Below the pieces are notes generated by a model. It searched no databases and was not told the DNA's origin. It worked only from the letters and a program-made list of their open reading frames with translations. DNA of 64,000 nt, from NCBI GenBank assembly GCA_017305665.1, contig JAFKKH010000019.1, positions 238,628-302,627 of the forward strand, in the 5' to 3' direction. Position 1 is the stretch's first letter. Every line of letters begins with the position of its first letter. Made by a program: the position numbers and the translations under genes. Origin of the DNA: Hyphomicrobiales bacterium (GTDB lineage Bacteria > Pseudomonadota > Alphaproteobacteria > Rhizobiales > Xanthobacteraceae). Of this stretch, positions 1-64,000 are shown piece after piece.

Positions 1-177
1 AAATCAAGGTGCGCCTCTCGGCGCTCCGTCACCCCTCACGAGTCGAGGGGCGAAGATCAAAAGGCACAACCTGGCGCTTTGCGCGCGGGACTGTGGAGGC
101 ATGGGCGACGAACAAGTGTTCGCGCCGGGCTGTTTGACAAGTGGATCAGAAATTGATGCCGCCAATCCTAGCCGGCA
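1..177. other. Gene-free edge of window
   Basis: No open frame here looks coding. The stretch has short GC-rich self-complementary patches, for example ggcgc-ttt-gcgcg near base 75, but no T-run that would make a convincing terminator. I do not recognise an RNA gene in it. Confidence 0.4.
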
Positions 178-411
178 TCACATGCAGTAAGCCACCGTTC
201 CCGCGACGACCAGCGTCAGACCGACAAACGCGATCATCGGCCAATGGTTTTGCCGGGAGGCATAACGGCCTTGGGCGCGGCGTTCCGTGATGAGCGCGTG
301 CTCGTATTCGTCCGAGGACGAGAAGATGCAGGCAAAGCCACTCCGGGCCGACGCCGCATGGGCCTCAAGCGACAGGATATCGGTCTGCATGTTGCCGCGG
401 GCGATCATCAT
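178..411 (-). CDS. Small single-pass membrane protein, unknown function
   Basis: About 77 residues from the paired Met start MMIARGNMQTD; the open frame extends further upstream to 489, but that part is Cys/Ser/Arg-rich and unlike coding sequence. The C-terminal 22 residues (HWPMIAFVGLTLVVAGTVAY and a short end) form a clear membrane helix preceded by a charged Arg/Gln stretch, which suggests a C-tail-anchored cytosolic peptide. The middle (EAHAASARSGFACIF) resembles short Bradyrhizobium hypothetical proteins, but this is from memory, not a search. It stands alone, with the same-strand diguanylate cyclase gene upstream. No function can be assigned. Confidence 0.5.
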   Translation of the reverse strand: MMIARGNMQTDILSLEAHAASARSGFACIFSSSDEYEHALITERRAQGRYASRQNHWPMIAFVGLTLVVAGTVAYCM

Positions 412-508
412 GCATCGATAGTACGAAGCGAATGGTAAACAGATGGTTAGCGACGCAAATCGCCGACACGCAGATGCGTTCGAGATCAAACGCGACCACG
501 TCGTTCTG

Positions 509-1735
509 TCAGGCCGGCCGCATGATTGACGACTGACGGACCGCAGGCACCGGCCGCACGACGGACGAACGCCGTCCCTGCTCCAGCGACAGCGGTTCCT
601 CCTGCGCGACCTCGACGCGATTTCTCCCGCCGCGCTTGGCTTGATAAAGCGCCGTGTCGGCCGCCGCGAGCAACACCTCGAGCTCGGTGCCGGGCGGTCC
701 GCCGGCGACGCCGATGCTCACCGTCGTGTCGACCGGCGCGTCATCGACCGCGATGCCGCTCGCTGCAAAGGCCTCGCGGACCCGCTCCGCCGCAGAGACC
801 GCCTCCTCGATCGAGCACGGAAGCAACGCGGCAAACTCCTCGCCGCCGATGCGCCCCGACAAGTCCGTCATGCGCAGCGCATTGGTCACGACGATTGCGA
901 ACAGCTTGAGGATTTCGTCGCCCGCCGCGTGCCCGAAGCGGTCGTTGATCGACTTGAAGTGATCGATGTCGAAGATCAGCACCGTTACCGGACGCCCCGC
1001 ATTGGCCTCCCGCTCGATCACTCGTGCGGTCGCCTCGGAAAAACCGCGACGGTTGAACATGCCGGTCAGGGGATCGATCGAGGCGGCGGTCTTGTGTACC
1101 TGAACGGCGCGATCCGACACCAGCATGAAGATGACGAACACCGTTCCGACCGCATAGAGCACCAGTTCGAACGCAAAGATCGGAACCCAGATGCTGGCGC
1201 CGAAGCTGCTGCCGCTGGCGCGTAGCGCGTGCCCCAGCAGGATCGGAAGCATCAGCACAAAGCCGTGCAGGACCGGCACCAGCAGCGCAGGCCAGCGCCG
1301 CTGCATAACCTTGCGCCGCTCCGACCACAGTTCGTTCGCGGTCAACACGGCATAAGCCGCGACGATTCCCGCACCGATCGTCAGCCGCATCATGGACGTT
1401 TCGTCGGGCGGGCACATGATGACGACCAGCCAGACCACGGCGCCGAGTGGCAGCGCTACCCAGTTCGGCTTGCGGCCGTGGAACACGCGCGCGGCGCTCC
1501 ACACCATGCCGCATGCGACAAACCCGATCGCGTTGAGTGCCAGTGCCAGCGTCTCGGGCAGCAGCGCGCTCGCCAGCGTCCACACGCCGATCGAGATGGC
1601 GCCCAGGATATAGGCTGCGCCCCACCAGTTGAGTGCCGGAATTTTCTGCTGCCGTCCGAAGAAGAGCAGCATGCCGCCGAGCATCGCGCCGACGAGTGCC
1701 GCGACGAGATAAAGAGTCGAGATGTCGAGTGACAT
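509..1735 (-). CDS. Membrane-anchored diguanylate cyclase (GGDEF)
   Basis: Makes cyclic di-GMP from two GTP at the inner membrane. From the ATG at 1735 the protein has 408 residues; the frame stays open to 1873, but that extension is not hydrophobic and looks non-coding. Residues 1-205 form about six membrane segments. A C-terminal GGDEF domain follows from DPLTGMFNRRGF (about 221) onward. The active-site signature is GGEEF at 297-301, the functional variant of GGDEF, and an RxxD product-inhibition site (RMTD, 288-291) sits five residues before it, so the enzyme should be catalytically active and feedback-inhibited. There is no EAL domain. Given the two adhesin/EPS loci downstream in this window, control of surface polysaccharide is a reasonable but unproven role. 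Confidence 0.93.
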   Translation of the reverse strand: MSLDISTLYLVAALVGAMLGGMLLFFGRQQKIPALNWWGAAYILGAISIGVWTLASALLPETLALALNAIGFVACGMVWSAARVFHGRKPNWVALPLGAVVWLVVIMCPPDETSMMRLTIGAGIVAAYAVLTANELWSERRKVMQRRWPALLVPVLHGFVLMLPILLGHALRASGSSFGASIWVPIFAFELVLYAVGTVFVIFMLVSDRAVQVHKTAASIDPLTGMFNRRGFSEATARVIEREANAGRPVTVLIFDIDHFKSINDRFGHAAGDEILKLFAIVVTNALRMTDLSGRIGGEEFAALLPCSIEEAVSAAERVREAFAASGIAVDDAPVDTTVSIGVAGGPPGTELEVLLAAADTALYQAKRGGRNRVEVAQEEPLSLEQGRRSSVVRPVPAVRQSSIMRPA

Positions 1736-1893
1736 GACGATTCCGACAACCGTTCTGACTTGCGCGTTGAGCGCGGAAATAACCGAGATCCCCCTCGGGT
1801 CCCACAAGTTACGACAGCCGTGTTGGCAATTCGTTTGTATGCAAGTGCAAGTTTTCAGGAAAACCTGCTTCAATTCGTCGGCATTCGTTAAAC

Positions 1894-1921
1894 AAAAAAG
1901 GCGCTCCGAAGAGCGCCTTTT
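1894..1921 (-). terminator. Rho-independent terminator of rplM-rpsI
   Basis: A 7-bp stem ggcgctc / gagcgcc with a 4-nt loop has six A's on the left and four T's on the right on the plus strand. Read on the minus strand it is a GC stem followed by a six-U run, 30 nt beyond the rpsI stop codon. The symmetry means it could also stop plus-strand transcripts. Confidence 0.92.
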
Positions 1922-1949
1922 CCAGCTTGTCGCAATTTTATCGAAACGA

Positions 1950-2426
1950 TTAGCGCTTCGAGAACTGGAAGGAACGGCGAGCCTTGGCCTTGCCGTACTT
2001 CTTGCGCTCGACCACGCGCGAGTCGCGGGTCAGGAAGCCGCCCTTCTTGAGCACGCTGCGCAGTTCGGGCTCGAAATGCGTCAGGGCCTTCGACAGACCG
2101 TGACGAACCGCGCCGGCCTGGCCGGACAGTCCGCCGCCGGTTACGGTGCAAACCACGTCATACTGGCCGGCGCGAGCTGCTGCGACCAGCGGCTGCTGGA
2201 TCATCATGCGCAGCACCGGGCGGGCGAAGTAGACTTCGACTTCGCGGGTATTGACCAGGATCTTGCCGGCGCCCGGCTTGATCCAGACGCGGGCGACCGC
2301 GTCCTTGCGCTTGCCGGTGGCGTAGGCGCGGCCCTGCTTGTCGACCTTCTTGGTGTACTGCGGCGCTTCCGGCGCGGCCGGCTTCAGCGCGGACAACTGG
2401 TCGAGAGACTGCATGGTATCGGACAT
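1950..2426 (-). CDS. rpsI: 30S ribosomal protein S9
   Basis: S9 of the small subunit, contacting tRNA in the P site through its C-terminal tail. The 158-residue protein has the alphaproteobacterial N-terminal extension (about 30 residues, Ala/Pro/Lys-rich), then the S9 core starting [18 protein letters not shown] and the conserved [19 protein letters not shown]. It ends with the invariant basic tail [10 protein letters not shown]. It is the second gene of rplM-rpsI, 2 nt after the rplM stop codon, so the two are cotranscribed and probably translationally coupled. The hairpin at 1894-1921 terminates the operon. Confidence 0.98.
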
Positions 2427-2428
2427 CG

Positions 2429-2893
2429 TTATGCGGCCCTCTTGTTCTTGCGGTTCAATACGCCGATATCGACGACTTCCGGTTGCTGGGCTTCGTGCGG
2501 ATGCTCGGCTCCGGCGTAGACGCGGAGATTGCCGAGCTGGACGCGTCCCAGCGGCCCGCGCGGGATCATCCGCTCGACGGCCTTCTCGATGACGCGCTCC
2601 GGAAAACGACCCTCGAGGATCGACTTCGCGGTGCGTTCCTTGATGCCACCGATGAAGCCGGTGTGATTGTGATAGACCTTGTCGTCACGCTTGCGGCCGG
2701 TGAGAACCACCTTGGCGGCATTGATGATGATGACGTTGTCGCCGCAGTCGACATGCGGCGTGTAGGTTGGCAGATGCTTGCCGCGCAGCCGCATGGCAAC
2801 GAGAGTGGCAAGCCGCCCGACCACCAGACCGCTGGCGTCGATCAGCACCCACTTCTTCGTCACTTCGGCGGGCTTGGCCGAGAACGTTTTCAT
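2429..2893 (-). CDS. rplM: 50S ribosomal protein L13
   Basis: L13 is an early-assembly protein of the large subunit. The start at 2893 gives [15 protein letters not shown] and 154 residues, the usual rhizobial length; a Met three codons earlier (2902) is also possible. The L13 signature is intact, with [20 protein letters not shown] followed by [11 protein letters not shown], then [10 protein letters not shown] and [12 protein letters not shown] at the C-terminus. It is first gene of the rplM-rpsI operon, and a promoter is visible about 50 nt upstream. Confidence 0.98.
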
Positions 2894-2944
2894 GTGAGAC
2901 ATCCGTGGAAAGAGATATCGGCGCCGACGCGCCGAACTGGGCGG

Positions 2945-2973
2945 TTTCTAGAGGAGCCGCTGCATCGCGTCAA
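2945..2973 (-). promoter_or_regulatory. Housekeeping-type promoter for rplM-rpsI
   Basis: On the minus strand TTGACG, a 17-nt spacer and TAGAAA match the alphaproteobacterial housekeeping sigma consensus. It ends about 50 nt before the rplM start codon. Sequence further upstream (2985-3045) is AT-rich. Confidence 0.7.
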
Positions 2974-3045
2974 CGTCAGCGAGAGTTATTTTTACACGAG
3001 AAAACAATAGCTTATTAAAATGGTTCTATATTACCAGTGAATTCT

Positions 3046-3474
3046 CTAAGTATTCGGAATGGAATAGGTCGACGTTACGTGGGCGATCGGATCGGGTGAA
3101 GTTCCGGACAAGAGCGTCACTTCGCCGACGGCCAGACGCTTGCCGAGCTTCAAAAGCCTCGCAGCAGCAACCACATCCTGGCCCGGCTGGCCTTTGCGGA
3201 GAAAATTGATGTTGAGATTGGTGGTCACGGCGAGGCCGATCGGCCCAATGCGCGACAGCAGCACCACGTACATGGCGAAGTCGGCCAATGCCATCAGCGT
3301 CGGCCCCGAGACCGTTCCGCCCGGCCGCAGCATGCGCTCGCTGTAGCGCTGGCGCAGCAGGCAGGTTTCGCCATCGGCGGTTTCGATGGCGATATCGCCA
3401 TTGCTGAAGGCCTGCGGAAACTCCGTGTGGAGAAACGTTTCCAGTTCAGCCACGCTCATTTTCGCAGTCGCCAT
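3046..3474 (-). CDS. PaaI-family hotdog thioesterase
   Basis: A 142-residue single hotdog-fold domain, expected to hydrolyse acyl-CoA thioesters in the cytosol, usually as a homotetramer. The central helix region reads RPGGTVSGPTLMALADFAMY, matching the HGGxxxxxxDxA pattern of the PaaI/YbgC-like thioesterases; the first position is Pro instead of His, while the acidic catalytic candidate (ADFA) is present. A typical strand (LNINFLRKGQPGQ) follows. The gene diverges from the crotonase gene at 3550, with about 75 nt between starts, suggesting a shared acyl-CoA function. The substrate is unknown. Confidence 0.9.
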   Translation of the reverse strand: MATAKMSVAELETFLHTEFPQAFSNGDIAIETADGETCLLRQRYSERMLRPGGTVSGPTLMALADFAMYVVLLSRIGPIGLAVTTNLNINFLRKGQPGQDVVAAARLLKLGKRLAVGEVTLLSGTSPDPIAHVTSTYSIPNT

Positions 3475-3549
3475 GTCGTCAAGTCCCCTGCTCTCGCTTC
3501 GTGCCGCCTGTTACATTAAGATGATGGTTCCGCCCAAGTGGATAATTCG

Positions 3550-4377
3550 ATGACAGCCACAACCGCCCGCGCCGAGACCTCGGAACAGCCGCCGATTCTA
3601 TTGCGACAAACCCAAGGCAGCGTCGCGGTGCTGACCCTCAACCGTCCGAACGCGCGAAACTGCCTGTCGGAGCAACTGATCACCGACCTGCATCGGGCGA
3701 TCGACGCAGCGGGGCAGGATCCGGCGGTTCGGGCGGTGGTGATCGCCGCCAACGGACCGGCGTTTTCGTCCGGCCACGACCTCAAGGAATTGACCGCGCA
3801 CCGTGGCGATGCCGACCGCGGCCGCGCCTATTTCGCGCATACGATGAATATCTGCAGCGCGATGATGCAGGCCATCGTCCATCTGCCGAAACCCGTCGTC
3901 GCCTGCGTGCAGGGCATCGCGACGGCAGCCGGCTGCCAGTTGGTCGCAACCTGCGATCTGGCGGTGGCCTCGGACAAGGCCTCCTTCGCAACGCCGGGCG
4001 TCGATATCGGCCTGTTCTGCTCGACGCCGATGGTGGCGCTGACGCGCAACGTGCCGCGCAAGCAGGCGATGGAGATGCTTTTGACCGGAGAACCCGTCAC
4101 CGCCATGGCGGCACGGCAGATCGGACTGATCAACCGCGTCGTCGCGGCCGGGACCGAGCGGGATGCCGCGCTCGATCTCGCGCGCAAGGTCGCACTCAAG
4201 TCGGCCTACACCGTAAAACTCGGCAAGACCGCGTTCTACCGGCAGGCCGAGATGAATCTCGCGGACGCCTACCGCTATGCAGCCGAAGTCATGACCGAGA
4301 ACATGATGGCCCGCGACGCCGAGGAAGGCATCGGCGCCTTCATCGAAAAACGCGATCCGACATGGGAAGATCGGTGA
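3550..4377 (+). CDS. Enoyl-CoA hydratase/isomerase-family protein, ECHDC3-like
   Basis: Crotonase-fold protein of 275 residues from the ATG at 3550; a GTG at 3538 would add four residues. The CoA-binding and oxyanion-hole regions are intact (SSGHDLKEL and GIATAAGCQL). At the two positions that carry catalytic glutamates in classical hydratases it has Gln (AAGCQL) and Gly (TPGVDIGL), a pattern I associate with the ECHDC3 subgroup. Dehydration/hydration activity is therefore doubtful, and a different acyl-CoA reaction is likely. It is divergent from the PaaI thioesterase. The C-terminus (AFIEKRDPTW) is typical of the superfamily, so the gene is complete. Confidence 0.9.
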   Translation: MTATTARAETSEQPPILLRQTQGSVAVLTLNRPNARNCLSEQLITDLHRAIDAAGQDPAVRAVVIAANGPAFSSGHDLKELTAHRGDADRGRAYFAHTMNICSAMMQAIVHLPKPVVACVQGIATAAGCQLVATCDLAVASDKASFATPGVDIGLFCSTPMVALTRNVPRKQAMEMLLTGEPVTAMAARQIGLINRVVAAGTERDAALDLARKVALKSAYTVKLGKTAFYRQAEMNLADAYRYAAEVMTENMMARDAEEGIGAFIEKRDPTWEDR

Positions 4378-4391
4378 TATCCACGTTCTCT

Positions 4392-4494
4392 GTCATTCCG
4401 GGGCGCGAGCCCTTTACGAGCGAGCCCGGAATCCATAACCACGGCAGGGACTATGGATTCCGGGCCTGCGCCAAGTGGCGCATCCCGGAATGAC
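4392..4494. repeat. Nested palindromic intergenic element (REP-like)
   Basis: Outer arms gtcattccggg (4392-4402) and cccggaatgac (4484-4494) are perfect inverse complements, as are inner arms cccggaatccata (4425-4437) and tatggattccggg (4452-4464). The 103-bp unit therefore folds as one long two-tier hairpin between a crotonase gene and a CoA-binding protein gene. Elements with exactly these arm sequences are scattered through Bradyrhizobium-group genomes (recollection, not searched). Confidence 0.85.
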
Positions 4495-4544
4495 GAAACA
4501 AATTGGGTGGCGTCACTCCGCACCTCGAAGATTTGGACTACAGC

Positions 4545-5129
4545 ATGAACCACGACGCCTACGACGACACCTACATCCGCAGCATCCTCAACAGCGTGAA
4601 AACCATCGCGATGGTCGGCGCGTCGCCCGTGAACGTGCGGCCAAGCTACTTCGCCTTCAAGTATCTCGCCGAGCGCGGCTACGACATGATCCCGGTCAAT
4701 CCCGGCCATGTCGGCAAGAGCCTGGTCGGGAAACCGTTCGTCGCGTCGCTGAAAGACATCGGACGCCCGATCGACATGATCGACATCTTCCGCAACTCGA
4801 GCCACATCATGCCGGTGGTCGATGAGGCGCTGACGCTGTCACCGCTGCCGAAGGTGATCTGGATGCAACTCGGCGCACGCGATGACGCGGCGGCTGCGAA
4901 GGCAGAAGCGGCCGGCCTCAAGGTCGTGATGAACCGCTGCCCGAAGATCGAATATGGCCGACTGTCCTCGGAGATTTCCTGGATGGGCGTCAACTCGCGC
5001 ACGCTGAGTTCGAAGCGCGCACCAATGCCGACTCATGGCCAGCGCCTGTCGCTCAATCGCATGAGCGTTGGCGGCGGCAGCACGCTGGCAGCCGATCGGG
5101 CCGCGAAAGACAAACTCGATCCCGCGTAA
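4545..5129 (+). CDS. CoA-binding domain protein (YccU-like)
   Basis: A 194-residue single-domain Rossmann protein of the CoA_binding_2 type. The nucleotide-binding loop AMVGASPVNVRPSYFAFKYL lies near residue 22, followed by the strand IPVNPGHVGKSLVGKPFVAS and the late motif VIWMQLGARDDAAAAKAEAAG. The conserved ending KVVMNRCPKIEYGRL is present. These proteins bind CoA but have no assigned reaction. The start at 4545 (MNHDAYDDTYIR) is preferred to the in-frame 4503 because the extension crosses the end of the palindromic repeat. It lies upstream of metY on the same strand with a 151-nt gap. Confidence 0.88.
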   Translation: MNHDAYDDTYIRSILNSVKTIAMVGASPVNVRPSYFAFKYLAERGYDMIPVNPGHVGKSLVGKPFVASLKDIGRPIDMIDIFRNSSHIMPVVDEALTLSPLPKVIWMQLGARDDAAAAKAEAAGLKVVMNRCPKIEYGRLSSEISWMGVNSRTLSSKRAPMPTHGQRLSLNRMSVGGGSTLAADRAAKDKLDPA

Positions 5130-5280
5130 TTCCCCTCGTGGTGGAAAGGACATTCCACCATTGCCGCACCGTGAGGTCGTCCATTCCCAAGTCGGCAATG
5201 CGTCCAACCGCGCCTTGACGGCACCGCGCGATCCCATCAGCATCACCATCGACGATTTCTGACCGCAGACAGGACACGAG

Positions 5281-6558
5281 ATGACCGACAATTCTCCCGG
5301 ATTTGCAACCCTTGCCATTCACGCCGGCGCGCAGCCCGATCCGACCACAGGCGCGCGAACCACACCGATCTATCAGACCACGTCATTCGTGTTTAACGAC
5401 GCCGATCATGCCGCGTCGCTGTTCGGATTGCAGGCGTTCGGCAACATCTACACCCGCATCGGCAACCCGACCAACGCCGTGCTCGAAGAGCGCGTGGCCG
5501 CGCTCGAGGGCGGTACCGCGGCGCTCGCGGTAGCGTCGGGACATGCCGCGCAGGTCGTCGTTCTCCAGCAACTCCTGAAGCCGGGCGACGAATTCGTCGC
5601 CGCTCGCAAGCTTTATGGCGGATCGATCAACCAGTTCACCCACGCGTTCAAGAGTTTTGGCTGGAACGTGGCGTGGGCCGATCCGGATGAGCCCGAGACA
5701 TTCGAGCGCGCGGTGACGCCGCGCACGAAGGCGATCTTCATCGAATCCATCGCCAACCCCAGCGGCTCGATCACCGATATCGAAGCGGTCGCTGCCGTCG
5801 CGCGCAAGGCCGGCGTGCCGCTGATCGTCGATAACACGCTGGCGAGCCCCTACCTGATCCGGCCGATCGAGCACGGCGCCGACATCGTGGTTCACTCGCT
5901 GACAAAATTTCTGGCCGGCCATGGCAACTCGCTCGGCGGCATCATCGTCGATGCCGGCACGTTCGACTGGTCGAAGGACGGCAAGTATCCGATGCTGAGC
6001 GAGCCGCGGCCAGAATATCACGGCATCAAGCTGCAGGAGACGTTCGGCAACTTCGCCTTTGCGATCGCCTGCCGCGTGCTCGGCCTCCGCGATCTCGGTC
6101 CCGCGCTGTCGCCGTTCAACGCCTTCATGATCCTCACAGGGATCGAGACCCTGCCCCTGCGCATGCAGAAGCACTGCGAGAACTCGAAGGCCATTGCCGA
6201 GTGGTTGTCCACGCACCCCGCCGTCGCCGCGGTCAACTATGCCGGACTGGCCAACAACAAATACAACCAGCTTGCGCGGAAATACGCACCCAAGGGGGCC
6301 GGTGCGGTATTCACGTTCAGCTTGAAGGGCGGCTACGATGCCGGCGTCAATCTGGTCTCGAAGCTGAAACTGTTCTCACATCTTGCCAATGTCGGCGACA
6401 CCCGATCGCTCGTCATTCATCCGGCCTCGACGACACACAGCCAGCTTGACGACGCGGCGAAAACCAAGGCCGGCGCCGGGCCCGATATCGTCCGCCTGTC
6501 GATCGGCATCGAGGACAAGGAGGACCTGATCGCCGACCTCGATCAGGCCATGAGCTAG
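5281..6558 (+). CDS. metY: O-acetylhomoserine aminocarboxypropyltransferase (sulfhydrylase)
   Basis: PLP enzyme forming homocysteine (or methionine) from O-acetylhomoserine and sulfide (or methanethiol) in the cytosol. The 425-residue length suits MetY, longer than MetB/MetZ. Landmarks of the Cys/Met-metabolism PLP family are present: TRIGNPTNAVLEERVAALEG near the N-terminus, the PLP-contacting IFIESIANPSG and VDNTLASPYL, and the Schiff-base lysine in DIVVHSLTKFLAGHGNSLGG. The C-terminal TRSLVIHPASTTHSQL is diagnostic of the family. A GC-rich hairpin follows 27 nt downstream. Confidence 0.95.
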   Translation: MTDNSPGFATLAIHAGAQPDPTTGARTTPIYQTTSFVFNDADHAASLFGLQAFGNIYTRIGNPTNAVLEERVAALEGGTAALAVASGHAAQVVVLQQLLKPGDEFVAARKLYGGSINQFTHAFKSFGWNVAWADPDEPETFERAVTPRTKAIFIESIANPSGSITDIEAVAAVARKAGVPLIVDNTLASPYLIRPIEHGADIVVHSLTKFLAGHGNSLGGIIVDAGTFDWSKDGKYPMLSEPRPEYHGIKLQETFGNFAFAIACRVLGLRDLGPALSPFNAFMILTGIETLPLRMQKHCENSKAIAEWLSTHPAVAAVNYAGLANNKYNQLARKYAPKGAGAVFTFSLKGGYDAGVNLVSKLKLFSHLANVGDTRSLVIHPASTTHSQLDDAAKTKAGAGPDIVRLSIGIEDKEDLIADLDQAMS

Positions 6559-6585
6559 AAGACGACGCAATTCGCTGGATCGGTC

Positions 6586-6608
6586 GTGCCCGGCTCTATG
6601 CCGGGCAC
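6586..6608 (+). terminator. Hairpin after metY, possible terminator
   Basis: A perfect 9-bp stem gtgcccggc / gccgggcac with a 5-nt loop lies 27 nt past the metY stop. No T-run follows, so it may be a factor-dependent terminator, an mRNA-stabilising hairpin or a short dispersed repeat. Confidence 0.5.
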
Positions 6609-6774
6609 CGACGTCTTAAGGCGTTGCCAATTCAAAAGAGGTGGATGGCCGGAACAAGTCGGCCACGACGAGAGCGTCGATCCAATCTCGCTCTAAACGA
6701 TTGTGATCCATCTCACGGAAAAACCTTTCGACCTCCCGCATGCTCCGGCGCATCAACGCAAAGGAGAAGCGGCG

Positions 6775-6951
6775 ATGTTCACGAAAACCGATGCCACGAC
6801 GCACGAAAGATCCGACGTCGTGGAAGTCCAGGCCCCGGTCGAACTCACCCCCGATCAGATCGAAGACGTTTCGGGCGGGTGTCTCTATGCCCACGGCGTT
6901 TACGGGCCGACACTCATTCTCCCGGTGCTCGTCGCGATCCTTATCGGTTAG
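6775..6951 (+). CDS. Double-glycine leader micropeptide (bacteriocin/RiPP-precursor-like)
   Basis: A 58-residue peptide preceded by a good ribosome site (aaaggag, 8 nt before the ATG). Residues 1-35 are an acidic, hydrophilic leader ending VELTPDQIEDVSGG, the classic LTxxQIExVSGG signature cut after Gly-Gly by C39 peptidase/ABC exporters. The 23-residue core starts with Cys and is hydrophobic (CLYAHGVYGPTLILPVLVAI plus three residues). The frame extends upstream to 6703 without a plausible start. No exporter, peptidase or modification enzyme lies beside it, so it may be an orphan precursor served in trans. Alternatively it is a short membrane peptide whose N-terminus only resembles a leader. 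Confidence 0.72.
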   Translation: MFTKTDATTHERSDVVEVQAPVELTPDQIEDVSGGCLYAHGVYGPTLILPVLVAILIG

Positions 6952-7010
6952 GCCTTCATCCGGCGTGCGGCCGACGTGAAAAATGGCCGCCGCTTGACCG
7001 ATCGCGTGGC

Positions 7011-7823
7011 CTATCCCTTGGCGACCTGTCCTGCTTTCGCATCGCGGGCGAGACGGCTGTTGCGCTGGTAGATCGAGTAGCTCGCCAAGGCGAACAGGAT
7101 CACCAGAAACTGGATCGACAGTGCCTCCAGGCTCGGATTCAGACCGATTGTGCTGAGGAAATTCGATCCCTTCACATCGGTCACCGAAATCAGAGCCTGC
7201 TCCTGGAATTCCTGCACGGCTTCGCCGATGAACTTGATGCCCATCGCGAACAGGAACGCCGAGGTGATGATGAACAGCGGCCGTAGCGGAATGCGCTGGG
7301 CGATCAGGTTGATGAAGTAGAACAGCACGACGAGGCCGGCCGTCGCCGCAAGCAGTCCGCCGAACAGCCCGGCGCTCCAGCCACCCTCGGTGGTGGCAAG
7401 CGCATTGATGAACAGCACGGTCTCAGCGCCTTCGCGAAACACCGCGAGAAACGCCAGCGAGGCCACGGCCCAGCCGGTATCCTGCGCCAGCGCGTTGTCG
7501 GCCTTGTGCGCGAGATAATCCTGCCAGCCGCGCGGATCCTGCTTCACCATCAGCCAGCCGCTGACATACAGCATCAGGGCGGCCGCGATGATGATGATGA
7601 TGCCTTCCATGATGTCGCTGTGTTCGCCGGAATTGAACACCGCGAACAGCCATGCCGCGATCAGGCTGGCACCGACGGCCAGCAGCGCTCCGCTATAGAG
7701 CGCGGCGACCCGATGGCCACCACCGACCTTGCGGAGGTAACCGGCCAGCGCGGCAATCACCAGCATGGCCTCGAGACCCTCGCGAAGCAGAATGACGGCG
7801 GCTTGAACAAATGCGGATGACAT
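7011..7823 (-). CDS. FTR1-family high-affinity iron permease
   Basis: Inner-membrane protein of 270 residues with about seven helices. It carries the two REGxE iron-coordinating motifs expected of FTR1/EfeU: REGLE at 14-18 in helix 1 and REGAE at 130-134 in helix 4. The family imports ferric iron after oxidation of ferrous iron. No EfeO, EfeB or multicopper oxidase gene is next to it, so partners must be elsewhere. The 163-nt upstream region is likely to hold its promoter. I saw only a weak, unconvincing resemblance to an Irr-type box there. Confidence 0.92.
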   Translation of the reverse strand: MSSAFVQAAVILLREGLEAMLVIAALAGYLRKVGGGHRVAALYSGALLAVGASLIAAWLFAVFNSGEHSDIMEGIIIIIAAALMLYVSGWLMVKQDPRGWQDYLAHKADNALAQDTGWAVASLAFLAVFREGAETVLFINALATTEGGWSAGLFGGLLAATAGLVVLFYFINLIAQRIPLRPLFIITSAFLFAMGIKFIGEAVQEFQEQALISVTDVKGSNFLSTIGLNPSLEALSIQFLVILFALASYSIYQRNSRLARDAKAGQVAKG

Positions 7824-7986
7824 GGACGGACTTCATTGGAAAAAATGTCGCGCTGGTTTTATCGCCCGCAAATTCCAAGTAAAGCAGCCGGACGCTACAC
7901 GTGTTCGTCAATCCGGCGACAAAATGCATGTAAGGCCCTAAAACAGGGCACTTCTACGCGACGCCAACATATTAGAATTGTTCAAT

Positions 7987-9075
7987 TCAGTTGGTCTGCC
8001 CGAGGGGAAGACCCAGCCGGCGCTCGTCCGGTTCACCCTGCCGAACCGCCAGCCGCTCAGTTTGCATGACCGCAAGCGTCAGCACCACGATGGCTACCGC
8101 CTGATGCACGAGCCCGAGCGAGATCGGGACTTCATACAGCAGCGTCAGGATGCCGAGCGTTGCCTGCAAGGTGACCGCCGCCGCAAGCCAGAGCGCGCCG
8201 CTGACGGCGGCCCCTGCCCGCGACCGGACCGCATCGATGGCGTGCAGGATCGCGAGCGCAAACAACGTATAGGCCATCATGCGATGCTCGAACTGCACCG
8301 TCAGCGTGTTGTCGAAGAGGTTGCGCCACCACGGTTGTTCGAAGAACAGCCGCGCCGACGAAGGAATAAATCCGCCATCGATGCTCGGCCAGGTGTTGTA
8401 GACTTTTCCCGCGCGGAGTCCGGCCACGAGCGCGCCGAAATAGAGTTGCACGAATACCAGCACCAGCAGGATGCGGCTGGTGACGCGCAGCCGGAATATG
8501 GACTGCGATGGCTCACGGTCCGACAAGCGCCGCACGGTCCAGACGATCGCCGCGAAGATCAGCAGCGCCAGCACCAGATGCGTGGCGAGCCGATACTGGG
8601 AGACCTCCACACGCTTGGTGAGGCCCGATGCGACCATCCACCAGCCCACCGCGCCCTGAAGTCCGCCGAGCCCGAAAATGATCCAGAGCCGCCGCTTCAG
8701 ATCGGACGGCAGCATGCCGCGCCACAGAAACCACAGGAACGGCAGCAGATAGGCGACGCCGATGAAGCGGCCCAGCAGGCGATGGCTCCACTCCCACCAG
8801 AAGATGGTCTTGAACTGATCCAGCGTCATGCCCGCATTCATCTCGCGATATTGCGGAATTGCCTTGTAGCCCTCGAAGGCCTCGGTCCATTGCTGCTGGG
8901 TCAGCGGCGGCAGTGCGCCGGTCACCGGCTTCCATTCGACGATCGACAGGCCGGATTCGGTCAGCCGCGTCGCGCCTCCGACCAGCACCATGGCGGCGAT
9001 CAGCAACGCCATCGCAATGAGCCACCATCGGACGGCACGCAGGCGGAATCCCGTTTGGTCTGACGAACTGGTCAT
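7987..9075 (-). CDS. ctaA: Heme A synthase (COX15/CtaA type)
   Basis: Converts heme O to heme A for cytochrome c oxidase, in the inner membrane. The 362-residue length and eight helices in two four-helix halves fit the proteobacterial COX15 type. Family landmarks are [20 protein letters not shown] near the N-terminus (with the conserved acidic residue), [14 protein letters not shown] with a heme-ligand His, and the second-half counterparts [13 protein letters not shown]-like ([10 protein letters not shown]) and [12 protein letters not shown]. The gene diverges from the DUF2842 gene with about 95 nt between starts. Confidence 0.95.
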
Positions 9076-9170
9076 CGAAAGCTTTGTCTTGAATGGATTT
9101 TCGCGCCCCTTATAGTCCGCGCCGTCTCCCGCGCAAGCCGCGCTCCCGGCCAGAGTTGCACTTTTCCGTT

Positions 9171-9383
9171 ATGTCGATCCGCACCCGAAAATTCCTTGGA
9201 ACCATCGCACTGCTGATCCTCGTCGTGATCTGGTCGCTGCTCGGCATGACGGTCGCCCAGACGCCGTGGCTCGCGAACTCCCGGCTCTATCAAGCCATCT
9301 TCTATGTGGTCGCGGGAATTGGCTGGGTATTGCCGGCCATGCCGATCATCAGTTGGATGTCGAAGCCCGACGCTGACACCTGA
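9171..9383 (+). CDS. DUF2842 small membrane protein
   Basis: A 70-residue protein with two hydrophobic helices (FLGTIALLILVVIWSLLGM and IFYVVAGIGWVLPAMPII) and the ending ISWMSKPD typical of the alphaproteobacterial DUF2842 family. The function is not known. The ATG at 9171 is chosen because the upstream extension to 9093 is Arg/Pro-rich and overlaps the promoter space of divergent ctaA. Confidence 0.88.
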   Translation: MSIRTRKFLGTIALLILVVIWSLLGMTVAQTPWLANSRLYQAIFYVVAGIGWVLPAMPIISWMSKPDADT

Positions 9384-9397
9384 GCGTCGCCCTCACG

Positions 9398-10420
9398 CTA
9401 CCTGCCCAATCGCAGCCCGGACAGACGAACGCGCAGCGTGCGGAGCGAGCGCTGTGCATTCCAACCGACACGCGGCAGGGCATACAGCTCCGATCGCCCG
9501 TCGGGCCGGATCACCCCGGAAACGTTGGAGACGGCACTGACAAATCCGGCTTGCTCGGCCATCAGACCATGCCGCGCATCGAACGAGCCCGGGTGACCAA
9601 ACGGATACGCGAAATGCCGCACCTCGCGACCGGTCACGGCCTCGGTCACCGCTTTTCCCATTTCGATGTCGCGCCGCGCGGCATCATCCGGCAGCGCCGC
9701 AAGCACGGGATAATTCACGGTCGCGCTGCCGATGGTTATCCGCGAGTCCGTCGCCAACTTTTCAACGTCCTGCCACGTCATGAAGGCGTCCCGCGACAAC
9801 GCGGCCAGATCGACGGAATAGCGCCTGCAGAGATCGTTGACCGCAGCGGATAGCGCTGCCGGCGCAAGCGTTTGCATCCAGTTGGCAAGAAAATCGTAGA
9901 GCTCGTGTTTTGCAGCAATGTCCGCCGCGTTGAAATGCTGCTCCTGCCCGTCCATCACGAGACTGATGCGATCGTGCCGCGCGACGATCTCCGGAAGCGC
10001 GAGCCACCAGGCCTCGCCAACGCCATCCGGAAACGCGGTCGGGATATAGACCGCAAACGGCACGTCATGTTTCGCGAGGACAGGATAGCCGTGGGTCAAG
10101 ACGTCGCGATAGCCGCCATCGAAGGTCAGCGCCGCGAACCGCCCCGGTGCGGTCGGCCGGCGGGTCCGCGCACACATCTCGTCCAGCGACACCAGGTCGA
10201 ACTTCCAGCGGCGCAGCGCTCGAACAAGGCGATCAAGGAATTCAGGTGCGATGTCGTGGGCGCGCAGCGGCTGGAATCGGCCCGCCTGCTCCGGACGCAC
10301 ACGCTCGAATCGCAGGATCACGCCGGTGCCGCCAGCCCGGCGCTCGAACAGCCGCGCCAAACCGCTGAAATAGGCCAACTCCAGCCCTGCGGCGGTCAAA
10401 ACCCCGTTTGCGGATGGCAC
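9398..10420 (-). CDS. NodB-fold polysaccharide deacetylase homologue, metal site lost
   Basis: A 340-residue protein with a recognisable CE4/NodB core. Motif 1 reads LTFDGGYRD at 99-106 where active enzymes have TFDDG, so the metal-binding Asp is Gly102. Motif 2, normally H-S/T-x-x-H-P, reads SATVNYP at 232-238, so both zinc-binding His are replaced (Ala233, Tyr237). Motif 3 AYPFG is retained at about 271. The fold is therefore kept but the metal triad is gone, and classical N-deacetylation is unlikely. It diverges from the acyltransferase gene and heads a holdfast/UPP-like block; the Caulobacter counterpart by position and family is HfsH. It might be a saccharide-binding or regulatory pseudoenzyme. 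There is no signal peptide. Confidence 0.88.
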   Translation of the reverse strand: MPSANGVLTAAGLELAYFSGLARLFERRAGGTGVILRFERVRPEQAGRFQPLRAHDIAPEFLDRLVRALRRWKFDLVSLDEMCARTRRPTAPGRFAALTFDGGYRDVLTHGYPVLAKHDVPFAVYIPTAFPDGVGEAWWLALPEIVARHDRISLVMDGQEQHFNAADIAAKHELYDFLANWMQTLAPAALSAAVNDLCRRYSVDLAALSRDAFMTWQDVEKLATDSRITIGSATVNYPVLAALPDDAARRDIEMGKAVTEAVTGREVRHFAYPFGHPGSFDARHGLMAEQAGFVSAVSNVSGVIRPDGRSELYALPRVGWNAQRSLRTLRVRLSGLRLGR

Positions 10421-10542
10421 CCCACACTCCTCGTCCCGTCACGCTTCAGCGGGTCCGGTATTGTCCTTACGCTTTGTTGACATTTCTTTGCGAGGGTCCG
10501 CCAACGCGAAAAAGTAAACAAACTGCAAAAACAGGCTTTGCG

Positions 10543-11733
10543 ATGCTCATGGCTGCTGTGATGGAACGTCCGACGGCAGAAGCACGGGCGCGATCCGGCG
10601 TGACCCGCATTGCCCACGTCGACGTTCTTCATGACATGCACGAAGCCGAGCCGGTTTGGCGCGCCCTCGAAGCCGAGGTGCTGACGCCGTATCAGCGGTT
10701 CGACTTCCTGGCGCAGTGGCAAGAACAGGTCGGCACGCGCGAAGGCCTGCAGCCCTGCATCGTCATCGCCCGCGACGCCGACCGGCAACCGCTGATGCTG
10801 CTGCCGCTGGCTGCCGGACAGGAAAACGGCGTGCGCGTGGCCCGCTTCATGGGCGGCAAGCATGTCACCTTCAACATGCCGCTGCTGCGACGGGATTTTG
10901 CGGCGGCGGCCACGCCGGACGATCTCGAGGCGCTGCTCGACGGGCTCCGCAACAAGCCGGTCAATATCGACGTACTGGCGTTCGCGCGGCAGCCCGAGCG
11001 CTGGCGCGATCTGACGAATCCGATGGCGCTGCTGCCGAGCCAGACCGCCGTCAACGACTGTCCGTTGATGACGATTACGCCGGGCGCGACTCCGGCGGAG
11101 CGGATCAGCAACTCGTTCCGCCGCAGGCTCAAAGGCAAGGAGCGCAAGCTGCAGGCGCTGCCCGGCTACCGCTATCACCTGCTCGACAGCGATGCCGACA
11201 TCCAGCGCACGCTCGACTGGTTCTTCGTGGTCAAGCCGCAGCGCATGGCGGCGCAGAAACTGCCCAATGTGTTCGCCGATCCCGGCGTGGAGGAATTTCT
11301 CCGCGCCGCCTGCATGACACGGCTGCCGAACGGCACGCGCGCCATCAAAATCCATTCGATCGAATGCGACAGCGAGATCATCGCGATTTTCGCCGGCGTT
11401 GCCGACAACAGCCGCTTCTCGATGATGTTCAACACCTACACCATGTCGGAGAGTGCACGCTACAGCCCCGGCCTGATCCTGATGCGCGACATCATCGACC
11501 ACTACGCCGAACATGGCTACACCTCGCTCGATCTCGGCATCGGATCGGACGACTACAAGCGGCTGTTCTGCAAAAGCGACGAGCCGATCTTCGACAGCTT
11601 TCTGGCGCTGACCGCGATCGGCAAGCTCGCCGCGATCGGCATGTCGTCACTGACCCACGCCAAGCGCATGGTCAAGCACACGCCGGCGCTGATGCAGCTC
11701 GCGCAGATGCTGCGCGGCGCCCTGCACCGCTAA
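10543..11733 (+). CDS. FemAB/BioF2-like GNAT acyltransferase (HfsK-type)
   Basis: A 396-residue cytosolic protein with the two-GNAT-domain layout of the BioF2/FemAB-like acetyltransferase family. The N-terminal half carries YQRFDFLAQWQEQVG and LLPLAAGQENGVRVARFMGG; the C-terminal half carries the acyl-CoA-binding region SPGLILMRDIIDHYAEHGY followed by SLDLGIGSDDYKRLFC. Such proteins sit in exopolysaccharide and holdfast loci (HfsK in Caulobacter) and are thought to acylate sugar residues. The ATG at 10543 is preferred; the frame is open to 10408 but that part overlaps the divergent gene. A second ATG at 10549 is possible. Confidence 0.85.
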   Translation: MLMAAVMERPTAEARARSGVTRIAHVDVLHDMHEAEPVWRALEAEVLTPYQRFDFLAQWQEQVGTREGLQPCIVIARDADRQPLMLLPLAAGQENGVRVARFMGGKHVTFNMPLLRRDFAAAATPDDLEALLDGLRNKPVNIDVLAFARQPERWRDLTNPMALLPSQTAVNDCPLMTITPGATPAERISNSFRRRLKGKERKLQALPGYRYHLLDSDADIQRTLDWFFVVKPQRMAAQKLPNVFADPGVEEFLRAACMTRLPNGTRAIKIHSIECDSEIIAIFAGVADNSRFSMMFNTYTMSESARYSPGLILMRDIIDHYAEHGYTSLDLGIGSDDYKRLFCKSDEPIFDSFLALTAIGKLAAIGMSSLTHAKRMVKHTPALMQLAQMLRGALHR

Positions 11734-11761
11734 ATCGTCATCGAGAAAACGGCTGGAAGGA

Positions 11762-13936
11762 TCAGGCCGCCACCCGCGGTCCGGTCTGGATATCCGAAGG
11801 CTGTGACGGCCGCTCCAGCACCGTCACCGACGCAAAGCCGATGGCCTGGAGCTGCTCGCTCATCCGCGCCCGTGCCTCGGAAGGCATGGAGGGATCCGGA
11901 ACGAGGATGGCACGGGCGTTCTCGGTCAACAGCCTGGCCGGAAGATCGGTCGCGGTGCCGGCATCGAGCAGCACGTGATCGTAGACCCGCAGCAGAGCAT
12001 CAAGCGCCAGCGTCAGACGCGGCGATTGCAGCAGAGCGCGATCGGCGCCCGAACGTCCGGCGCCCACGATATGAACAGACGACAGCCGGTCGCGGGTGAT
12101 CACCTGCCCGAATGAAGCTTCGCCGAGCATCAGGTCGGCAAGCCCCGGTGCCGCCGGGTCGACCGAAACCGCCGTCAGCGTCGGCGACGACGGTGACAGA
12201 TCCACCAGCACGACCTTGGCGCTGCGTGCCAGCAGCCGCGCCAACGTCAGGGCCGTGAGTGTGATCGTCTCGTTCTGGCCGGTGCCCATGATGGTGATCT
12301 TGCGCGCCGCCTCACCCGCCGCACGCAATTCGGTCGCGAGCTGATCGATCTCGCTCACCCCCACCGCCAGCTCCGGATGGGTATCGCGCACGACCGGCGC
12401 GGCGGCGGCAGCAGGAGCCACGACGGCGGCAACCCGTGCGGGCACCGAACTGAATATCGCCGAGGCGCGCGGCGCGGTCATCCGCAGCAATTCGCCGGTC
12501 GCGATGTAGCCCGCCGTCAGCATCAAGGTCGCCAGCGTCGCGATCAGGACGATCGGCAGCTTCTTCGGATAGGCCGGGGTATTCGACACGATGCCGCGAG
12601 AGATGATCCGTCCGTCGGTCGGCGCATCGATGTTCTCGCGCGCAGTCGCCTCGCGGTATTTGGCAAGATAGGACTCGAGGAGATCGCGCTGCGCCTTGGC
12701 TTCGCGTTCGAGCGCCCGGAGTTTCACGTCGTCGCCGTTGGACGAGGTCGCCTGCTTCTTCAGGTGGTCGAGACTGTTGCTCAACCCATCGACACGGCTG
12801 CTGGCGATGCGCGCATCGTTCTCCAGCGAGCGGGAGATTTTGCCGGCTTCCTCGCGTATCTGATGGTCGAGGTCGGCAAGCTGGGCTTTTAGCTCCTTGA
12901 TCCGCGGGTGCTGGCTGAGCAAGGTCGACGATTGTTCCGCCAGTTGCGCGCGCAAGGTGACGCGCTGCTCCTGCAACCGGCGCATCAGTTCGGAATTGAG
13001 AACCTCGGAAGCTTCGATCGGCTTGCCGCTCTTGAGCATCTCGCGGATCAGCCGCGCCTTGGTCTCCGCATCGGACTTCAGCGCGCGCGCGTTGTTCAGT
13101 TGGGTGTTGAGCTCGCCCAATTGCTGGTTCGACAGGGTCGTGTTGTTGGTGCCGATGAACAGACTGGATTTCGACCGGAAGTCCTCGACGTGGGCCTCGG
13201 CGTCGGCAACCCTCTTGCGCAAGCCATCGATTTCGCCCGACAGCCACTGCCCCGCAGTCTTCGCCTGTTCGCGGCGGGCGCTCTGTTGCAACACAAGATA
13301 TCCGTCCGCGATCGAATTCGCGACGCGGGCCGCAAGTTCGGGATCGCGTGATTGGAATTCAATGACGATCACCCGCGACTTGTCCACGGCATAGGCCGTC
13401 AACCGCTGGTAATAGGCATCCAGCACGCGCTCTTCGGGCGTCATCCGAAAGGGATCGCGACCGATTCCAAACAACGCGAGCAGGGATCGCAGCGGCGACA
13501 CGCCGCGCAGCACCGGATCGAACTCCGGGTTCTCCGCAAGCTTGTTCTTCTTGATCACGTCGCGGGCGAGATCGCGCGACAGCACGAGCTGCACCTGACT
13601 CGTGACGGCTTCGGGATCGAGCGCTGTGCGCTCCTCGTTGCGCTCACCATTCGGACGCAGGAAGATGTTTTCCCGGCCATCGATCAGAATCCGGGCCTCG
13701 GATTTGTATCGTGGCGTGACCAGGTTGACGACGGCGAGCGAGAGTCCGAAAGCGCACAGGGTCGGAATGATCACCCAGCGCTTCTTCCGTTTCAGCGTTT
13801 GCCAGATCTCCCGCAAGTCGATGTCACCGATTTCCGGTGACCGCGTATCTGTCAGTGGCGCGGTTGGCTCGAACGCGGGCGCAGCATTTCGGACGGGGAT
13901 CTCGCCCTCACCTTTCCGCCAAAACGCAAACCGCAT
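11762..13936 (-). CDS. Wzc/GumC-like polysaccharide co-polymerase with degenerate kinase domain
   Basis: A 724-residue inner-membrane chain-length and export protein. The Wzz domain spans residues 35-470 with membrane helices near 54-73 and 459-480 and long coiled coils (about 200-400) projecting into the periplasm. The C-terminal third (540-715) aligns with a bacterial tyrosine-kinase ATPase, but the P-loop position reads GTGQNET (551-557), without the GKS/T lysine. The Walker A' Asp-x-Asp is altered (VVLVDLSPSSPT), and no Tyr-rich tail follows. It should thus work without autophosphorylation, like the HfsA plus HfsB pair of the holdfast system fused into one chain. It diverges from the Wza gene at 14066. 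Confidence 0.9.
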   Translation of the reverse strand: MRFAFWRKGEGEIPVRNAAPAFEPTAPLTDTRSPEIGDIDLREIWQTLKRKKRWVIIPTLCAFGLSLAVVNLVTPRYKSEARILIDGRENIFLRPNGERNEERTALDPEAVTSQVQLVLSRDLARDVIKKNKLAENPEFDPVLRGVSPLRSLLALFGIGRDPFRMTPEERVLDAYYQRLTAYAVDKSRVIVIEFQSRDPELAARVANSIADGYLVLQQSARREQAKTAGQWLSGEIDGLRKRVADAEAHVEDFRSKSSLFIGTNNTTLSNQQLGELNTQLNNARALKSDAETKARLIREMLKSGKPIEASEVLNSELMRRLQEQRVTLRAQLAEQSSTLLSQHPRIKELKAQLADLDHQIREEAGKISRSLENDARIASSRVDGLSNSLDHLKKQATSSNGDDVKLRALEREAKAQRDLLESYLAKYREATARENIDAPTDGRIISRGIVSNTPAYPKKLPIVLIATLATLMLTAGYIATGELLRMTAPRASAIFSSVPARVAAVVAPAAAAAPVVRDTHPELAVGVSEIDQLATELRAAGEAARKITIMGTGQNETITLTALTLARLLARSAKVVLVDLSPSSPTLTAVSVDPAAPGLADLMLGEASFGQVITRDRLSSVHIVGAGRSGADRALLQSPRLTLALDALLRVYDHVLLDAGTATDLPARLLTENARAILVPDPSMPSEARARMSEQLQAIGFASVTVLERPSQPSDIQTGPRVAA

Positions 13937-14065
13937 CGCTCACTCCCACTGACGCTCACGATCCCCGATCGCGCGCGGCGATTACAGTCCATTATGGTTG
14001 CCGTCCGGTTAATTCAGCGAACCGACCGCAATGGCGGAAATAGTCCCGGTCACCCTTTGTTAACC

Positions 14066-14791
14066 ATGAAAGCCCTTAAATGGATTCGATATTTCACGGA
14101 TTGCCCCATGGGACGCGCACGCGCTGTCACTCTTTGTCTGCTGACCGCGCTGGCGCTGTCCGGCTGCATGCGGCATCCGGTGCCGGTGGCTTCCGTCGCT
14201 CCGCATAGCGATCTCGATGCCATGGCCTATGGCGGACGGCCGGGTGCGGCGCCGTCGGCTTATCGCGGCGCGCCGCCTTCTGCTTACGCCGCCCCCGTCG
14301 TCTATGCCGCAGCGCCGCCGGTCGTGCACGATCCCGCCTATCGCCTCGATGCCGGCGACCGGCTGCGCATCGTGGTTTACGGCCAGGAGGGCCTCACCAA
14401 TACCTATCTGGTCGATGCCGGCGGCCACATCACCATGCCGCTGATCGGCTCGGTTGCGGCGCGCGGCCGGACACCGGCCGAACTCGCCGCCGCCATCGCC
14501 GCGAAACTGCGCAACGGCTACATCCGCGAGCCCTATGTCGCCGCCGAGATCGAGGCCTACCGTCCGTTCTTCATTCTCGGCGAGGTGGTAGCGCCCGGCC
14601 AGTATCCGTTCGTGCCGAACATGACGGTGGAGAGCGCGGTCGCCATCGCCGGTGGCTTCTCCCCCCGCGCCAAGCGCGACACCGTCACCGTCACCCACAC
14701 CGATGCGCGCGGCACCGTCCGCCTCGTGGTGCCTGCCACCACATCGCTTAGCCCCGGCGACACCGTCGTCGTCGGCGAACGCTGGTTCTGA
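14066..14791 (+). CDS. Wza-type polysaccharide export lipoprotein
   Basis: Outer-membrane export component of 241 residues from the ATG at 14066; an internal ATG at 14108 begins the sharper signal MGRARAVTLCLLTALALSGC, with lipobox LSGC. After a Pro/Ala/Tyr-rich linker, the Poly_export domain begins YRLDAGDRLRIVVYGQEG and an SLBB-like domain begins YRPFFILGEVVAPGQYPFVP. It is shorter than E. coli Wza and lacks a clear C-terminal membrane helix, as in HfsD/UppC-like proteins. It divergently faces the Wzc-like gene and is followed 3 nt later by a GT4 gene. Confidence 0.9.
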   Translation: MKALKWIRYFTDCPMGRARAVTLCLLTALALSGCMRHPVPVASVAPHSDLDAMAYGGRPGAAPSAYRGAPPSAYAAPVVYAAAPPVVHDPAYRLDAGDRLRIVVYGQEGLTNTYLVDAGGHITMPLIGSVAARGRTPAELAAAIAAKLRNGYIREPYVAAEIEAYRPFFILGEVVAPGQYPFVPNMTVESAVAIAGGFSPRAKRDTVTVTHTDARGTVRLVVPATTSLSPGDTVVVGERWF

Positions 14792-14794
14792 GCA

Positions 14795-15931
14795 GTGGCC
14801 ACCGCATCATCGGAGTCCCCGCTGCGTATCCTGCACGCTGTCCGCGCACCGGTGGGCGGCATTATCCGCCATATCCTTGACCTCGCAAACGGACAGGCCG
14901 ATCGCGGCCATCTCGTCGGCATCGTTGCCGACAGCCTCACCGGCGGTGAGCGGGCCGATACGGCTCTCGCGGAGATCGCTCCGCGGCTCAAACTTGGCGT
15001 CCACCGCATCCCGATCCACCGGGAGCCCCACCCCACCGATCTCCTTGCCTGGATGCAGTTCGGAACGCTGGTGCGGAAGCTGAAACCTGACGTGTTGCAC
15101 GGACATGGCGCCAAGGCCGGCGCCTTCGTGCGCATGAAAGGCGCGTCGACAGGGACGATCCGGGTCTACACCCCGCACGGGGGATCGCTGCACTATCCGT
15201 TGTCGACGGTGAAGGGTGTGCTTTACAGCCGCCTCGAACGCGCGCTGATGAACCGCACCGATCTGTTCCTGTTCGAAAGCGCGTTTGCACAAAACACGTA
15301 TCAGCGGATCGTCGGCACGCCGACCGGCGTCGTGAAATGCGTCTTCAATGGCGTCACAGCCAATGAATTCGACCCGATCGCTACGGCCGAAGATGCGACC
15401 GATGTCGCCTATGTCGGCGAGTTTCGAGACATTAAAGGCACCGATCTTCTGATCGACGCCGTCGCCCGGCTGCGGGCCGACGGCAAACCGATCACTCTCA
15501 CCCTCGCTGGCGACGGCGAGGAAACCGCGAACCTGAAAGCCCAGATACAGCGGCTCGGTCTCGGCGACGCGGTCCGTTTCATCGGTCACGTCAAGGCGCG
15601 CTATGGCTTCTCGAAGGGAAGGCTGCTGGTCGTGCCGTCACGCGGCGATTCCATGCCGTATGTGGTGATCGAAGCGGCCGCGGCGGGCGTTCCCATGGTC
15701 GCCGCAAATGTCGGCGGCATTCCGGAGATTTTCGGCCCCTATACCGATGCGCTGTTCGCTCCCAACATCGTTGGCGCTATGGCCGACGCCATCGAAACCG
15801 CGCTGGACGAACCCGCTGCGGCAGCTGAGCGCGCGAAATCGCTTCGCGAGCGCATCTTCCAGCACTTCTCGCAGAAGGCGATGGTCGAGGGCGTCATGGC
15901 CGGTTATCGCGAGACGTTTGCGAAGCGTTAA
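14795..15931 (+). CDS. Glycosyltransferase family 4
   Basis: A 378-residue GT-B enzyme beginning at a GTG 3 nt after the Wza stop, so the two are almost certainly cotranscribed. The N-terminal domain has the acceptor-binding glycine loop APVGGIIRHILDLANG. The C-terminal nucleotide-sugar domain has VAYVGEFRDIKGTDLLIDAV, and near the end VVPSRGDSMPYVVIEAAAAG, matching the E-x7-E region of GT4 (the first Glu is Asp here). Donor and acceptor are unknown. By position it corresponds to the GTs of holdfast/UPP operons. Confidence 0.9.
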   Translation: MATASSESPLRILHAVRAPVGGIIRHILDLANGQADRGHLVGIVADSLTGGERADTALAEIAPRLKLGVHRIPIHREPHPTDLLAWMQFGTLVRKLKPDVLHGHGAKAGAFVRMKGASTGTIRVYTPHGGSLHYPLSTVKGVLYSRLERALMNRTDLFLFESAFAQNTYQRIVGTPTGVVKCVFNGVTANEFDPIATAEDATDVAYVGEFRDIKGTDLLIDAVARLRADGKPITLTLAGDGEETANLKAQIQRLGLGDAVRFIGHVKARYGFSKGRLLVVPSRGDSMPYVVIEAAAAGVPMVAANVGGIPEIFGPYTDALFAPNIVGAMADAIETALDEPAAAAERAKSLRERIFQHFSQKAMVEGVMAGYRETFAKR

Positions 15932-16052
15932 CCGTTTCGAAATGCTTCACGATTTGCGCAACCAATTCTTCCGATTTGATCCTTAAGTCACGGCAGGGGC
16001 CGGTTGCCCCGGCGCCGCATCTGTCGTGCGGCGCAGACGTGGATTTGAGGAC

Positions 16053-17585
16053 ATGGACCCGATCAACGCACGCTCCATGATCGACGCAGCGGCGAGCGGT
16101 GCCCCCGCAGCTCCCGTGGAGCGCCGACGGCGATTGTCACCCGCGGCACTCGCCGTCACCAATCAGAAGGTACGGCCGGCCTATTCGCCCGTGGTGATCG
16201 CCGGCGTCGTTCGTGCCGCCGACTTCATACTGCTGAGCTTGATCGGCATCGCGCTTTATCTCGGTTATGTTACCCGCATCGACGGATTCAAGTGGGGTTA
16301 TATCGCCGCGATTCTCGGCGTAGCTGCCTCCGCCGTCGTCTGTTTCCAGGCTGCTGACCTCTACGAGGTCCAGATTTTCCGCGGTCAGTTGCGGCAGATG
16401 ACCCGCATGATTTCCTCCTGGGCCGTCGTGTTCCTGCTGTTCATCGGCATCTCGTTCTTCATCAAGCTCGGCGACACGGTGTCGCGGTTCTGGCTCGCGT
16501 CGTTCTTCTTTGTCGGCCTGGCGGGCCTGATCGCCGGGCGGCTTGCGCTGCGCGCGATCATCCGCCGCTGGGCGCGCGAAGGGCGGCTCGATCGCCGGAC
16601 CGTGATCGTCGGTTCAGACGAGAACGGAGAAAATCTCATCAACGCATTGCGAGCGCAGGACGACTCCGACATCGACATCCTCGGCGTGTTCGACGACCGC
16701 AATGACGCACGCGCGCTCGACACCTGTGCCGGAAGCCCAAAGCTCGGCAAGATCGATGACATCCTCGAATTCGCGCGGCGGACACGGATCGACCTCGTGC
16801 TGTTCGCGCTGCCGATTTCGGCGGAAACCCGCATTCTCGAAATGCTGAAGAAGCTGTGGGTGCTGCCGGTGGATATCCGATTGTCCGCGCACACCAACAA
16901 GCTCCGCTTTCGTCCCCGCGCCTATTCCTATCTCGGCGAGGTGCCGACGCTCGACGTCTTCGAGGCTCCCATCACCGACTGGGATCTGGTGATGAAATGG
17001 CTGTTCGATCGCATCGCCGGCGCGATCATCCTGCTGCTGATCTCGCCGATCATGGCGCTGGTCGCGCTCGCCGTGAAGCTCGACAGCCCCGGCCCGGTGT
17101 TGTTCCGCCAGAAGCGCTTTGGCTTCAATAACGAGCGCGTCGACGTCTTCAAGTTTCGTTCGCTCTATCACGATCAGGCCGATCCGCTGGCTGCCAAGGT
17201 CGTGACCAAGAACGACAGTCGCGTCACCCGTGTCGGCCGCTTCATCCGCAAAACCAGCCTCGACGAACTGCCGCAACTGTTCAACGTCGTGTTCAAAGGC
17301 AATCTGTCCCTCGTCGGTCCGCGCCCGCACGCCGTGCAGGGCAAGCTGCAAAGCCGTCTGTTCGACGAGGCCGTGGACGGCTATTTCGCACGCCACCGTG
17401 TCAAGCCGGGCATCACCGGCTGGGCGCAGATCAACGGCTGGCGCGGCGAGGTCGACAACGAAGAAAAGATTCAAAAGCGCGTGGAGTTCGATCTCTACTA
17501 CATCGAGAACTGGTCCGTGCTGTTCGATCTCTACATCCTGCTCAAAACGCCGCTGGCTTTGCTGAAATCCGAAAACGCCTATTGA
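16053..17585 (+). CDS. Undecaprenyl-phosphate glucose-1-phosphate transferase (HfsE/UppE/WbaP-type)
   Basis: A 510-residue polyisoprenyl-phosphate hexose-1-P transferase that starts polysaccharide assembly by moving a sugar-1-P onto undecaprenyl phosphate. Four N-terminal helices (about 40-160) precede a Rossmann-like CoA-binding-type domain ([19 protein letters not shown]), then a fifth helix and the catalytic PHPT domain. Diagnostic strings are [44 protein letters not shown] and the ending [16 protein letters not shown]. The start at 16053 follows a weak purine tract; a GTG at 16026 is also open. It lies 120 nt after the GT4 gene and 36 nt before the Wzy-like gene. Confidence 0.93.
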
Positions 17586-17621
17586 TCCGATTTCCTGCGC
17601 GTTGAGTTTTGCGAGTGCATA

Positions 17622-18905
17622 ATGGCCTATTCGGCAACCGTTGACGGCCCGCTTCTGCCTTCGGGAATTGCGCCGGGCGTTGCCAAACTCCAGCACGCGC
17701 TGCTGTGGTTGGTCGGGGCCGGTGGCGCGATCGTTTTTGTCGAACCTAGCCCTTACGAGTTCGCGACCCTCGCGGCGATGATCGTATTCTTCGCGACCGG
17801 CCTGCGTATGCGGCTCGCGTTCGTTCCGTTGCTGATGATGCTGTTTCTCCTCAACATCGGCTACACCATCTGCTCGGCATACCTGATGGACAAGTCCGAG
17901 ATCGTGAACTGGGTCATGACGTCATGGTACATGACCGTGACGGTGATCTTCTTCGCGATGGTCTTCTCAGAGGATACGGAAGCACGGCTCGACCTGTTGC
18001 GGCGCGGACTGATTTTCGGCGCGGCGATCGCTTCGCTTGGCGGCATTGCCGGCTACTTTCATCTGGTGCCCGGCGAACACGAACTGCTGACGCTCTACGG
18101 CCGCGCGCGCGGCACCTTCAAGGATCCGAACGTGCTCTCGGCATTTCTGATCCTGCCGGCACTGTTCGTCCTGCAAAGCATCGTCACGGACCGCTTCGGG
18201 AAGGCTTTCCGCAGCGCGGTCTTGTTCGGCATCATCGGCCTTGCGGTGCTGTTGGCCTTTTCACGCGCCGCCTGGGGCCAGTTCGTCCTGACCTCGGTAT
18301 TCATGCTCGGCCTGATGTTCCTGACAAGCTCATCCACCAAGCAGCGATCGCGGCTGGTCACCACCGCCATCGCGGCGGTTGTCGTGCTGGCGCTGCTGCT
18401 CATCGTGCTGCTGTCGTTCGATTCGATCGATACCCTGTTCAAGCAGCGCGCGAGTTTCGAGCAGAGCTACGATGAAGGCCGGTTCGGCCGGTTTGGCCGC
18501 CATATCCTCGGTTTCCAGATGGCGCTCGATCTGCCGCTCGGCATCGGTCCGCTGCAGTTCACGCGGTTCTTTCCCGAGGACACTCACAATTCCTATCTGA
18601 ATGCCTTCATGTCTGGCGGGTGGATTTCAGGCATTTGCTATCCGGCCCTGATCTTCACCACCGTCGCCCTGGGCTTCAAATACATCTTCGTCCGCGTGCC
18701 CTGGCAGCGGATGTATCTCGCAATCTTTGCGGCCTTCCTCGGCACGGTCGGCGAGAGCTTCATTATCGACACCGACCACTGGCGCCACTTCTGGCTGATG
18801 CTCGGCGCGATGTGGGGCATGTTCGCCGCAACGCATCAGTATATGGCCGATACACAGGGAGGCAGGGCAAGCGTCGGCGCGGATCGCCTTACGCTTCGAT
18901 CCTGA
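17622..18905 (+). CDS. O-antigen ligase/polymerase-like membrane protein (Wzy/HfsC-type)
   Basis: A 427-residue protein with 10-11 membrane helices. A large periplasmic loop contains RASFEQSYDEGRFGRFGRHI and the WaaL/Wzy_C-like signature FPEDTHNSYLNAFMSGGWI, with the conserved His in DTHNSYL. It would polymerise lipid-linked repeat units at the periplasmic face. Its C-terminal 17 nt overlap the 3' end of the opposite-strand gene at 18889. It is last gene of the first polysaccharide block. Confidence 0.87.
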   Translation: MAYSATVDGPLLPSGIAPGVAKLQHALLWLVGAGGAIVFVEPSPYEFATLAAMIVFFATGLRMRLAFVPLLMMLFLLNIGYTICSAYLMDKSEIVNWVMTSWYMTVTVIFFAMVFSEDTEARLDLLRRGLIFGAAIASLGGIAGYFHLVPGEHELLTLYGRARGTFKDPNVLSAFLILPALFVLQSIVTDRFGKAFRSAVLFGIIGLAVLLAFSRAAWGQFVLTSVFMLGLMFLTSSSTKQRSRLVTTAIAAVVVLALLLIVLLSFDSIDTLFKQRASFEQSYDEGRFGRFGRHILGFQMALDLPLGIGPLQFTRFFPEDTHNSYLNAFMSGGWISGICYPALIFTTVALGFKYIFVRVPWQRMYLAIFAAFLGTVGESFIIDTDHWRHFWLMLGAMWGMFAATHQYMADTQGGRASVGADRLTLRS

Positions 18906-20067
18906 ACGTCATGCCGGCGTGTGCGACAAGCCGCTTGATCAGCGCATCCTTCATCGCAACACCCGGCGTCCAGATGCCGGCCGGCACATCCGGCGTGTCG
19001 CGCCGCAGGCAGATCGCGCACTCCGCGATCATTTTCGACGTCGCGCCATAACCGGGATCACGGTCGCCGGTGACAGCGGCCCTGATCTGACGGCCGTCCG
19101 GCGCGAAGCCCACGAACAGCAGATCGAAATGCCCGCTCTCGCGTTCTTCCTTCGACGGCCCCTCGCCCGGTTTCGGACCGCCCTGCGCGCCAAGCTTGTT
19201 GTTGCCGGCGACAATGGCCTTCGCGGTCGCTTCGCCGGTGTCCTTCGGGCCCGCAAGCATCATCTCGTCGTAGACGAACTCCTTGCCGTAGGGGAAGCCG
19301 AGCAGGAAATTCGATCGATGCACGTTGCGAGTGTTGATGTTCGCCATCACGAACGGCGCCACCCACATGTCGAGATCCTCGTCGAACAGCGGCTTGTTGC
19401 CCGGCGGCTGCTTCGGCCCCGTAAATCCCGGCGTCAGCACGAAGGGATCGCGCAACATCGGTATCAGGCTCGGATCGTTCGCCGCCGCGGCGAAAATCGC
19501 CTTCATGCTCGCGGCGGTGCCACCGGAAAACGTACCTTTCATCTTCCGCACGCGCCCCTTCATGCGCGCGACCGCCGATCCGAATTGCTTCCGTGCGGCT
19601 TCCTGAAGAAACCAGACGCCGAGCTCGAACGGCAGGGAATCGTAACCGCAGGAGAACACGATGCGCGCGCCGCTTTTGCGCGCCTCGGCTTCGTGAGCCT
19701 CGATCATCTGGCGCATCCATACCGGCTCGCCGCAGAGATCGAGATAGTCGGTGCCGGTGGCCGCGCAGGCCGCGACAAGATCGGTACCATAGAGTTGATA
19801 AGGTCCGACGGTGGTGAGCACCGACGCGGTGCGATCGACCATGGCTTTCAGCGACGCCGGATCGCTTGCGTCGGCGGCGATCAGCGGCAGGTCACGTGGC
19901 GCACCGATCGCGTCGCGTACCGAGGCGAGCTTGTCAAGGCTGCGTCCTGCCATCGCCCATTTGATATCGCTGCCGCGGTATTCCGCGGCCAGATATTCGG
20001 CGACAAGCTGGCCCGTGAACCCGCTTGCGCCATAGACAACGATATCGAATTCCGCCGCTGGCTTCAT
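18889..20067 (-). CDS. Saccharopine dehydrogenase-like / trans-acting enoyl reductase-like oxidoreductase
   Basis: A 392-residue NAD(P)-binding protein. The Rossmann loop VYGASGFTGQLVAEYLA is at the N-terminus; TVGPYQLYGTDLVAACAATG and YLDLCGEPVWMRQMI follow, characteristic of the saccharopine-dehydrogenase-like group that includes the mycobacterial trans-acting enoyl reductase. It lacks the polyketide context of that enzyme, so the substrate is open. The gene is convergent with the Wzy-like gene, overlapping by 17 nt, and is probably unrelated to polysaccharide synthesis. Confidence 0.88.
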   Translation of the reverse strand: MKPAAEFDIVVYGASGFTGQLVAEYLAAEYRGSDIKWAMAGRSLDKLASVRDAIGAPRDLPLIAADASDPASLKAMVDRTASVLTTVGPYQLYGTDLVAACAATGTDYLDLCGEPVWMRQMIEAHEAEARKSGARIVFSCGYDSLPFELGVWFLQEAARKQFGSAVARMKGRVRKMKGTFSGGTAASMKAIFAAAANDPSLIPMLRDPFVLTPGFTGPKQPPGNKPLFDEDLDMWVAPFVMANINTRNVHRSNFLLGFPYGKEFVYDEMMLAGPKDTGEATAKAIVAGNNKLGAQGGPKPGEGPSKEERESGHFDLLFVGFAPDGRQIRAAVTGDRDPGYGATSKMIAECAICLRRDTPDVPAGIWTPGVAMKDALIKRLVAHAGMTFRIEA

Positions 20068-20126
20068 CTCAGACTCCTCGAAAGTGCCTGCTTAGCCTGC
20101 CGGCGAAAGTCTGCCTACCCGAACAA

Positions 20127-20930
20127 TTATTTTTTTGCGTAGGACACGCCCATGCCCGCGCGTACGTCGCTCTGGATGCCGTACGGCGCAATCGGATAGC
20201 GCAAACCGTTCTTCGCCAGCGCCTTCATCCCGACGATGGCCTTGGCAAGATGCGCGGGCGACAGCGCCATCAGCATCTCCTCATCGGGCACGCCTCCGTA
20301 ACGACGCTCAGCAAAACATGGCAGCGACAGGCTCGGCTCGCCGGTCTTCAGCGCACGTCCCCAGGAATCCGCGCACGCCGTCTCGCCCACCACGCTCCAG
20401 TCGAACTTCTTGTAGCCGGTGTATTGCAGGCCGTTGATCAGGATGATCATCTGTCCGGGCGTTGCGTAGACGAGACAGATATCCGACGGATTGAGCCGTC
20501 CGCTTGCCAGCGGACTGACCGCCATCGCCTCGTACCGGCCGTAAGGCACCACGCACAGCGCTTCCTGCCGCGCCCGTGCATCGTCCGCCGTTCCGTGCCA
20601 GACCCCGACGTAGGATTCCCCGGCAAGCCACTTGTCGTCCTGCGGCGTCAGACCGATCACCGCGCGACACTGCGCGCCGACGAGATCGCTCGCCGTGATG
20701 CCAACGGTCCAACCCAACCGTGAGGCCATGCTGACGATCTGGTCGGTGGTGTGCACCGCGGTCGGGCGGCGGATTTTCGGGATCGCCTCCATCTCGGCGG
20801 CGGTCGCGAACATCTTCATGCCGATCACGGTGGTTTTGATCCGCAGCAGACTGTTGAGATCGTTCACGAGTGCGACAAGATCGATCGATTGCCGGCTCGC
20901 TGCGCCTTGCGATGTAACGTCTTGCTGCAT
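20127..20930 (-). CDS. DUF169 family protein
   Basis: A 267-residue cytosolic protein of the DUF169 type: the N-terminal pattern LNSLLRIKTTVIGMKMF, a Cys-containing stretch VGAQCRAVIGL, then VVPYGRYEAMAVSPLASGR and an internal hydrophobic strand QMIILINGLQYTGYKKF. The C-terminal third contains SLPCFAERRYGG with a conserved Cys. No reaction is established for the family. The start at 20930 (MQQDVTSQGAAS) is preferred to 20966. It is divergent from the acetamidase gene with a 142-nt spacer. Confidence 0.82.
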   Translation of the reverse strand: MQQDVTSQGAASRQSIDLVALVNDLNSLLRIKTTVIGMKMFATAAEMEAIPKIRRPTAVHTTDQIVSMASRLGWTVGITASDLVGAQCRAVIGLTPQDDKWLAGESYVGVWHGTADDARARQEALCVVPYGRYEAMAVSPLASGRLNPSDICLVYATPGQMIILINGLQYTGYKKFDWSVVGETACADSWGRALKTGEPSLSLPCFAERRYGGVPDEEMLMALSPAHLAKAIVGMKALAKNGLRYPIAPYGIQSDVRAGMGVSYAKK

Positions 20931-21072
20931 GTCTGTCCTCCAAATGCCACCGCTACTTGAAAACATTCTAACCGCATTGCACGTTGGCTGCGAGCCCAGA
21001 ACGCTTCGCGTGGTTCACCGATCTCGCTTCGCGAGACACACGGGATCGGCCAGAGTAACCGTCGACAACGAC

Positions 21073-22026
21073 ATGAGCAGCCCCATGACGCATCATCACC
21101 TCCACGCCAGTTCGGAAACCTGTCACTGGGGTTTTTTCGAAGCCCGGCTTAAGCCCATCCTGACCGTCAAGAGCGGCGACGAGATCACGGTCGACACGAT
21201 CAGCGGCGGGCCGGAGATGCTGCCGGACAAGAGCCGTTTCCACATTCCACCTGAAATGGCCGAGGTGCACGCGCGCAACGAACGGATGCTGCCGGGTCAC
21301 ATTCTCACCGGTCCGATCGCGGTGGAAGGCGCCGAACCAGGTGACACGCTGGAAGTCGAAATCCTGGACATCAAGCTGCGGCAGGACTGGGGCTGGAACA
21401 TGATCAAACCACTGGCCGGCACCCTGCCCGACGATTTTCATGAAACACGGCTTCTCAACATTCCTCTCGACCAGAAGCGCATGGTCGGACGGATGCCATG
21501 GGGCCTCGATCTGCCGCTCAAGCCGTTCTTCGGTGTCATGGGCGTGGCGCCGCCACCGGCCTGGGGCCGCATCTCTTCGCTGATCCCGCGCGCCATGGGC
21601 GGCAATCTCGACAACAAGGAACTGATCCCAGGCGCAAAACTATATCTGCCGGTATTCGTTCCCGGCGCGCTGTTTTCCTGTGGCGATGGCCACGGCGTGC
21701 AGGGCGACGGCGAAGTATGCGTTACCGCCATCGAGACCGCTTTGCAGGGCCGTTTCAGGCTGACGCTGCGTAAGGACATCCGGCTCGACGGTCCGCGCGC
21801 GGAAACGCCATCGCACTACATCACCATGGCGATGGATCCCGACCTCGACCAGTGTGTGGTGAAAGCGTTGCGCAATATGATCGTGCTGCTCGGCGAACTG
21901 CGAAACCTGTCACGCGAGGACGCCTATACGCTGTGCAGCCTCGCCGCGGACCTTCGCGTGACGCAAACCGTCAATGGGTCAAAGGGCATCCACTGCATGA
22001 TCGAGAAGGCGATCGTGCACGGCTGA
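21073..22026 (+). CDS. Acetamidase/formamidase family protein
   Basis: A 317-residue FmdA/AmdA-type amidohydrolase, expected to release ammonia from formamide or short amides. The family pattern is clear: CHWGFFEARLKPILTVKSGD, then GHILTGPIAVEGAEPGDTLE, and the metal-site region PGALFSCGDGHGVQGDGEVC with its conserved Cys, Asp and His residues. It ends with DLRVTQTVNGSKGIHCMI. The ATG at 21073 is chosen because the frame upstream overlaps the divergent DUF169 gene; an ATG at 21085 is also possible. Confidence 0.93.
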   Translation: MSSPMTHHHLHASSETCHWGFFEARLKPILTVKSGDEITVDTISGGPEMLPDKSRFHIPPEMAEVHARNERMLPGHILTGPIAVEGAEPGDTLEVEILDIKLRQDWGWNMIKPLAGTLPDDFHETRLLNIPLDQKRMVGRMPWGLDLPLKPFFGVMGVAPPPAWGRISSLIPRAMGGNLDNKELIPGAKLYLPVFVPGALFSCGDGHGVQGDGEVCVTAIETALQGRFRLTLRKDIRLDGPRAETPSHYITMAMDPDLDQCVVKALRNMIVLLGELRNLSREDAYTLCSLAADLRVTQTVNGSKGIHCMIEKAIVHG

Positions 22027-22038
22027 AGCTGTGCCCGA

Positions 22039-22446
22039 TCATCGCGGCGGCAGCTTCTCGAATGTCGGCAGGTCATCTGGAATGTGGTGGAAGGTTTGCC
22101 TGTCCTCGGTAAAGATCGCCATCTTGGGCCCCCCGAACTGGCCTGGATCGTCGAGCGTGCCGATCTTCAGGACCACCGCCGGCAGTCCCGGCCGCAATGT
22201 GACCATGTGGGTTCCGCATTCGGCGCAGAACTCGCGCGTGACCGCATTTTCCAGATCGGCCCGTTTGAATTGCTTCGGCTTGCCCTTGGTATAGCGAAAT
22301 CCATCCGGCGGCATCAGCATGAACATGTTCGGCGCACCGCCCGAGATATGCTGGCAGGCGCGGCAATGACATTGCGCCTTGAGCATCGGCGTGCCCTCGG
22401 CAACATAACGCACCGCCCCGCAATAGCATCCACCCTCTAACGTCAT
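22039..22446 (-). CDS. GFA family (glutathione-dependent formaldehyde-activating-like) zinc protein
   Basis: A 135-residue Mss4-fold protein. Zinc-binding cysteines are visible as GGCYCGAVRY at the N-terminus, QCHCRACQHISGG at about 25-37, and CAECGTHMV near 95. The family name comes from S-hydroxymethylglutathione formation, but most members have no proven activity. It is convergent with the acetamidase gene (12-nt gap) and lies on the same strand as, and 41 nt after, the SDR gene. Confidence 0.92.
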   Translation of the reverse strand: MTLEGGCYCGAVRYVAEGTPMLKAQCHCRACQHISGGAPNMFMLMPPDGFRYTKGKPKQFKRADLENAVTREFCAECGTHMVTLRPGLPAVVLKIGTLDDPGQFGGPKMAIFTEDRQTFHHIPDDLPTFEKLPPR

Positions 22447-22487
22447 CGCCGTCTCCTGACTTCACCAGTTTAAAAAACAGACGGGCG

Positions 22488-23456
22488 TCAGCCCAACCGC
22501 CAGCCAGCCTCCTCCGCAAAGCTCTTGTAGAACTCGGGCTCGTAGGCCCGTTCCGGCGTCTTCCGGACGCGCTCGTCAAGCTTATGCGCGTCATCGCCGA
22601 CCAGGATACGCCAGCGTTCAGCCTTGACGCCATCGAGGATGACTTTGGCCGCCGCGGCCGCGGTCATCGGCGCCTCGTCGCGGAATGTCCGGGCGCGATC
22701 CAGCGCAATGGTCTGAATGTCCTCGTCGGACATGGCCGCGGCGTCGACTCCCATTCCTTTCAGGCGCTGGCGTGCCTGCTCGATCTCGTTCGGATTGAGC
22801 CGATCGGACTCGGTCCCAGCCTGAATCTTCCTTGAGTTGGACACGATGGACGTACCGATGTGGCCCGGCATCACCACCGAGCACTTAATATGCGGCGCGT
22901 TCAGCCTGAGATCGTTCATCAGCGCTTCGGTAAAGCCCTTCACGGCGAACTTGGCGGCGCTGTAGGCGGTATGCGACACGCCGAGTCCCACCGACGCCCA
23001 GAAGCCATTGACGCTGGAGGTATTGATGATGTGCGCCGCATCGGCCTTCTGCAGCATCGGCAGAAAGGTCCGCGTCCCCAGATAGACGCCACCCCAGCAG
23101 ATGTTGAACGTTCGCTCCCATTGCTCGCGGGTGTTGGTAAACAGGCTGCCGCCCCCACCGATTCCAGCATTGTTGAACAGCAGATGGATCTTGTCGGTAG
23201 CCTGCTGATCCGCCACCTCGTCGCGAAAGCGCAGCAATTGCGTCTCATCGGATACGTCGGCCAGATGGGTGGTGACACGCAGCCCCTGGGGCAGCTTTTC
23301 CGCTTCGCACAGCCGTTTGGTCTCCGCCATTTCGTGCTTGGAGACGTCGCACATCGCGACATTGCATCCTTCCGCCACCAACTGCCGCACCAACTCGCGG
23401 CCCATACCCGTCCCGCCCCCGGTGACGACGGCGATCTTGCCAGCAAAGTCCTTCAT
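22488..23456 (-). CDS. Short-chain dehydrogenase/reductase (SDR)
   Basis: A 322-residue NAD(P)-dependent oxidoreductase. It has the classical cofactor motif TGGGTGMG near residue 12, NNAG near 95, and the catalytic Ser and YSAAK in TSSVNGFWAS and HTAYSAAKFAVKGF. The C-terminal extension (about 60 residues after the core) is longer than in basic SDRs. The ATG at 23456 (MKDFAGKIAVV) is preferred to the upstream in-frame 23570. The first ~100 codons and about 110 bp upstream recur, degraded, at 25735-26130, so the gene was duplicated and the second copy died. Confidence 0.93.
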   Translation of the reverse strand: MKDFAGKIAVVTGGGTGMGRELVRQLVAEGCNVAMCDVSKHEMAETKRLCEAEKLPQGLRVTTHLADVSDETQLLRFRDEVADQQATDKIHLLFNNAGIGGGGSLFTNTREQWERTFNICWGGVYLGTRTFLPMLQKADAAHIINTSSVNGFWASVGLGVSHTAYSAAKFAVKGFTEALMNDLRLNAPHIKCSVVMPGHIGTSIVSNSRKIQAGTESDRLNPNEIEQARQRLKGMGVDAAAMSDEDIQTIALDRARTFRDEAPMTAAAAAKVILDGVKAERWRILVGDDAHKLDERVRKTPERAYEPEFYKSFAEEAGWRLG

Positions 23457-23787
23457 CGCGCGTCCTTCTACTTGCGTGATATTGTTGACTAAAATTGGAT
23501 TCGTTTTGCCAATCACGCCGATGATCAGGATCTGCCAAGAAGATGCAGGAATTAATTCCTTACCGCGCAACCTAATAACAGAGTACCCGCCTGCGGCATG
23601 CGCGAAGTAAAGTCAAACCATTTTGGTGCTGCTCGTGATCAACTCATTGAGGCTCAGCTCGGGGATCTTACCGCGGAGCGTAGCCTATGCCGGCCATCGC
23701 GATACACGTGCCGACCCACCTTCAAGGCTGGTCTGCTAGAATAATTTCATGTTTGTATCCGCAACAGACCCAACGCCAAAACCACGA
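23457..23787. other. Spacer upstream of the SDR gene; conserved promoter-proximal segment
   Basis: No gene is visible. The first ~110 bp (23457-23570) is matched block by block in the decayed SDR copy (ggattcgttttgccaa, gatcaggatctgccaaga, gaattaattcctt), so it was duplicated with the gene and probably contains its promoter and leader. The rest, up to the 3' end of manC, shows nothing I can name. Confidence 0.5.
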
Positions 23788-25206
23788 TCAAGACCGCCGA
23801 TAATCGTCCTCGATCCGGATAATGTCGTCCTCACCGAGGTAACTACCGGTCTGGACCTCGATCAGTTCAAGAGCGATTTTGCCCGGATTCTCTAACCGAT
23901 GTACGGCGCCCATCGGGATATAGATCGATTCGTTCTCGTGTACGGTCCTCACCATCTCGTTCACAGTCACCGCGGCCGTACCGCGGACCACAATCCAGTG
24001 CTCCGCCCGATGGTGGTGCTTCTGTAGCGAAAGCCGTCCTCCTGACTTCACTGTAATACGCTTGACCTGATGGCGATCACCGTTGTCGACCGATTGGTAG
24101 CTTCCCCAGGGACGATGTACCCTTGGATAATCTTCGGTAACGTTCGGCGCGATTATCTTGATTTTTGCGATCAGGCGCTTCAACCCGTCGCCATCATGCC
24201 GACGCGAGACGAGGACAGCATCTGGTGTCACCGCCACAATGAGATCATCCACTCCTTCAAGCGCAACAAGAGGTCCCTCGGTGGTGATATTGCAGTTGTG
24301 GGCGTTTTCGAAGAGAGCTGCGCCGCGTGCGGCATTGCCATCCGCATCCTTTTCGGCCAGCTCCCAGACCGCATGCCAAGAACCGATGTCTGACCAGCCG
24401 CAGGACACGGCAATGACCGCAGCGTGCGCTGTCTTTTCCATGACCGCATAATCAATCGAGATCGACTTTGCAGCTTCAAAGGCCTTGGGCTCCAGGGTAA
24501 TAAACTCGAGGTCGCGCCCGGCGTGTGTAACGGCCTCAGAAATAGCCTGTACGCTCGCGGCGTCGGCCCTGCGATATTCATCGAGCAGCAAGGAAGCTGG
24601 AAACATGAAGTTGCCGCTGTTCCAAAGATAGCCGGACTTGAGATAGTCCATCGCGGTTTGCACATCAGGCTTTTCCACGAACCCCACCACTTGACGGACA
24701 TCACCCCGGATGATTTGACCAGGATTGATGTAACCGTACCCAGTTGCTGGCCGCTCCGGAGCGATGCCAAAGGTGATAATCCGCCCTTCCCTTGCAATCG
24801 GAAGACCCTGACGGCAGGCTGCAACAAAGGCCTCGTTGTCCAGCACCGCATGATCAGCGGCAAGCGCAAGCACGACCGCGTCGCGGTCGCGATGTTGTGC
24901 AAAAACAGCCCCAGCAGCGATGGCGGGCCCCGAGTCGCGCCGGAACGGCTCAAGAACAACGTCCGCCTCAACGCCAATTTCGGTCAATTGCTCCAGCACC
25001 ACGAAACGATAGGCCGCGTTGGTAATCACAATCGGACGATCAAACAAAGTGCCGTCCGAAACACGTTTGACCGTGTTCTGGAAGGTTGAGAACACACCAA
25101 ACAGTGGCAAGAACTGCTTGGGCCTCGCCTCGCGTGAAGCCGGCCACAAGCGCGTGCCAGCTCCGCCACATACAATCAATGGAATAATGCGCACGCCATT
25201 CCTCAT
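23788..25206 (-). CDS. manC: Mannose-1-phosphate guanylyltransferase / mannose-6-phosphate isomerase (type II PMI)
   Basis: Bifunctional cytosolic enzyme supplying GDP-mannose. From the ATG at 25206 it has 472 residues, the normal length. The nucleotidyltransferase signature is GGAGTRLWPASREARPKQF at 14-32, followed by the product-binding GYGYINPG. The C-terminal cupin (about 110 residues) has the isomerase metal site LSLQKHHHRAEHWIVVRG and the ending region YIPMGAVHRLENPGKIALEL. An in-frame ATG at 25236 would add ten residues. It probably serves the mannose-type transferases of the second polysaccharide locus. Confidence 0.95.
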   Translation of the reverse strand: MRNGVRIIPLIVCGGAGTRLWPASREARPKQFLPLFGVFSTFQNTVKRVSDGTLFDRPIVITNAAYRFVVLEQLTEIGVEADVVLEPFRRDSGPAIAAGAVFAQHRDRDAVVLALAADHAVLDNEAFVAACRQGLPIAREGRIITFGIAPERPATGYGYINPGQIIRGDVRQVVGFVEKPDVQTAMDYLKSGYLWNSGNFMFPASLLLDEYRRADAASVQAISEAVTHAGRDLEFITLEPKAFEAAKSISIDYAVMEKTAHAAVIAVSCGWSDIGSWHAVWELAEKDADGNAARGAALFENAHNCNITTEGPLVALEGVDDLIVAVTPDAVLVSRRHDGDGLKRLIAKIKIIAPNVTEDYPRVHRPWGSYQSVDNGDRHQVKRITVKSGGRLSLQKHHHRAEHWIVVRGTAAVTVNEMVRTVHENESIYIPMGAVHRLENPGKIALELIEVQTGSYLGEDDIIRIEDDYRRS

Positions 25207-25734
25207 CTCAAATATTGAACGAAAATCATCCTCCACAAAGCCTCAGTCCCGCAATTTTGTTTCCGAAGTCGAGCCTTGGTTAGTCAAAATGCCGAGCCGG
25301 CGAAATTAGGCCGTTCGTTTGATACCATGTCATCGACATGGACAAAATCAGGCGCATGTTGCCATGGTTAAGTGCCTGATCGGCATCCATTAACCTTTCA
25401 ATAATCTGACGTTGCGCGCACGGACTGTTTGTGCTGCCGTGTGCTAGGTCGGACAAGACCCTGACCGCAGTGATCCGCTCGCCGTTCGCGCGCGAGGAGA
25501 CGCGGACCTTCCGAAACGAGCCGCTGGCGAGCGGGCGTGAAATTGCCAGAACAACGCTTAGTCAGCAGGAGAGCGCGATCCTGCTGACCACCCGGATCGA
25601 CGCCAGCTTGATCTGCCTACCACTTGCTGGTCCATGCGTCAGAGTGGATATTCCCAGACTGGTGGTTCGCAGGACGGGTGATGAGCGAGCGTTGCCGCGT
25701 GAATCGCTGCCACCTCCCCATGGAACGAGAGCCC
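25207..25734. other. Gene-poor spacer left of the SDR pseudogene
   Basis: An open frame on the plus strand (25431-25784) runs through here, but its composition and lack of any motif argue against a real product, and its 3' end overlaps decayed SDR sequence. A helix-turn pattern such as IRSPFAREETRTFRN hints at a fragment of something older. I cannot identify it. Confidence 0.3.
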
Positions 25735-26021
25735 GATGCAGCAAGTTGTTGAGCAGCAGGTGGATGCGGTCCACGCTCTGTTGATCGGTGATTTCGTCGC
25801 GAAACCGAAGCATTTTGGATTCGACGGCATCAGCTAGATGCGTGGTGACTAGATGCGTGGTGATCCGTAGGCCCGGTGGCAGGGCTCCTTCTCGCAGAGA
25901 CGTTTTGTTTCGGCCATCCCTAGCTAGTGCGGACACGTCGCACATCGCCACGTTACAGCCAGCGCCACATACATGTTCCACCACCGGTAATGATGGCGAT
26001 CTTGTCGACAAAATCCTTCAT
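25735..26021 (-). pseudogene. Decayed 5' fragment of a duplicated SDR gene
   Basis: Reading the minus strand from the ATG at 26021 gives MKDFVDKIAIITGGGTCMW and then a frameshift. In the next frame it resumes AGCNVAMCDVS, RITTHLVTTHLA, MLRFRDEITDQQSVDRIHLL and NN. These match, in order, the intact SDR at 22488-23456 (MKDFAGKIAVVTGGGTGMG, EGCNVAMCDVS, RVTTHLA, LLRFRDEVADQQATDKIHLLFNN). Homology stops near codon 95 of the parent. There are at least two frameshifts, a deletion between the glycine motif and AGCNVA, and a 15-bp internal duplication. Confidence 0.88.
25834..25863. repeat. Perfect 15-bp tandem duplication inside the SDR pseudogene
   Basis: The unit ctagatgcgtggtga occurs twice without a gap (25834-25848 and 25849-25863). 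Translated on the minus strand it duplicates the peptide TTHLV relative to the intact parent, which has a single TTHLA. Confidence 0.93.
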
Positions 26022-26130
26022 CACATCTCCATCTAATTAACTGACATAATTGACTTAAACTGGCTTCGTTTTGCCAAATCGCGCCCCGCGGTCAGGATCT
26101 GCCAAGAGAATCCAAAGAATTAATTCCTTG
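26022..26130 (-). repeat. Duplicated upstream region of the SDR gene
   Basis: Blocks ggcttcgttttgccaa, gtcaggatctgccaagaga and aaagaattaattccttgcc line up with 23490-23565 in the same order and spacing. The region was copied together with the SDR 5' end and kept more faithfully than the coding part. Confidence 0.85.
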
Positions 26131-26236
26131 CCTCATTCGATGCCGCCGCGACCTTATTCGCGTCTCTAAATCGATTTGAAACTGCGCCTTTCTGCGAAAT
26201 CCGGAAACTCATCGAATAAAACAGCCGCTAGCGAAA

Positions 26237-26518
26237 TCACGTTTTTTGGTCAGAAAGCTGAAACTGAACCTGTTTTTCGGCGATACAACCTGAAAGGGCG
26301 GCATCGCAAAGCTGACGATCCGCTTTCCCATATTTTATGCCCTGAACGACCCAGTTCGACTCCTGAGTCGAGGACGGAACAACCCGTGATAGAATGACCG
26401 TTATGAAATCCGAACAGGCCGGGCTGCTCTCTCGGACGGTATTCGCAATCGTCTTCTCGAGCTCCGCGCGAGATATCGCCACGCGTTCCTTGTTTCGGTC
26501 TCTATTTTTCCATTTCAT
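26237..26518 (-). CDS. Small conserved-looking hypothetical protein
   Basis: A 93-residue hydrophilic protein from the ATG at 26518 (MKWKNRDRNKERVAISRAEL). An Arg/Lys-rich start is followed by an amphipathic helix AELEKTIANTVRESSPACSD, then strand-like ITVILSRVVP and NWVVQGIKYGKADRQLCDAA. It resembles a family of short Bradyrhizobium hypotheticals of the same architecture (recollection only). Upstream on the minus strand is a purine-rich aaaagaagaat. No function is known, and nothing ties it to polysaccharide synthesis. Confidence 0.6.
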   Translation of the reverse strand: MKWKNRDRNKERVAISRAELEKTIANTVRESSPACSDFITVILSRVVPSSTQESNWVVQGIKYGKADRQLCDAALSGCIAEKQVQFQLSDQKT

Positions 26519-26790
26519 GATATTCTTCTTTTCGCGCGGGCCCTTTGCGGATGTCGGTCGTCTCTTGCCAGACATATCTGTTGCCTGCCCCAAGTCATTG
26601 GCAATCAAAACTAATTCAGCGAAGCCTCAAAACGAAAACCAACCGCGAGCACATCGAGCGTAAAGCCTCAGGTCAACGCGTCGCGTAACCGCTGCGTAGC
26701 AATTTTTCTCACATGCGACCACAATTGGAACAGAGGCCTGACTGACTTGTCGGATCGCTTGATGGCATATCGATGGGCAAGGGGCGCGCT

Positions 26791-26991
26791 ATGTCAACAT
26801 CGAAAATTGACCATCATTTTCTGCCGCAGTCAGCTCAATTGGATGGCGATAGCCGGGACTGCGATCACGAAACCGGTTTGTCACAGGGTCCGGCTCTAAG
26901 ATATTCGTCTCCGCGACCATGGATTCTCGCGATTTCTATCAGTTGCGTGATATGGGTTGCGTTGGGCTGGCTGCTCTGGAGATTTGGTTGA
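26791..26991 (+). CDS. Small C-tail-anchored membrane protein
   Basis: A 66-residue protein from the ATG at 26791; a start at 26773 is also open. The first 40 residues are polar (MSTSKIDHHFLPQSAQLDGD) and the last 24 form one membrane helix (PWILAISISCVIWVALGWLL plus WRFG). It lies 88 nt before the GT4 gene start on the same strand and may be the first gene of that transcript. There is no recognisable domain. Confidence 0.55.
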   Translation: MSTSKIDHHFLPQSAQLDGDSRDCDHETGLSQGPALRYSSPRPWILAISISCVIWVALGWLLWRFG

Positions 26992-27079
26992 TTTCGGGGC
27001 ACCGCTGGCAGTCAACCCGCTGGCGATATTGTTATTAACTTCTGCCGATCCAGCGGCCTTTGCCGCAACGGGCAATTTT

Positions 27080-28381
27080 ATGAGTATGCCATTTCCACAA
27101 GCTCTGACCGACCCAGCAATCGATCGCGTCGTACTGATCAACGATTTTTCAGAAGTCCGGGGCGGAGCCGCTGCGCTTGTCGTATTGCTTTTGCAGGCGC
27201 TGAGAAAAATGAAAATTCCTGTGACGCTCGTCACCGGAGATCAGGGACAAGACCTGAAGCATCTCGGTAAAGGCGTCGAGGTCGTTTCACTCAACAAAGA
27301 GTCGTTGCTCAATCGACCGGCCGGCAAGGCGCTTACTGAAGGAATTTACAGTCCCTCTGCCAAGACTCTGCTTTCTGACTGGATAACTCGCAATGACACA
27401 GCCAACACGGTGTATCACCTACATAACTGGTCCCACATTCTGTCGCCATCCATCTTTGTCGCCCTGCGACCGGTATGGAAACGAACGGTCCTCCATGCGC
27501 ATGACTATTTCCTCGCGTGCCCAAACGGAGCATTTGCAAACTACCAGACTGGGCTCGCGTGTCCGTTGAGGCCGATGTCTGTCGCCTGCCTTGCGACAAA
27601 TTGCGACCGGCGCAGTTACCTGCACAAGCTCTGGCGGGTCGGACGCCACGGTAGTCGCCTGTTGCTTTGGAATTCCGACAACCGACCAACCGACATTTTT
27701 CTCATTCATGAGGACATGAAAGAACCCTTTGTACGTTCCGGATTCGATTCATCTCACCTCATCACCGTCCGAAATCCATCGAGTGCTTTTTCGAATGATC
27801 GGGTCGCAGCGGAATCGAACCGCGAGTACGTCTTCATCGGCCGCGTGGTCGAGGAAAAAGGCATCGATGATTTCCTGGAGGCCGCCGAGAGTGCCGGCGT
27901 TCCCGCCAGGGTTATCGGCGATGGCAGCAAGTTATCCGAATTGAGACAACGATACCCCGATGTCATTTTCGACGGCTGGCGGTCGCGAGCTGAGATCGCG
28001 CAGTTAATCCAGTCTGCTCGGATAGCTGTCGTATGTTCACGATATCCAGAACCCTTTGGACTTGTAATCGTCGAAGCGCTCGCTAGCGGGCTTCCAGTCA
28101 TCATTCCACGCACCGCCTTATTAAGTCGGGAGGTAAGTACGAAAAGAATCGGAATCTCATACGACCCTCATCATGCCGGCGAACTCGCAGAATTTTTCAG
28201 ATCGACGGCGGCCGACGACGTCCTTGTGGAAACGATGAGCCGTCAGGCCTATGCCCTTCGCGACGACCTCTCGCTTGCTCCTGACGAGTGGTCAGCGCGA
28301 ATTCTCGCGCACTACCGGTCCTTACTTCGACCACCCACTCGCGCGAGCGCGCCGAGCTCTACAGCTCGCTTGCAATTTTGA
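27080..28381 (+). CDS. Glycosyltransferase family 4
   Basis: A 433-residue GT-B enzyme. The ATG at 27080 (MSMPFPQALTDPAI) directly precedes the first strand; the frame is open to 26957. The N-domain has VVLINDFSEVRGGAAALVVL, with the usual glycine loop, and VLHAHDYFLACPNGAF. The C-domain has EYVFIGRVVEEKGIDDFLEA and the nucleotide-sugar site PEPFGLVIVEALASGLPVII with the E-x7-E pattern partly kept. Donor and acceptor are unknown. The 3' end overlaps the convergent Wzy-like gene by 23 nt. Confidence 0.9.
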   Translation: MSMPFPQALTDPAIDRVVLINDFSEVRGGAAALVVLLLQALRKMKIPVTLVTGDQGQDLKHLGKGVEVVSLNKESLLNRPAGKALTEGIYSPSAKTLLSDWITRNDTANTVYHLHNWSHILSPSIFVALRPVWKRTVLHAHDYFLACPNGAFANYQTGLACPLRPMSVACLATNCDRRSYLHKLWRVGRHGSRLLLWNSDNRPTDIFLIHEDMKEPFVRSGFDSSHLITVRNPSSAFSNDRVAAESNREYVFIGRVVEEKGIDDFLEAAESAGVPARVIGDGSKLSELRQRYPDVIFDGWRSRAEIAQLIQSARIAVVCSRYPEPFGLVIVEALASGLPVIIPRTALLSREVSTKRIGISYDPHHAGELAEFFRSTAADDVLVETMSRQAYALRDDLSLAPDEWSARILAHYRSLLRPPTRASAPSSTARLQF

Positions 28382-29792
28382 AATCCGTATTCCGGGCCAT
28401 ACCCCCTGCTGGAGCCTGCTGAACGGACACGGCCCGGCGCCCGGCGCACGCTATTGCAGCGAAGGCAAAGAATGGCAGCCCGAGATCTGTTAAGGCGCCG
28501 GATATGGTTGCGGAAATGAGGCTGGCAAGGCACGCCGCACGCGCCGCGCGCCGACCCGTCAATTCGATTATTCCCCAGTTCGGGTCCTGCGGGGTTGGCC
28601 GGAACACGCTGACAAAGAACAGGCCGAAAAGAACAAAGCCAACGATGCCGAGACTTCCCAGAACAGCCAAGGGAAACGTCGATGCCCGCAGGCTTCCATT
28701 ACCGGCACCAAAACCAAACGTATCGAGAAATACCTGCAACGCCTGCGCATTCCATGCCGAACGCTCGTAGCCGGACACGGTGTTCATTTTATTGAACACG
28801 ATCGTGTCTATCATGTTCGAGGCAAACGTTGCCGCCGTATCGTTGAGCGCGACGGCAAGTCCGAGCACAACGAGAACGATCGGAGTCCAGACGATGAGCA
28901 TCTTCATCTGCTTTGTTGCTCGGGCAAAAAATGCGTAAGCCGCAGCCTCAACCACGCAGACACACAAAAACAGCGTCAGGCCGACATAAGCCGTCGTTGA
29001 CGTCGAGAACACGAGGGCGACTAGCGCGACCGCTGATAGCATACCCGTCAATAGCGGCCTCACCCCCAAAAGCCATAACTTGATAGTGTATGCGAAGTAC
29101 ATCAGGGTGGCCGCTCCGAAGGACGATGCTTCGATAAAGGAGCCCACAATACGCTTGAAGCCGACGATTTCGGCATCCGAGAGCAGCGCATAGTTCGCGT
29201 TGCGAATAATCGACAGCAAGTCCGTCGTACCGGTCGCATATGTTACGAGATCAAGAAATGCAAAGACGAAATTCAAGATCGTCGTTACGAGAACGACATT
29301 CGTCAGGACGCGCAGGCTTCCTGGTTGCCGGGCGTATCCGCTGAGAATGAAAAAGCAGACGAAATCCCCGATCAAATACACCGACTGGGTGAGATTTGCC
29401 GTGGAAGGTGCAAGAAGCTCCGTATAGGCGTTCGAGCCGACGACTCTCACCGGATAGATAAAGGTTTCCCCGAGAAAGAGCCGCGGCAGAAAATAGGCTG
29501 TAAGAGCGCTGTAAACGACAATCAACAGCAGCCAAAAGCCGGCAGACCCTGTCTGCAGGCTGCTCACTGAGCTCTTAAGCGTTGCCCTATCACTGAGCAG
29601 CTTAATCGAAAGAAACCCCAGTAACAGATGAGCCGGAGAAATATTGGTGCTACCGAGAGAGGTCAGAATAAACGCGGCAGCAGACCCAAGCAGTGTCGTG
29701 CTGAAAAAGCTGTAAACGAGGAAAGCCGAATTCTGGAACAGGCCGACCGCGCCGACGAACAGGGTGATAAATCCAATCAGCTCAATCGACAT
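28359..29792 (-). CDS. O-antigen polymerase-like (Wzy) membrane protein
   Basis: A 477-residue protein with about 11-12 membrane helices (first IELIGFITLFVGAVGLFQNS). A periplasmic loop of about 70 residues near the middle reads IVGSFIEASSFGAATLMYFA, and a second holds NTVSGYERSAWNAQAL followed by FGFGAGNGSLRASTF, resembling the Wzy_C pattern (G-x-G-x-x-S). It is the second polymerase-like gene of the window, distinct in sequence from that at 17622. The assignment rests on topology and weak motifs. Confidence 0.78.
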   Translation of the reverse strand: MSIELIGFITLFVGAVGLFQNSAFLVYSFFSTTLLGSAAAFILTSLGSTNISPAHLLLGFLSIKLLSDRATLKSSVSSLQTGSAGFWLLLIVVYSALTAYFLPRLFLGETFIYPVRVVGSNAYTELLAPSTANLTQSVYLIGDFVCFFILSGYARQPGSLRVLTNVVLVTTILNFVFAFLDLVTYATGTTDLLSIIRNANYALLSDAEIVGFKRIVGSFIEASSFGAATLMYFAYTIKLWLLGVRPLLTGMLSAVALVALVFSTSTTAYVGLTLFLCVCVVEAAAYAFFARATKQMKMLIVWTPIVLVVLGLAVALNDTAATFASNMIDTIVFNKMNTVSGYERSAWNAQALQVFLDTFGFGAGNGSLRASTFPLAVLGSLGIVGFVLFGLFFVSVFRPTPQDPNWGIIELTGRRAARAACLASLISATISGALTDLGLPFFAFAAIACAGRRAVSVQQAPAGGMARNTDFKIASEL

Positions 29793-29854
29793 CTAGGCGC
29801 CCACGGCTTCTACATTTTCGAGATTGTTAGCGACAGGTTCGACTTCGCTACGTT

Positions 29855-31240
29855 TTACACTTTGGTGCATTCGACCAATTGGACATAATCCTTGACGTCC
29901 ACCGTCATCGAATTCGAAGACTTCATCAAAGTCGGGTCCCGAGATTCCAAAACATCATACAGCTTTATCGAACCACACGGCTTGTGAAACGATATTTTTG
30001 AAGGAAGTCCCGGCGCTTCCAAGGGTCCTCCCTTGGCGCGATCCCAGAACGGCGTTTCGCGCCAGACGGCAACCACTAGCGAACCGTTAGTCTTTCGGAT
30101 CCGGAGGCTCCGGACAGCAATATCCCCGGGCTCACGATCCAAACTGATGTTCACCTTGTCGTCAGATGAATCTGCGACGCTGGGCGTCGCCAGCTTCGGA
30201 TCGTCGTTCAGGACGTCGATCATATTGCGAATGGCAAAGGCTGCCGGTTTGGGCTGGTAATCGTATTTGAACAATCCAAAATGCAGCTCACGATTCTGCG
30301 ATGACGAATCGAACCGTTGATCGACCAGTTCATAGAGATATATCCAATCAAAACCTGCTATTGCGGCATCGAATATCCCATTCAGCAAACCCTTTGCCTG
30401 AGATCTTTCATCAACACCGATGACCCGCCATCCGGTCTGAGGCAGACTGGCATATCCGAATTCCGTAATCGCCTTCCGTGGATGGTCGTTCAAGGATCGG
30501 TAGATGTCCGGCACGCCTTCACGAATCCAGTGGCCTGGCTGGCTTCCATTTTGGGCATAAACGTGAAGGTTCATCCCATCGGCGTACCCGTTCAACGTTA
30601 CCCTCTTCTCGGGATTGGAAGCTTCGGTCATCTCGAAACCTGAGAGATCGAGCACCGGCTTGTCCTTAAGGATGTCGTCATTCTTGATCGCCTTGTAAAT
30701 CGCCTGTTGCCCGAAAAGCGCAGCGGCCGGGCCCGAACGACCGTTAAATTCAACAGGATGATTGTTGATTTCATTATATCCCTCAACCGAGGTGACGGCG
30801 CCTGGAACATTCGCTTCAAGACTCTTCAAATATCCGACTGTTCTGCCTTTTTCCCATCCCGTCGGAATGAAGAAATTGAATCTGATTTTGTCGTAAATCA
30901 TGCGCCTGACGATGCCGAGGGTATTGCCGCCCGGCATAACGTCCCGCGCGCGCGTAACCCCAAGAAATTTGAAGAGCTGAAGCACCTTCGGCAAATCACC
31001 ATAGGTGCCGTCGAGCTGTTGCAAATGGGTATTGACCCCAATCATATCGATCAGCCGCGATGCCGATATCAGCCGCTGGCCCGATATGGCGTCGCTTGCT
31101 GCGCCGGCTTCTGAAATGAGGAGCAATGGAACAACGACGCAGAGAATGATTTTCACGTGCCGGCCGGAATACGGCTGGCGCCTCGCTAGCCCGCACAATA
31201 GCACCGGCCTTGGCCGCTCAAAGATCGTCTGCATGCCCAT
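29855..31240 (-). CDS. Secreted clan GH-A glycosidase-like protein (paralogue 1)
   Basis: A TIM-barrel-type glycosidase. The barrel begins GVNTHLQQLDGTYGDLP. The acid/base candidate is the Glu of SVEGYNEINN after strand 4, and the nucleophile candidate is the Glu of AITEFGYAS on strand 7, the spacing expected of clan GH-A (GH5/GH39). A hydrophobic signal VKIILCVVVPLLLISEAGA starts at a GTG at 31156; the ATG at 31240 adds 28 residues before it, so the true start may be 31156 (433 residues). It is paralogous to the protein at 32731-34035. Such enzymes in EPS loci (PslG is the precedent) trim the polysaccharide in the periplasm. Confidence 0.82.
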   Translation of the reverse strand: MGMQTIFERPRPVLLCGLARRQPYSGRHVKIILCVVVPLLLISEAGAASDAISGQRLISASRLIDMIGVNTHLQQLDGTYGDLPKVLQLFKFLGVTRARDVMPGGNTLGIVRRMIYDKIRFNFFIPTGWEKGRTVGYLKSLEANVPGAVTSVEGYNEINNHPVEFNGRSGPAAALFGQQAIYKAIKNDDILKDKPVLDLSGFEMTEASNPEKRVTLNGYADGMNLHVYAQNGSQPGHWIREGVPDIYRSLNDHPRKAITEFGYASLPQTGWRVIGVDERSQAKGLLNGIFDAAIAGFDWIYLYELVDQRFDSSSQNRELHFGLFKYDYQPKPAAFAIRNMIDVLNDDPKLATPSVADSSDDKVNISLDREPGDIAVRSLRIRKTNGSLVVAVWRETPFWDRAKGGPLEAPGLPSKISFHKPCGSIKLYDVLESRDPTLMKSSNSMTVDVKDYVQLVECTKV

Positions 31241-31508
31241 GAAATTCTGGCGCCTTTTGTCAAAATACGTGCTCTTAAATCTGTCCTCGTCATAGCTTAG
31301 GACCACGATCCGCTGCGATTCTCGATGGCTGCGGACGCTGCGTCATCCGCATCATTACGCGAACCAGGCTGCCGTTTTAAGGTTAACTCGGAAGCAATCC
31401 TTTTCCCGAAACTAAAATACTTCTATGACAGGTGGCCTGCGTTAACAACGCATGGCCTCAGGACGCCATTTCGGGCTATGGGACCCGTCCCTTTTCAGGC
31501 AGCACCGG

Positions 31509-32624
31509 ATGACACCCCGTATCCTGTTCAATATGCCTAGCCAATTTGCCGGTCACCCCTCAGGCGTGGCTCGAATGGCTTTCAGGCTGCTCGAGGAATT
31601 GATCGAGATCGGCGGCTACCGTTACGTTCTGCGCTCACCCTGGACGCGGGATCAACTGCCCCGCTCCCTTCAACTGGAACTGACCGGTGTCATCGTGGTA
31701 CCTCGTCCGCGCATACTTGTTCTTGACGTCATACAGCAACGCCTCACCCTTCCCGGACTTGTGCGCCGTGAGAAAATCGATCTCGTCGTCAACGTCGATC
31801 CGTTCGGCGCCGCCGCAGGCGCAAACTCCCGCCTAACGATCGTCCACGACCTCTATTTTAAACGTTTACCCGAGCATTTCAGTTGGCGAGCCCGACTCAC
31901 CAACGATCTCATCTATCGGTTCACGCTCGTCGGGAAGACCGAGATCGTGAGCGTGTCGAACGCAACACAATTCGATCTTGAGCAGTTTTACCCGGCAACT
32001 CGCGGTCATATCACGACCATTCACTCGGCTCCGCTACTGCTCTCGGATGAGCGTAGGCCGACGCATTCGCCCATCGGGGGGCGCTACATTCTGGCTGTTG
32101 GAAATGCCACCGAAAACAAAAACTTTCACGTCCTTGCCGAAGCGATGGTGGCCCTTCATGAAACCGACCCCGACGTCACTCTCGTGCATGTCGGAGCAGA
32201 CAACAGCGAGACAATGGCGCGCTCATTCGAGCGCCATCGCTGCCCAATCAGGCTCGTTCGTTTTGCCGGCATCGAGGATTGCGAGCTTGCCGCTCTCTAT
32301 CATCACGCAAGTTGCCTTTGCGTGCCCTCGCTTGCTGAAGGATTCTGCCTACCCATTCTTGAGGCGCAAATATGCAGTTGTGCCGTGATTTGCTCTGATC
32401 GATCCGCTATGCCAGAGATCGCCGGTCAGGGTGCGATTCTGTTCGATCCGACCGATCCAGCAGATCTTGCTCGCAATCTGAAGAGGTTGCTCGATAACCC
32501 GGTAGAGCACGCCCGTTTGACGCAACTCGGGCGCGATAACGCGGCACGCTTCTCCTGGAACGCAACGGCCCGAAAGTATCTTGGGGTTTTTGACCGGCTG
32601 CTTGCGGATCGCGCGTCAGGATAA
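31509..32624 (+). CDS. Glycosyltransferase family 1/4 (mannosyltransferase-like)
   Basis: A 371-residue GT-B protein from the ATG at 31509 (MTPRILFNMPSQF). It shows the early glycine motif FAGHPSGVARMAFRLLEEL, the interdomain stretch SRLTIVHDLYFKRLPEHF, and the donor-site region GRYILAVGNATENKNFHVLA with HASCLCVPSLAEGFCLPILE (E-x7-E style). It sits between the two GH-A paralogues; the downstream one starts 107 nt after its stop, so the two are probably cotranscribed. Sugar specificity is unknown. Confidence 0.9.
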   Translation: MTPRILFNMPSQFAGHPSGVARMAFRLLEELIEIGGYRYVLRSPWTRDQLPRSLQLELTGVIVVPRPRILVLDVIQQRLTLPGLVRREKIDLVVNVDPFGAAAGANSRLTIVHDLYFKRLPEHFSWRARLTNDLIYRFTLVGKTEIVSVSNATQFDLEQFYPATRGHITTIHSAPLLLSDERRPTHSPIGGRYILAVGNATENKNFHVLAEAMVALHETDPDVTLVHVGADNSETMARSFERHRCPIRLVRFAGIEDCELAALYHHASCLCVPSLAEGFCLPILEAQICSCAVICSDRSAMPEIAGQGAILFDPTDPADLARNLKRLLDNPVEHARLTQLGRDNAARFSWNATARKYLGVFDRLLADRASG

Positions 32625-32730
32625 ACAGAACGGTGTTCGCAGCATCCCGATAAATCTCCTCTTGTCCGGATTTGGAACTGGCAGCATCATCCAGCGACCG
32701 CGCAGCAATGATCGGACTGAAAGCTTCTCG

Positions 32731-34035
32731 ATGCCAAAACGCGTCTCTATGACAGTCATGGCAGTATTGGCTCTGACCAAGCTGACATCTTTGGCCACTG
32801 CGGCTCAGGCGGGGGTGGCGGCGGTGAGCAGCCTCACGTTTCTCAGTTCGCTGGGCGTCAACACGCATATCGATCAAGGCTATGACGCAACCAAATACGT
32901 ACCGGCCTTGCACTATCTGGGAGTCCGAAACATTCGTGACAGCCGGCGCAATCTGGAAAAGACGATTATGGTTCACCAGCAGACCGGCGTTCAGGTCGCC
33001 CTTTTGGCTTTCGATGTGGAAGGTACGATCGCAGCTGCAAAGACTCTAGCTCAGGCTGGCGCGCTATTGGCGATTGAGGGGCCGAATGAACCCAACAATT
33101 TTCCGGTGACATATCGCGGAAAAACCGGCGGCGGAAAGTACAAAAGCTGGCTTCCAGTCGCGGAGCTTCAGAAGGAGCTCTATCAAATGGCAAAAAGCGA
33201 TCCGATTCTCGCTCACTACCCGGTATTTCATGTTTCGGAGGGGGGCGCAGAGACCGATAACGTAGGCCTTCAATATCTCACCATACCCGACCATGCCGAT
33301 GCGCTGCTGCCGTTTCCGGCAGGCACCAAACTTGCTGACTATGCCAACGTCCACAACTATGTCTCTGGCGTCCGGCCGGGCTACGTCGACAACCAGGCAT
33401 GGCAGGCGGCGGACCCGACCCTGAACGGAAACTGGGATGGCCTGTACAAGGGATATGGCCGAACGTGGCTGCGGCAGTTCAAAGGCTACCCCGATGACGA
33501 ATTACTAACTCTGCCACGGGTTACCACGGAAACTGGTTGGGATGCAGCGACGCCGCCGGAAGAGCGCGTTCAGGGTATCGTTCTGTTGAACACCTATCTC
33601 GCTCAGTTCAAGCGCGGATGGCGATATACGTTCATTTACGAACTCGGCGACGGCGAAGGCGGTGACGGGCATCAAGGCCTGTTTCATGAAGACTGGACAC
33701 CCAAGCAAGCCGCCACATTCATTCATAACCTAACGGCTATTCTTGCCGATGATAAAGACGTCGCGACGCCTTCGGCCGTGAATTATTCAATTCCAGACCA
33801 GCCGCGGAGAGTCCACGACCTTCTTATGCAAAAGAGTTCCGGTCAGTTCAATCTGGCGATCTGGGGCGAACGCGTTCGAGGAGCCGATGACATCGTCCTG
33901 AATCTTGGGAGCGTCCGCAAAAACGTGAAGATATACGATACGACGGTCGGTACTGAACCGGTGCAAACGATAGGAGAGACGGCCGTTGTCAAACTGAACG
34001 TGTCGGACCACGCGTTTATCGTCCAGTTTGAATGA
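32731..34035 (+). CDS. Secreted clan GH-A glycosidase-like protein (paralogue 2)
   Basis: A 434-residue exported protein with signal peptide MPKRVSMTVMAVLALTKLTS continuing to an AQA cleavage site near residue 27. The barrel opens SLGVNTHIDQGYD, parallel to the GVNTHLQQ of the protein at 29855. The acid/base candidate is Glu120 in AIEGPNEPNN, and the nucleophile candidate is Glu267 in VTTETGWDA. A C-terminal beta-rich region (from about 340) may be an accessory domain. Both catalytic Glu are kept in both paralogues, so both should be active, probably on related but different linkages of the local polysaccharide. Confidence 0.85.
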   Translation: MPKRVSMTVMAVLALTKLTSLATAAQAGVAAVSSLTFLSSLGVNTHIDQGYDATKYVPALHYLGVRNIRDSRRNLEKTIMVHQQTGVQVALLAFDVEGTIAAAKTLAQAGALLAIEGPNEPNNFPVTYRGKTGGGKYKSWLPVAELQKELYQMAKSDPILAHYPVFHVSEGGAETDNVGLQYLTIPDHADALLPFPAGTKLADYANVHNYVSGVRPGYVDNQAWQAADPTLNGNWDGLYKGYGRTWLRQFKGYPDDELLTLPRVTTETGWDAATPPEERVQGIVLLNTYLAQFKRGWRYTFIYELGDGEGGDGHQGLFHEDWTPKQAATFIHNLTAILADDKDVATPSAVNYSIPDQPRRVHDLLMQKSSGQFNLAIWGERVRGADDIVLNLGSVRKNVKIYDTTVGTEPVQTIGETAVVKLNVSDHAFIVQFE

Positions 34036-34322
34036 CGCAAGCCTTCTCCGGTATCGCGGTCCGGTTCCGGCGATGCATGCTCATGAATCCGCGAGTCTGT
34101 GGCAACAGCTGCCCGGTGGCAGCGGATGTCGCAGCTACGAACCATTCAAGTTGGATACCTTCTGGATTAGGGTTAAGGCGACCGCGATCGCCCTTCCGCT
34201 TATCTCGCAATTTACTGTTTGTGCACGGAAGCCTATAGTCAGCTGCAATAATGCCAGCCGGAAATTCAGCCGGATTTTTCAGAAATTCTCCGCAAGCCAA
34301 CGTGATATATTGAAGTCCGTCA

Positions 34323-35807
34323 ATGTCCCAACCTGACGTCAGAGAGTTTCACTCCATCCCTGCGGTGGACAGAGGAGGTACGCCGGTCTCAATCGATCAA
34401 ACCGCTTTGGTTGTCGATCTCGATGGCACCCTCCTCCGCACCGACATGCTCTACGAGAGCTACTTCGCCTCGATACGTGATGGCGCTCAACATCATCGTT
34501 CGGTGCTGCGTGCGCTCTCTCGCGGCAAGGCTTCCTTTAAAGCGTATCTGGCCGACGTCGCGGCACTCGACTGCAATCTTCTTCCGATCAATGACAACGT
34601 TCTTGAGTTCGTGCGCGCTGCCAAGGCGAAGGGGCAGCCCGTCTTTCTCGCGACGGCAAGCAACCGTAAGCTGGCTGAACAGGTTGCTGCACGGCTTGAA
34701 ATCTTCGATGACGTATTTGCATCCGATGAAGCAACCAATCTCTCCGGCGACGCAAAAGCGAAGCATCTGATCGACACGTTCGGTGATCGCGGATTCGACT
34801 ACATAGGAAATTCCAGCGCGGACCTCCCGGTCTGGGCGCATGCACGACGTGCCTACATTGCTGGAAATCCAGCCCCGCTCATACGGCGAGCCAAGCAGCG
34901 CGGAATAGACGTGCGGCCCATGGCCGAAGCGGAATACAGCGCGCGCTCCTGGCTGAAGGCGCTCCGGGTGCATCAGTATGCGAAGAATGCTCTTATTTTT
35001 GTGCCGCTGTTGACGTCACACGCCTATTCGATATCGTCCTGCCTTGCTGCCTTTCAGGCATTCATATCCTTCTCGCTCTGCGCATCATCGGTTTATCTGC
35101 TCAATGACCTCATCGATTTGCGGGCCGACAGGCAGCATCCGACCAAACGATTGCGTCCTTTCGCGAACGGCGCGCTGCCACTTCAGCACGGCATCATCGC
35201 GATACCGCTCCTGCTCGCGATCTCCTATGCTTGCGCGCTGTTGACCTCGTTGCTGTTTACCGCCGTTCTGACCGCCTATCTCGTGCTAACCCTGGCTTAC
35301 TCGTTCACGCTCAAACGCCGCCTCATGGTCGATATCGTGGTGCTTTCGGCGCTCTATTCGATACGGGTCATCGCGGGATCGGCCGCGACTTATGTCGTGC
35401 CATCCGAATGGCTACTGGCCTTTTCGATGTTTGTCTTCGTCTGCCTCGCATTGGTCAAACGCTATGTGGAACTGGCACTGCGGATCGACAAGGAACTTCC
35501 AGATCCGTCAAACCGAAACTATCGCCTGATGGATTTGCCGATCATTGGCGCCCTGGCAGCCGCGAGCGGCTTCAATGCCGTCACGATCTTTTCGCTCTAT
35601 ATCTCTTCTCCCGCCGTGACAGATCTCTACCGACACCCCGGCATGCTTTGGCTAATCTGCCCAATCCTCATGTACTGGCTTAGCCGGATTGTGATTCTCG
35701 CCCATAGACGCGTGGTCGATGACGATCCCATCGTTTTCGCTTTGAGAGACCGCAACAGTCGCATTTGCGCAGCAGCCATGGTCGTTATCGTTTTGCTGGC
35801 GACGTGA
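34323..35807 (+). CDS. HAD-UbiA fusion, decaprenyl-phosphate phosphoribosyltransferase-like
   Basis: A 494-residue two-domain protein. Residues 25-195 are a HAD phosphatase: nucleophile motif VVDLDGTLLR (Asp32, Asp34), Thr/Ser motif LATASN, Lys in GDAKAKHL and a motif IV variant YIGNSSADLP (162-167). Residues 215-494 are a UbiA-type prenyltransferase with eight or nine helices and both Asp-rich sites: NDLIDLRADRQHPTKRLRP at 261-279 and YSFTLKRRLMVDIVVL. The second-site and R-H-P-x-K-R-x-R-P pattern is that of DPPR synthase, which makes decaprenyl-phosphoryl-5-phosphoribose; NoeC of Azorhizobium is a related precedent. The fused HAD may remove the 5-phosphate (inference). Confidence 0.87.
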   Translation: MSQPDVREFHSIPAVDRGGTPVSIDQTALVVDLDGTLLRTDMLYESYFASIRDGAQHHRSVLRALSRGKASFKAYLADVAALDCNLLPINDNVLEFVRAAKAKGQPVFLATASNRKLAEQVAARLEIFDDVFASDEATNLSGDAKAKHLIDTFGDRGFDYIGNSSADLPVWAHARRAYIAGNPAPLIRRAKQRGIDVRPMAEAEYSARSWLKALRVHQYAKNALIFVPLLTSHAYSISSCLAAFQAFISFSLCASSVYLLNDLIDLRADRQHPTKRLRPFANGALPLQHGIIAIPLLLAISYACALLTSLLFTAVLTAYLVLTLAYSFTLKRRLMVDIVVLSALYSIRVIAGSAATYVVPSEWLLAFSMFVFVCLALVKRYVELALRIDKELPDPSNRNYRLMDLPIIGALAAASGFNAVTIFSLYISSPAVTDLYRHPGMLWLICPILMYWLSRIVILAHRRVVDDDPIVFALRDRNSRICAAAMVVIVLLAT

Positions 35808-36339
35808 TTTCCCCGATACCTTCGATCTCTCTCTTGATTGCAAAGTGCTCGTATCCTGTGCCGGCCGACTGCGGGCCTCACGACTTTCATATTCGAAAAG
35901 GTGCTATCAATAGCAAAAGAGCGCCGAAGAATTGCGTCGCCACCATAAACCTCCATGGAGAGTAGGCAAGCACCAGGGTTTGAGGAATGAAATTTGCTAG
36001 GAGCATCCACGAAGTCCAAAGGATTGTCAGCAGCACGGACCTCCGGGGGCTTCCCATGCCGAAAGTATTTGCTCGGGGCGATCAGATTAGAAGCAGAATT
36101 GTAAAATGATGCTCCGACGCCACCGAAGAACCGATCACTGAAAAAATAGTAGTAAATGCCAAACCCTCCACATTTGCGCGTTGGCCGTTTCTCAAAAGAG
36201 CCGGTGGCGAGAATATGGCCACCAACGAAAGGAAGCTTGCGATCGTTGTCTCGATGAAAACAGTCGGAATGTACGCCGCAAAAGAACCTTTGTACCGGAG
36301 GCCCTCAACGGTTGACGGGCGCATCTCAAGAGGGGCAAT
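35808..36339. other. Spacer with remnants of a membrane-protein gene
   Basis: This 532-bp stretch between the UbiA fusion and GtrA contains no intact gene. Its minus strand holds the interrupted hydrophobic frame described for 35887-36324; the last 80 bp beside the UbiA stop show nothing. Confidence 0.4.
35887..36324 (-). pseudogene. Probable remnant of a polytopic membrane-protein gene, one in-frame TGA
   Basis: Starting 16 nt after the gtrA-like stop, one minus-strand frame reads 80 codons with hydrophobic runs (FIETTIASFLSLVAIFSPPA), meets a TGA at 36082-36084, then continues in the same frame. From the ATG at 36057 it gives a strongly hydrophobic 56-residue stretch (RRSVLLTILWTSWMLLANFI and MVATQFFGALLLLIAPF) before a stop at 35887. 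Continuing hydrophobicity across the stop suggests a decayed gene; alternatively the 56-residue part is a genuine two-helix small protein. I cannot assign a family. Confidence 0.4.
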
Positions 36340-36750
36340 TCATACGGCATCCGATGCATGACGGAATACAAGCGTCCGAGCTGCGGTAAAATTCCACACA
36401 AGCACCAGACCGGTAGCGATACATTGGGCGATGATGTAGGGAAGACGGGTTTGGGTCAGACTGGCGACGATCAATGCGTTAATGCCGAGCCCGACAAAAC
36501 CGACCAGAACGAATTTCGTTACCCCGCGACCAAAATGCGGCTGATAGCGAAAGGTGATCATCCGGTTCAGCGTGAAACTGACAACCGCACCAACGACAAA
36601 TCCTACGCTCGTCGACAGGAGAAGCGGGACCCGTATCCATTCGATCAGAAAGATCAGTATCGAGTAGTGAACAGCCGTAGCCAGAAAGCCGACTGCGGCG
36701 AAGCGCAGAAATTCAGAAGCCATCGTCCTGCTGTCGGAATGAGCATGCAT
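36340..36750 (-). CDS. GtrA-family membrane protein
   Basis: A 136-residue four-helix protein. The family pattern is clear: FLRFAAVGFLATAVHYSILI in helix 1, a second helix ending FTLNRMITFRYQP, and a last helix ending VWNFTAARTLVF. GtrA proteins are linked to flipping or handling of polyprenyl-phosphate-linked sugars. The neighbouring UbiA fusion and two GT87-like genes make a lipid-linked-sugar module. A later ATG at 36723 is an alternative start. Confidence 0.93.
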   Translation of the reverse strand: MHAHSDSRTMASEFLRFAAVGFLATAVHYSILIFLIEWIRVPLLLSTSVGFVVGAVVSFTLNRMITFRYQPHFGRGVTKFVLVGFVGLGINALIVASLTQTRLPYIIAQCIATGLVLVWNFTAARTLVFRHASDAV

Positions 36751-36815
36751 CGTGACAATCCTGGCCTAGGCTAACGGACGAGTCAAAAATTTGCGGCGGT
36801 CGGTGCAGGTGGTCC

Positions 36816-38159
36816 TTAAAGTCGATGGACTCGTTTGTCGCGAGACGTGGCTAACCACCATGCAATCAAGACAAACCAGAGCAATCCTCCAAAAAGAAAA
36901 TGAGACACGGCAAACGACTGGTAAAAGGCCGTTCTGCTCAAAGCTCCAAGCGAAGCTGGATGTTCGATCAGGGGCGTCGTCAGCGCGATCGCCAGCCATC
37001 CGAGACCGTACGTGAACGGAGACCTTGGCCATCGCCGCCAACGTCCGAGAAAAAAAGCGGCAGGCATCAACAGCCAACAATAATAGTGTACCCATGCCAA
37101 TGGGCTCGAAACGAGCGCGAGACAAAGAATGAGAAGATATTCCAGGTCGCGCCGTTCAGACTGCGTATCGTTGTCCTTGTCAGGAAATCGGACAGATCGG
37201 ACCCAGGCAGTCACCGCCGCAATGAACAGCAGGCCGATCAGAACCTTTTCAAGGATATTTTCGCCAGAGGTCGGCAACTGAGGAAGTGAATCGTAGTGAT
37301 CGATCCTGATCCCATCCCGCAAGCGGAAAATGAACGCCGATATTGACTGCACGCTGAACGTTGGCAGCCAGCCATGGCTGTACCGAACAATACAGGTTTC
37401 GAACCAGTTTAGGTTATCGGACCAGCCATAGACCATAAGCGAAAGGATCGCAGTTGCAACTCCAGCAACCAGGAACCCCACCAATCCCTTGAAGTCCCTC
37501 CGCAGAAGAAAGAACAGACCGAACAGGACGAGCGAAGGTTTCACGACGGCGCCCAGCCCCAACAGCACACCCGCGGCCGCTGAACGCTCGCGACGAACAA
37601 GAGCAAGTCCAGCCGCTAGAACAAACAGAATAAAATAGCTTAGATTGCCGAACTTGATCCCGTTCAAAAGCGATCCGTTGACAAGAAACAAAACGGCCAA
37701 CAGCCACCGCTCCCGCAACTCCAGCCCCGCCAGGCGAACCAGGAGGAACCATGCGGCGACAACCGACGCGAGCCCCAGGGCGGTGAACACCCATGCCGCC
37801 GGCTGCGGTGGCAGCAAAGCAAAAGGCGAGAACCAGTAGGCCACAATGGGAATATTAACAAATCCGGTCGCGCCTTTTCCGATCAGGTCTCGAAGCGCCG
37901 ACGGATCGTTATTCAGCGCGGCCTGTCCCGCAAGATAGTAGGCGTTCAGAAAGTCCCACAACCAATCTGTCGGGCTACTGCCCTCGAACAGAACCAATTC
38001 AAAAACAACCAATCCCCCGACGCAGAGGCCCGCCGCCCAGATGGGCAATTCAGATTTCATGAGGCTAGCCGGGAGGCGCTTCGCGCGGGCCATCCAAAAG
38101 ATGAGGCCCACAGCTAGGGCCGCGACGAGAAGATGGAGGGTGAAAACCAAGCTATGCAT
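36816..38159 (-). CDS. GT87-like (DUF2029) integral-membrane glycosyltransferase
   Basis: A 447-residue protein with 10-12 helices. The first periplasmic loop carries the acidic site typical of C-fold transferases (LWDFLNAYYLAGQAAL), and a later loop has ALVSSPLAWVHYYCWLLMPA, the DUF2029 hallmark. Such enzymes use polyprenyl-phosphate sugars, for example mannose or arabinose donors, on the periplasmic side. It lies 65 nt upstream of GtrA on the same strand. Confidence 0.87.
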   Translation of the reverse strand: MHSLVFTLHLLVAALAVGLIFWMARAKRLPASLMKSELPIWAAGLCVGGLVVFELVLFEGSSPTDWLWDFLNAYYLAGQAALNNDPSALRDLIGKGATGFVNIPIVAYWFSPFALLPPQPAAWVFTALGLASVVAAWFLLVRLAGLELRERWLLAVLFLVNGSLLNGIKFGNLSYFILFVLAAGLALVRRERSAAAGVLLGLGAVVKPSLVLFGLFFLLRRDFKGLVGFLVAGVATAILSLMVYGWSDNLNWFETCIVRYSHGWLPTFSVQSISAFIFRLRDGIRIDHYDSLPQLPTSGENILEKVLIGLLFIAAVTAWVRSVRFPDKDNDTQSERRDLEYLLILCLALVSSPLAWVHYYCWLLMPAAFFLGRWRRWPRSPFTYGLGWLAIALTTPLIEHPASLGALSRTAFYQSFAVSHFLFGGLLWFVLIAWWLATSRDKRVHRL

Positions 38160-38458
38160 GGCAACCGGCGGAAAGCGCCAAGGAGGTTAAAGTATGAGAA
38201 GCGCGACAATTGGACCCGGGAAGGACTTTCCAGCCGTCGTCTCCGGCTTTCCAGTTCCTGCACCATTAACTCGACGGACTCGAAACACAAGGCTGAAGCT
38301 TTGATAAAGTAAATGTCACAAGATGTATTCGGTAGTGGTGAATTTCACCAAAATATCGAGTGGGGCTCATTGCGATACCGAAACTATTTAAGCCGGTAAA
38401 TCGGCGATATGCATCTCTAATTGATATCACGCCACCGGCTAAGTCACCATGACCTCTA
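38160..38458. other. Intergenic region between two GT87-like genes
   Basis: A strong ribosome site (aaggagg, 38180-38186) on the plus strand precedes a 36-codon frame at 38194-38304 (MRSATIGPGKDFPAVVSGF then P/R-rich), pointing away from both neighbours. I regard this as a candidate only. Otherwise AT-rich sequence; the promoter of the 36816 gene must be here. Confidence 0.3.
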
Positions 38459-39796
38459 TTATGTTGAAGAAGTTGCCACCGTACGGTGAGATAATGTGGA
38501 AGCATGAATCTCTCTGAGCAAAATGCCGACAAGAATCAGCACTCCGATAAAGACATGAGATTGGAGAAGATTCTGCGACGGAACGGTCGGATCGCCTGCC
38601 GGCACAAGCGGGTAGCCTGTTAACAAGAAGGATGCGGCAAGCAATGCTTTGTATATATGAGCCTGCGTACCTTTACGTCTGTCGAATATCGCCTTAAGCG
38701 CAACTACGTAAGCGGGCAACATGATGTTGTAGTGATGTACCCAGGCGATCGGCGAGGCCATCGTAAAGAGAAGCGAGGCTGTGCAGAACGCGAGAAGACT
38801 GGAGAACTGATCGGCTCCCCTGGCGCGGATGACAAATGGAATGAGGATCATCACAGCACTTGTCAGGATCGTCGCAAAATAAGCTCCTGCGATATATGGA
38901 GGAAACATCGACTGGGGAATCAGCCCGTGTGTATCTCGATCAAGGGATGGGCCGTGATACAACCAGCGGATCAGGATCCCATCGACGGATTGATTGAGGT
39001 GCTGATATTCGCCATGTCTAGACAGGAACGCAAGCACGTTCAGGTAATCGACGTGATTGCGAAAGCCGTACAGACCGATCGAAAGCATTACGGTCACGGC
39101 TAAAATCGCAGTGAATCCTGCGACAAAGCGCCATTTTTTTTGCCAGAGAGCCAGCAACCCCAGCAGGAAGAGTTGCGGCTTGACCAGGATGACAACTGCA
39201 ATCAAGCAACCCGATAGAACCTGCCTGCTGCGCAAGAGAGCCCAACACGCAAGTAAAAACAGCAGTCCCAACAAGACCTGCATTTGTCCTATCTGAAACG
39301 CGAGGTAGTTGGGATAGAATCGCAGCGTAACGAGGAACGCAATCGGCCCGATCGGAATGCTCAGGCCGCGATACTGAATATGTCCCAGCATTTCGGCGGA
39401 GAACACGGAAAATACCAGACCGGTCGCGATGAGCAGGCCCGCGTTGATATAGTTGAGTTGAAGGTTGGTTGTAATGCCCATCCGATTGAACAGATCGAGG
39501 ATGAGCAGCGCGTTAGGAGGATACTGAAATTTGACATGATCCAAAAAAAATAGCTTTTGATAGACAAGTTCCGCGGAAGAGCTGTGAAGAAACTTGAGGG
39601 CGTGATTCATTGGCAGCCATGAGTCCTCGCCGGAGTATCTTGCCTTTGAAGCCACATAGACGCTGAGCGCAAGACCGGCCGCCACACAAGCAAGCCATAT
39701 TATCCTCGAAATTCGGCTCGCCCATATCTCGCTTGGCCAAGCCGCTTCAGTTTCACCCGCGGGATCGGCTTGATATGTATGCGGACTGGACACCAC
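38459..39796 (-). CDS. GT87-like (DUF2029) integral-membrane glycosyltransferase
   Basis: A 445-residue polytopic protein with about 11 helices, homologous in layout to the protein at 36816. It has an early periplasmic acidic segment (RYSGEDSWLPMNHALKFL), KFQYPPNALLILDLFNRMG, then YLAFQIGQMQVLLGLLFLLA and the late FTMASPIAWVHHYNIMLPAY, matching the SPLAWVHYYCWLLMP signature of its neighbour. Two such enzymes side by side suggest two sequential sugar additions from lipid-linked donors. Confidence 0.87.
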   Translation of the reverse strand: MVSSPHTYQADPAGETEAAWPSEIWASRISRIIWLACVAAGLALSVYVASKARYSGEDSWLPMNHALKFLHSSSAELVYQKLFFLDHVKFQYPPNALLILDLFNRMGITTNLQLNYINAGLLIATGLVFSVFSAEMLGHIQYRGLSIPIGPIAFLVTLRFYPNYLAFQIGQMQVLLGLLFLLACWALLRSRQVLSGCLIAVVILVKPQLFLLGLLALWQKKWRFVAGFTAILAVTVMLSIGLYGFRNHVDYLNVLAFLSRHGEYQHLNQSVDGILIRWLYHGPSLDRDTHGLIPQSMFPPYIAGAYFATILTSAVMILIPFVIRARGADQFSSLLAFCTASLLFTMASPIAWVHHYNIMLPAYVVALKAIFDRRKGTQAHIYKALLAASFLLTGYPLVPAGDPTVPSQNLLQSHVFIGVLILVGILLREIHASTLSHRTVATSST

Positions 39797-39909
39797 GACA
39801 AATCCATCTAGCAGAAAAGTATGTCTAGGCTAAGTTACCCCCGCCGACACGGCTCGCAGCGAGAATGGGCGATCGCGCCGGTGCGAACCGCACCGGTTGC
39901 GGCGTCAAT

Positions 39910-40902
39910 TTATCTGAGCTGCCTGTCCATAAACTTAACGGAGCGATCGAGTGCCAGCCTGCCCGCCTTCGAACTGAGGTCGAACTGGAATTCGTGCGGG
40001 ACTTTTGGCCTATATTCCGGCAAAAAAAACAGTCGATCGACAGGCACGCCGAGTTCAGCAGCCTTCTCGGCGAACAGATGGGACTGAGGTGCTAGAACAT
40101 CGTTATTGCCGGCCGACAGGAATGTAGCGGGGAAATCCGAGGTGATATGGCGAACGACCGAAAACTGAGATAGCCGGGGATCATTCTCGAAATCCTGTGT
40201 GCCGAAATATGACCAGAGCACACCAGTCCTGCTGAAATTTGCCAACCGCGTTTCGTACATTCCGCAGTGAAGGACTACTCCCAAAAGCTGCGCCCGACGT
40301 ATGGCCGGCTTAACGCCAACCTCCTCGGCATAGGCAGGCGAACTGATGACATTCGCCACCTGGGCGGCGATCTGAGAGCCGGCCGAGTCTCCGGCTAGAA
40401 ACAGATGCGACGGATCTACATGCAACTGCCCCGCATTCGTGCTTACAAACCCAAGTGCAACATTCACCTGCTTCACGGGAGTTGGATATGTTCTGGCGGG
40501 AGCGAGCGAATACCCAACTCCGACCGCGACGAACCCCCTCGACGCAAGTATCTTGAGATAGTTGGCGATGAAATCCTTGCTTCCGCCCACCCACGATCCG
40601 CCATGCACCCAGATAACGGCCGGTAGAAGTCGACCGTCTTTCTCAGCAACAGGCGGATAGAAGACGTCAAGCAGGGCATCCTTGTCGCCATCATCATACC
40701 TGATGTTTAGCCGACTGCTTATATCTGCCGGTACGTATGGCTCAAGGCCTCGCGCCACCGCCATACCACCGCGATCAACGGCGCGCCGTTCCATCAAAGC
40801 CGTTGGCCACGGACTGACTCGGGAAGCCATGTAAACAATGGCAATCAGCAATATCGTCAACGCTACCGCCGACCCAAAAATCCAGATTGCCAATCTTAGC
40901 AT
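39910..40902 (-). CDS. Alpha/beta-hydrolase, acetyl-esterase (HSL/carboxylesterase) type
   Basis: A 330-residue protein with an N-terminal membrane anchor (MLRLAIWIFGSAVALTILLI) placing the hydrolase outside the cytosol. The oxyanion motif is WVHGGSWVGG, the nucleophile elbow GDSAGSQ, and the remaining triad members are probably the Asp in SAGNNDVLAPQSH and the His in PKVPHEFQF. In this locus it may remove O-acyl groups from the polysaccharide. It may have no link with it. Confidence 0.88.
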   Translation of the reverse strand: MLRLAIWIFGSAVALTILLIAIVYMASRVSPWPTALMERRAVDRGGMAVARGLEPYVPADISSRLNIRYDDGDKDALLDVFYPPVAEKDGRLLPAVIWVHGGSWVGGSKDFIANYLKILASRGFVAVGVGYSLAPARTYPTPVKQVNVALGFVSTNAGQLHVDPSHLFLAGDSAGSQIAAQVANVISSPAYAEEVGVKPAIRRAQLLGVVLHCGMYETRLANFSRTGVLWSYFGTQDFENDPRLSQFSVVRHITSDFPATFLSAGNNDVLAPQSHLFAEKAAELGVPVDRLFFLPEYRPKVPHEFQFDLSSKAGRLALDRSVKFMDRQLR

Positions 40903-41184
40903 TGCGGTGCCTACCGAAAGCTGATGCGCGGCCCTATTGGTCTATTCCGCCCAAGCTCCAATACATAAGTCCTAGGAACAAAAGCCGGGAAATGTCCGTT
41001 CACCGCAATTACTCGACCATGCGTACGTCGCTACGCGACCGTGGTGAGATGAAAATTATCAGACCTGTCAGTATGTCCCGGTCCATAAGACAATCCGAAT
41101 CAGCGAAAACGCCACTCTGGGAATCAAAGTTTCCGACAATTACATGTGAGACGTAGCAGTCCGAAGCGATAGCTGGAGCGGGAG

Positions 41185-42084
41185 CTAGCGCATGTGAAGT
41201 ATTCGCCCCGGCGATATTCGCCCCTTTATCACATCTAACAAAGCCAGCAGATTTCCTTTCAATCGTCCCCTGCGATCAATCCAGGGCTCCGGATATGCGC
41301 TGCGAAGCAGATTGGCCGCGACATTCCGCCAAATGATCCGACTCGCAAATCGTCGCGGCATCGATCCTTTTCGGATGAGATAAATTGGATTCGCAATTTG
41401 CGAATAACCAAAGCGAACACCCGAAGTTCGACCAGCCTTGATGCCGAGATGGACACCGAGCAACATCCCCGACAGCACAATCTGTCCATAAGGATGCAGC
41501 CTCCGAGAAAAATCGATGTCTTCTTGCCAACCGTAGAGAGGAAGGTTCTCGTCGAACAGGACGTTGTGCTCCACGATCGGCTTCAACCGGAAGGACATGT
41601 TGCACCCGTAGGTGCTATCCCAATCCTGAGGCTCGTTCAGAGACCCAAGATCTTCGGGAGCCGAGCCAAGAATCTCGACGCCCTGCTCTACGCTCAGTCC
41701 TGGGCCTTGCGCGCCGTCGGCAAGAAGAAAGCCGGTTGACCCGACCACATCGGGGCGTTCGAGGAATATTTTCTCGAGGTTCGCGAGATAGCGGGCGTCG
41801 GGGAAGTAATCGTCGTCAAAAAATACAACGACATCGGAGTCCTTGACGGCAGCCAGAATGCCGTTGCGTTGGGCTGCCAGCCCAGCCGGGCTGCTCACGA
41901 CAGTTGCTGGCGCCGGAAACCGCTCCAGGGAACCGACATCAACGTCACCCGGCACAACCGGACAGATCACAAGACGATCGGGTAACCGCATCTGCGTCGC
42001 AAGAATGTCAATCGTTCGGGAAAGAACCTCACGCCGTCCCGTCGTTGCAATTCCGACTGCGATATTAAGCTTGTTGACCGGCAT
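41185..42084 (-). CDS. Glycosyltransferase family 2
   Basis: A 299-residue GT-A enzyme from the ATG at 42084 (MPVNKLNIAVGIATTGRREV); the frame extends to 42180 without strand-like sequence. The nucleotide-binding acidic motif is VVFFDDDYFPDARYL at about 90-104, and the acceptor-side ED motif lies in LYGWQEDIDFSRRLHP. The first strand AVGIATTGR is typical of rhamnosyl/galactosyl-type GT2. It stands alone on the minus strand. Confidence 0.88.
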   Translation of the reverse strand: MPVNKLNIAVGIATTGRREVLSRTIDILATQMRLPDRLVICPVVPGDVDVGSLERFPAPATVVSSPAGLAAQRNGILAAVKDSDVVVFFDDDYFPDARYLANLEKIFLERPDVVGSTGFLLADGAQGPGLSVEQGVEILGSAPEDLGSLNEPQDWDSTYGCNMSFRLKPIVEHNVLFDENLPLYGWQEDIDFSRRLHPYGQIVLSGMLLGVHLGIKAGRTSGVRFGYSQIANPIYLIRKGSMPRRFASRIIWRNVAANLLRSAYPEPWIDRRGRLKGNLLALLDVIKGRISPGRILHMR

Positions 42085-42395
42085 CTGTATCCGTCGAAGC
42101 TGTAAATGTTCAGAACCAGGGTTGAAGAACGATGTGGACGCCAACGAATGACCGGAGAGCGCTCTGGCGTTAGTAACCATGAAAAGCCTAACTGCCGCAC
42201 TCGGTGCGTACCACTTTTCACAATACTTGCTGGTATTTGAAAAAATTCATATTCTAACAATGCGAGCTGAACTTCGGGCAATCCATGAGCGGATTAGACC
42301 ATTTCTGACTAGCGATATTCCGATTGTATGTCCAACCGCTATTAAGGTGTTCGTTAATGTTGCACGAGTTGCGGCTTACCAAGATAAACCCTAAT

Positions 42396-42725
42396 ATGAC
42401 CGCGGCTGTCGTCGAATGCGTTTATGCAGCGACCGGATCGATGCTCAAGATGGGCGACAAGCTGTGTGATCTCAGTGTGGATTTAAGTAGCGGCTTTTCT
42501 CAATACTGTCCGCCGATTTCCTATTTTCGTGTGGTCTCGCGTGAGAAGGTTTGGTTTCGGAAGATCCTCGTTGCGCCTGGCCAAAGCTGCAACGTCGGGG
42601 ATCTGATGGCGATTTTCAGCACAGAGCCGGATGAACTCGTGGACGGCGCTGCTGCTCGGCCACTGCGCATCACCACAGCGGGCATCGCTCATCATTCCGG
42701 TATGTGGTCGGCGAGCGGCACATGA
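42396..42725 (+). CDS. Lipoyl/biotinyl-like domain lacking the modifiable lysine
   Basis: A 109-residue protein from the ATG at 42396; 42357 is an alternative. It follows the barrel-sandwich pattern: VVECVYAATGSMLKMGDKL for the first half and FRKILVAPGQSCNVGDLMAI for the second. That second half matches the neighbouring lipoyl protein (LRKILSEAGKWQGIG) in the same register. Where lipoyl domains have the E-T/S-D-K-A hairpin it reads SVDLSSGFSQ, with no Lys, so it cannot carry lipoate or biotin there. Its stop overlaps the start of the SGNH-type gene at 42722 (ATGA), indicating translational coupling. Confidence 0.65.
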   Translation: MTAAVVECVYAATGSMLKMGDKLCDLSVDLSSGFSQYCPPISYFRVVSREKVWFRKILVAPGQSCNVGDLMAIFSTEPDELVDGAAARPLRITTAGIAHHSGMWSASGT

Positions 42726-44062
42726 CCGCTCTCGCCCTGACATGCGGCTCGCTCGCGGCAGACGGTTTCGTCATTCGCCGCTCGGGAATGCATTGGCTGC
42801 GCGGCGACGGCTATGTGTGCCGCCCGAACGAAGTGGTCGGCTACTGCAACATCAGTCTCGACCAGGTGTCAGGACAACGCTCGGGAAATTTCCCGCTGGC
42901 CGATGAAATGGAACTTCACGTGGCTTTTGCTCCACCGGTCGCTGGGTGCCTTCGGATCGCAGACGGACGTTCGCCGGGCGGCTACCTCAATACCTTGGGC
43001 CTTCACGTGTGGAACTCAGATGATGTGTTAGCGCATCTTGAGAAGCCTTCGGAAGGCGACCAGTCGGCGCAACCCGCCTCGGTCGAGATGCGGCTTCTCA
43101 TGATTGCCGGCCGCCGGATGAGCGCATTGGCCGATACGAACATCGGCATCCTACCCGGTTGGCACAGCCGGAGCCGAGCCTGGTGGTGCGATCGATCAGG
43201 CAACGAGCTTTCGACGCTGCTGTGCATGGGTGTTTGCGACGCGGCCGGCGTGGTCCGGGGCAACGAGACGCCGTTTGTGGAAGCCTTTGAAGCCACTCCC
43301 TCGGCAGCGCAGCTAGTCTATGTTCCCGATCATCCCATAGTCCCCTGCGCCCCGATCTTGCTGGAGCAACTGATGCGCTCGCCGGCGCAAAACGAAGCGA
43401 TCGCAGCGGACCTGAGCCGCGGATTGACCAACGGTCGGGTCGCACCCGACAGCAACGACTGGATGTTTGCGGGAGCGTTGCTTGCATCATTGCAGAATTC
43501 GCCGATGCGCGACAGATACGACGTCTTGACGCCGACCGGCTTGCAGCACCTAGGTCCGGCCAACACTATCCTGATGTCGTTGAATTCCGAAGTTCGTTCG
43601 ATCCTGAGACACAAGAAGCTCGGCTACGCCGCGCAAATGCTCCGGCATCGCCAAACGGCAGCCGGGCCTGCCGTCCGGTCGTGGCTCGCCTCGGAATTCG
43701 AGCCTATCAGGCGGAGTATCGACGACATAAAACGAGACTATCGACAACTCATCGACGCCGTCGCGGCCCAAACCGGCGCGCGAATTTTGATCCTGAACCG
43801 GATGTCGACATCCGGCTTCGAGGATATCACGAGCTACGTCTCGTTCGACGCCCCGATGAGCGACACCCTCGAAAATATCGCGGCAAAGGAAATGAACCTG
43901 ATGCTGCACGACCTGGCCCTCGAGTGCGATGTTTCAATTGTCGACGTCGATGCCATCGCAGCCGAACTGGGCGGCTCACAGAATTTGCCCGATGGAATCC
44001 ACCATAGCGCTGCGATGCAGGCAATGGTGAGATCAGAAGTCGTTCATATCCTGAATAGCTGA
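42722..44062 (+). CDS. Large SGNH-like protein with N-terminal beta-rich domain
   Basis: A 446-residue cytosolic protein from the ATG at 42722. The C-terminal 100 residues are SGNH-hydrolase-like: strand ARILILNRMS, SIVDVDAIAA at 405-414 and the catalytic-looking D-x-x-H block LPDGIHHS (Asp424, His427). The N-terminal 100 residues contain VCRPNEVVGYCNISLD and APPVAGCLRI, reminiscent of another barrel-sandwich domain (weak). No GDSL-type Ser block is obvious. The same C-terminal core (MN-x6-L, SIVDVD, D-x-x-H) recurs in the proteins at 46337 and 48255. It is convergent with the lipoyl-carrier gene (12-nt gap). Confidence 0.7.
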   Translation: MTALALTCGSLAADGFVIRRSGMHWLRGDGYVCRPNEVVGYCNISLDQVSGQRSGNFPLADEMELHVAFAPPVAGCLRIADGRSPGGYLNTLGLHVWNSDDVLAHLEKPSEGDQSAQPASVEMRLLMIAGRRMSALADTNIGILPGWHSRSRAWWCDRSGNELSTLLCMGVCDAAGVVRGNETPFVEAFEATPSAAQLVYVPDHPIVPCAPILLEQLMRSPAQNEAIAADLSRGLTNGRVAPDSNDWMFAGALLASLQNSPMRDRYDVLTPTGLQHLGPANTILMSLNSEVRSILRHKKLGYAAQMLRHRQTAAGPAVRSWLASEFEPIRRSIDDIKRDYRQLIDAVAAQTGARILILNRMSTSGFEDITSYVSFDAPMSDTLENIAAKEMNLMLHDLALECDVSIVDVDAIAAELGGSQNLPDGIHHSAAMQAMVRSEVVHILNS

Positions 44063-44074
44063 CGTTGTCCCGGG

Positions 44075-44377
44075 TCAGGTGATCTCGAAATCGACCGGGA
44101 GGTCTTTCAGCGCGTCAGTACCGTCGGGCAATGCCTCGTTGTCGTCATCGCTCAACAGCGCGAGCGGCAACCCGATGCCCTGCCATTTGCCAGCCTCGGA
44201 AAGAATTTTCCGTAGAACTCCGGGCTGGCCCGCACGGACCTCGACGATGGCCTTGTGGGTTTCGAGCTCGACCACGAGGTCGCCAGCGTTAAATTGATGT
44301 CCCACAACGCCATGCCACTCGAGAACGCGAATCTCCTCGACATCTGCGACTGCAGGGACAGAGATCTGATAAATCAT
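44075..44377 (-). CDS. Stand-alone lipoyl carrier protein
   Basis: A 100-residue single lipoyl domain. The ATG at 44377 follows a ribosome site (ggagag, about 6 nt). The hairpin VVELETHKAIVEVRAG holds the modifiable Lys (T-H-K-A in place of T-D-K-A), with VLRKILSEAG as the second-half counterpart. There is no peripheral-subunit-binding segment and no acyltransferase domain, unlike a normal E2, so it is a free carrier. It comes 48 nt after the E1 beta gene in an operon with E1 alpha and E1 beta, which would load it with an acyl group. Confidence 0.85.
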   Translation of the reverse strand: MIYQISVPAVADVEEIRVLEWHGVVGHQFNAGDLVVELETHKAIVEVRAGQPGVLRKILSEAGKWQGIGLPLALLSDDDNEALPDGTDALKDLPVDFEIT

Positions 44378-44425
44378 TTCAAGTCTCTCCAATTGGCCGG
44401 CCGGACCCAGCCATACGGGACCACG

Positions 44426-45415
44426 TCACCGTTTCAGCAATTTCCTCGCCGCTTGAACAACGCGTTGTGCGTCGGGCAAGCACGCGGGCTCAAGTACACG
44501 ATTCGACGACACCGGCGCTGGCAACGCACCAACACGAGCGGCTGATATCGGAGCGAGAATCTCCTGAACGCGGGCGATTACTTCAATCCCGACCCCGCAA
44601 GTCACCTGCCCTTCCTCAAGGGTCAGAAGCGCGTTGGTCCGGCGGACCGAACCAGCAATGGTGTCGATATCAAGGGGCGCAAGGCTGCGCAAGTCGATGA
44701 CCTCGGCGGAAACTCCTTCGGACTGGAGAAGATCCGCCGCCTCCATCGCGACCCGCGTCATGAACGAATGCGTGGAAATCGTCAGGTCCGTTCCGGAGCG
44801 ACAAACCTTGGCGAGGCCGAACGGGACGATCTCTTCTGCGAGCGGGACCTCTCCGGCAACCGGAAACAGGCGCTTGTGGTCGACAAAGACCACCGGCCCT
44901 TCTTCGCGCAGAGCGGCCTTCAGCATCCCGTAAGCGTCGGCCGCGGTCGAGGGCGCTACGACCTTCAGTCCCGGTACACTCATGAGCCAGGCTTCGATGC
45001 ATTGGGAATGGGCAACGCCCTGCCCCTTGGCGCCAGCCGTCGTCTTGACCACGAGGGGGGCCGTCAACTGACCACCTGTCTTATAGCGAAGCTTCGCCCC
45101 GTAATTGATCAGCGGGTCGAAGCCCAGCATCATGAAATCCATATAGGTGATACTGACGAGCGGTCTTAAGCCGGCAGCAGCCGCTCCCACGCCGACGCCG
45201 ACCATCGCGGCCTCCGCGACCGGCATGTCGCGGACCCGACCAGCGCCGAACTCCTCAAACAGGCCATCGAATTCACGGTAGGATCCGCCGAAAGCGCCGA
45301 CGTCCTGCCCCAAAATCACGATGCGATCATTTCCGCGCATTTCCTCGCGCACAGCGCGCATGATCGCTTCGCGGAAGAACATCCGCTCTGTCGCCATTTG
45401 ATTTTCACCAGACAT
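44426..45415 (-). CDS. 2-oxoacid dehydrogenase E1 component, beta subunit
   Basis: A 329-residue transketolase-type subunit that with E1 alpha decarboxylates a 2-oxo acid and passes the acyl group to lipoate. Family landmarks: LGQDVGAFGGSYREFDGL, RDMPVAEAAMVGVGVGAAAA (with the catalytic-region Glu), YMDFMMLGFDPLINYGAKLR and THSFMTRVAMEAADLL. It ends normally. The start overlaps the E1 alpha stop by 11 nt; Met at 45397 is an alternative. It resembles acetoin/pyruvate E1 beta, but the substrate cannot be read from sequence. Confidence 0.92.
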   Translation of the reverse strand: MSGENQMATERMFFREAIMRAVREEMRGNDRIVILGQDVGAFGGSYREFDGLFEEFGAGRVRDMPVAEAAMVGVGVGAAAAGLRPLVSITYMDFMMLGFDPLINYGAKLRYKTGGQLTAPLVVKTTAGAKGQGVAHSQCIEAWLMSVPGLKVVAPSTAADAYGMLKAALREEGPVVFVDHKRLFPVAGEVPLAEEIVPFGLAKVCRSGTDLTISTHSFMTRVAMEAADLLQSEGVSAEVIDLRSLAPLDIDTIAGSVRRTNALLTLEEGQVTCGVGIEVIARVQEILAPISAARVGALPAPVSSNRVLEPACLPDAQRVVQAARKLLKR

Positions 45416-46340
45416 CGGTCAGCACTTCGGAAGCGTTGGGGTATTCGGAAGCATCGGCGAAAGCGAGCGCGCCCTCGACAGCCTCTGCGACGTCGCGGCT
45501 GAGTTCTTTCTCCATATCCGGATTCAGAATCCCCGCAGCCTTAAGGACGGCCGTGTAAAGCACAATCGGGCATTTCGCACGAATGGCGGTCAGTTCGGAT
45601 CGGCTGCGGGTTTCCCGTGCCGTCGTCGAATGACTCGAAAATCGATAAGAAATACATTCGAGAAAGACCGGTCCGTTGCCCGCCCGGGCATGATCTACTG
45701 CATCGCCCATGGCCTTCCTGACGATATCGACGTCCATCCCGTCCACCGTCTGCGAGGGGATACCGAAGGCCATCCCGATGTCCGACAGGTTTTTCGGGGC
45801 GAGTGCAGCGTTGCGTGGCGTGGAAACCGACAATTGATTGTTGTTGCACACGAACAGCAACGGAAGCCGCCACGTCGCTGCGATGTTCAAGGTTTCATGA
45901 AGACCACCTGCGCCGAAGGCGCCGTCGCCAAACAGAATCGCAACGATACCTTCGCTCCCCAACATCTGCTTGGCCAATGCCACGCCACCGGCGATGCTGA
46001 TATTGCCGCCGACGACCGCATGGGCACCGAAGAATCCTGCGGCCGGATCGGCCAGATGACCTCGCCCGCCCTTGCCGCGATTGGTGCCGGAAGCTTTGCC
46101 CAGCAGTTCCGCCATGACACGCGCAGGCTCGACGCCCCGCGCCAGCGAGGGCCCGATCGATCTGCCGCCCGTGAGCAATTGATCCTCTTCGTTGAGTATG
46201 GAGCACAGCCCGACAGCAACGGCTTCCTCTCCCGAGGACAGCAACTGGAAGCCGTGGTCCTTCCGCCTGGAGAGAGCTTCCTCGAACGAACGGATGAGCA
46301 TCATCGTCCGGAGCATCGCTATTCGATCGTGCGCTGTCAT
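45405..46340 (-). CDS. 2-oxoacid dehydrogenase E1 component, alpha subunit
   Basis: A 311-residue TPP-binding subunit. The ThDP motif is FGDGAFGAGGLHETL followed by LPLLFVCNNNQLSVST (GDG-x(26)-NN), and the active-site entry is GGRGHLADPAAGFFGAHAVV. The phosphorylation-loop region (SSHSTTARETRSRSEL) resembles E1 alpha of acetoin and pyruvate complexes. The start ATG at 46340 overlaps the stop of the preceding gene as ATGA, so it belongs to one transcript 48255-46337-45405-44426-44075. No E2 or E3 gene is adjacent. Confidence 0.92.
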   Translation of the reverse strand: MTAHDRIAMLRTMMLIRSFEEALSRRKDHGFQLLSSGEEAVAVGLCSILNEEDQLLTGGRSIGPSLARGVEPARVMAELLGKASGTNRGKGGRGHLADPAAGFFGAHAVVGGNISIAGGVALAKQMLGSEGIVAILFGDGAFGAGGLHETLNIAATWRLPLLFVCNNNQLSVSTPRNAALAPKNLSDIGMAFGIPSQTVDGMDVDIVRKAMGDAVDHARAGNGPVFLECISYRFSSHSTTARETRSRSELTAIRAKCPIVLYTAVLKAAGILNPDMEKELSRDVAEAVEGALAFADASEYPNASEVLTDVW

Positions 46341-47242
46341 GATTTGTTGCCGGAGTGCATACGTCCACGAGCTGCCTGACGAAGCGCTACGGTGACCATT
46401 GCGACACTGGGCCAAAACCCCCGTCGAGCAATGGACTTCCAGAACTTCCTGAAGGCATCTCCGATTCCAAGTTGTCGCGTGAGCAGAAGCTGAACGAGCC
46501 AGCCTGCATAATCGTCTTTGTCGGTGCCAACCACCGTGGCCACCACCTGCCTACGGCGACCCGACCCCAGCTTGAGATAGTTCGGCAGCACCATATCCGG
46601 AGCGACGGCACCGGCCGATTTCAGGTCGATCTTCCGATCAGCCACGATCTTCCTTGCGGCATCCTGAACCTCGAACGGAACGAAGGCGTCCAGGCCAGCC
46701 GAGATCACCGCGAGCGCGGTAAACTTCGCTACAGCTTCTGCAGCACGCGAACCACCCAACCGATAATCAGTGTCGAGCCTCCTCGCGCCTATGTCCGCAA
46801 GACTGCGGTCGAGATCGATCACGCACGCTCCGGTCTCACGCGAAATTTCGGCGGCGAGAAGATTGAGCCGGCGAACGCGAATGCGCCGTGCTGTATCGGC
46901 CTTGTCGATCAATGGCACATGCCGAAAAACAGTGCAAATAAACGCCACCTGATCGCCGTCCGCCGTCAGGCCATGAAAGGTCTTGCGCAGCCGCGCCGCC
47001 ACGTCGGCCCAGGGTTGCTCAAAATTTGCAACTTCCGGCAACAGCGACGCGATCACGACGCAAGGCTCATCAGATCGGACTGCGAGCGCATCGAGCGACG
47101 GCTCGAACTGACAACTAACAAAGACCGGCGCGTTGCCCGCAGCACTGAGGCTGTTCGTCAAAAGCTCGGCAGCACGGCTAACCGAAAGCTGCTCGCTGCT
47201 ACCGACCGCTGCACGCACCGAGATATTGACCGGCTCATTCAT
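46337..47242 (-). CDS. SGNH-like protein with degenerate active site
   Basis: A 301-residue protein with no signal peptide. Its core VAFICTVFRHVP, RVRRLNLLAAEISRETGACV, then VIDLDRSLADIGARRLDTDY (140-160) follows the same template as the SGNH protein at 48255 (CRRFNLGLADLSEQLG, SIVDVDTLIARAGADRLKID). The D-x-x-H catalytic block is replaced by DTDYRLGG, so hydrolysis by the usual mechanism is unlikely. The last 100 residues are basic and may form a separate module. It overlaps the GT2 gene (4 nt) and E1 alpha (ATGA). Confidence 0.65.
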   Translation of the reverse strand: MNEPVNISVRAAVGSSEQLSVSRAAELLTNSLSAAGNAPVFVSCQFEPSLDALAVRSDEPCVVIASLLPEVANFEQPWADVAARLRKTFHGLTADGDQVAFICTVFRHVPLIDKADTARRIRVRRLNLLAAEISRETGACVIDLDRSLADIGARRLDTDYRLGGSRAAEAVAKFTALAVISAGLDAFVPFEVQDAARKIVADRKIDLKSAGAVAPDMVLPNYLKLGSGRRRQVVATVVGTDKDDYAGWLVQLLLTRQLGIGDAFRKFWKSIARRGFWPSVAMVTVALRQAARGRMHSGNKS

Positions 47243-48270
47243 TTGGCCGCGACCTCCAATGCGGTCGCATTGAGATGGGCTCGCCTGACGTTTTCAATTC
47301 CCGTCACATCCTTGTAGCGTTCCGCGGCAGCTTCCAGATCGGGCAACGAGGCTATCCGCGCGCTGGGGGGAAACGGCAACGGATCGGACAGACTTGCCCA
47401 AAAGACTGACATTAGCGGAACGGCGGGAATCGGATGCGCCTGATAGAATGTTTGCTCCCAAACGGGATCGCCTACCGGATCGCGCCAACCCGTCCGATGC
47501 GTGAGGTGATAGGTGAACGCCCCATCGACCGGGACCATCCGTGCTCCAGCCTGACATAGGCGCAGCGCCAACTCCCGATGTTCGTTGATCGTGATGGCGT
47601 CGTTGAATCCGCCGCTGGCCAGAAACGCCTCGCGGCTCACCGACTGGTTGGAGCCGGAAGCTGCCGCCCACAACACGCTGCAGTCGGGATGCGCGCGAAG
47701 CGCATCCATTTCCAGTTCAAATAACCGCCGGGGACCGGCACCCGGATATATTCCGGGCTGCGAACGGTTATGGATCGATTCAAAGCGTTCGGAAACATCC
47801 TGTAGCGTCACGCGCATACGCGTCATTTCAGATGCCGAAATGGCTGCAACGCGCTCTTCCTCGCCCGGTCGCGGCGATCCCGTCTCGGGATCGGCAAAGA
47901 ACCGGGTGCAGCGCAATTGATGGGTTTCTCCTCGGCCCACCAGACCGGACTTTGATCTGTGAACGTCCATGTGCCGGACGACGAACTGCGGTCCGGCAAG
48001 CGTGTCGCCGTCTAGGAAAATCAGGATGTCGCCTGATGCAAGCGCCGCGCCGGCGTTTGCCGCACCGGACCGGCCAAGCGGCACCTTGTGCTCCAGCGGG
48101 ACAAGCGCAAGGCGCCCGGTTGCTTCGGCGATCACGTCGTGCGTGTGGTCAGTGGACCCGTCGTTGACGACAACCACCTCGGCCGGCTCGGTCTGCTCGG
48201 CAAGCGATCGCAAGGTCAACCGAAGGCGATCCGCTTCGTCCTTGGACCGGATGATTACACTGGCGCGCAT
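47239..48270 (-). CDS. Glycosyltransferase family 2
   Basis: A 343-residue GT-A enzyme: N-terminal SVIIRSKDEADRLRLTLRSL, the nucleotide site VVVVNDGSTDHTHDV, the D-x-D motif FLDGDTLAG at about 90, and AASGSNQSVSREAFLASGGF with the acceptor-side INEHRELALRL. It resembles the bacterial chondroitin-synthase-like GT2 group. It overlaps the upstream SGNH gene by 16 nt and the downstream gene by 4 nt, so it is embedded in the E1/lipoyl operon. The acyl or carrier system and this transferase are thus probably one pathway. Confidence 0.9.
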   Translation of the reverse strand: MRASVIIRSKDEADRLRLTLRSLAEQTEPAEVVVVNDGSTDHTHDVIAEATGRLALVPLEHKVPLGRSGAANAGAALASGDILIFLDGDTLAGPQFVVRHMDVHRSKSGLVGRGETHQLRCTRFFADPETGSPRPGEEERVAAISASEMTRMRVTLQDVSERFESIHNRSQPGIYPGAGPRRLFELEMDALRAHPDCSVLWAAASGSNQSVSREAFLASGGFNDAITINEHRELALRLCQAGARMVPVDGAFTYHLTHRTGWRDPVGDPVWEQTFYQAHPIPAVPLMSVFWASLSDPLPFPPSARIASLPDLEAAAERYKDVTGIENVRRAHLNATALEVAAK

Positions 48271-49061
48271 GTCGGCTCCTGCATTGTGAGCAACCCAAGG
48301 TCGGCTAAAACGCGAACGACTTCCTCCGCGACGAGGCGGTAGCCTTCCGGCGTGAGGTGCATCGCGTCTATCTTCAGGCGATCTGCGCCAGCACGGGCGA
48401 TCAAGGTATCAACGTCGACGATGGAGATGCCGAGTTGCTCTGATAGATCCGCGAGCCCCAAATTGAAGCGACGGCATCGGGTCGAATACGTCTCTCCCAG
48501 TCCCTGCAGGCAATGAACCGTCTCGCCGGGAATAATCGGGGACACATTGTAAATTAGGATCGGGACATCCGCGTTCGCGCGGACTCTCTCGATGATCTTT
48601 GCCAGATTTTCCATCGACGCGGCGACATCGAGCAGATCCTGCTGCGTAAAGTCCTGCTTCAGCCATTCGCGATCCTCCGGCGACCACTTCTCCTTGTCAG
48701 CCGGATAAAACAGGAAACCACTTGATTTGTGTTGCACCAGCGGGGTTGCGGTTTCTCCCAGGATCGACAGGATGACCGCATCCGCCTTGCGGTCGAACAG
48801 TGCAGTGCTGAACTGGCTCACGGCCGGATATGAGCCGAGCGACAATTGCCGCTGAGCGATCTCGTCCGGCACGGTCTCGGTAGCTGCCAGAATCGCGTCG
48901 GACCGCGTCCACGTTTCGTGTCGCAACGAAACGATGGCGTCCGACCGTCCACGCACGACGTCATTGATGCCGTTCCAAAGGATCTCTCCACCGATCCGGC
49001 AGGAGTGCAAGGAATCGTGGACGTCCACATTTCCTTTGGCAAACAGATTGAGACGACCCAC
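48255..49061 (-). CDS. SGNH-like hydrolase/acyltransferase candidate
   Basis: A 268-residue protein starting at a GTG at 49061. Block I reads KGNVDVHDSLHSCRIGG (Ser17 in place of GDS-type Ser), a Gly/Asn region follows (LWNGIND), and block V is IDAMHLTPEGYRLVAEE with Asp232 and His235. The central YNVSPIIPGETVH and SIVDVDTLIA are shared with its relatives. A complete Ser-Asp-His set is plausible, making this the most likely active member of the three. There is no signal peptide, so it acts in the cytosol. First gene of the operon running down to 44075. Confidence 0.8.
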   Translation of the reverse strand: MGRLNLFAKGNVDVHDSLHSCRIGGEILWNGINDVVRGRSDAIVSLRHETWTRSDAILAATETVPDEIAQRQLSLGSYPAVSQFSTALFDRKADAVILSILGETATPLVQHKSSGFLFYPADKEKWSPEDREWLKQDFTQQDLLDVAASMENLAKIIERVRANADVPILIYNVSPIIPGETVHCLQGLGETYSTRCRRFNLGLADLSEQLGISIVDVDTLIARAGADRLKIDAMHLTPEGYRLVAEEVVRVLADLGLLTMQEPTCAPV

Positions 49062-49382
49062 TATATATCACCCAGGATGCAATATCCGGCGGCCAATGAA
49101 TTCCGCGGAAACTCGATAAAATTCTTCTTCTCATTGGCCATGAGCCCATGGAATTCTCAAAACAAAACTGCCATTCGACGCAAATTCAATCAAGATAATC
49201 GCGACAATTAGCGTTACCGGCAAAGACTTTGAAATTTCCGGGGCCCCTCTGGCAGGTTCGGATTTCCAGCCCGCCATTTAGCCTGTATAAACCTTGTTCA
49301 CACAAATTTGAGCGCCTATTCTCGCCGTCTACGTGCTTTCCATGCAGATCACACGCATTCCACGATCTGCTGAACAAGGTTA
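49062..49382. promoter_or_regulatory. Divergent control region with two sets of inverted repeats
   Basis: Separates the minus-strand E1/lipoyl operon from the transglutaminase-like gene. Inverted repeat ggccaatga (49091-49099) / tcattggcc (49131-49139) lies 30-78 nt before the GTG start at 49061. The two-stem structure at 49290-49381 abuts the plus-strand start. No clean -35/-10 pair was obvious to me. Confidence 0.6.
49290..49381 (+). promoter_or_regulatory. 5' leader structure that could hide the ribosome site of the transglutaminase-like gene
   Basis: aaccttgttca (49290-49300) pairs perfectly with tgaacaaggtt (49371-49381), whose 3' end lies one base before the ATG at 49383 and contains the only purine-rich ribosome-site candidate (caagg). 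A second perfect stem, gcagatc (49344-49350) / gatctgc (49364-49370), stacks directly against the right arm. In RNA this would occlude translation initiation; as DNA it could be an operator pair. Confidence 0.6.
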
Positions 49383-50651
49383 ATGCGCTTGAAGAATCCA
49401 CCTCCAGGTATCCGCGCTGAGGATCGCTACCGCACAATCGGGGAGCGCCAGATCATCGATATGCTTCTAGTCGCGGCTTTCGTGTTCGAAATCGAGGCTG
49501 GACATCGCGAACGTGCGCTCGCGCGCGTCTTGGCTGCCCTGGAGGATTGGATCAGGCTCGGCCTTGGCTATCAGGTATCCAATCAAGGAGAACGGCTATT
49601 CGACCCGGTCGAGGTAATTAACCGTATGAAGTGGGCCGGCTACCGCGGTCTCGATGATTTCTGGGCCGACCACTTCGTGGCCACCACTCGGGCCTTTGTA
49701 CGAGAGTGGGATAAGGTGAGCCGCGAACCGACTTCCGTCAACCGGGTTCCCGAGCGTTTCAGTGTCGGTTTCCGCCGCAGGTTCCATCTCGACGGGATAA
49801 CCGCAGGTCAGAAATTGCGGCTTCGGCTCCCTCTCCCGCTGTCACAGTCATCGGAGGACATCGTCATTGAGCCGATGGTCGCGCCAGAACTGTCGGCGCG
49901 CATCGTTCAATCGGAGGGACGCCTCGATTTTCAATTCGCTGCGCCGGCCGAACCCGCGGTCGAGATCGCCGCCAAGATGACGTTTACCACGAGCGGATAC
50001 TCCTGTGATGTCCTCGCCGAAGATGGCGTCGACATCTATCTTCGCGGCAGCGACGGGTTGGTGCGTATCACGCCGCGCATCCAGGCACTAGCTAAAAACC
50101 TCGCCGGGATCGATTGCAACCCGCTCACGGCGGCGACCACGCTTTTCAACCATATCATCGACGATCTCATGTGCGGCCTGGTGCACTACGATCAGGTCGA
50201 CATGGAGGCTCCCGGCGATTGGGTTCTCGAGAACGGCTGGTACGATTGTCAGCTCGGCTCGGCATTGTTCGTGTCGCTGTGCCGCGCCCATGGCATTCCC
50301 GCGCGTATCCTGAGCGGCCACATGCTGTATCGGCTCGCTCCCGGCTTTCACTATTGGGCCGAAATCTGGATCGACGGAAAAGGCTGGACGCCATTCGACT
50401 TTCTGACCTGGGATCTGTCGAAGGCAGGCCACGACGCGTCCTGGCGTAACTTTTTCGCAGGGGCGATTGACTACAGAATGACCACCCAGTGCTTTCCGCT
50501 GATGTTCACCGGGCCGATGAGCATTCGATTCCCCACCGCCTGGCATCTGGTCAACGCGCCCTCTCGCGGCGGAATGGATGTCAGGTTTGCGGGATTGGAT
50601 GGCAGACTGATTTATTGCGATAGCGTTTCGGCTCGATCAATCGCACGCTAG
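49383..50651 (+). CDS. Cytosolic transglutaminase-fold protein
   Basis: A 422-residue protein. Residues 270-345 carry a papain-like transglutaminase core: WYDCQLGSALFVSLCRAHGI with Cys289, GFHYWAEIWIDGKGWTPFD with His323 and Asp339, the complete Cys-His-Asp triad. The N-terminal 260 residues are alpha- then beta-rich and unassigned. There is no signal peptide or membrane helix, unusual for a polymer-active member. Transglutaminase-fold proteins include proteases, amidases and acyl-transfer enzymes; next to a lipoyl carrier operon, acyl transfer is attractive but unproven. The 3' end faces the PQQ dehydrogenase gene (12-nt gap). Confidence 0.8.
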   Translation: MRLKNPPPGIRAEDRYRTIGERQIIDMLLVAAFVFEIEAGHRERALARVLAALEDWIRLGLGYQVSNQGERLFDPVEVINRMKWAGYRGLDDFWADHFVATTRAFVREWDKVSREPTSVNRVPERFSVGFRRRFHLDGITAGQKLRLRLPLPLSQSSEDIVIEPMVAPELSARIVQSEGRLDFQFAAPAEPAVEIAAKMTFTTSGYSCDVLAEDGVDIYLRGSDGLVRITPRIQALAKNLAGIDCNPLTAATTLFNHIIDDLMCGLVHYDQVDMEAPGDWVLENGWYDCQLGSALFVSLCRAHGIPARILSGHMLYRLAPGFHYWAEIWIDGKGWTPFDFLTWDLSKAGHDASWRNFFAGAIDYRMTTQCFPLMFTGPMSIRFPTAWHLVNAPSRGGMDVRFAGLDGRLIYCDSVSARSIAR

Positions 50652-50663
50652 CACACAGCATCG

Positions 50664-53087
50664 TCACTTCTTGGGAAGAGCATAGGCGATAATGGAGTCG
50701 CCTGCTTTCGTTCCGAGACTTCCATGCCCTCCCGCAACGACAACGACAAATTGTCTCTGACTTTCGTTAGACCAATACGTCATCGGAGTAGCCTGACCGC
50801 CCGCAGGGAGGCGGCTCTCCCATAGTTGCTTCCCTGTTGTGACATCGTAGGCCCGAACGAAGTTATCCAAGGTGCCGCTGAGGAAAGCCAGTCCACCCCT
50901 GGTGATGATCGGGCCCCCAATTCCGGGTACGCCAAGCTTCAACGGAAGCGGAACGCGAGACAAATCCCTGACGGTGCCGTTGACGTGCCGGTAAACGATT
51001 TTGCCGGCCTGCAGACTAGCCCCAGCGACAAAACCCCACGGCGGAGCCTGGCAGGGAATATGCAGTAGCGAGACGAATGGAGCTATTTTCACGGCATACC
51101 GCGAACCAAAATTCTCGTTGAAAGGCGGATCGGCTTCACCTGTTACGAGGCGGCTGCGATCGTCCCGTCGAGGAACTAAGGTCGACACGAAAGCCAGATT
51201 GACGGGCATCCCGAAGGCGATTTTCCGTTCAGGATCAATCGCCATGCCTCCCCAATTGAAAACACCAAAGCTCCCCGGGTAAGTGATCGAGCCCCGCTCG
51301 GATGGCGGCGTATATCGTCCCTGGTATCTGAGTTTGCGGAATTTGATACGACACGCGAGTTGGTCGAAGGGCGATATCCCCCACATCGCACTTTCGGTCA
51401 AAACCGGCGGATTGAACGACAATGCGGAAACCGGCTGCGTAGGTGCGGTTGTATCACCCCCTGCACCACCCTGTGGGGCAGCCGTTTCAACAACCGGTAG
51501 CACCGGCTTGCCGGTGCGTCGGTCGAGCACAAAAATCTCTCCCGGCTTGGTCACGATAACCACCGAGGGAATGGTTTCTCCGTTGATGGTCAGGTCGAAC
51601 AGGCTTGGCTGGGCCGGGATGTCCATGTCCCATAGATCATGATGCGTGCCCTGAAAGGTCCACACCACGGCCCCCGTCGCCGCGTCCAGGGCGACGACAG
51701 AGGACGAATATTTTTCGACATTTGCGTCTCGATTGCCGCCGAATTCATCCGGCGGCTGATTTCCCATCGGTACGAATATCAGCCCGAGTTGGGGATCGTA
51801 GCTCGATATGCTCCAACTGTTCGGAGAATTCTCGGAATAGGTTGCGTCACGCGCAATCGGCTTCGTTTCGTCTGGCTTGCGGCTATCCCAGTTCCAAACC
51901 AAATCTCCGGTCTGGATATCGAAGGCGCGGATCACGCCGGACGTCTCATGTAGCGATACATTGTCGTTCACTGCGCCGCCTACAATGACCAGATTTTTGG
52001 CTACGAGCGGCGGCGATGTCGAATAATATGAACCCGGCGTGACATTGGGCATGTTCCGCCACAAGTCGACCGAACCTGCCACACCAAAGCCGACGCAAAC
52101 CGCGCCGGTGTCAGCGTTCAATGCAATCAGCCGGCCATCGACCGTCGGCAAGAATATCTGCCTGTTGCAGTCGGTTGCAGTGGAGGACGGACGGTCGACA
52201 TACGCGACGCCGCGACATGTCAGATGCTGAGTACTTTGAAACGGTGGCTGTCGAATCTTGGGATCGTAGCGCCACTTTTCTTTTCCTGTTTCCGCATCAA
52301 GCGCGAAAACGAGATCGTGAGGCGTGCAGAGGTAGAGGGTGTCATCGACTTTTAGCGGCGTCACTTCGTAAGTTGTTTCGATAGGGTCGCCCTTCCTTCG
52401 CAAATCACCCGTATGAAAGACCCACGCCGGTTTGAGTTGATTCACATTCTGAGGCGTAATTTGAATCAGGCTCGAATAGCGCGTGCCTGCGTCGGTACCG
52501 CCGTAGGCTCTCCAGTCCTTACCGGCAGCAAAAACGGCTCCGACGTTTTCGGCGTCCACCTTCGGGAGTTTACCGGCACGATCGTGCGGATGCTGAATGG
52601 CCGCAGCGATCGCGACAATTCCGCTCGCACCGAGCGCGCAGGCGAGTGCGAGACAGCCCGATCTCAGAAATGCGCGGCCCGTGACGAATCGAACTTGGCG
52701 AGCGACCCCTGGCAGGATGAGAATCAACGCGAGCGCGGCAATCAGATCCAGCCTCGGAACCAGTTGCCAAAAATCGAGACCAACCTCGGAGACGGACCAG
52801 ATCAGGGTAAACAGGATCAGCAACGCGACGAGCCAATAAGTCCAGGCGCTCCGGCGGAATATCAGCACGGCGACGACGAGCAATGCCAATCCCGCAAGCC
52901 AATAAAAATATGCGCCACCAAGCAAAGCCAGCCAAACACCGCCAGTAAACAGAACCACCCCCGAGAGCCCCGTCAGGCTCGACAGGAGAATTCGCACGAC
53001 CGGAGAACCGGCGACCAATCTAGCCTCAGCTTTAAAAGTGCTGACCTTTCCTTCGGACGACGGGCCTTGCTTTTCCATCAATTTCAT
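50664..53087 (-). CDS. Membrane-bound PQQ-dependent dehydrogenase, glucose/quinate/shikimate family
   Basis: An 807-residue protein with five N-terminal helices (about 30-180), typical of the ubiquinone-linked membrane type, then an eight-bladed periplasmic PQQ propeller. Landmarks: DWRAYGGTDAGTRYSSLIQI with NQLKPAWVFHTGDL, FQSTQHLTCRGVAYVD, SPNSWSISSYDPQLGLIFVP and the ending MTYWSNESQRQFVVVVAGGH. It oxidises a sugar or cyclitol in the periplasm and feeds the quinone pool. Glucose versus quinate cannot be decided by reading. No pqq genes are in the window. Confidence 0.93.
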   Translation of the reverse strand: MKLMEKQGPSSEGKVSTFKAEARLVAGSPVVRILLSSLTGLSGVVLFTGGVWLALLGGAYFYWLAGLALLVVAVLIFRRSAWTYWLVALLILFTLIWSVSEVGLDFWQLVPRLDLIAALALILILPGVARQVRFVTGRAFLRSGCLALACALGASGIVAIAAAIQHPHDRAGKLPKVDAENVGAVFAAGKDWRAYGGTDAGTRYSSLIQITPQNVNQLKPAWVFHTGDLRRKGDPIETTYEVTPLKVDDTLYLCTPHDLVFALDAETGKEKWRYDPKIRQPPFQSTQHLTCRGVAYVDRPSSTATDCNRQIFLPTVDGRLIALNADTGAVCVGFGVAGSVDLWRNMPNVTPGSYYSTSPPLVAKNLVIVGGAVNDNVSLHETSGVIRAFDIQTGDLVWNWDSRKPDETKPIARDATYSENSPNSWSISSYDPQLGLIFVPMGNQPPDEFGGNRDANVEKYSSSVVALDAATGAVVWTFQGTHHDLWDMDIPAQPSLFDLTINGETIPSVVIVTKPGEIFVLDRRTGKPVLPVVETAAPQGGAGGDTTAPTQPVSALSFNPPVLTESAMWGISPFDQLACRIKFRKLRYQGRYTPPSERGSITYPGSFGVFNWGGMAIDPERKIAFGMPVNLAFVSTLVPRRDDRSRLVTGEADPPFNENFGSRYAVKIAPFVSLLHIPCQAPPWGFVAGASLQAGKIVYRHVNGTVRDLSRVPLPLKLGVPGIGGPIITRGGLAFLSGTLDNFVRAYDVTTGKQLWESRLPAGGQATPMTYWSNESQRQFVVVVAGGHGSLGTKAGDSIIAYALPKK

Positions 53088-53432
53088 CCGTTTGTCTCTG
53101 ACCCAGGCATTTCAGCAGATTGAGAACAAGTTAAATTTGCCTGGTGTCACCATCCAATTCTAAGGTGACGACGCCGCCCTGAACGTAGAACGCCCGAGAC
53201 GGTCAAGCCTGACTGAACGACCTTGCGCTGTTCAATATCTTTGAACTCCTATCAGAGCCTTGCCGGCAGAACACGGTTTGGCTGCGGAGATCTCGCTGTC
53301 GATGCCCAAATTTCCCGCGGTTAACGCTGATCGTCAATTTCAGCGATTTCATTCGCTGCCCGGAGAATTCCTGTTTCCCCATCGCATTGCTTGGTCCATT
53401 TTGGACTTAGCGGAGCAGCATTATCGATCGAG
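53088..53432. other. Divergent intergenic region between PQQ dehydrogenase and flippase genes
   Basis: 345 bp without a gene. A short dyad gtcacc / ggtgac with a 12-nt spacer lies near 53145-53170, on the PQQ-dehydrogenase side; both promoters must be in this interval, but I cannot pick them confidently. Confidence 0.4.
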
Positions 53433-54959
53433 ATGAATAAGATAAAAACCAACTCGCCGGAAGTAGATTCGACGGCAACATCTCCCTATGCGGGGCGAAA
53501 ACTTGCATTTGGCGCGATGGCACTCGGAGGGGTCAATCTCGTCAAGGTTGCCCTCCAGTTATTGTTGCTACCTGTTATGGCTCGCCTGCTGGGACCGGAG
53601 GAATTCGGCATCTATGCGCTGGTATTGCCGACCATTTCGTTCGTCACATTGCTGGCCGACGGAGGCCTCGGCGCGACTTTGGCGAGAGAACCTGAATCGT
53701 CATCTATCGTCTGGTCGAGCGCGTTCTGGATTTTGCTTTTTACGGGATGCGCATTGGCCGTGGGGGCCAGCGTCTTCGGCGAAGTTCTGGGGTATCTGGT
53801 CCACCAGCCGCGCGTTCCGCCGATGATTGCCACGCTGTCGATCAGCCTCATATTTCTTGTTTTGGCTGTGCCTGCGGGAGCGCGCTTGAGCCGTCGTAAG
53901 AATCTGGGCGCGAGCGCTGCCGCGGAACTTTCTGCAAATCTGGTTGGCGCGGCCGTAGCTGTCATTCTTGCAATGAATGGGGCCGGTGCCTGGAGCCTGG
54001 TTTTTCAGTATGTGGCGGCATACGCGATACGATCGATTGTCGTTAACGCCGTTGCATTCAGCGCGCCAAAATTCGAATTCGACTTCGCGGCGGTCCGGCC
54101 GCATATGCTTTCCGGGGGACTTTTGGTCGGCACCCGGCTTTCGGAATATGCCGGGCGTATCGTCGAAAACGTGTTGGTCGATCGGATTTTTGGAACCGCG
54201 CTGCTCGGTAGCTATACATTCGCCAATCAGGTCTCGAAGTTTGCTGGAGAATCGATCGGAAACGTCACATGGACGACATTGTACGTTCAAGCTTTGACGG
54301 GCGAACGGCGCAGCATTGCTGAACTCCATCGGCAACTCTGCCGCCTGCTAGCCGCAATTCTCTTCCCTTCAACACTGCTCGCTGCCGCGGCAGCACCAGA
54401 GCTGATCCATTTGCTTCTTGGTCCGAAGTGGGTCGATCTCGCGCTTCTGCTGCAGGTTCTGCTGCCCGTGTCTGCACTGACGATGGTTGCCAACCAGGTA
54501 GGAGCCGCGCTGCTTGCCTACGGTCGTTTCGAGATACAATTCTGGTGTTCCGCTGGCCAAAGTCTTGCGCGAGTTCTGGTAGTCTGCGCAGGTCCATGGA
54601 TCGGGCTGACGGGGACGATCTGGGGCTTAGCGATTGTTGCCCTGGTCTATTTCATAAGCTTGCTCGTTTACTCCGAGGGTCCGACGGGATGCCGGCCACT
54701 TCCAATGCTTAAGGGTCTTACAGGTCCTGCGATATGCGGCGTGCTGGCGGGCGCCGCCTGCTACGCCTGCCTACGCGCACTCCCGAATAGCGCGGGCTGG
54801 ACCCTGACGAGCCTAGTTTTGGGGCTTAGCATCTTTGCGGCGTCCATGCTCGTTCTTGATAGGGAAGGACTGACGGAGGATTGGCAAGCCATTCGCGCGC
54901 TCATGTCGAAGCGCGGCGAACACCCCCTTCCCACGGAAACGACGCCAGGTCCGGCTTAA
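53433..54959 (+). CDS. Lipopolysaccharide/EPS flippase (Wzx/MOP family)
   Basis: A 508-residue polysaccharide transporter with about 12-14 helices. It opens with the MOP signature GRKLAFGAMALGGVNLVKVA and PVMARLLGPEEFGIYALVLP, and carries the mid-protein LVDRIFGTALLGSYTFANQV typical of Wzx. It moves undecaprenyl-diphosphate-linked repeat units to the periplasm. The ATG at 53433 is preferred over 53391. It is the only flippase in the window, so it may serve the second polysaccharide locus, leaving the first block dependent on one elsewhere. Confidence 0.92.
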   Translation: MNKIKTNSPEVDSTATSPYAGRKLAFGAMALGGVNLVKVALQLLLLPVMARLLGPEEFGIYALVLPTISFVTLLADGGLGATLAREPESSSIVWSSAFWILLFTGCALAVGASVFGEVLGYLVHQPRVPPMIATLSISLIFLVLAVPAGARLSRRKNLGASAAAELSANLVGAAVAVILAMNGAGAWSLVFQYVAAYAIRSIVVNAVAFSAPKFEFDFAAVRPHMLSGGLLVGTRLSEYAGRIVENVLVDRIFGTALLGSYTFANQVSKFAGESIGNVTWTTLYVQALTGERRSIAELHRQLCRLLAAILFPSTLLAAAAAPELIHLLLGPKWVDLALLLQVLLPVSALTMVANQVGAALLAYGRFEIQFWCSAGQSLARVLVVCAGPWIGLTGTIWGLAIVALVYFISLLVYSEGPTGCRPLPMLKGLTGPAICGVLAGAACYACLRALPNSAGWTLTSLVLGLSIFAASMLVLDREGLTEDWQAIRALMSKRGEHPLPTETTPGPA

Positions 54960-55190
54960 GATTCCCGTCAGGAGCGCAGCGCTCCGACCGTCACTCGGCT
55001 CCGTACGTTGCCACGCGCGTTCGACCGATTCTAAAGCAAGCACAATCACCTTCCATTTACCAAGCTGCAACAATGTTGCACCGAGGCGACAACAACACGG
55101 AGTATTCACTCCTTTCTGCCAGGCTTCGTTTCGCAAACAGGGATTTTAGGCCAGCCGCCCGGCCATCCCGAAAGATTTGGAATCCATGCG

Positions 55191-56294
55191 ATGAAAGTTG
55201 CCATCGTCCACTATTGGCTCGTCGGGATGCGTGGCGGCGAAAAAGTCGTTGAAGCGCTCTGCGCGATGTATCCCCAAGCCGACATCTTTACGCACGTCTA
55301 CGTTCCAGAAAAAATCTCAGACCGGATTCGGCAGCACCGGATTACAACCACTTTCATCAATCGCTTGCCTCGCGCGGAGCGCGGTTACAAAACATATCTA
55401 CCGCTTATGCCGCTGGCGCTCGAGCAACTTGATCTGAGCGGCTACGATTTGGTCATCAGCAGTGAGTCAGGCCCGGCGAAAGGCATCATTACCCCGGCGG
55501 ACGCGATCCATGTCTGCTATTGCCATTCGCCGATGCGCTACATCTGGAACATGTATCACGACTATCGGAATAGCGCGGGAAGGTTGACGAGGCTGGTGAT
55601 GCCCCCTCTGTCGCATTATCTGCGCATGTGGGACGTGACATCGGCATCGCGGGTGGACAGTTTCGTGGCGAACTCCGCGACCGTTGCCAGACGTATTCAT
55701 CGATTTTATGGTGCTGATTCTACCGTGATTCATCCTCCCGTCGATACCGGTAGTTTCACGGTCGCCCCTCCCTCTGAAGTCGAGGACTACTATCTGATGG
55801 CCGGTGAGTTGGTCTCATACAAGCGGCCAGATCTAGCAGTGCGCGCCTTCAACGAAATGGGCATGAAGCTCGTCGTGATCGGGGGAGGCGAGATGCTCGA
55901 TGAAATGCGCCGTATCGCCGGCCCGACGGTGACGGTAATGGGTTCGCAGCCTTTCGAAGTCCTGAAGCAACACTATGCGCGATGCCAAGCTCTGATTTTT
56001 CCGGGTGAGGAGGATTTCGGAATGGTACCTGTCGAGGCCATGGCAAGCGGCCGTCCCGTTGTCGCGTTCGGACGGGGTGGAGCAACCGAAACCGTTGTTG
56101 CTGGCGAGACCGGCATTTTCTTCGCAGATCAGACGGTTGAGGCAATTTCGTCAGCGGTCAAAAGCCTGCGAGCCATCGACATCGATCCTGCACGGATTGC
56201 AGCCCATGCCGCGCAATTTGGTCAGGAGCAGTTCTTCGAGAAATTGCGAACTCACATCGACGGGCTCATCTCCCGGCGAGCCAACGCAACCTGA
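55191..56294 (+). CDS. Glycosyltransferase family 4 (WbaZ-like mannosyltransferase)
   Basis: A 367-residue GT-B enzyme beginning MKVAIVHYWLVGMRGGEKVV, the exact opening of the WbaZ-like group. Other landmarks are HVCYCHSPMRYIWNMYHDY, VANSATVARRIHRFYGADST, then the donor site GELVSYKRPDLAVRAFNEMG and FPGEEDFGMVPVEAMASGRP, with a clear E-x7-E. GDP-mannose is the usual donor of the group and is supplied by ManC here. Convergent with the phosphatase gene (7-nt gap). Confidence 0.93.
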   Translation: MKVAIVHYWLVGMRGGEKVVEALCAMYPQADIFTHVYVPEKISDRIRQHRITTTFINRLPRAERGYKTYLPLMPLALEQLDLSGYDLVISSESGPAKGIITPADAIHVCYCHSPMRYIWNMYHDYRNSAGRLTRLVMPPLSHYLRMWDVTSASRVDSFVANSATVARRIHRFYGADSTVIHPPVDTGSFTVAPPSEVEDYYLMAGELVSYKRPDLAVRAFNEMGMKLVVIGGGEMLDEMRRIAGPTVTVMGSQPFEVLKQHYARCQALIFPGEEDFGMVPVEAMASGRPVVAFGRGGATETVVAGETGIFFADQTVEAISSAVKSLRAIDIDPARIAAHAAQFGQEQFFEKLRTHIDGLISRRANAT

Positions 56295-56301
56295 AATCGA
56301 T

Positions 56302-57066
56302 CTACGCGCTTGTATCGATCACCGAGATCGACGACTCGTCTATGACAAGGCAACTTAGGCGCCCCGTTGCGAACGCACCGGTATCAACATTGATGCGGTT
56401 GGATGCCACCTCGACCCGATGCGTGGGCGTGTGCCCGTGAACGACAATCTTGCCAAAATCCTGGCGTGCCTTCAGGAATTCATCGCGAATCCAGAGCAGA
56501 TCTTCTTCCTTCTGCTCGGATAGTGCAACGTGAGGCTTCACTCCAGCATGAGCAAAGAAGAAATCGCCGCAAGTAAACGACATTTTCAGCTGTCGAAAAA
56601 AATGGAAATGAGCTTGGGGTAGCGCGCTGTGAAATTCTGATTGCAGTTTCGCGATCGGGCTTCCGCTGGCCAGCTTTTTGAAAACCAATCCGTAAGACGC
56701 CAGCGTTTCAACTCCGCCCAGCCGCATCCATTGATCGAACCGGCTAGGGTCAACCAGACATTTCAGCGCCATCTGCTCGTGGTTGCCCTTTAGAAAAACC
56801 GACTCGCTTGTCCGATCATGCTCGATCAACCGATCGATGGTCCCACGCGACGAATCTCCACGATCGATGTAGTCACCCAGAAAGACGTAAATTGGTTTAC
56901 CGCCCGGACGATTATCGATATCCACCTTGATGAGCGCCAATAACTGGTTGAGCAGATCAAGCCGGCCGTGAATGTCACCAACTGCATAGATCCGCACGCC
57001 AGCTGGCGGCAGCGGGCGCCGTTCCATTACCTGAAGTCGTTCAGCGTCTGAAAGCAGCAACGGCAT
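56302..57066 (-). CDS. Metallophosphoesterase (PPP/PrpE-like)
   Basis: A 254-residue calcineurin-type phosphatase with all metal-ligand motifs: AVGDIHGRLDLLNQLL, FLGDYIDRGDSSRGTIDRLI, FLKGNHEQMALKCL and VVHGHTPTHRVEV. It closely follows the bacterial serine/threonine phosphatase family. It could oppose the Wzc tyrosine kinase of the next operon, but this family acts on Ser/Thr or nucleotides, so that is speculation. Divergent from the gene at 57353. Confidence 0.92.
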   Translation of the reverse strand: MPLLLSDAERLQVMERRPLPPAGVRIYAVGDIHGRLDLLNQLLALIKVDIDNRPGGKPIYVFLGDYIDRGDSSRGTIDRLIEHDRTSESVFLKGNHEQMALKCLVDPSRFDQWMRLGGVETLASYGLVFKKLASGSPIAKLQSEFHSALPQAHFHFFRQLKMSFTCGDFFFAHAGVKPHVALSEQKEEDLLWIRDEFLKARQDFGKIVVHGHTPTHRVEVASNRINVDTGAFATGRLSCLVIDESSISVIDTSA

Positions 57067-57308
57067 CAGTCAAACCGCTGACCCTGGTTCAGCAGCTACC
57101 CTGAATGGCCGTACATATAGCGCAATGGTCGGGTCTCCCTGAGACAAAGCGACGCTATCCGAAGTGAATGATCCAAAGACAGGAAAAAACAATTCTTTCA
57201 ACAACATAAAAGAAATACCTTAACCGCGAATTTCTAGCGTAAACCACGGCGATCACATGCTGTTGCTATTTCAGCAGTTTAGTTGCTACGCACTGAGGGG
57301 TAGTATAT

Positions 57309-57334
57309 GTTTCAAAAGAATTAATTTTTGAAAC
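57309..57334. promoter_or_regulatory. Inverted repeat just upstream of the Wzc-ExoY operon ribosome site
   Basis: gtttcaaaa (57309-57317) and ttttgaaac (57326-57334) are perfect inverse complements around an 8-nt AT centre. The element ends 8 nt before the ggag ribosome site (57342-57345) of the 57353 gene, an operator-like or 5'-leader hairpin position. Confidence 0.65.
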
Positions 57335-57352
57335 AATTGGTTGGAGTTTATT

Positions 57353-58003
57353 ATGAGCACGAGGGCAATTGCCGGGGCCATCATATCTTTTGTCCTGACC
57401 ATATTTTGCACGAGTTCGCTCTACGCTTCGCCTTGCATTACGCCCTCGCTGACAGAGGCAGCCCTCAACCAATTCAAGGCTGATCCGCAGTCGTTGCTGG
57501 CTCCTACTTCCGACACACGCAACATCGAAGCAACTGTCCGCGATTTGGCCGGCACCGATGCATCCTTGGCCGCTATACTGGTTCACCTCGCCGAGAAGAC
57601 GAACCCGAGGTTTCGGACAGCGATTGCAGCTGGTCTCGCCCAAGCGGCCGTGGCCTGTCAGGGTGTCGATCAAGAGGCAGCCTTGCTGATACAGCAGGCA
57701 GTCGCGGCCGTACAGGACGGCGAGTTACAGAACTCATTCGCGGCGGTCGCCGGGGATTTGTCGACCGCGGCCACCGCAGCGGCGGCCGGTGCGGCCACCA
57801 GTTCGGCCGGCAGTGTCGCCGTAACCAACCCGAATAGCTCCAGCGGCCTGACCCCACCCGCCAGCGGTGGCGGCTCGCTTGCATTTTTCCAAATCACCTC
57901 CGGTGGAATCGCTACCCTGGACAGGTCCACGACGACAACCGCCAACACGGCAACGGCTCCGAACACAACAACCGCGGCGGACCCGGTGAGTCCCACGCGT
58001 TGA
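57353..58003 (+). CDS. Exported hypothetical protein with Ala/Thr-rich tail
   Basis: A 216-residue protein with signal peptide MSTRAIAGAIISFVLTIFCT ending at a YASPC site near residue 27, so the mature form starts with a Cys-containing helix region. Residues 30-145 are alpha-helical with repeated Ala-rich segments (AAILVHLAEKTNPRFRTAIA). Residues 145-216 are low-complexity Ala/Thr/Ser/Pro, disordered. A good ribosome site (ggag, 7 nt) sets the start. It heads the operon with Wzc (45-nt gap) and could be a periplasmic helper of export. No domain recognised. Confidence 0.72.
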   Translation: MSTRAIAGAIISFVLTIFCTSSLYASPCITPSLTEAALNQFKADPQSLLAPTSDTRNIEATVRDLAGTDASLAAILVHLAEKTNPRFRTAIAAGLAQAAVACQGVDQEAALLIQQAVAAVQDGELQNSFAAVAGDLSTAATAAAAGAATSSAGSVAVTNPNSSSGLTPPASGGGSLAFFQITSGGIATLDRSTTTTANTATAPNTTTAADPVSPTR

Positions 58004-58048
58004 CAAGGTTGCGGAACAGCGACTGCGCCGGCGGCGCATGAGGATCCG

Positions 58049-60313
58049 ATGAACGTAGCCGGCCAGTTCTCGTCGTTTGCACCTGTGGTCGATGGACCAC
58101 AGACGGAAACCCTGCCGATACAACAGATTCGCGACCTGCTTGTTCGGCAGGGCCGCCTGATAGCGCTGGTCAGCGTCCTCGCGATTGTGCTTGGGATTGT
58201 TTATATCGGGATCACTCCCTCACGCTACACCGCTCAGGCGGATATGGTCATTGATGCCAAGAGGGTAATCTGGGCCCAAAACGAACTCGCCGCAGAAAAC
58301 CACCCTATCGAAGACGCTTCCGTCGAAAGTGAAATCGAGACGACCAAATCAGAGCGGGTTGCTTTACTGGTCGCCCAAAAACTACATCTCGATACCGATC
58401 CGGAATTCGTTGGCACCGGGAGCGCTCTCAAAAGCCGAATATTAGCGCTGCTGAGGCTCTCGCCCCGGGCTGAGTCAATGGCCTCAAGCCAGGAGCTGTT
58501 GCGCAGAGCTGTCGGGACACTCAAATACAACCTGAGGGTGACGCGGCTGGGCCGCAGCTATGTCGAACAGATTGCCTATACTTCTCTTGATCCAGTAAAG
58601 GCAGCGCGCATTGCCAACGCTTTCGCTGACGGCTACATCGAAGACCAAATCCAAGCAAAATTTGACGCAACCCGCCGTTCCAGCGCATGGCTGGAAAACA
58701 GAATCAGCGAACTTCGAAAGCAAGCGAGCGACGCCTACAAGGCGGTTCAGGATTTCAAATCGCAGAACGATATCATTATCGGCGCCGACGGAAAGCTGGC
58801 CAGCGAAATAGAGCTCGACCAACTTGGTGTCGCATTGGCGAAGGCGCGCGCAGATACTACTCAGGCAAACGCCAAGCTGGAACGCATTGAACGTGTGCTG
58901 ACGCAAAGGTCGAGCGACGAGAATTTCGACATTCCCGATCCGGTGGTGACGGACGCGCTGAACAGCCCTGTCATTACCCGGCTTCGCCAGCAATTTCTCG
59001 ACGACCAGGCTAAGGAGGCTGAATGGAGCGCAAAGTACGGCGCCGATCATCAGGCCGCGAGAAATTTGCGCGCGGACATGGCGGCCCTGAAAAATTCGAT
59101 TTGGGCGGAAATTTCGCGCATCGCCGAGAGCTACAAAAGCGATCTGCAGATCGCAAGAAGCCAGGAAGCTTCCATTGATGCGCGCATGACGCAAGTCTTC
59201 CAGAAGTCGGCATCAACGCGGCAGTCGCAAGTTCGCCTGCGCGAGCTCGAAACCGCAGCGAACACCTACCGCGGTATCTACCAGAATTTCCTCACCCGCT
59301 TTACGCAATCGGTACAACAGCAATCGTTTCCCTCGACGGAAGCGCGGATTATCACGCCGGCAACGCCTCCCTCCTCGCGCAGCTCGCCTAAGGTCGGCCT
59401 GACGCTCGCATTCGCGGCGATGTGCGGGCTCGGGTTGGGAATCGCGCTGGCGTTGGCGCGCGATCAGATGAACCGCCAGATTCACACGCGAGCTCAGCTT
59501 GAGAATCTCTTGGGTACGACCTGCCTGGCTGTGCTTCCCGCTTTCAAAGAAAAGGGCTTGGCTGCGGACAAGCACAAGCGGGGAGCGGCCGAAAAGCGAG
59601 GGTCGATAGCCATTCGTCAGATCACCAGCGCGCCGCCTTTTTCCGCAACAGCCGAGGCATTGCGCTATATCAAGGTCGCGATCGATCTGAATTCCAGCGG
59701 CAGCAAGGTGATCGGAATGGTCTCCTCCCTTCCCGGCGAAGGCAAGACGACCGTCGCGGCAACGTTTGCTGCCTCCGTGGCGAAGAATAAGGCCCGCACG
59801 CTGCTGATCGATGCCGATTTGCGAAACCCGTCCATGACGCAAACTCTGGGATATGCCGGCCACCCGGGCATATTGGACATGGTTTCCGACAATGCGCGAT
59901 TTGAAGAGGTTCTTATTACCGACGCGGAACACAAGTTCGACTTTCTTCCTGCGTCAACGCGCATCAAACCTGCGAACAGCTCCGATATTCTGAACTCGTC
60001 GCAAATGAAGCAATTACTCAAGGCAGCCAAGAGTGATTATGACTACGTCATCGTTGATCTTCCGCCCATACTGCCTATCGTGGACGTCAGGGCCGTTGCT
60101 CACCTCTTCGACGCGTTCGTTTTGGTTGTGGAATGGGGAAGCACGTCGAAGGATGAAGTCTTGAGGGCCGTTGCGACCTCTCCTATCGTATCGGAACGCT
60201 TGCTTGGAGCGGTTCTCAACAAGGCGGATGAGGGCGCCCTGCGCCGGTTCGAAGGCTATTCCGAGAAAAATTACAGCTATTACTCAAACGACAAGCCGTC
60301 CCAAGCGATCTAA
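58049..60313 (+). CDS. Wzc-type polysaccharide co-polymerase with active BY-kinase domain
   Basis: A 754-residue inner-membrane protein. The Wzz domain (20-470) has helices near 37-55 and 448-470 and long periplasmic coiled coils. The kinase domain has an intact P-loop LPGEGKTT (561-568), Walker A' LLIDADLRNP (586-595) and Walker B YDYVIVDLPP (664-673). The C-terminal tail (732-754) contains a Tyr cluster (GYSEKNYSYYSND) for autophosphorylation. It controls chain length and export of the second polysaccharide. This contrasts with the dead kinase of the protein at 11762. The next gene starts 5 nt later. Confidence 0.95.
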   Translation: MNVAGQFSSFAPVVDGPQTETLPIQQIRDLLVRQGRLIALVSVLAIVLGIVYIGITPSRYTAQADMVIDAKRVIWAQNELAAENHPIEDASVESEIETTKSERVALLVAQKLHLDTDPEFVGTGSALKSRILALLRLSPRAESMASSQELLRRAVGTLKYNLRVTRLGRSYVEQIAYTSLDPVKAARIANAFADGYIEDQIQAKFDATRRSSAWLENRISELRKQASDAYKAVQDFKSQNDIIIGADGKLASEIELDQLGVALAKARADTTQANAKLERIERVLTQRSSDENFDIPDPVVTDALNSPVITRLRQQFLDDQAKEAEWSAKYGADHQAARNLRADMAALKNSIWAEISRIAESYKSDLQIARSQEASIDARMTQVFQKSASTRQSQVRLRELETAANTYRGIYQNFLTRFTQSVQQQSFPSTEARIITPATPPSSRSSPKVGLTLAFAAMCGLGLGIALALARDQMNRQIHTRAQLENLLGTTCLAVLPAFKEKGLAADKHKRGAAEKRGSIAIRQITSAPPFSATAEALRYIKVAIDLNSSGSKVIGMVSSLPGEGKTTVAATFAASVAKNKARTLLIDADLRNPSMTQTLGYAGHPGILDMVSDNARFEEVLITDAEHKFDFLPASTRIKPANSSDILNSSQMKQLLKAAKSDYDYVIVDLPPILPIVDVRAVAHLFDAFVLVVEWGSTSKDEVLRAVATSPIVSERLLGAVLNKADEGALRRFEGYSEKNYSYYSNDKPSQAI

Positions 60314-60318
60314 TCAAT

Positions 60319-61041
60319 ATGGCTTCGATGGGCCGATTTGAGCGACGAGGATTCATCTTCTGGATTCTGACGGTCGTCGTTGGTTGCGCGGGATTGGCCT
60401 GGGGCGCCACCCAGTTATCCCGCAACATGGCGTCCGATGAGTTTATGGACATCGAATCCCATTTGTTGCGCTTTGAAAAATTCAGTCCAACCGTCACGAG
60501 GGATCTGCTGGGCAGGACATCGGTCCGAAATTTGAGTGCTTGCGATATTCACGGACAACGCGCGCTGTTGCTGCTCGAAATGCCCTTGGCGGAGGCCGCA
60601 CTCCGGACGGGAGACGTTCGTGATTTCGATCGGCATCTGCAGTCGCTCGATAGACGCGCCAGAGAAACCCTGGCGTGCGCTCCACGCGATTCTCTCGTCT
60701 GGCTCATCATGTTTGGCCTTGAAGTCCTGCACGGTCACCTAGACCGTCATTCCTTCGGTCTGCTTGCGATGTCCTATAAGACTTCGCAGAACGAGGCATG
60801 GGTATCCCTGCGCAGGGTTATCGTCGCGATCCCTGTTGTCCTTTCGGCGCCCGCGCCGCTTAAGGAGAAAATACTCACGGAATTTTCCGATCTGATCCGG
60901 CATGGATTCCTTGACATCCCAGCTGCCGCCTATCTTCGCTCTTCGCCTCCGGTGCGCGCGATGCTTCAATCCGAGATCGAGAAACTCCCCTCCTACAGTC
61001 GGCACAACTTCTCGAGTGCCCTGGAAAAAGTTGGAAGGTAA
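60319..61041 (+). CDS. Single-pass membrane protein of unknown function in the Wzc-ExoY operon
   Basis: A 240-residue protein with one N-terminal helix (GFIFWILTVVVGCAGLAWGA) and a periplasmic, all-helical, Arg-rich domain containing a pair of Cys (LSACDIHGQRAL, ETLACAPRDSL) that could form a disulfide. It begins 5 nt after the Wzc stop, so translational coupling is likely. I recognise no domain; the position next to Wzc suggests a role in export or chain-length control. Confidence 0.75.
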   Translation: MASMGRFERRGFIFWILTVVVGCAGLAWGATQLSRNMASDEFMDIESHLLRFEKFSPTVTRDLLGRTSVRNLSACDIHGQRALLLLEMPLAEAALRTGDVRDFDRHLQSLDRRARETLACAPRDSLVWLIMFGLEVLHGHLDRHSFGLLAMSYKTSQNEAWVSLRRVIVAIPVVLSAPAPLKEKILTEFSDLIRHGFLDIPAAAYLRSSPPVRAMLQSEIEKLPSYSRHNFSSALEKVGR

Positions 61042-61121
61042 CCGAGTCATGCTATTCTCGGGTTGTTAGTTTTAGTCAGGTTGCCTGCGATTGTCGCTGC
61101 ACGATACCCAAGGGCCATATC

Positions 61122-61331
61122 GTGATCTTTCGAGCAGCTATTGCCGTCGCAGCGATGTTCGAGATATCAGGACCCGGCTTCGAGCAAGAGGCCGTTAACA
61201 GGCGGATAGTGAGTAACCCGACCCTGCGGCGAGGCGATATCATCTCGATGAGTAGCGGCTTTCTGGTCTTCACCGGACGCGACGACGACCCGTCTTCAGC
61301 AGATTTTCAGAAAACCGAAGAGCCGCGCTAG
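61122..61331 (+). CDS. Small possibly exported protein
   Basis: A 69-residue frame from a GTG at 61122 with a plausible ribosome site (aaggg, 8 nt upstream). A short hydrophobic start (MIFRAAIAVAAMF) is followed by RRIVSNPTLRRGDIISMSSG and FLVFTGRDDDPSSADF, a pattern I recall from small exported Bradyrhizobium proteins of the NPxLRxGDI type. The operon position, between the Wzc-linked gene and the ExoY-like gene, supports it. The hydrophobic segment is short for a signal peptide, so it may be a truncated copy. Confidence 0.5.
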   Translation: MIFRAAIAVAAMFEISGPGFEQEAVNRRIVSNPTLRRGDIISMSSGFLVFTGRDDDPSSADFQKTEEPR

Positions 61332-61664
61332 TCAGCCTCAACAAGGGGGGCTCGGCCTGATCCGCAACCTCGACCCAGACCTTTTTCATGTTACGCCATT
61401 TGCGGTTTTGATTAAAAATCTGGCGAAGATCGCCGAAATTTTGAACCTTTTAACATCTCACGCAACTGACTTACGCGGGTCGGGCCGACCCGGGAAGCTG
61501 GTAGCTGACGATCTGTTGATATATTTAGGTTAATAAGGGCTTGCACGAAATGGCGAATTTCACATATTGTGCGCCGCAGTAGTTTTAGCTAAAACATCCT
61601 AAGAATTGATTAAAAAATCGACGACGGACGCGGATTTTCAAATTCTTTTTAGGAGTGCCCCGTG
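61332..61664 (+). promoter_or_regulatory. AT-rich leader of the ExoY-like gene with promoter and dyads
   Basis: The first 140 bp show no feature. A GC-rich inverted repeat cgggtcgg-g-ccgacccg lies at 61476-61492. The promoter candidate ttgcac (61541-61546), 16-nt spacer, catatt (61563-61568) follows. Then comes the 14-bp perfect palindrome at 61582-61595, and finally aggag 8-10 nt before the start. Confidence 0.6.
61582..61595. promoter_or_regulatory. Perfect 14-bp palindrome, operator candidate
   Basis: gttttagctaaaac is its own inverse complement, located 13 nt after the promoter's -10 element and about 70 nt before the start codon of the ExoY-like gene. The position fits a repressor site over the transcription start. 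Confidence 0.55.
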
Positions 61665-62336
61665 ATGAGTAGTTTGATCGGGACAAGTGAGACGAGATCT
61701 ATTCCAGGACGATTGGAACGTCCTCTCGGCAGCTCTGCAAAGAGGTTGGCTGATATTGGGCTGGCAATTTCCGGAATTTTGCTACTCGCGCCCCTACTGA
61801 TCATTTGCTTCGCCGCGACTGTTCTCACGTCGCGGGGACCTGCCCTCTTTCGTCACCGGCGCATTGGCTTCAACGGAAAGCCTTTCGACTGCCTGAAATT
61901 CCGCACAATGGTCACGGACGCTCCAGAACGACTTCACCATCTGTTGCAAACAAATCCGGCTGCCGCCGCAGAATGGGCTGCGAACCAAAAGCTGCGGTTT
62001 GATCCGCGCGTAACGGCCATGGGATCTATCCTTCGCAAGTCAAGCCTTGACGAACTTCCGCAACTCTTCAACGTTCTGAAGGGTGATATGAGTATCGTGG
62101 GGCCCCGCCCCGTCACCGACGAAGAGCTTGAGCGATATGGCAGCGCCATTGGAGAGTATCTGGCTTGCCGGCCAGGAATTACCGGCCTCTGGCAGGTCAG
62201 CGGGCGCAGCACGACAAGCTACGACAAGCGTATTGCGTGCGACACTTTCTATGCGCGCAACTGGTCTCTGGCGCTCGATGCGAAGATTCTTATCGTCACG
62301 CTTCCGAGCCTTGTGATTTCCGATAGCGCATTCTGA
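61665..62336 (+). CDS. Undecaprenyl-phosphate sugar-1-phosphate transferase (ExoY-like)
   Basis: A 223-residue short-form initiating transferase: one membrane helix (ADIGLAISGILLLAPLLIIC) plus the catalytic domain only. Motifs [59 protein letters not shown] and RPGITGLWQVSGRSTTSYD are all present. It transfers galactose-1-P or glucose-1-P to undecaprenyl phosphate, beginning a second polysaccharide. The ATG at 61665 lies 1 codon after a GTG at 61662; aggag precedes both. It lacks the N-terminal CoA-binding-like half of the protein at 16053. Confidence 0.94.
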   Translation: MSSLIGTSETRSIPGRLERPLGSSAKRLADIGLAISGILLLAPLLIICFAATVLTSRGPALFRHRRIGFNGKPFDCLKFRTMVTDAPERLHHLLQTNPAAAAEWAANQKLRFDPRVTAMGSILRKSSLDELPQLFNVLKGDMSIVGPRPVTDEELERYGSAIGEYLACRPGITGLWQVSGRSTTSYDKRIACDTFYARNWSLALDAKILIVTLPSLVISDSAF

Positions 62337-62539
62337 CCGAACCGGTCGGCCCGCGTCCTCGCGACGACACCGTGTATTCGAACGCGTCATATGAATTCCT
62401 GCGGCTATCGCTTTCGGAAATGGGACAAGCATCATTCCATCCTTTCCCTGTCGGTCGGCTTTACGTTAATTTGCGCTTGTGATTGCCTGCGGTGTTAGGC
62501 GCGACTATTGGTCGTTAGACATCAAGCGGCAACGTGCGA

Positions 62540-62725
62540 ATGAACACAGTCGACTTCCAGGATCCTATCGAATCCCGCCCCGCTGTCGTGCCGGCAGGGC
62601 GAAAGATTGCGATCGCTATGCTCGTGGTATTGATCGTCGCGGTGATGGTTGTCTGGTTCGGTTTTCTGGGCTGGGGCGCTGTTGAGGTTATTCGGTCGGC
62701 ACTTGTTGCGTTAAAGGGTTTGTGA
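62540..62725 (+). CDS. Small single-pass membrane protein
   Basis: A 61-residue frame: polar N-terminus MNTVDFQDPIESRPAVVPAG then one strong helix (KIAIAMLVVLIVAVMVVWFG) and a short amphipathic end. Small one-helix proteins of this kind are common at the ends of EPS operons. No good ribosome site is visible, and the opposite strand carries the read-through tail of tnpC, so confidence is modest. Confidence 0.5.
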   Translation: MNTVDFQDPIESRPAVVPAGRKIAIAMLVVLIVAVMVVWFGFLGWGAVEVIRSALVALKGL

Positions 62726-62815
62726 CGGAATTGCGTTAGGTCTCGATCCTGAGCAGCCTGCTTACTGAGTGACATCTGGCGCAAGGGATTTTGTCTCGTG
62801 AGCAACGTTCTCGTC

Positions 62816-63853
62816 GTAAGCGGTGTTTTCAGGCCACGGCTTTGGTGGGGTTGCGCGGCTGGATAGGCCCAAGGCAGCAGGTCATCGATCTGGCTGTTCG
62901 GGTGGCCGTTGACGATCCTGGTGATGACGTCGGCAAGGTAGGCGTGCGGCTCTACGCCGATGAGTTTGCAGGTCCCGATCAACGAGGCGATGACGGCCCA
63001 GTGCTCGCCGCCGCCGTCCGAGCCGGCGAACAGGGCGTTCTTGCGATTGAGTGCAATCGGGCGGATAGCGCGTTCGACGACGTTGGAATCGATCTCGATG
63101 CGACCGTCGTCGATGAAGTGCGTTAGGCCTTGCCAGCGCGATAATGCGTATCGGATAGCCTCAGCGAGCCTGGTCTTCTGACTGATCAGGTCGAGCCTGG
63201 CGCGGAGCCAGGCTTCGAACTCGTCGATAATCGATCGGCTCTTCTCCTGGCGGACGGCGCGGCGCTCGTCGGCGGCGCGACCACGGATCTCGCCTTCGAT
63301 CGCGTAGAGGCCAGCAATGCGTTCGAGTGCCTCGCTGGCGATCGGTGCAGGACCGGCAACGGCGAGTTCATAGAAGCGTCGGCGGACGTGGGCCCAGCAG
63401 AACGCAAGTTGCACGTCGCCACGCTCGGCAAGCGGCCGGTAGCCGGCATAGCCGTCGACCTGAAGAATGCCCGTGAAGCCAGCGAGATGGGCGATCGGCC
63501 GCTCGGCCTTGCGATCGGGCGCATACACATAGGCGACGGCGGGCGGATCGGCGCCACCCCAGGGCCGGTCATCGCGGGCATAGGCCCATAGCTGGCCGGT
63601 CTTGGTGCGGCCGCGTCCGGGATCGAGGACCGGTGCGCTCGTCTCGTCGGCAAACAGTTTTGGCGACCGCTTCAGTCCGGCGAGCAGCCGCTCGTGTACC
63701 GGCCGCAGCAGGAAGGCGGCGCGCCCGACCCAATCGGCCAAGGTCGAGCGATCCAGATTAATACCCTGGCGGGCGTAGATCTGGGCTTGTCGATACAGCG
63801 GCAGATGATCGGCGTATTTGGCGACGAGTACTTGCGCCACAGTCGCTTCGGTC
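62816..63853 (-). mobile_element. 3' remnant of an IS66-family insertion sequence
   Basis: The tnpC-distal end starts gtaagcggtgttttcaggcc at 62816; a GTAA-type start is usual for IS66 terminal repeats. The remnant holds the C-terminal two-thirds of tnpC on the minus strand. tnpA, tnpB and the tnpC start are missing because a second element begins at 63854. The matching far end is not in the window, so target-site duplication cannot be checked. Confidence 0.82.
62829..63853 (-). pseudogene. tnpC: IS66 transposase TnpC, 5'-truncated and frameshifted near its end
   Basis: The DDE transposase core of IS66 is clear: TEATVAQVLVAKYADHLPLY at the truncated start, LFADETSAPVLDPGRGRTKT, LQVDGYAGYRPLAERG, FCWAHVRRRFYEL and IEIDSNVVERAIRPIALNRK, followed by GVEPHAYLADVI. 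The catalytic acids (DET, DGY, and Glu after DSN) are retained. Removing one C from the cccc run near 62850 restores a frame ending P-T-K-A-V-A and a stop at 62829-62831, the natural end. As it stands the frame misses that stop and runs out of the element to 62515. Confidence 0.87.
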
Positions 63854-64000
63854 GTAAGCGTAGCGCCGAGGCCCTCTGGATTGTTTGTGCGGAGTCATGA
63901 GAGCACCGCTAGAAGAGTCATCTTCTGGAAGGGTGCTCACAATGGACGACCATTCTGACGACATAAGACGACCGTTGTCACCGCGCATTGAAGTGTTCGC
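63854..64000 (+). mobile_element. Left end of a second IS66-type element inserted in tnpC
   Basis: tnpC homology stops abruptly at 63853, and the sequence continues gtaagcgtagcgccgaggcc, an IS66-like terminus that also shares gtaagcg with the end at 62816. A transposase-like start codon follows at 63942 in the opposite orientation to the first element. The element continues past the window. Confidence 0.62.
63942..64000 (+). CDS. Partial IS66 TnpA-like N-terminus, cut by window end
   Basis: Nineteen codons, MDDHSDDIRRPLSPRIEVF, after a gaaggg purine tract. A short acidic start followed by R-I-E-V-F is the way many rhizobial IS66 TnpA (helix-turn-helix) proteins begin. Too short for certainty. 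Confidence 0.5.
   Translation, partial: MDDHSDDIRRPLSPRIEVF

Follow-up and report, generated by a model that had tools for sequence, protein, structure and literature searches.

A conserved nine-gene cassette with an E1 pair, a free lipoyl carrier and SGNH proteins as a candidate acyl-transfer system

The window analysed here, a 64,000-nucleotide stretch of DNA from a Hyphomicrobiales bacterium, contains a cassette of nine genes (Table 1). They encode both subunits of an E1 enzyme (E1-alpha and E1-beta), a free-standing lipoyl carrier (LIP), a lipoyl-fold protein lacking the lipoyl Lys (the Lys-less protein), three SGNH-related proteins (SGNH1, SGNH2 and SGNH3), a GT2 glycosyltransferase and a transglutaminase-fold protein (TGL). 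Several of the genes overlap, by 22 nt (Lys-less/SGNH1), 11 nt (E1-beta/E1-alpha), 4 nt (E1-alpha/SGNH2), 4 nt (SGNH2/GT2) and 16 nt (GT2/SGNH3). A preliminary description of this DNA had regarded E1, GT2 and two of the SGNH proteins as tied together by gene overlaps, among them an ATGA at 46337/46340. All nine genes were confirmed, and that overlap is the 4-nt one between E1-alpha and SGNH2.

Table 1. Genes of the cassette, with positions in the window and the basis of each assignment
Product	Position	Strand	Basis
Lys-less lipoyl-fold protein ('lipless'), 122 aa	42357-42725	+	profile comparison, structure model
SGNH1, 452 aa, start GTG 42704 or ATG 42722	42704-44062	+	PF13472 E=1.2e-4, below cut-off
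LIP, free-standing lipoyl carrier, 100 aa	44075-44377	-	PF00364 E=2.6e-10
E1-beta	44426-45415	-	PF02779/PF02780; 2-oxo acid dehydrogenase type
E1-alpha	45405-46340	-	PF00676 E=2.4e-63; ThDP motif GDGA...NN
SGNH2, degenerate SGNH relative	46337-47242	-	PF13472 only E=0.1
GT2 glycosyltransferase	47239-48270	-	PF00535 E=1.1e-18
SGNH3	48255-49061	-	PF13472 E=1.6e-7, 32.5 bits vs cut-off 32.9
TGL, transglutaminase-fold protein	49383-50651	+	PF01841 E=5.8e-16, over cut-off

A scan of 84,980 species genomes was based on a single member of the cassette, SGNH3; it looked for exact matches to six short peptide patterns, which find close relatives only. The scan gave 28 pattern matches, 12 of which were confirmed as loci. 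All nine genes were present together in 10 of these 12 loci, and the remaining two lie on contigs that stop within GT2. Thus, the genes do co-occur across genomes, a point on which the preliminary description had made its reading depend. Gene order and overlaps are nearly fixed across the full loci. At locus L045, a gene of the NAD-epimerase family sits between SGNH2 and E1-alpha; among the other nine full loci, the run from SGNH3 to LIP contains extra genes only in L050, namely TGL and the Lys-less/SGNH1 pair. The hosts span several orders, and one locus belongs to Gluconacetobacter diazotrophicus PA1 5, for which a complete genome record exists. Because the same nine genes recur at other loci, their grouping is not due to chance; they form a conserved unit that is rare and found in scattered bacteria. 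Distance-matrix correlations among the nine families were 0.53-0.89, which is weak support as calculated without a background control.

Further relatives were sought in genome samples that overlap one another, with the following results. LIP had no counterpart above 37% identity among the matches listed from 295 further genomes of its host's family, matches that possibly include E2s. SGNH3 had one match at E≤1e-20 in 384 other genomes of the class. No match was obtained with E1-beta in 396 other genomes of the order (E≤1e-90), with the SGNH3 profile in 397 other genomes of the phylum (E≤1e-8) or with the TGL profile in 397 such genomes, apparently the same set (E≤1e-25); in each genome, these three scans scored only a few top candidates from a first look. 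A plasmid search found one record with SGNH3 (E≤1e-10), none with LIP at 1e-8 and none with SGNH1 at 1e-3; TGL found 42 records, with query coverage of at most 31% among the matches listed. The literature searches made turned up no published work on this gene combination.

The preliminary description had placed the system in a polysaccharide locus. This holds for the window, but an extension to polysaccharide loci generally is not supported, since a clear setting of this kind was found only in L040 among the ten loci partly annotated. The flank annotation covered 40 proteins, part of the flanking ORFs, at the ten loci other than L046 and L047; many had no family match and some are probably spurious frames. 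A sulphate permease flanks the cassette at L045. In a 19-residue hydropathy scan, the nine proteins of the window reached 0.92-1.67, compared to 2.37-2.61 for four membrane-type neighbours, and this simple scan found no strongly hydrophobic stretch in any of the nine; among homologues, SGNH2 reached up to 1.86. The cassette is compact and its products are apparently soluble. Acyltransferases of the PatB/OafA type are membrane or secreted proteins, and a membrane or secreted identity was rejected on this hydropathy scan. Anti-phage defence was rejected as well, with none of the nine proteins matching PADLOC at E≤0.001. A phage origin was also rejected: PHROGs matches were few, with none for six of the nine proteins, and consisted of one E1-like family of unknown function (matched by both E1 subunits) and two GtrB-type glycosyltransferase families.

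The E1 pair contains the ThDP-binding motif and the catalytic residues of 2-oxo acid dehydrogenase complexes. Through an alignment with human E1, His136 and Glu68 of E1-beta were taken as H128-beta and E59-beta of Geobacillus stearothermophilus E1p, and His237 of E1-alpha as its H271-alpha. Each of the 11 cassettes has both histidines linked to lipoate acylation (H128-beta and H271-alpha). According to PMC2663715, the H128Q-beta mutant of the G. stearothermophilus enzyme keeps nearly full DCPIP activity and has less than 5% of complex activity, while for H271-alpha a helping role in the transfer to lipoate has been put forward. The same source describes the 128-beta His as conserved across all known E1s, therefore this residue alone is no proof that lipoate is used. 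The YR.HG segment of E1-alpha is altered: its Tyr and His are replaced by Gly59 and Ile62 in 11/11 cassettes, while the ordinary E1-alpha proteins of the fetched loci have YRDHG in 20 of 20 cases. This replacement suggests that the substrate of the cassette E1 is probably not pyruvate.

The loss of this Tyr and His would also suit a ketose phosphate donor, from which a glycolyl group would be loaded on LIP and end on a sugar. Such a donor would resemble that of the two-component transketolases of the Nap and Qnc systems. The Qnc and Scl gene sets offer a ThDP protein, transketolase-type domains and a lipoyl domain (PMC6335953, PMC7570522), and the lipoyl-bound acyl group is diverted away from CoA (PMC6335953). 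As described in these sources, NapB/NapD, QncN/QncL and SclQ2-4 share with the cassette an E1-like ThDP pair and a lipoyl domain, but they also possess an E2-type acyltransferase domain, use an ACP as acceptor and belong to non-ribosomal peptide clusters (PMC6335953, PMC7570522). The cassette instead has three SGNH proteins, TGL, GT2 and the Lys-less lipoyl fold, and neither an ACP nor an E2 core was found among the nine proteins of the window. As a precedent for diversion away from CoA by the cassette, these systems count less because of their E2-type domain. Against a ketose phosphate donor, there is no ACP among the nine genes, and the models that score best with the cassette E1 are those of PDH and other 2-oxo acid dehydrogenase E1s; transketolase models score far lower. 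We consider a ketose phosphate donor rather unlikely.

LIP carries its lipoyl Lys, Lys42, in an ETHKA motif; this Lys is invariant in all 11 cassettes, and the LIP gene adjoins that of E1-beta. This arrangement bears on another possibility, that E1-alpha/E1-beta acts as a carboligase which adds a ThDP-bound unit of two or more carbons to a keto-sugar, the branched sugar then being moved by GT2 and LIP serving as an accessory that oxidises or regulates. The E1 pairs AviB1/AviB2 and Pau11/Pau12 are encoded in clusters with glycosyltransferase genes, where their proposed task is to put a two-carbon branch on a sugar (PMC4425429); the NAD-epimerase-family gene within the L045 cassette and an altered E1-alpha segment that would suit a bulkier substrate fit this role too. 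Against a carboligase stands the free lipoyl carrier with an invariant Lys next to E1-beta, and no such carrier is named for avi or pau in the portions of PMC4425429 concerned. The SGNH3-to-LIP run of the other nine full loci also offers no extra gene apart from those in L050. Carboligation is thus an unlikely function of the pair.

With 2-oxo acid dehydrogenase complexes (PDH, BCKDH and acetoin dehydrogenase), the cassette shares the E1 ThDP motifs, the His residues of lipoate acylation and the lipoyl Lys. It differs from them in the altered YR.HG segment, in a lipoyl domain that is free and in having no detected E2 core or E3. By tblastn (E≤1e-3) with two housekeeping E2 queries, from L004 and L006, no E2 core was detected in the window and the 173 kb of the 12 loci; one query matched only LIP, in 3 of these 13 sequences, and the other matched nothing. 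A housekeeping E3 query from L056 detected no E3 in the same sequences. These results uphold the earlier claim that neither enzyme accompanies the cassette, and an ordinary complex with displaced E2 and E3 genes was rejected on the same grounds. The host genome encodes ordinary E2s, three lipoamide dehydrogenases (E3) and lipA, all three E3s and lipA lying outside the cassette. Acyl-LIP might dock with a housekeeping E2 core, yielding an unusual acyl-CoA for use by TGL or an SGNH protein, and CoA is indeed the usual acceptor. Against this, LIP with its 100 aa consists of a lipoyl domain only and is too short for an E2 subunit-binding domain, and different E2 cores in several orders would need to serve a foreign single lipoyl domain. 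Such docking seems quite improbable to us.

Single lipoyl-domain proteins also exist outside the classical complexes. LbpA has a non-acyl role with an E3 that is presumed to be shared; it differs from LIP in being GcvH-like and in being paired with Hdr-like genes and a ligase of its own, as far as PMC6067878 describes it. LIP and the Lys-less protein could by analogy form a redox or sulphur-handling pair, as in Hdr-type sulphur oxidation, with E1 merely keeping LIP reduced; the sulphate permease at L045 would agree with this. The family matches of the nine proteins include nothing hdr-like and no lipoate ligase, and the NCBIfam matches of LIP are E2 or PDH-type lipoyl models, with no GcvH model listed. 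A redox pair is very improbable.

The Lys-less protein has no Pfam match. Its lipoyl-like fold is supported by profile comparison with the LIP family (hhalign probability 97.1) and by a structure model (pLDDT 85.9) whose best Foldseek matches are lipoyl/biotinyl domains, none of them under E=0.001. It has no modifiable Lys at the lipoyl hairpin, which is replaced by an 11-residue loop bearing Cys51 in a CPP motif; this Cys is invariant in 11/11 cassettes. A partial relative of the system lies on plasmid NZ_LR882947.1 of Planktothrix agardhii (L053), where a relative of SGNH3 (28% identity, hhalign 99.8) adjoins a lipoyl-like ORF (hhalign 89.6). There the SGNH3 relative is fused to a methyltransferase, with an ACP and a short AMP-binding gene next to it, and no E1, TGL or SGNH1 gene is among the 19 annotated features. 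Cys51 of the Lys-less protein has no Cys counterpart in the Planktothrix relative, which counts against our best explanation. A plasmid search with the Planktothrix lipoyl-like ORF returned only itself.

The preliminary description had grouped the SGNH proteins as a trio. They are a trio by homology, but not as equivalent enzymes. In the SGNH1 model (pLDDT 77.5), a beta-rich N-terminal half is followed by an SGNH-type domain; the best Foldseek matches are SGNH-type enzymes, the best of them weak, with a TM of 0.28 relative to query length and an rmsd of 7.7. With block I located visually and from the topology of the model, SGNH1 has GxC(D/E), with Cys for the usual Ser, and SGNH3 has KGN(L/V)D, with neither Ser nor Cys, each in 11/11 cassettes. 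The SGNH1 Cys, Cys178, is invariant (11/11) and lies in the model at the start of the helix that follows a core strand. His433, before the last helix, is likewise invariant in 11 of 11, in a region of low model confidence (residues 426-430 below 50); Asp430 is absent in two of 11 cassettes. SGNH3 keeps the block-V His (His235) in all 11, together with an invariant HETWTRSDA, and a PDB search with its profile gave no credible relative by sequence. SGNH2 aligns with SGNH3 across about 100 columns (hhalign probability 97.8), its N-terminal half being unaligned, and has the block-V catalytic His in 0/11 cassettes (TDYRL instead). Cys178 of SGNH1 is therefore the only candidate nucleophile among the SGNH proteins.

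TGL has a Cys-His-Asp triad (Cys289, His323 and Asp339) that is invariant in 11/11 cassettes. AdmF-type transglutaminase homologues are amide-forming enzymes; we did not count them as evidence here. GT2 is 56-66% identical over the 12 loci, two of which have an incomplete GT2. The roles of GT2 and TGL are predicted only from their family names.

Taken together, we favour, at a probability of roughly 0.4, one cytosolic acyl-transfer system, in which an acyl group loaded on LIP by E1 would be moved on, without CoA, by a cysteine enzyme that the cassette itself encodes. What follows on the transfer steps, the donor, the acceptor and the parts played by the Lys-less and SGNH proteins is inferred. 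E1-alpha/E1-beta, with ThDP, would decarboxylate a 2-oxo acid, though not pyruvate, and then reductively acylate the lipoate bound to Lys42 of LIP, after which no dedicated E2 core would act. TGL (Cys289-His323-Asp339), SGNH1 (Cys178-His433) or both would take the acyl group by thioester exchange, perhaps with the Cys51 loop of the Lys-less protein as an intermediate, and the group would end on an acceptor glycosylated by GT2. SGNH3 and SGNH2 may bind or shape this acceptor and not hydrolyse it. The preliminary description had acyl-LIP handing its group to an SGNH or transglutaminase-fold enzyme; this is retained for TGL, with its full triad, and for SGNH1, with its Cys, but not for SGNH2 and SGNH3, which have no candidate nucleophile. 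Its suggestion that re-oxidation of dihydrolipoyl could be dispensed with was abandoned. Re-oxidation is needed at each turnover, and a shared housekeeping E3, such as the three elsewhere in the genome, would supply it.

A more specific form of this proposal is doubtful. In it the nine genes would be a mobile unit encoding a CoA-independent thioester chain, from lipoyl-LIP to the Cys of the Lys-less carrier, then to a Cys-type SGNH protein or TGL and finally to the glycosylated acceptor. If true, it would be the first lipoyl pathway with two chemically different lipoyl-fold carriers and no E2 core; we know of no earlier one. The Cys loop on a lipoyl fold may itself represent a new protein carrier. 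Lipoyl-bound acyl groups usually pass to CoA through an E2 core. A conserved gene set that joins an E1 and a lipoyl carrier to cysteine enzymes and a glycosyltransferase, instead of to E2 and E3, would give 2-oxo acid chemistry a new outlet, and the product would probably be a new acylated or branched glycoside.

Gene calls and family matches bore out the preliminary description of an E1 pair (E1-alpha and E1-beta), a free lipoyl carrier (LIP), a lipoyl-fold protein lacking the lysine (Lys-less protein), SGNH-type proteins (SGNH1-3), a glycosyltransferase (GT2) and a transglutaminase-fold protein (TGL), arranged as listed in the Table. The first five minus-strand genes (SGNH3 to E1-beta) overlap by 4 to 16 nt. 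The PF13472 matches of SGNH3 and SGNH1 were under the curated cut-off, SGNH2 reached E=0.1 at best against this family, and the Lys-less protein had no family match in a Pfam-type search. The cassette chemistry is probably cytosolic, because a hydropathy scan found no strongly hydrophobic stretch in any of the nine window proteins (maximum 1.67 vs. at least 2.37 in four membrane-type neighbours).

Table. Positions of the cassette, its neighbours and features of related loci (L039-L050, found with SGNH3; L053, a further fetched sequence)
Feature	Sequence	Position (strand)	Remark
Nine-gene cassette	window	42357-50651	
SGNH3, GT2, SGNH2, E1-alpha, E1-beta, LIP (this order)	window	from 49061 downward (-)	GT2, PF00535 1.1e-18; E1-alpha, PF00676 E=2.4e-63; E1-beta, PF02779 1.3e-38 and PF02780 4.4e-26; LIP, PF00364 2.6e-10
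Lys-less gene and SGNH1	window	(+)	convergent to minus-strand run; mutual overlap 22 nt
TGL	window	(+)	321 bp past SGNH3; PF01841 5.8e-16
GT87 membrane glycosyltransferases	window	36816-38159 (-), 38459-39796 (-)	
GT87 membrane glycosyltransferase	L040	16823-18610 (+)	directly adjoins G. diazotrophicus cassette
UbiA-prenyltransferase/HAD fusion	window	34323-35807 (+)	
UbiA-prenyltransferase/HAD fusion	L050	1-1440 (+)	flank, directly adjoins cassette
Membrane-bound PQQ-dependent dehydrogenase, glucose/quinate/shikimate family	window	50664-53087 (-)	directly past TGL; TIGR03074, 1043.5 bits
IS66-family transposase	window	62515-63840 (-)	close to window end
NAD-dependent epimerase/dehydratase-family gene	L045 (Methylocapsa palsarum)	12689-13645 (+)	between SGNH2 and E1-alpha; absent at this place from the nine other full loci
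AMP-binding and FAD-oxidoreductase genes (short), ACP, methyltransferase-SGNH3 fusion, lipoyl-like ORF	L053 (Planktothrix agardhii p3)	11961-15270	
Sugar uptake, iron-permease-like gene	L042		flank
Trehalose synthesis, further GT2	L044		flank
pabB-type gene, photolyase	L039		flank
Histidine kinase	L041		flank
Sulphate permease	L045		flank
Short-chain dehydrogenase	L043		flank
BrkB	L048		flank
FMN oxidoreductase	L049		flank

Short exact peptide patterns from SGNH3, the sole query, picked out 12 loci among 84,980 species genomes. Their hosts are two Acidocella MAGs, Gluconacetobacter diazotrophicus PA1 5, a Nevskia MAG, Methylocapsa palsarum, MAGs of Aromatoleum, Rhizobium, Hyphomicrobiales, Rhizobiales and Sphingomonadales, one proteobacterial MAG and one MAG labelled Candidatus Kuenenia. 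The contig of the latter (L048, CALQFM020000026.1) matches L052, a fetched sequence from the window's class, at 100% identity over 3774 bp and is thus probably a mis-binned contig from that class. Co-occurrence across genomes, by which the preliminary description had proposed to judge its acyl-modification system, was found: relatives of all nine window genes lie together in ten of the 12 loci (L039-L042, L044, L045, L047-L050; a contig end cuts TGL in L047). L043 (TGL, SGNH3, GT2) and L046 (SGNH3, GT2) are contigs stopping within GT2. Gene order and overlaps are nearly fixed among full cassettes, with E1-alpha and E1-beta overlapping by 11 nt in 10 of 11 (window counted) and by 14 nt in L044; TGL varies in place, adjoining SGNH3, lying between SGNH3 and the Lys-less gene, or lying past the latter. 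It is almost certain that the nine genes form one functional unit.

The two Acidocella loci are mutually close (77% over 7.8 kb of DNA) and the others much less alike. Identities to the window proteins are 34-44% for SGNH2, 33-48% for TGL, 38-57% for the Lys-less protein, 38-54% for SGNH1, 47-65% for SGNH3, 56-66% for GT2, 57-64% for LIP, 59-69% for E1-alpha and 66-74% for E1-beta. Among overlapping genome samples, E1-beta (E<=1e-90) was absent from 396 other genomes of the order, SGNH3 occurred in one of 384 others of the class, and neither the SGNH3 nor the TGL profile matched in 397 others of the phylum. The cassette thus occurs rarely and in scattered hosts, a pattern consistent with horizontal spread; GC content varies between 48 and 69% among the 12 loci.

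Cassette E1-beta proteins are as close to the window's as stated, vs. 40-44% for the best non-cassette E1-beta of the fetched relatives. In alignments with human E1, the residues assigned to E59-beta (Glu), H128-beta and H271-alpha (both His) are retained in 11 of 11 cassettes (window and ten full loci). The cited passages on Geobacillus E1p report that H128Q-beta keeps DCPIP activity nearly whole with complex activity below 5%, and propose that H271-alpha aids acyl transfer to lipoate (PMC2663715). The retained histidines argue that the cassette E1 still acylates lipoate, an argument tempered by the conservation of the 128-beta His in all known E1s, according to the same passages (PMC2663715). 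A rival reading is a carboligase, as in AviB1/B2; we consider it quite likely that E1 acylates LIP. The YR.HG segment of E1-alpha is GR(S/A)IG in all 11 cassettes and YRDHG in 20 of 20 ordinary E1-alpha proteins of the fetched loci, which are probably mostly PDH-type because a lipoyl query served to fetch these loci. The pocket would be opened if the lost Tyr is the equivalent of Y102-alpha, which is described as contacting the cofactor in E1p (PMC2663715). The substrate is thus probably larger than, or unlike, pyruvate. A ketose donor is another rival reading.

All 11 cassettes retain Lys42 in LIP, a lipoyl domain of 100 residues, and the Lys-less protein is related to LIP (hhalign probability 97.1). 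The best Foldseek matches of the Lys-less model (mean pLDDT 85.9) were lipoyl and biotinyl domains, none below E=0.001. A loop of lower confidence (residues 43-53) lies between the strands where lipoyl domains carry Lys, and its Cys51 is found in 11 of 11. On one reading, this protein may be a second, cysteine-bearing carrier, a bolder two-carrier version of the system; on another, it may serve to dock LIP or E1. A distantly related cluster lies on the Planktothrix agardhii plasmid, where a fusion of a methyltransferase with an SGNH3 relative adjoins a lipoyl-like ORF, an ACP and a short gene of the AMP-binding type. Possibly a leftover of a related carrier system, this cluster suggests that the SGNH3-type protein acts together with carrier-bound acyl groups. 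The Planktothrix ORF has no Cys at the Cys51 place, and its SGNH3 relative has Asn at the His235 place.

The reported lack of an E2 core and E3 was upheld across the window plus the 12 loci, which total 173,317 bases. When two housekeeping E2 proteins of the host genome and one housekeeping E3 were searched against them (E<=1e-3), the first E2 matched only the LIP lipoyl domain, in three of the 13 sequences, and the second E2 and the E3 had no match. A rival account is that acyl-LIP delivers to a housekeeping E2. Acyl transfer leaves the carrier as dihydrolipoyl, and re-oxidation is required before the next round; the suggestion that it would not be needed thus fails. Since the host genome encodes lipA and, elsewhere, three lipoamide dehydrogenases above the curated cut-off, lipoylation and re-oxidation of LIP could be supplied from outside the cassette. 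A redox role of the LIP system is a further rival.

The Cys-His-Asp triad of TGL is complete in every one of the 11 cassettes. The C-terminal part of SGNH1 and part of SGNH2 are homologous to SGNH3 (hhalign 99.3 and 97.8, respectively). For the SGNH1 model (mean pLDDT 77.5), the sole Foldseek match below 0.001 was 4h08, a putative hydrolase (E=6.7e-4, rmsd 7.7), followed by thioesterase I and GDSL-family lipolytic proteins. Judging from model topology, we take Cys178, which starts the helix after the presumed first SGNH-core strand, to occupy the Ser place of SGNH enzymes; His433 lies just before the last helix. SGNH3 carries G-N-(L/V)-D at the nucleophile place, without the nucleophile, and keeps His235, and SGNH2 has T-D-x-x-(L/M) instead of D-x-x-H (both 11 of 11); for both, a binding function is the more plausible reading. 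In the mechanism we propose, E1 would decarboxylate a 2-oxo acid and then acylate LIP, TGL and/or SGNH1 would accept the acyl group on a cysteine and pass it to a GT2-made glycoside, and E3 would be shared with the rest of the genome. We give CoA-free acyl transfer by a cassette enzyme a probability of about 0.5; a glycosylated acceptor is a more tentative proposal.

The placement inside a polysaccharide locus holds for the window (two GT87, a flippase-type gene, a GT4-type glycosyltransferase, a Wzz/AAA protein and an initiating sugar transferase) and for G. diazotrophicus, where glycosyltransferases, one of them GT87, adjoin the cassette. It does not hold as a general trait: named flanking genes of the remaining partly annotated loci are mostly unrelated. 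An extra glycosyltransferase of one sequence family adjoins TGL in five of the 12 loci (L039, L042, L043, L045, L047; a 128-aa fragment in L042), and Pfam assigned both of two examined to GT2. A glycosyltransferase is thus often near the cassette, and the polysaccharide-locus setting is not general. The UbiA/HAD fusion is possibly a polyprenyl-phosphate sugar step tied to the cassette product.

Lipoyl-bound acyl groups are diverted from CoA in the Nap, Qnc and Scl systems; as described in the cited passages, an E2-type transferase domain and an ACP belong to these systems, whereas neither is among the nine cassette genes (PMC6335953, PMC7570522). LbpA is a known case of single lipoyl proteins that stand apart from the complexes, and LIP resembles it in this respect (PMC6067878, in the part cited). 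No published description of SGNH, transglutaminase, lipoyl, E1 and glycosyltransferase in combination was found in the open-licence full-text literature. We therefore treat the cassette as an apparently undescribed system, a variant of lipoyl-dependent acyl diversion.
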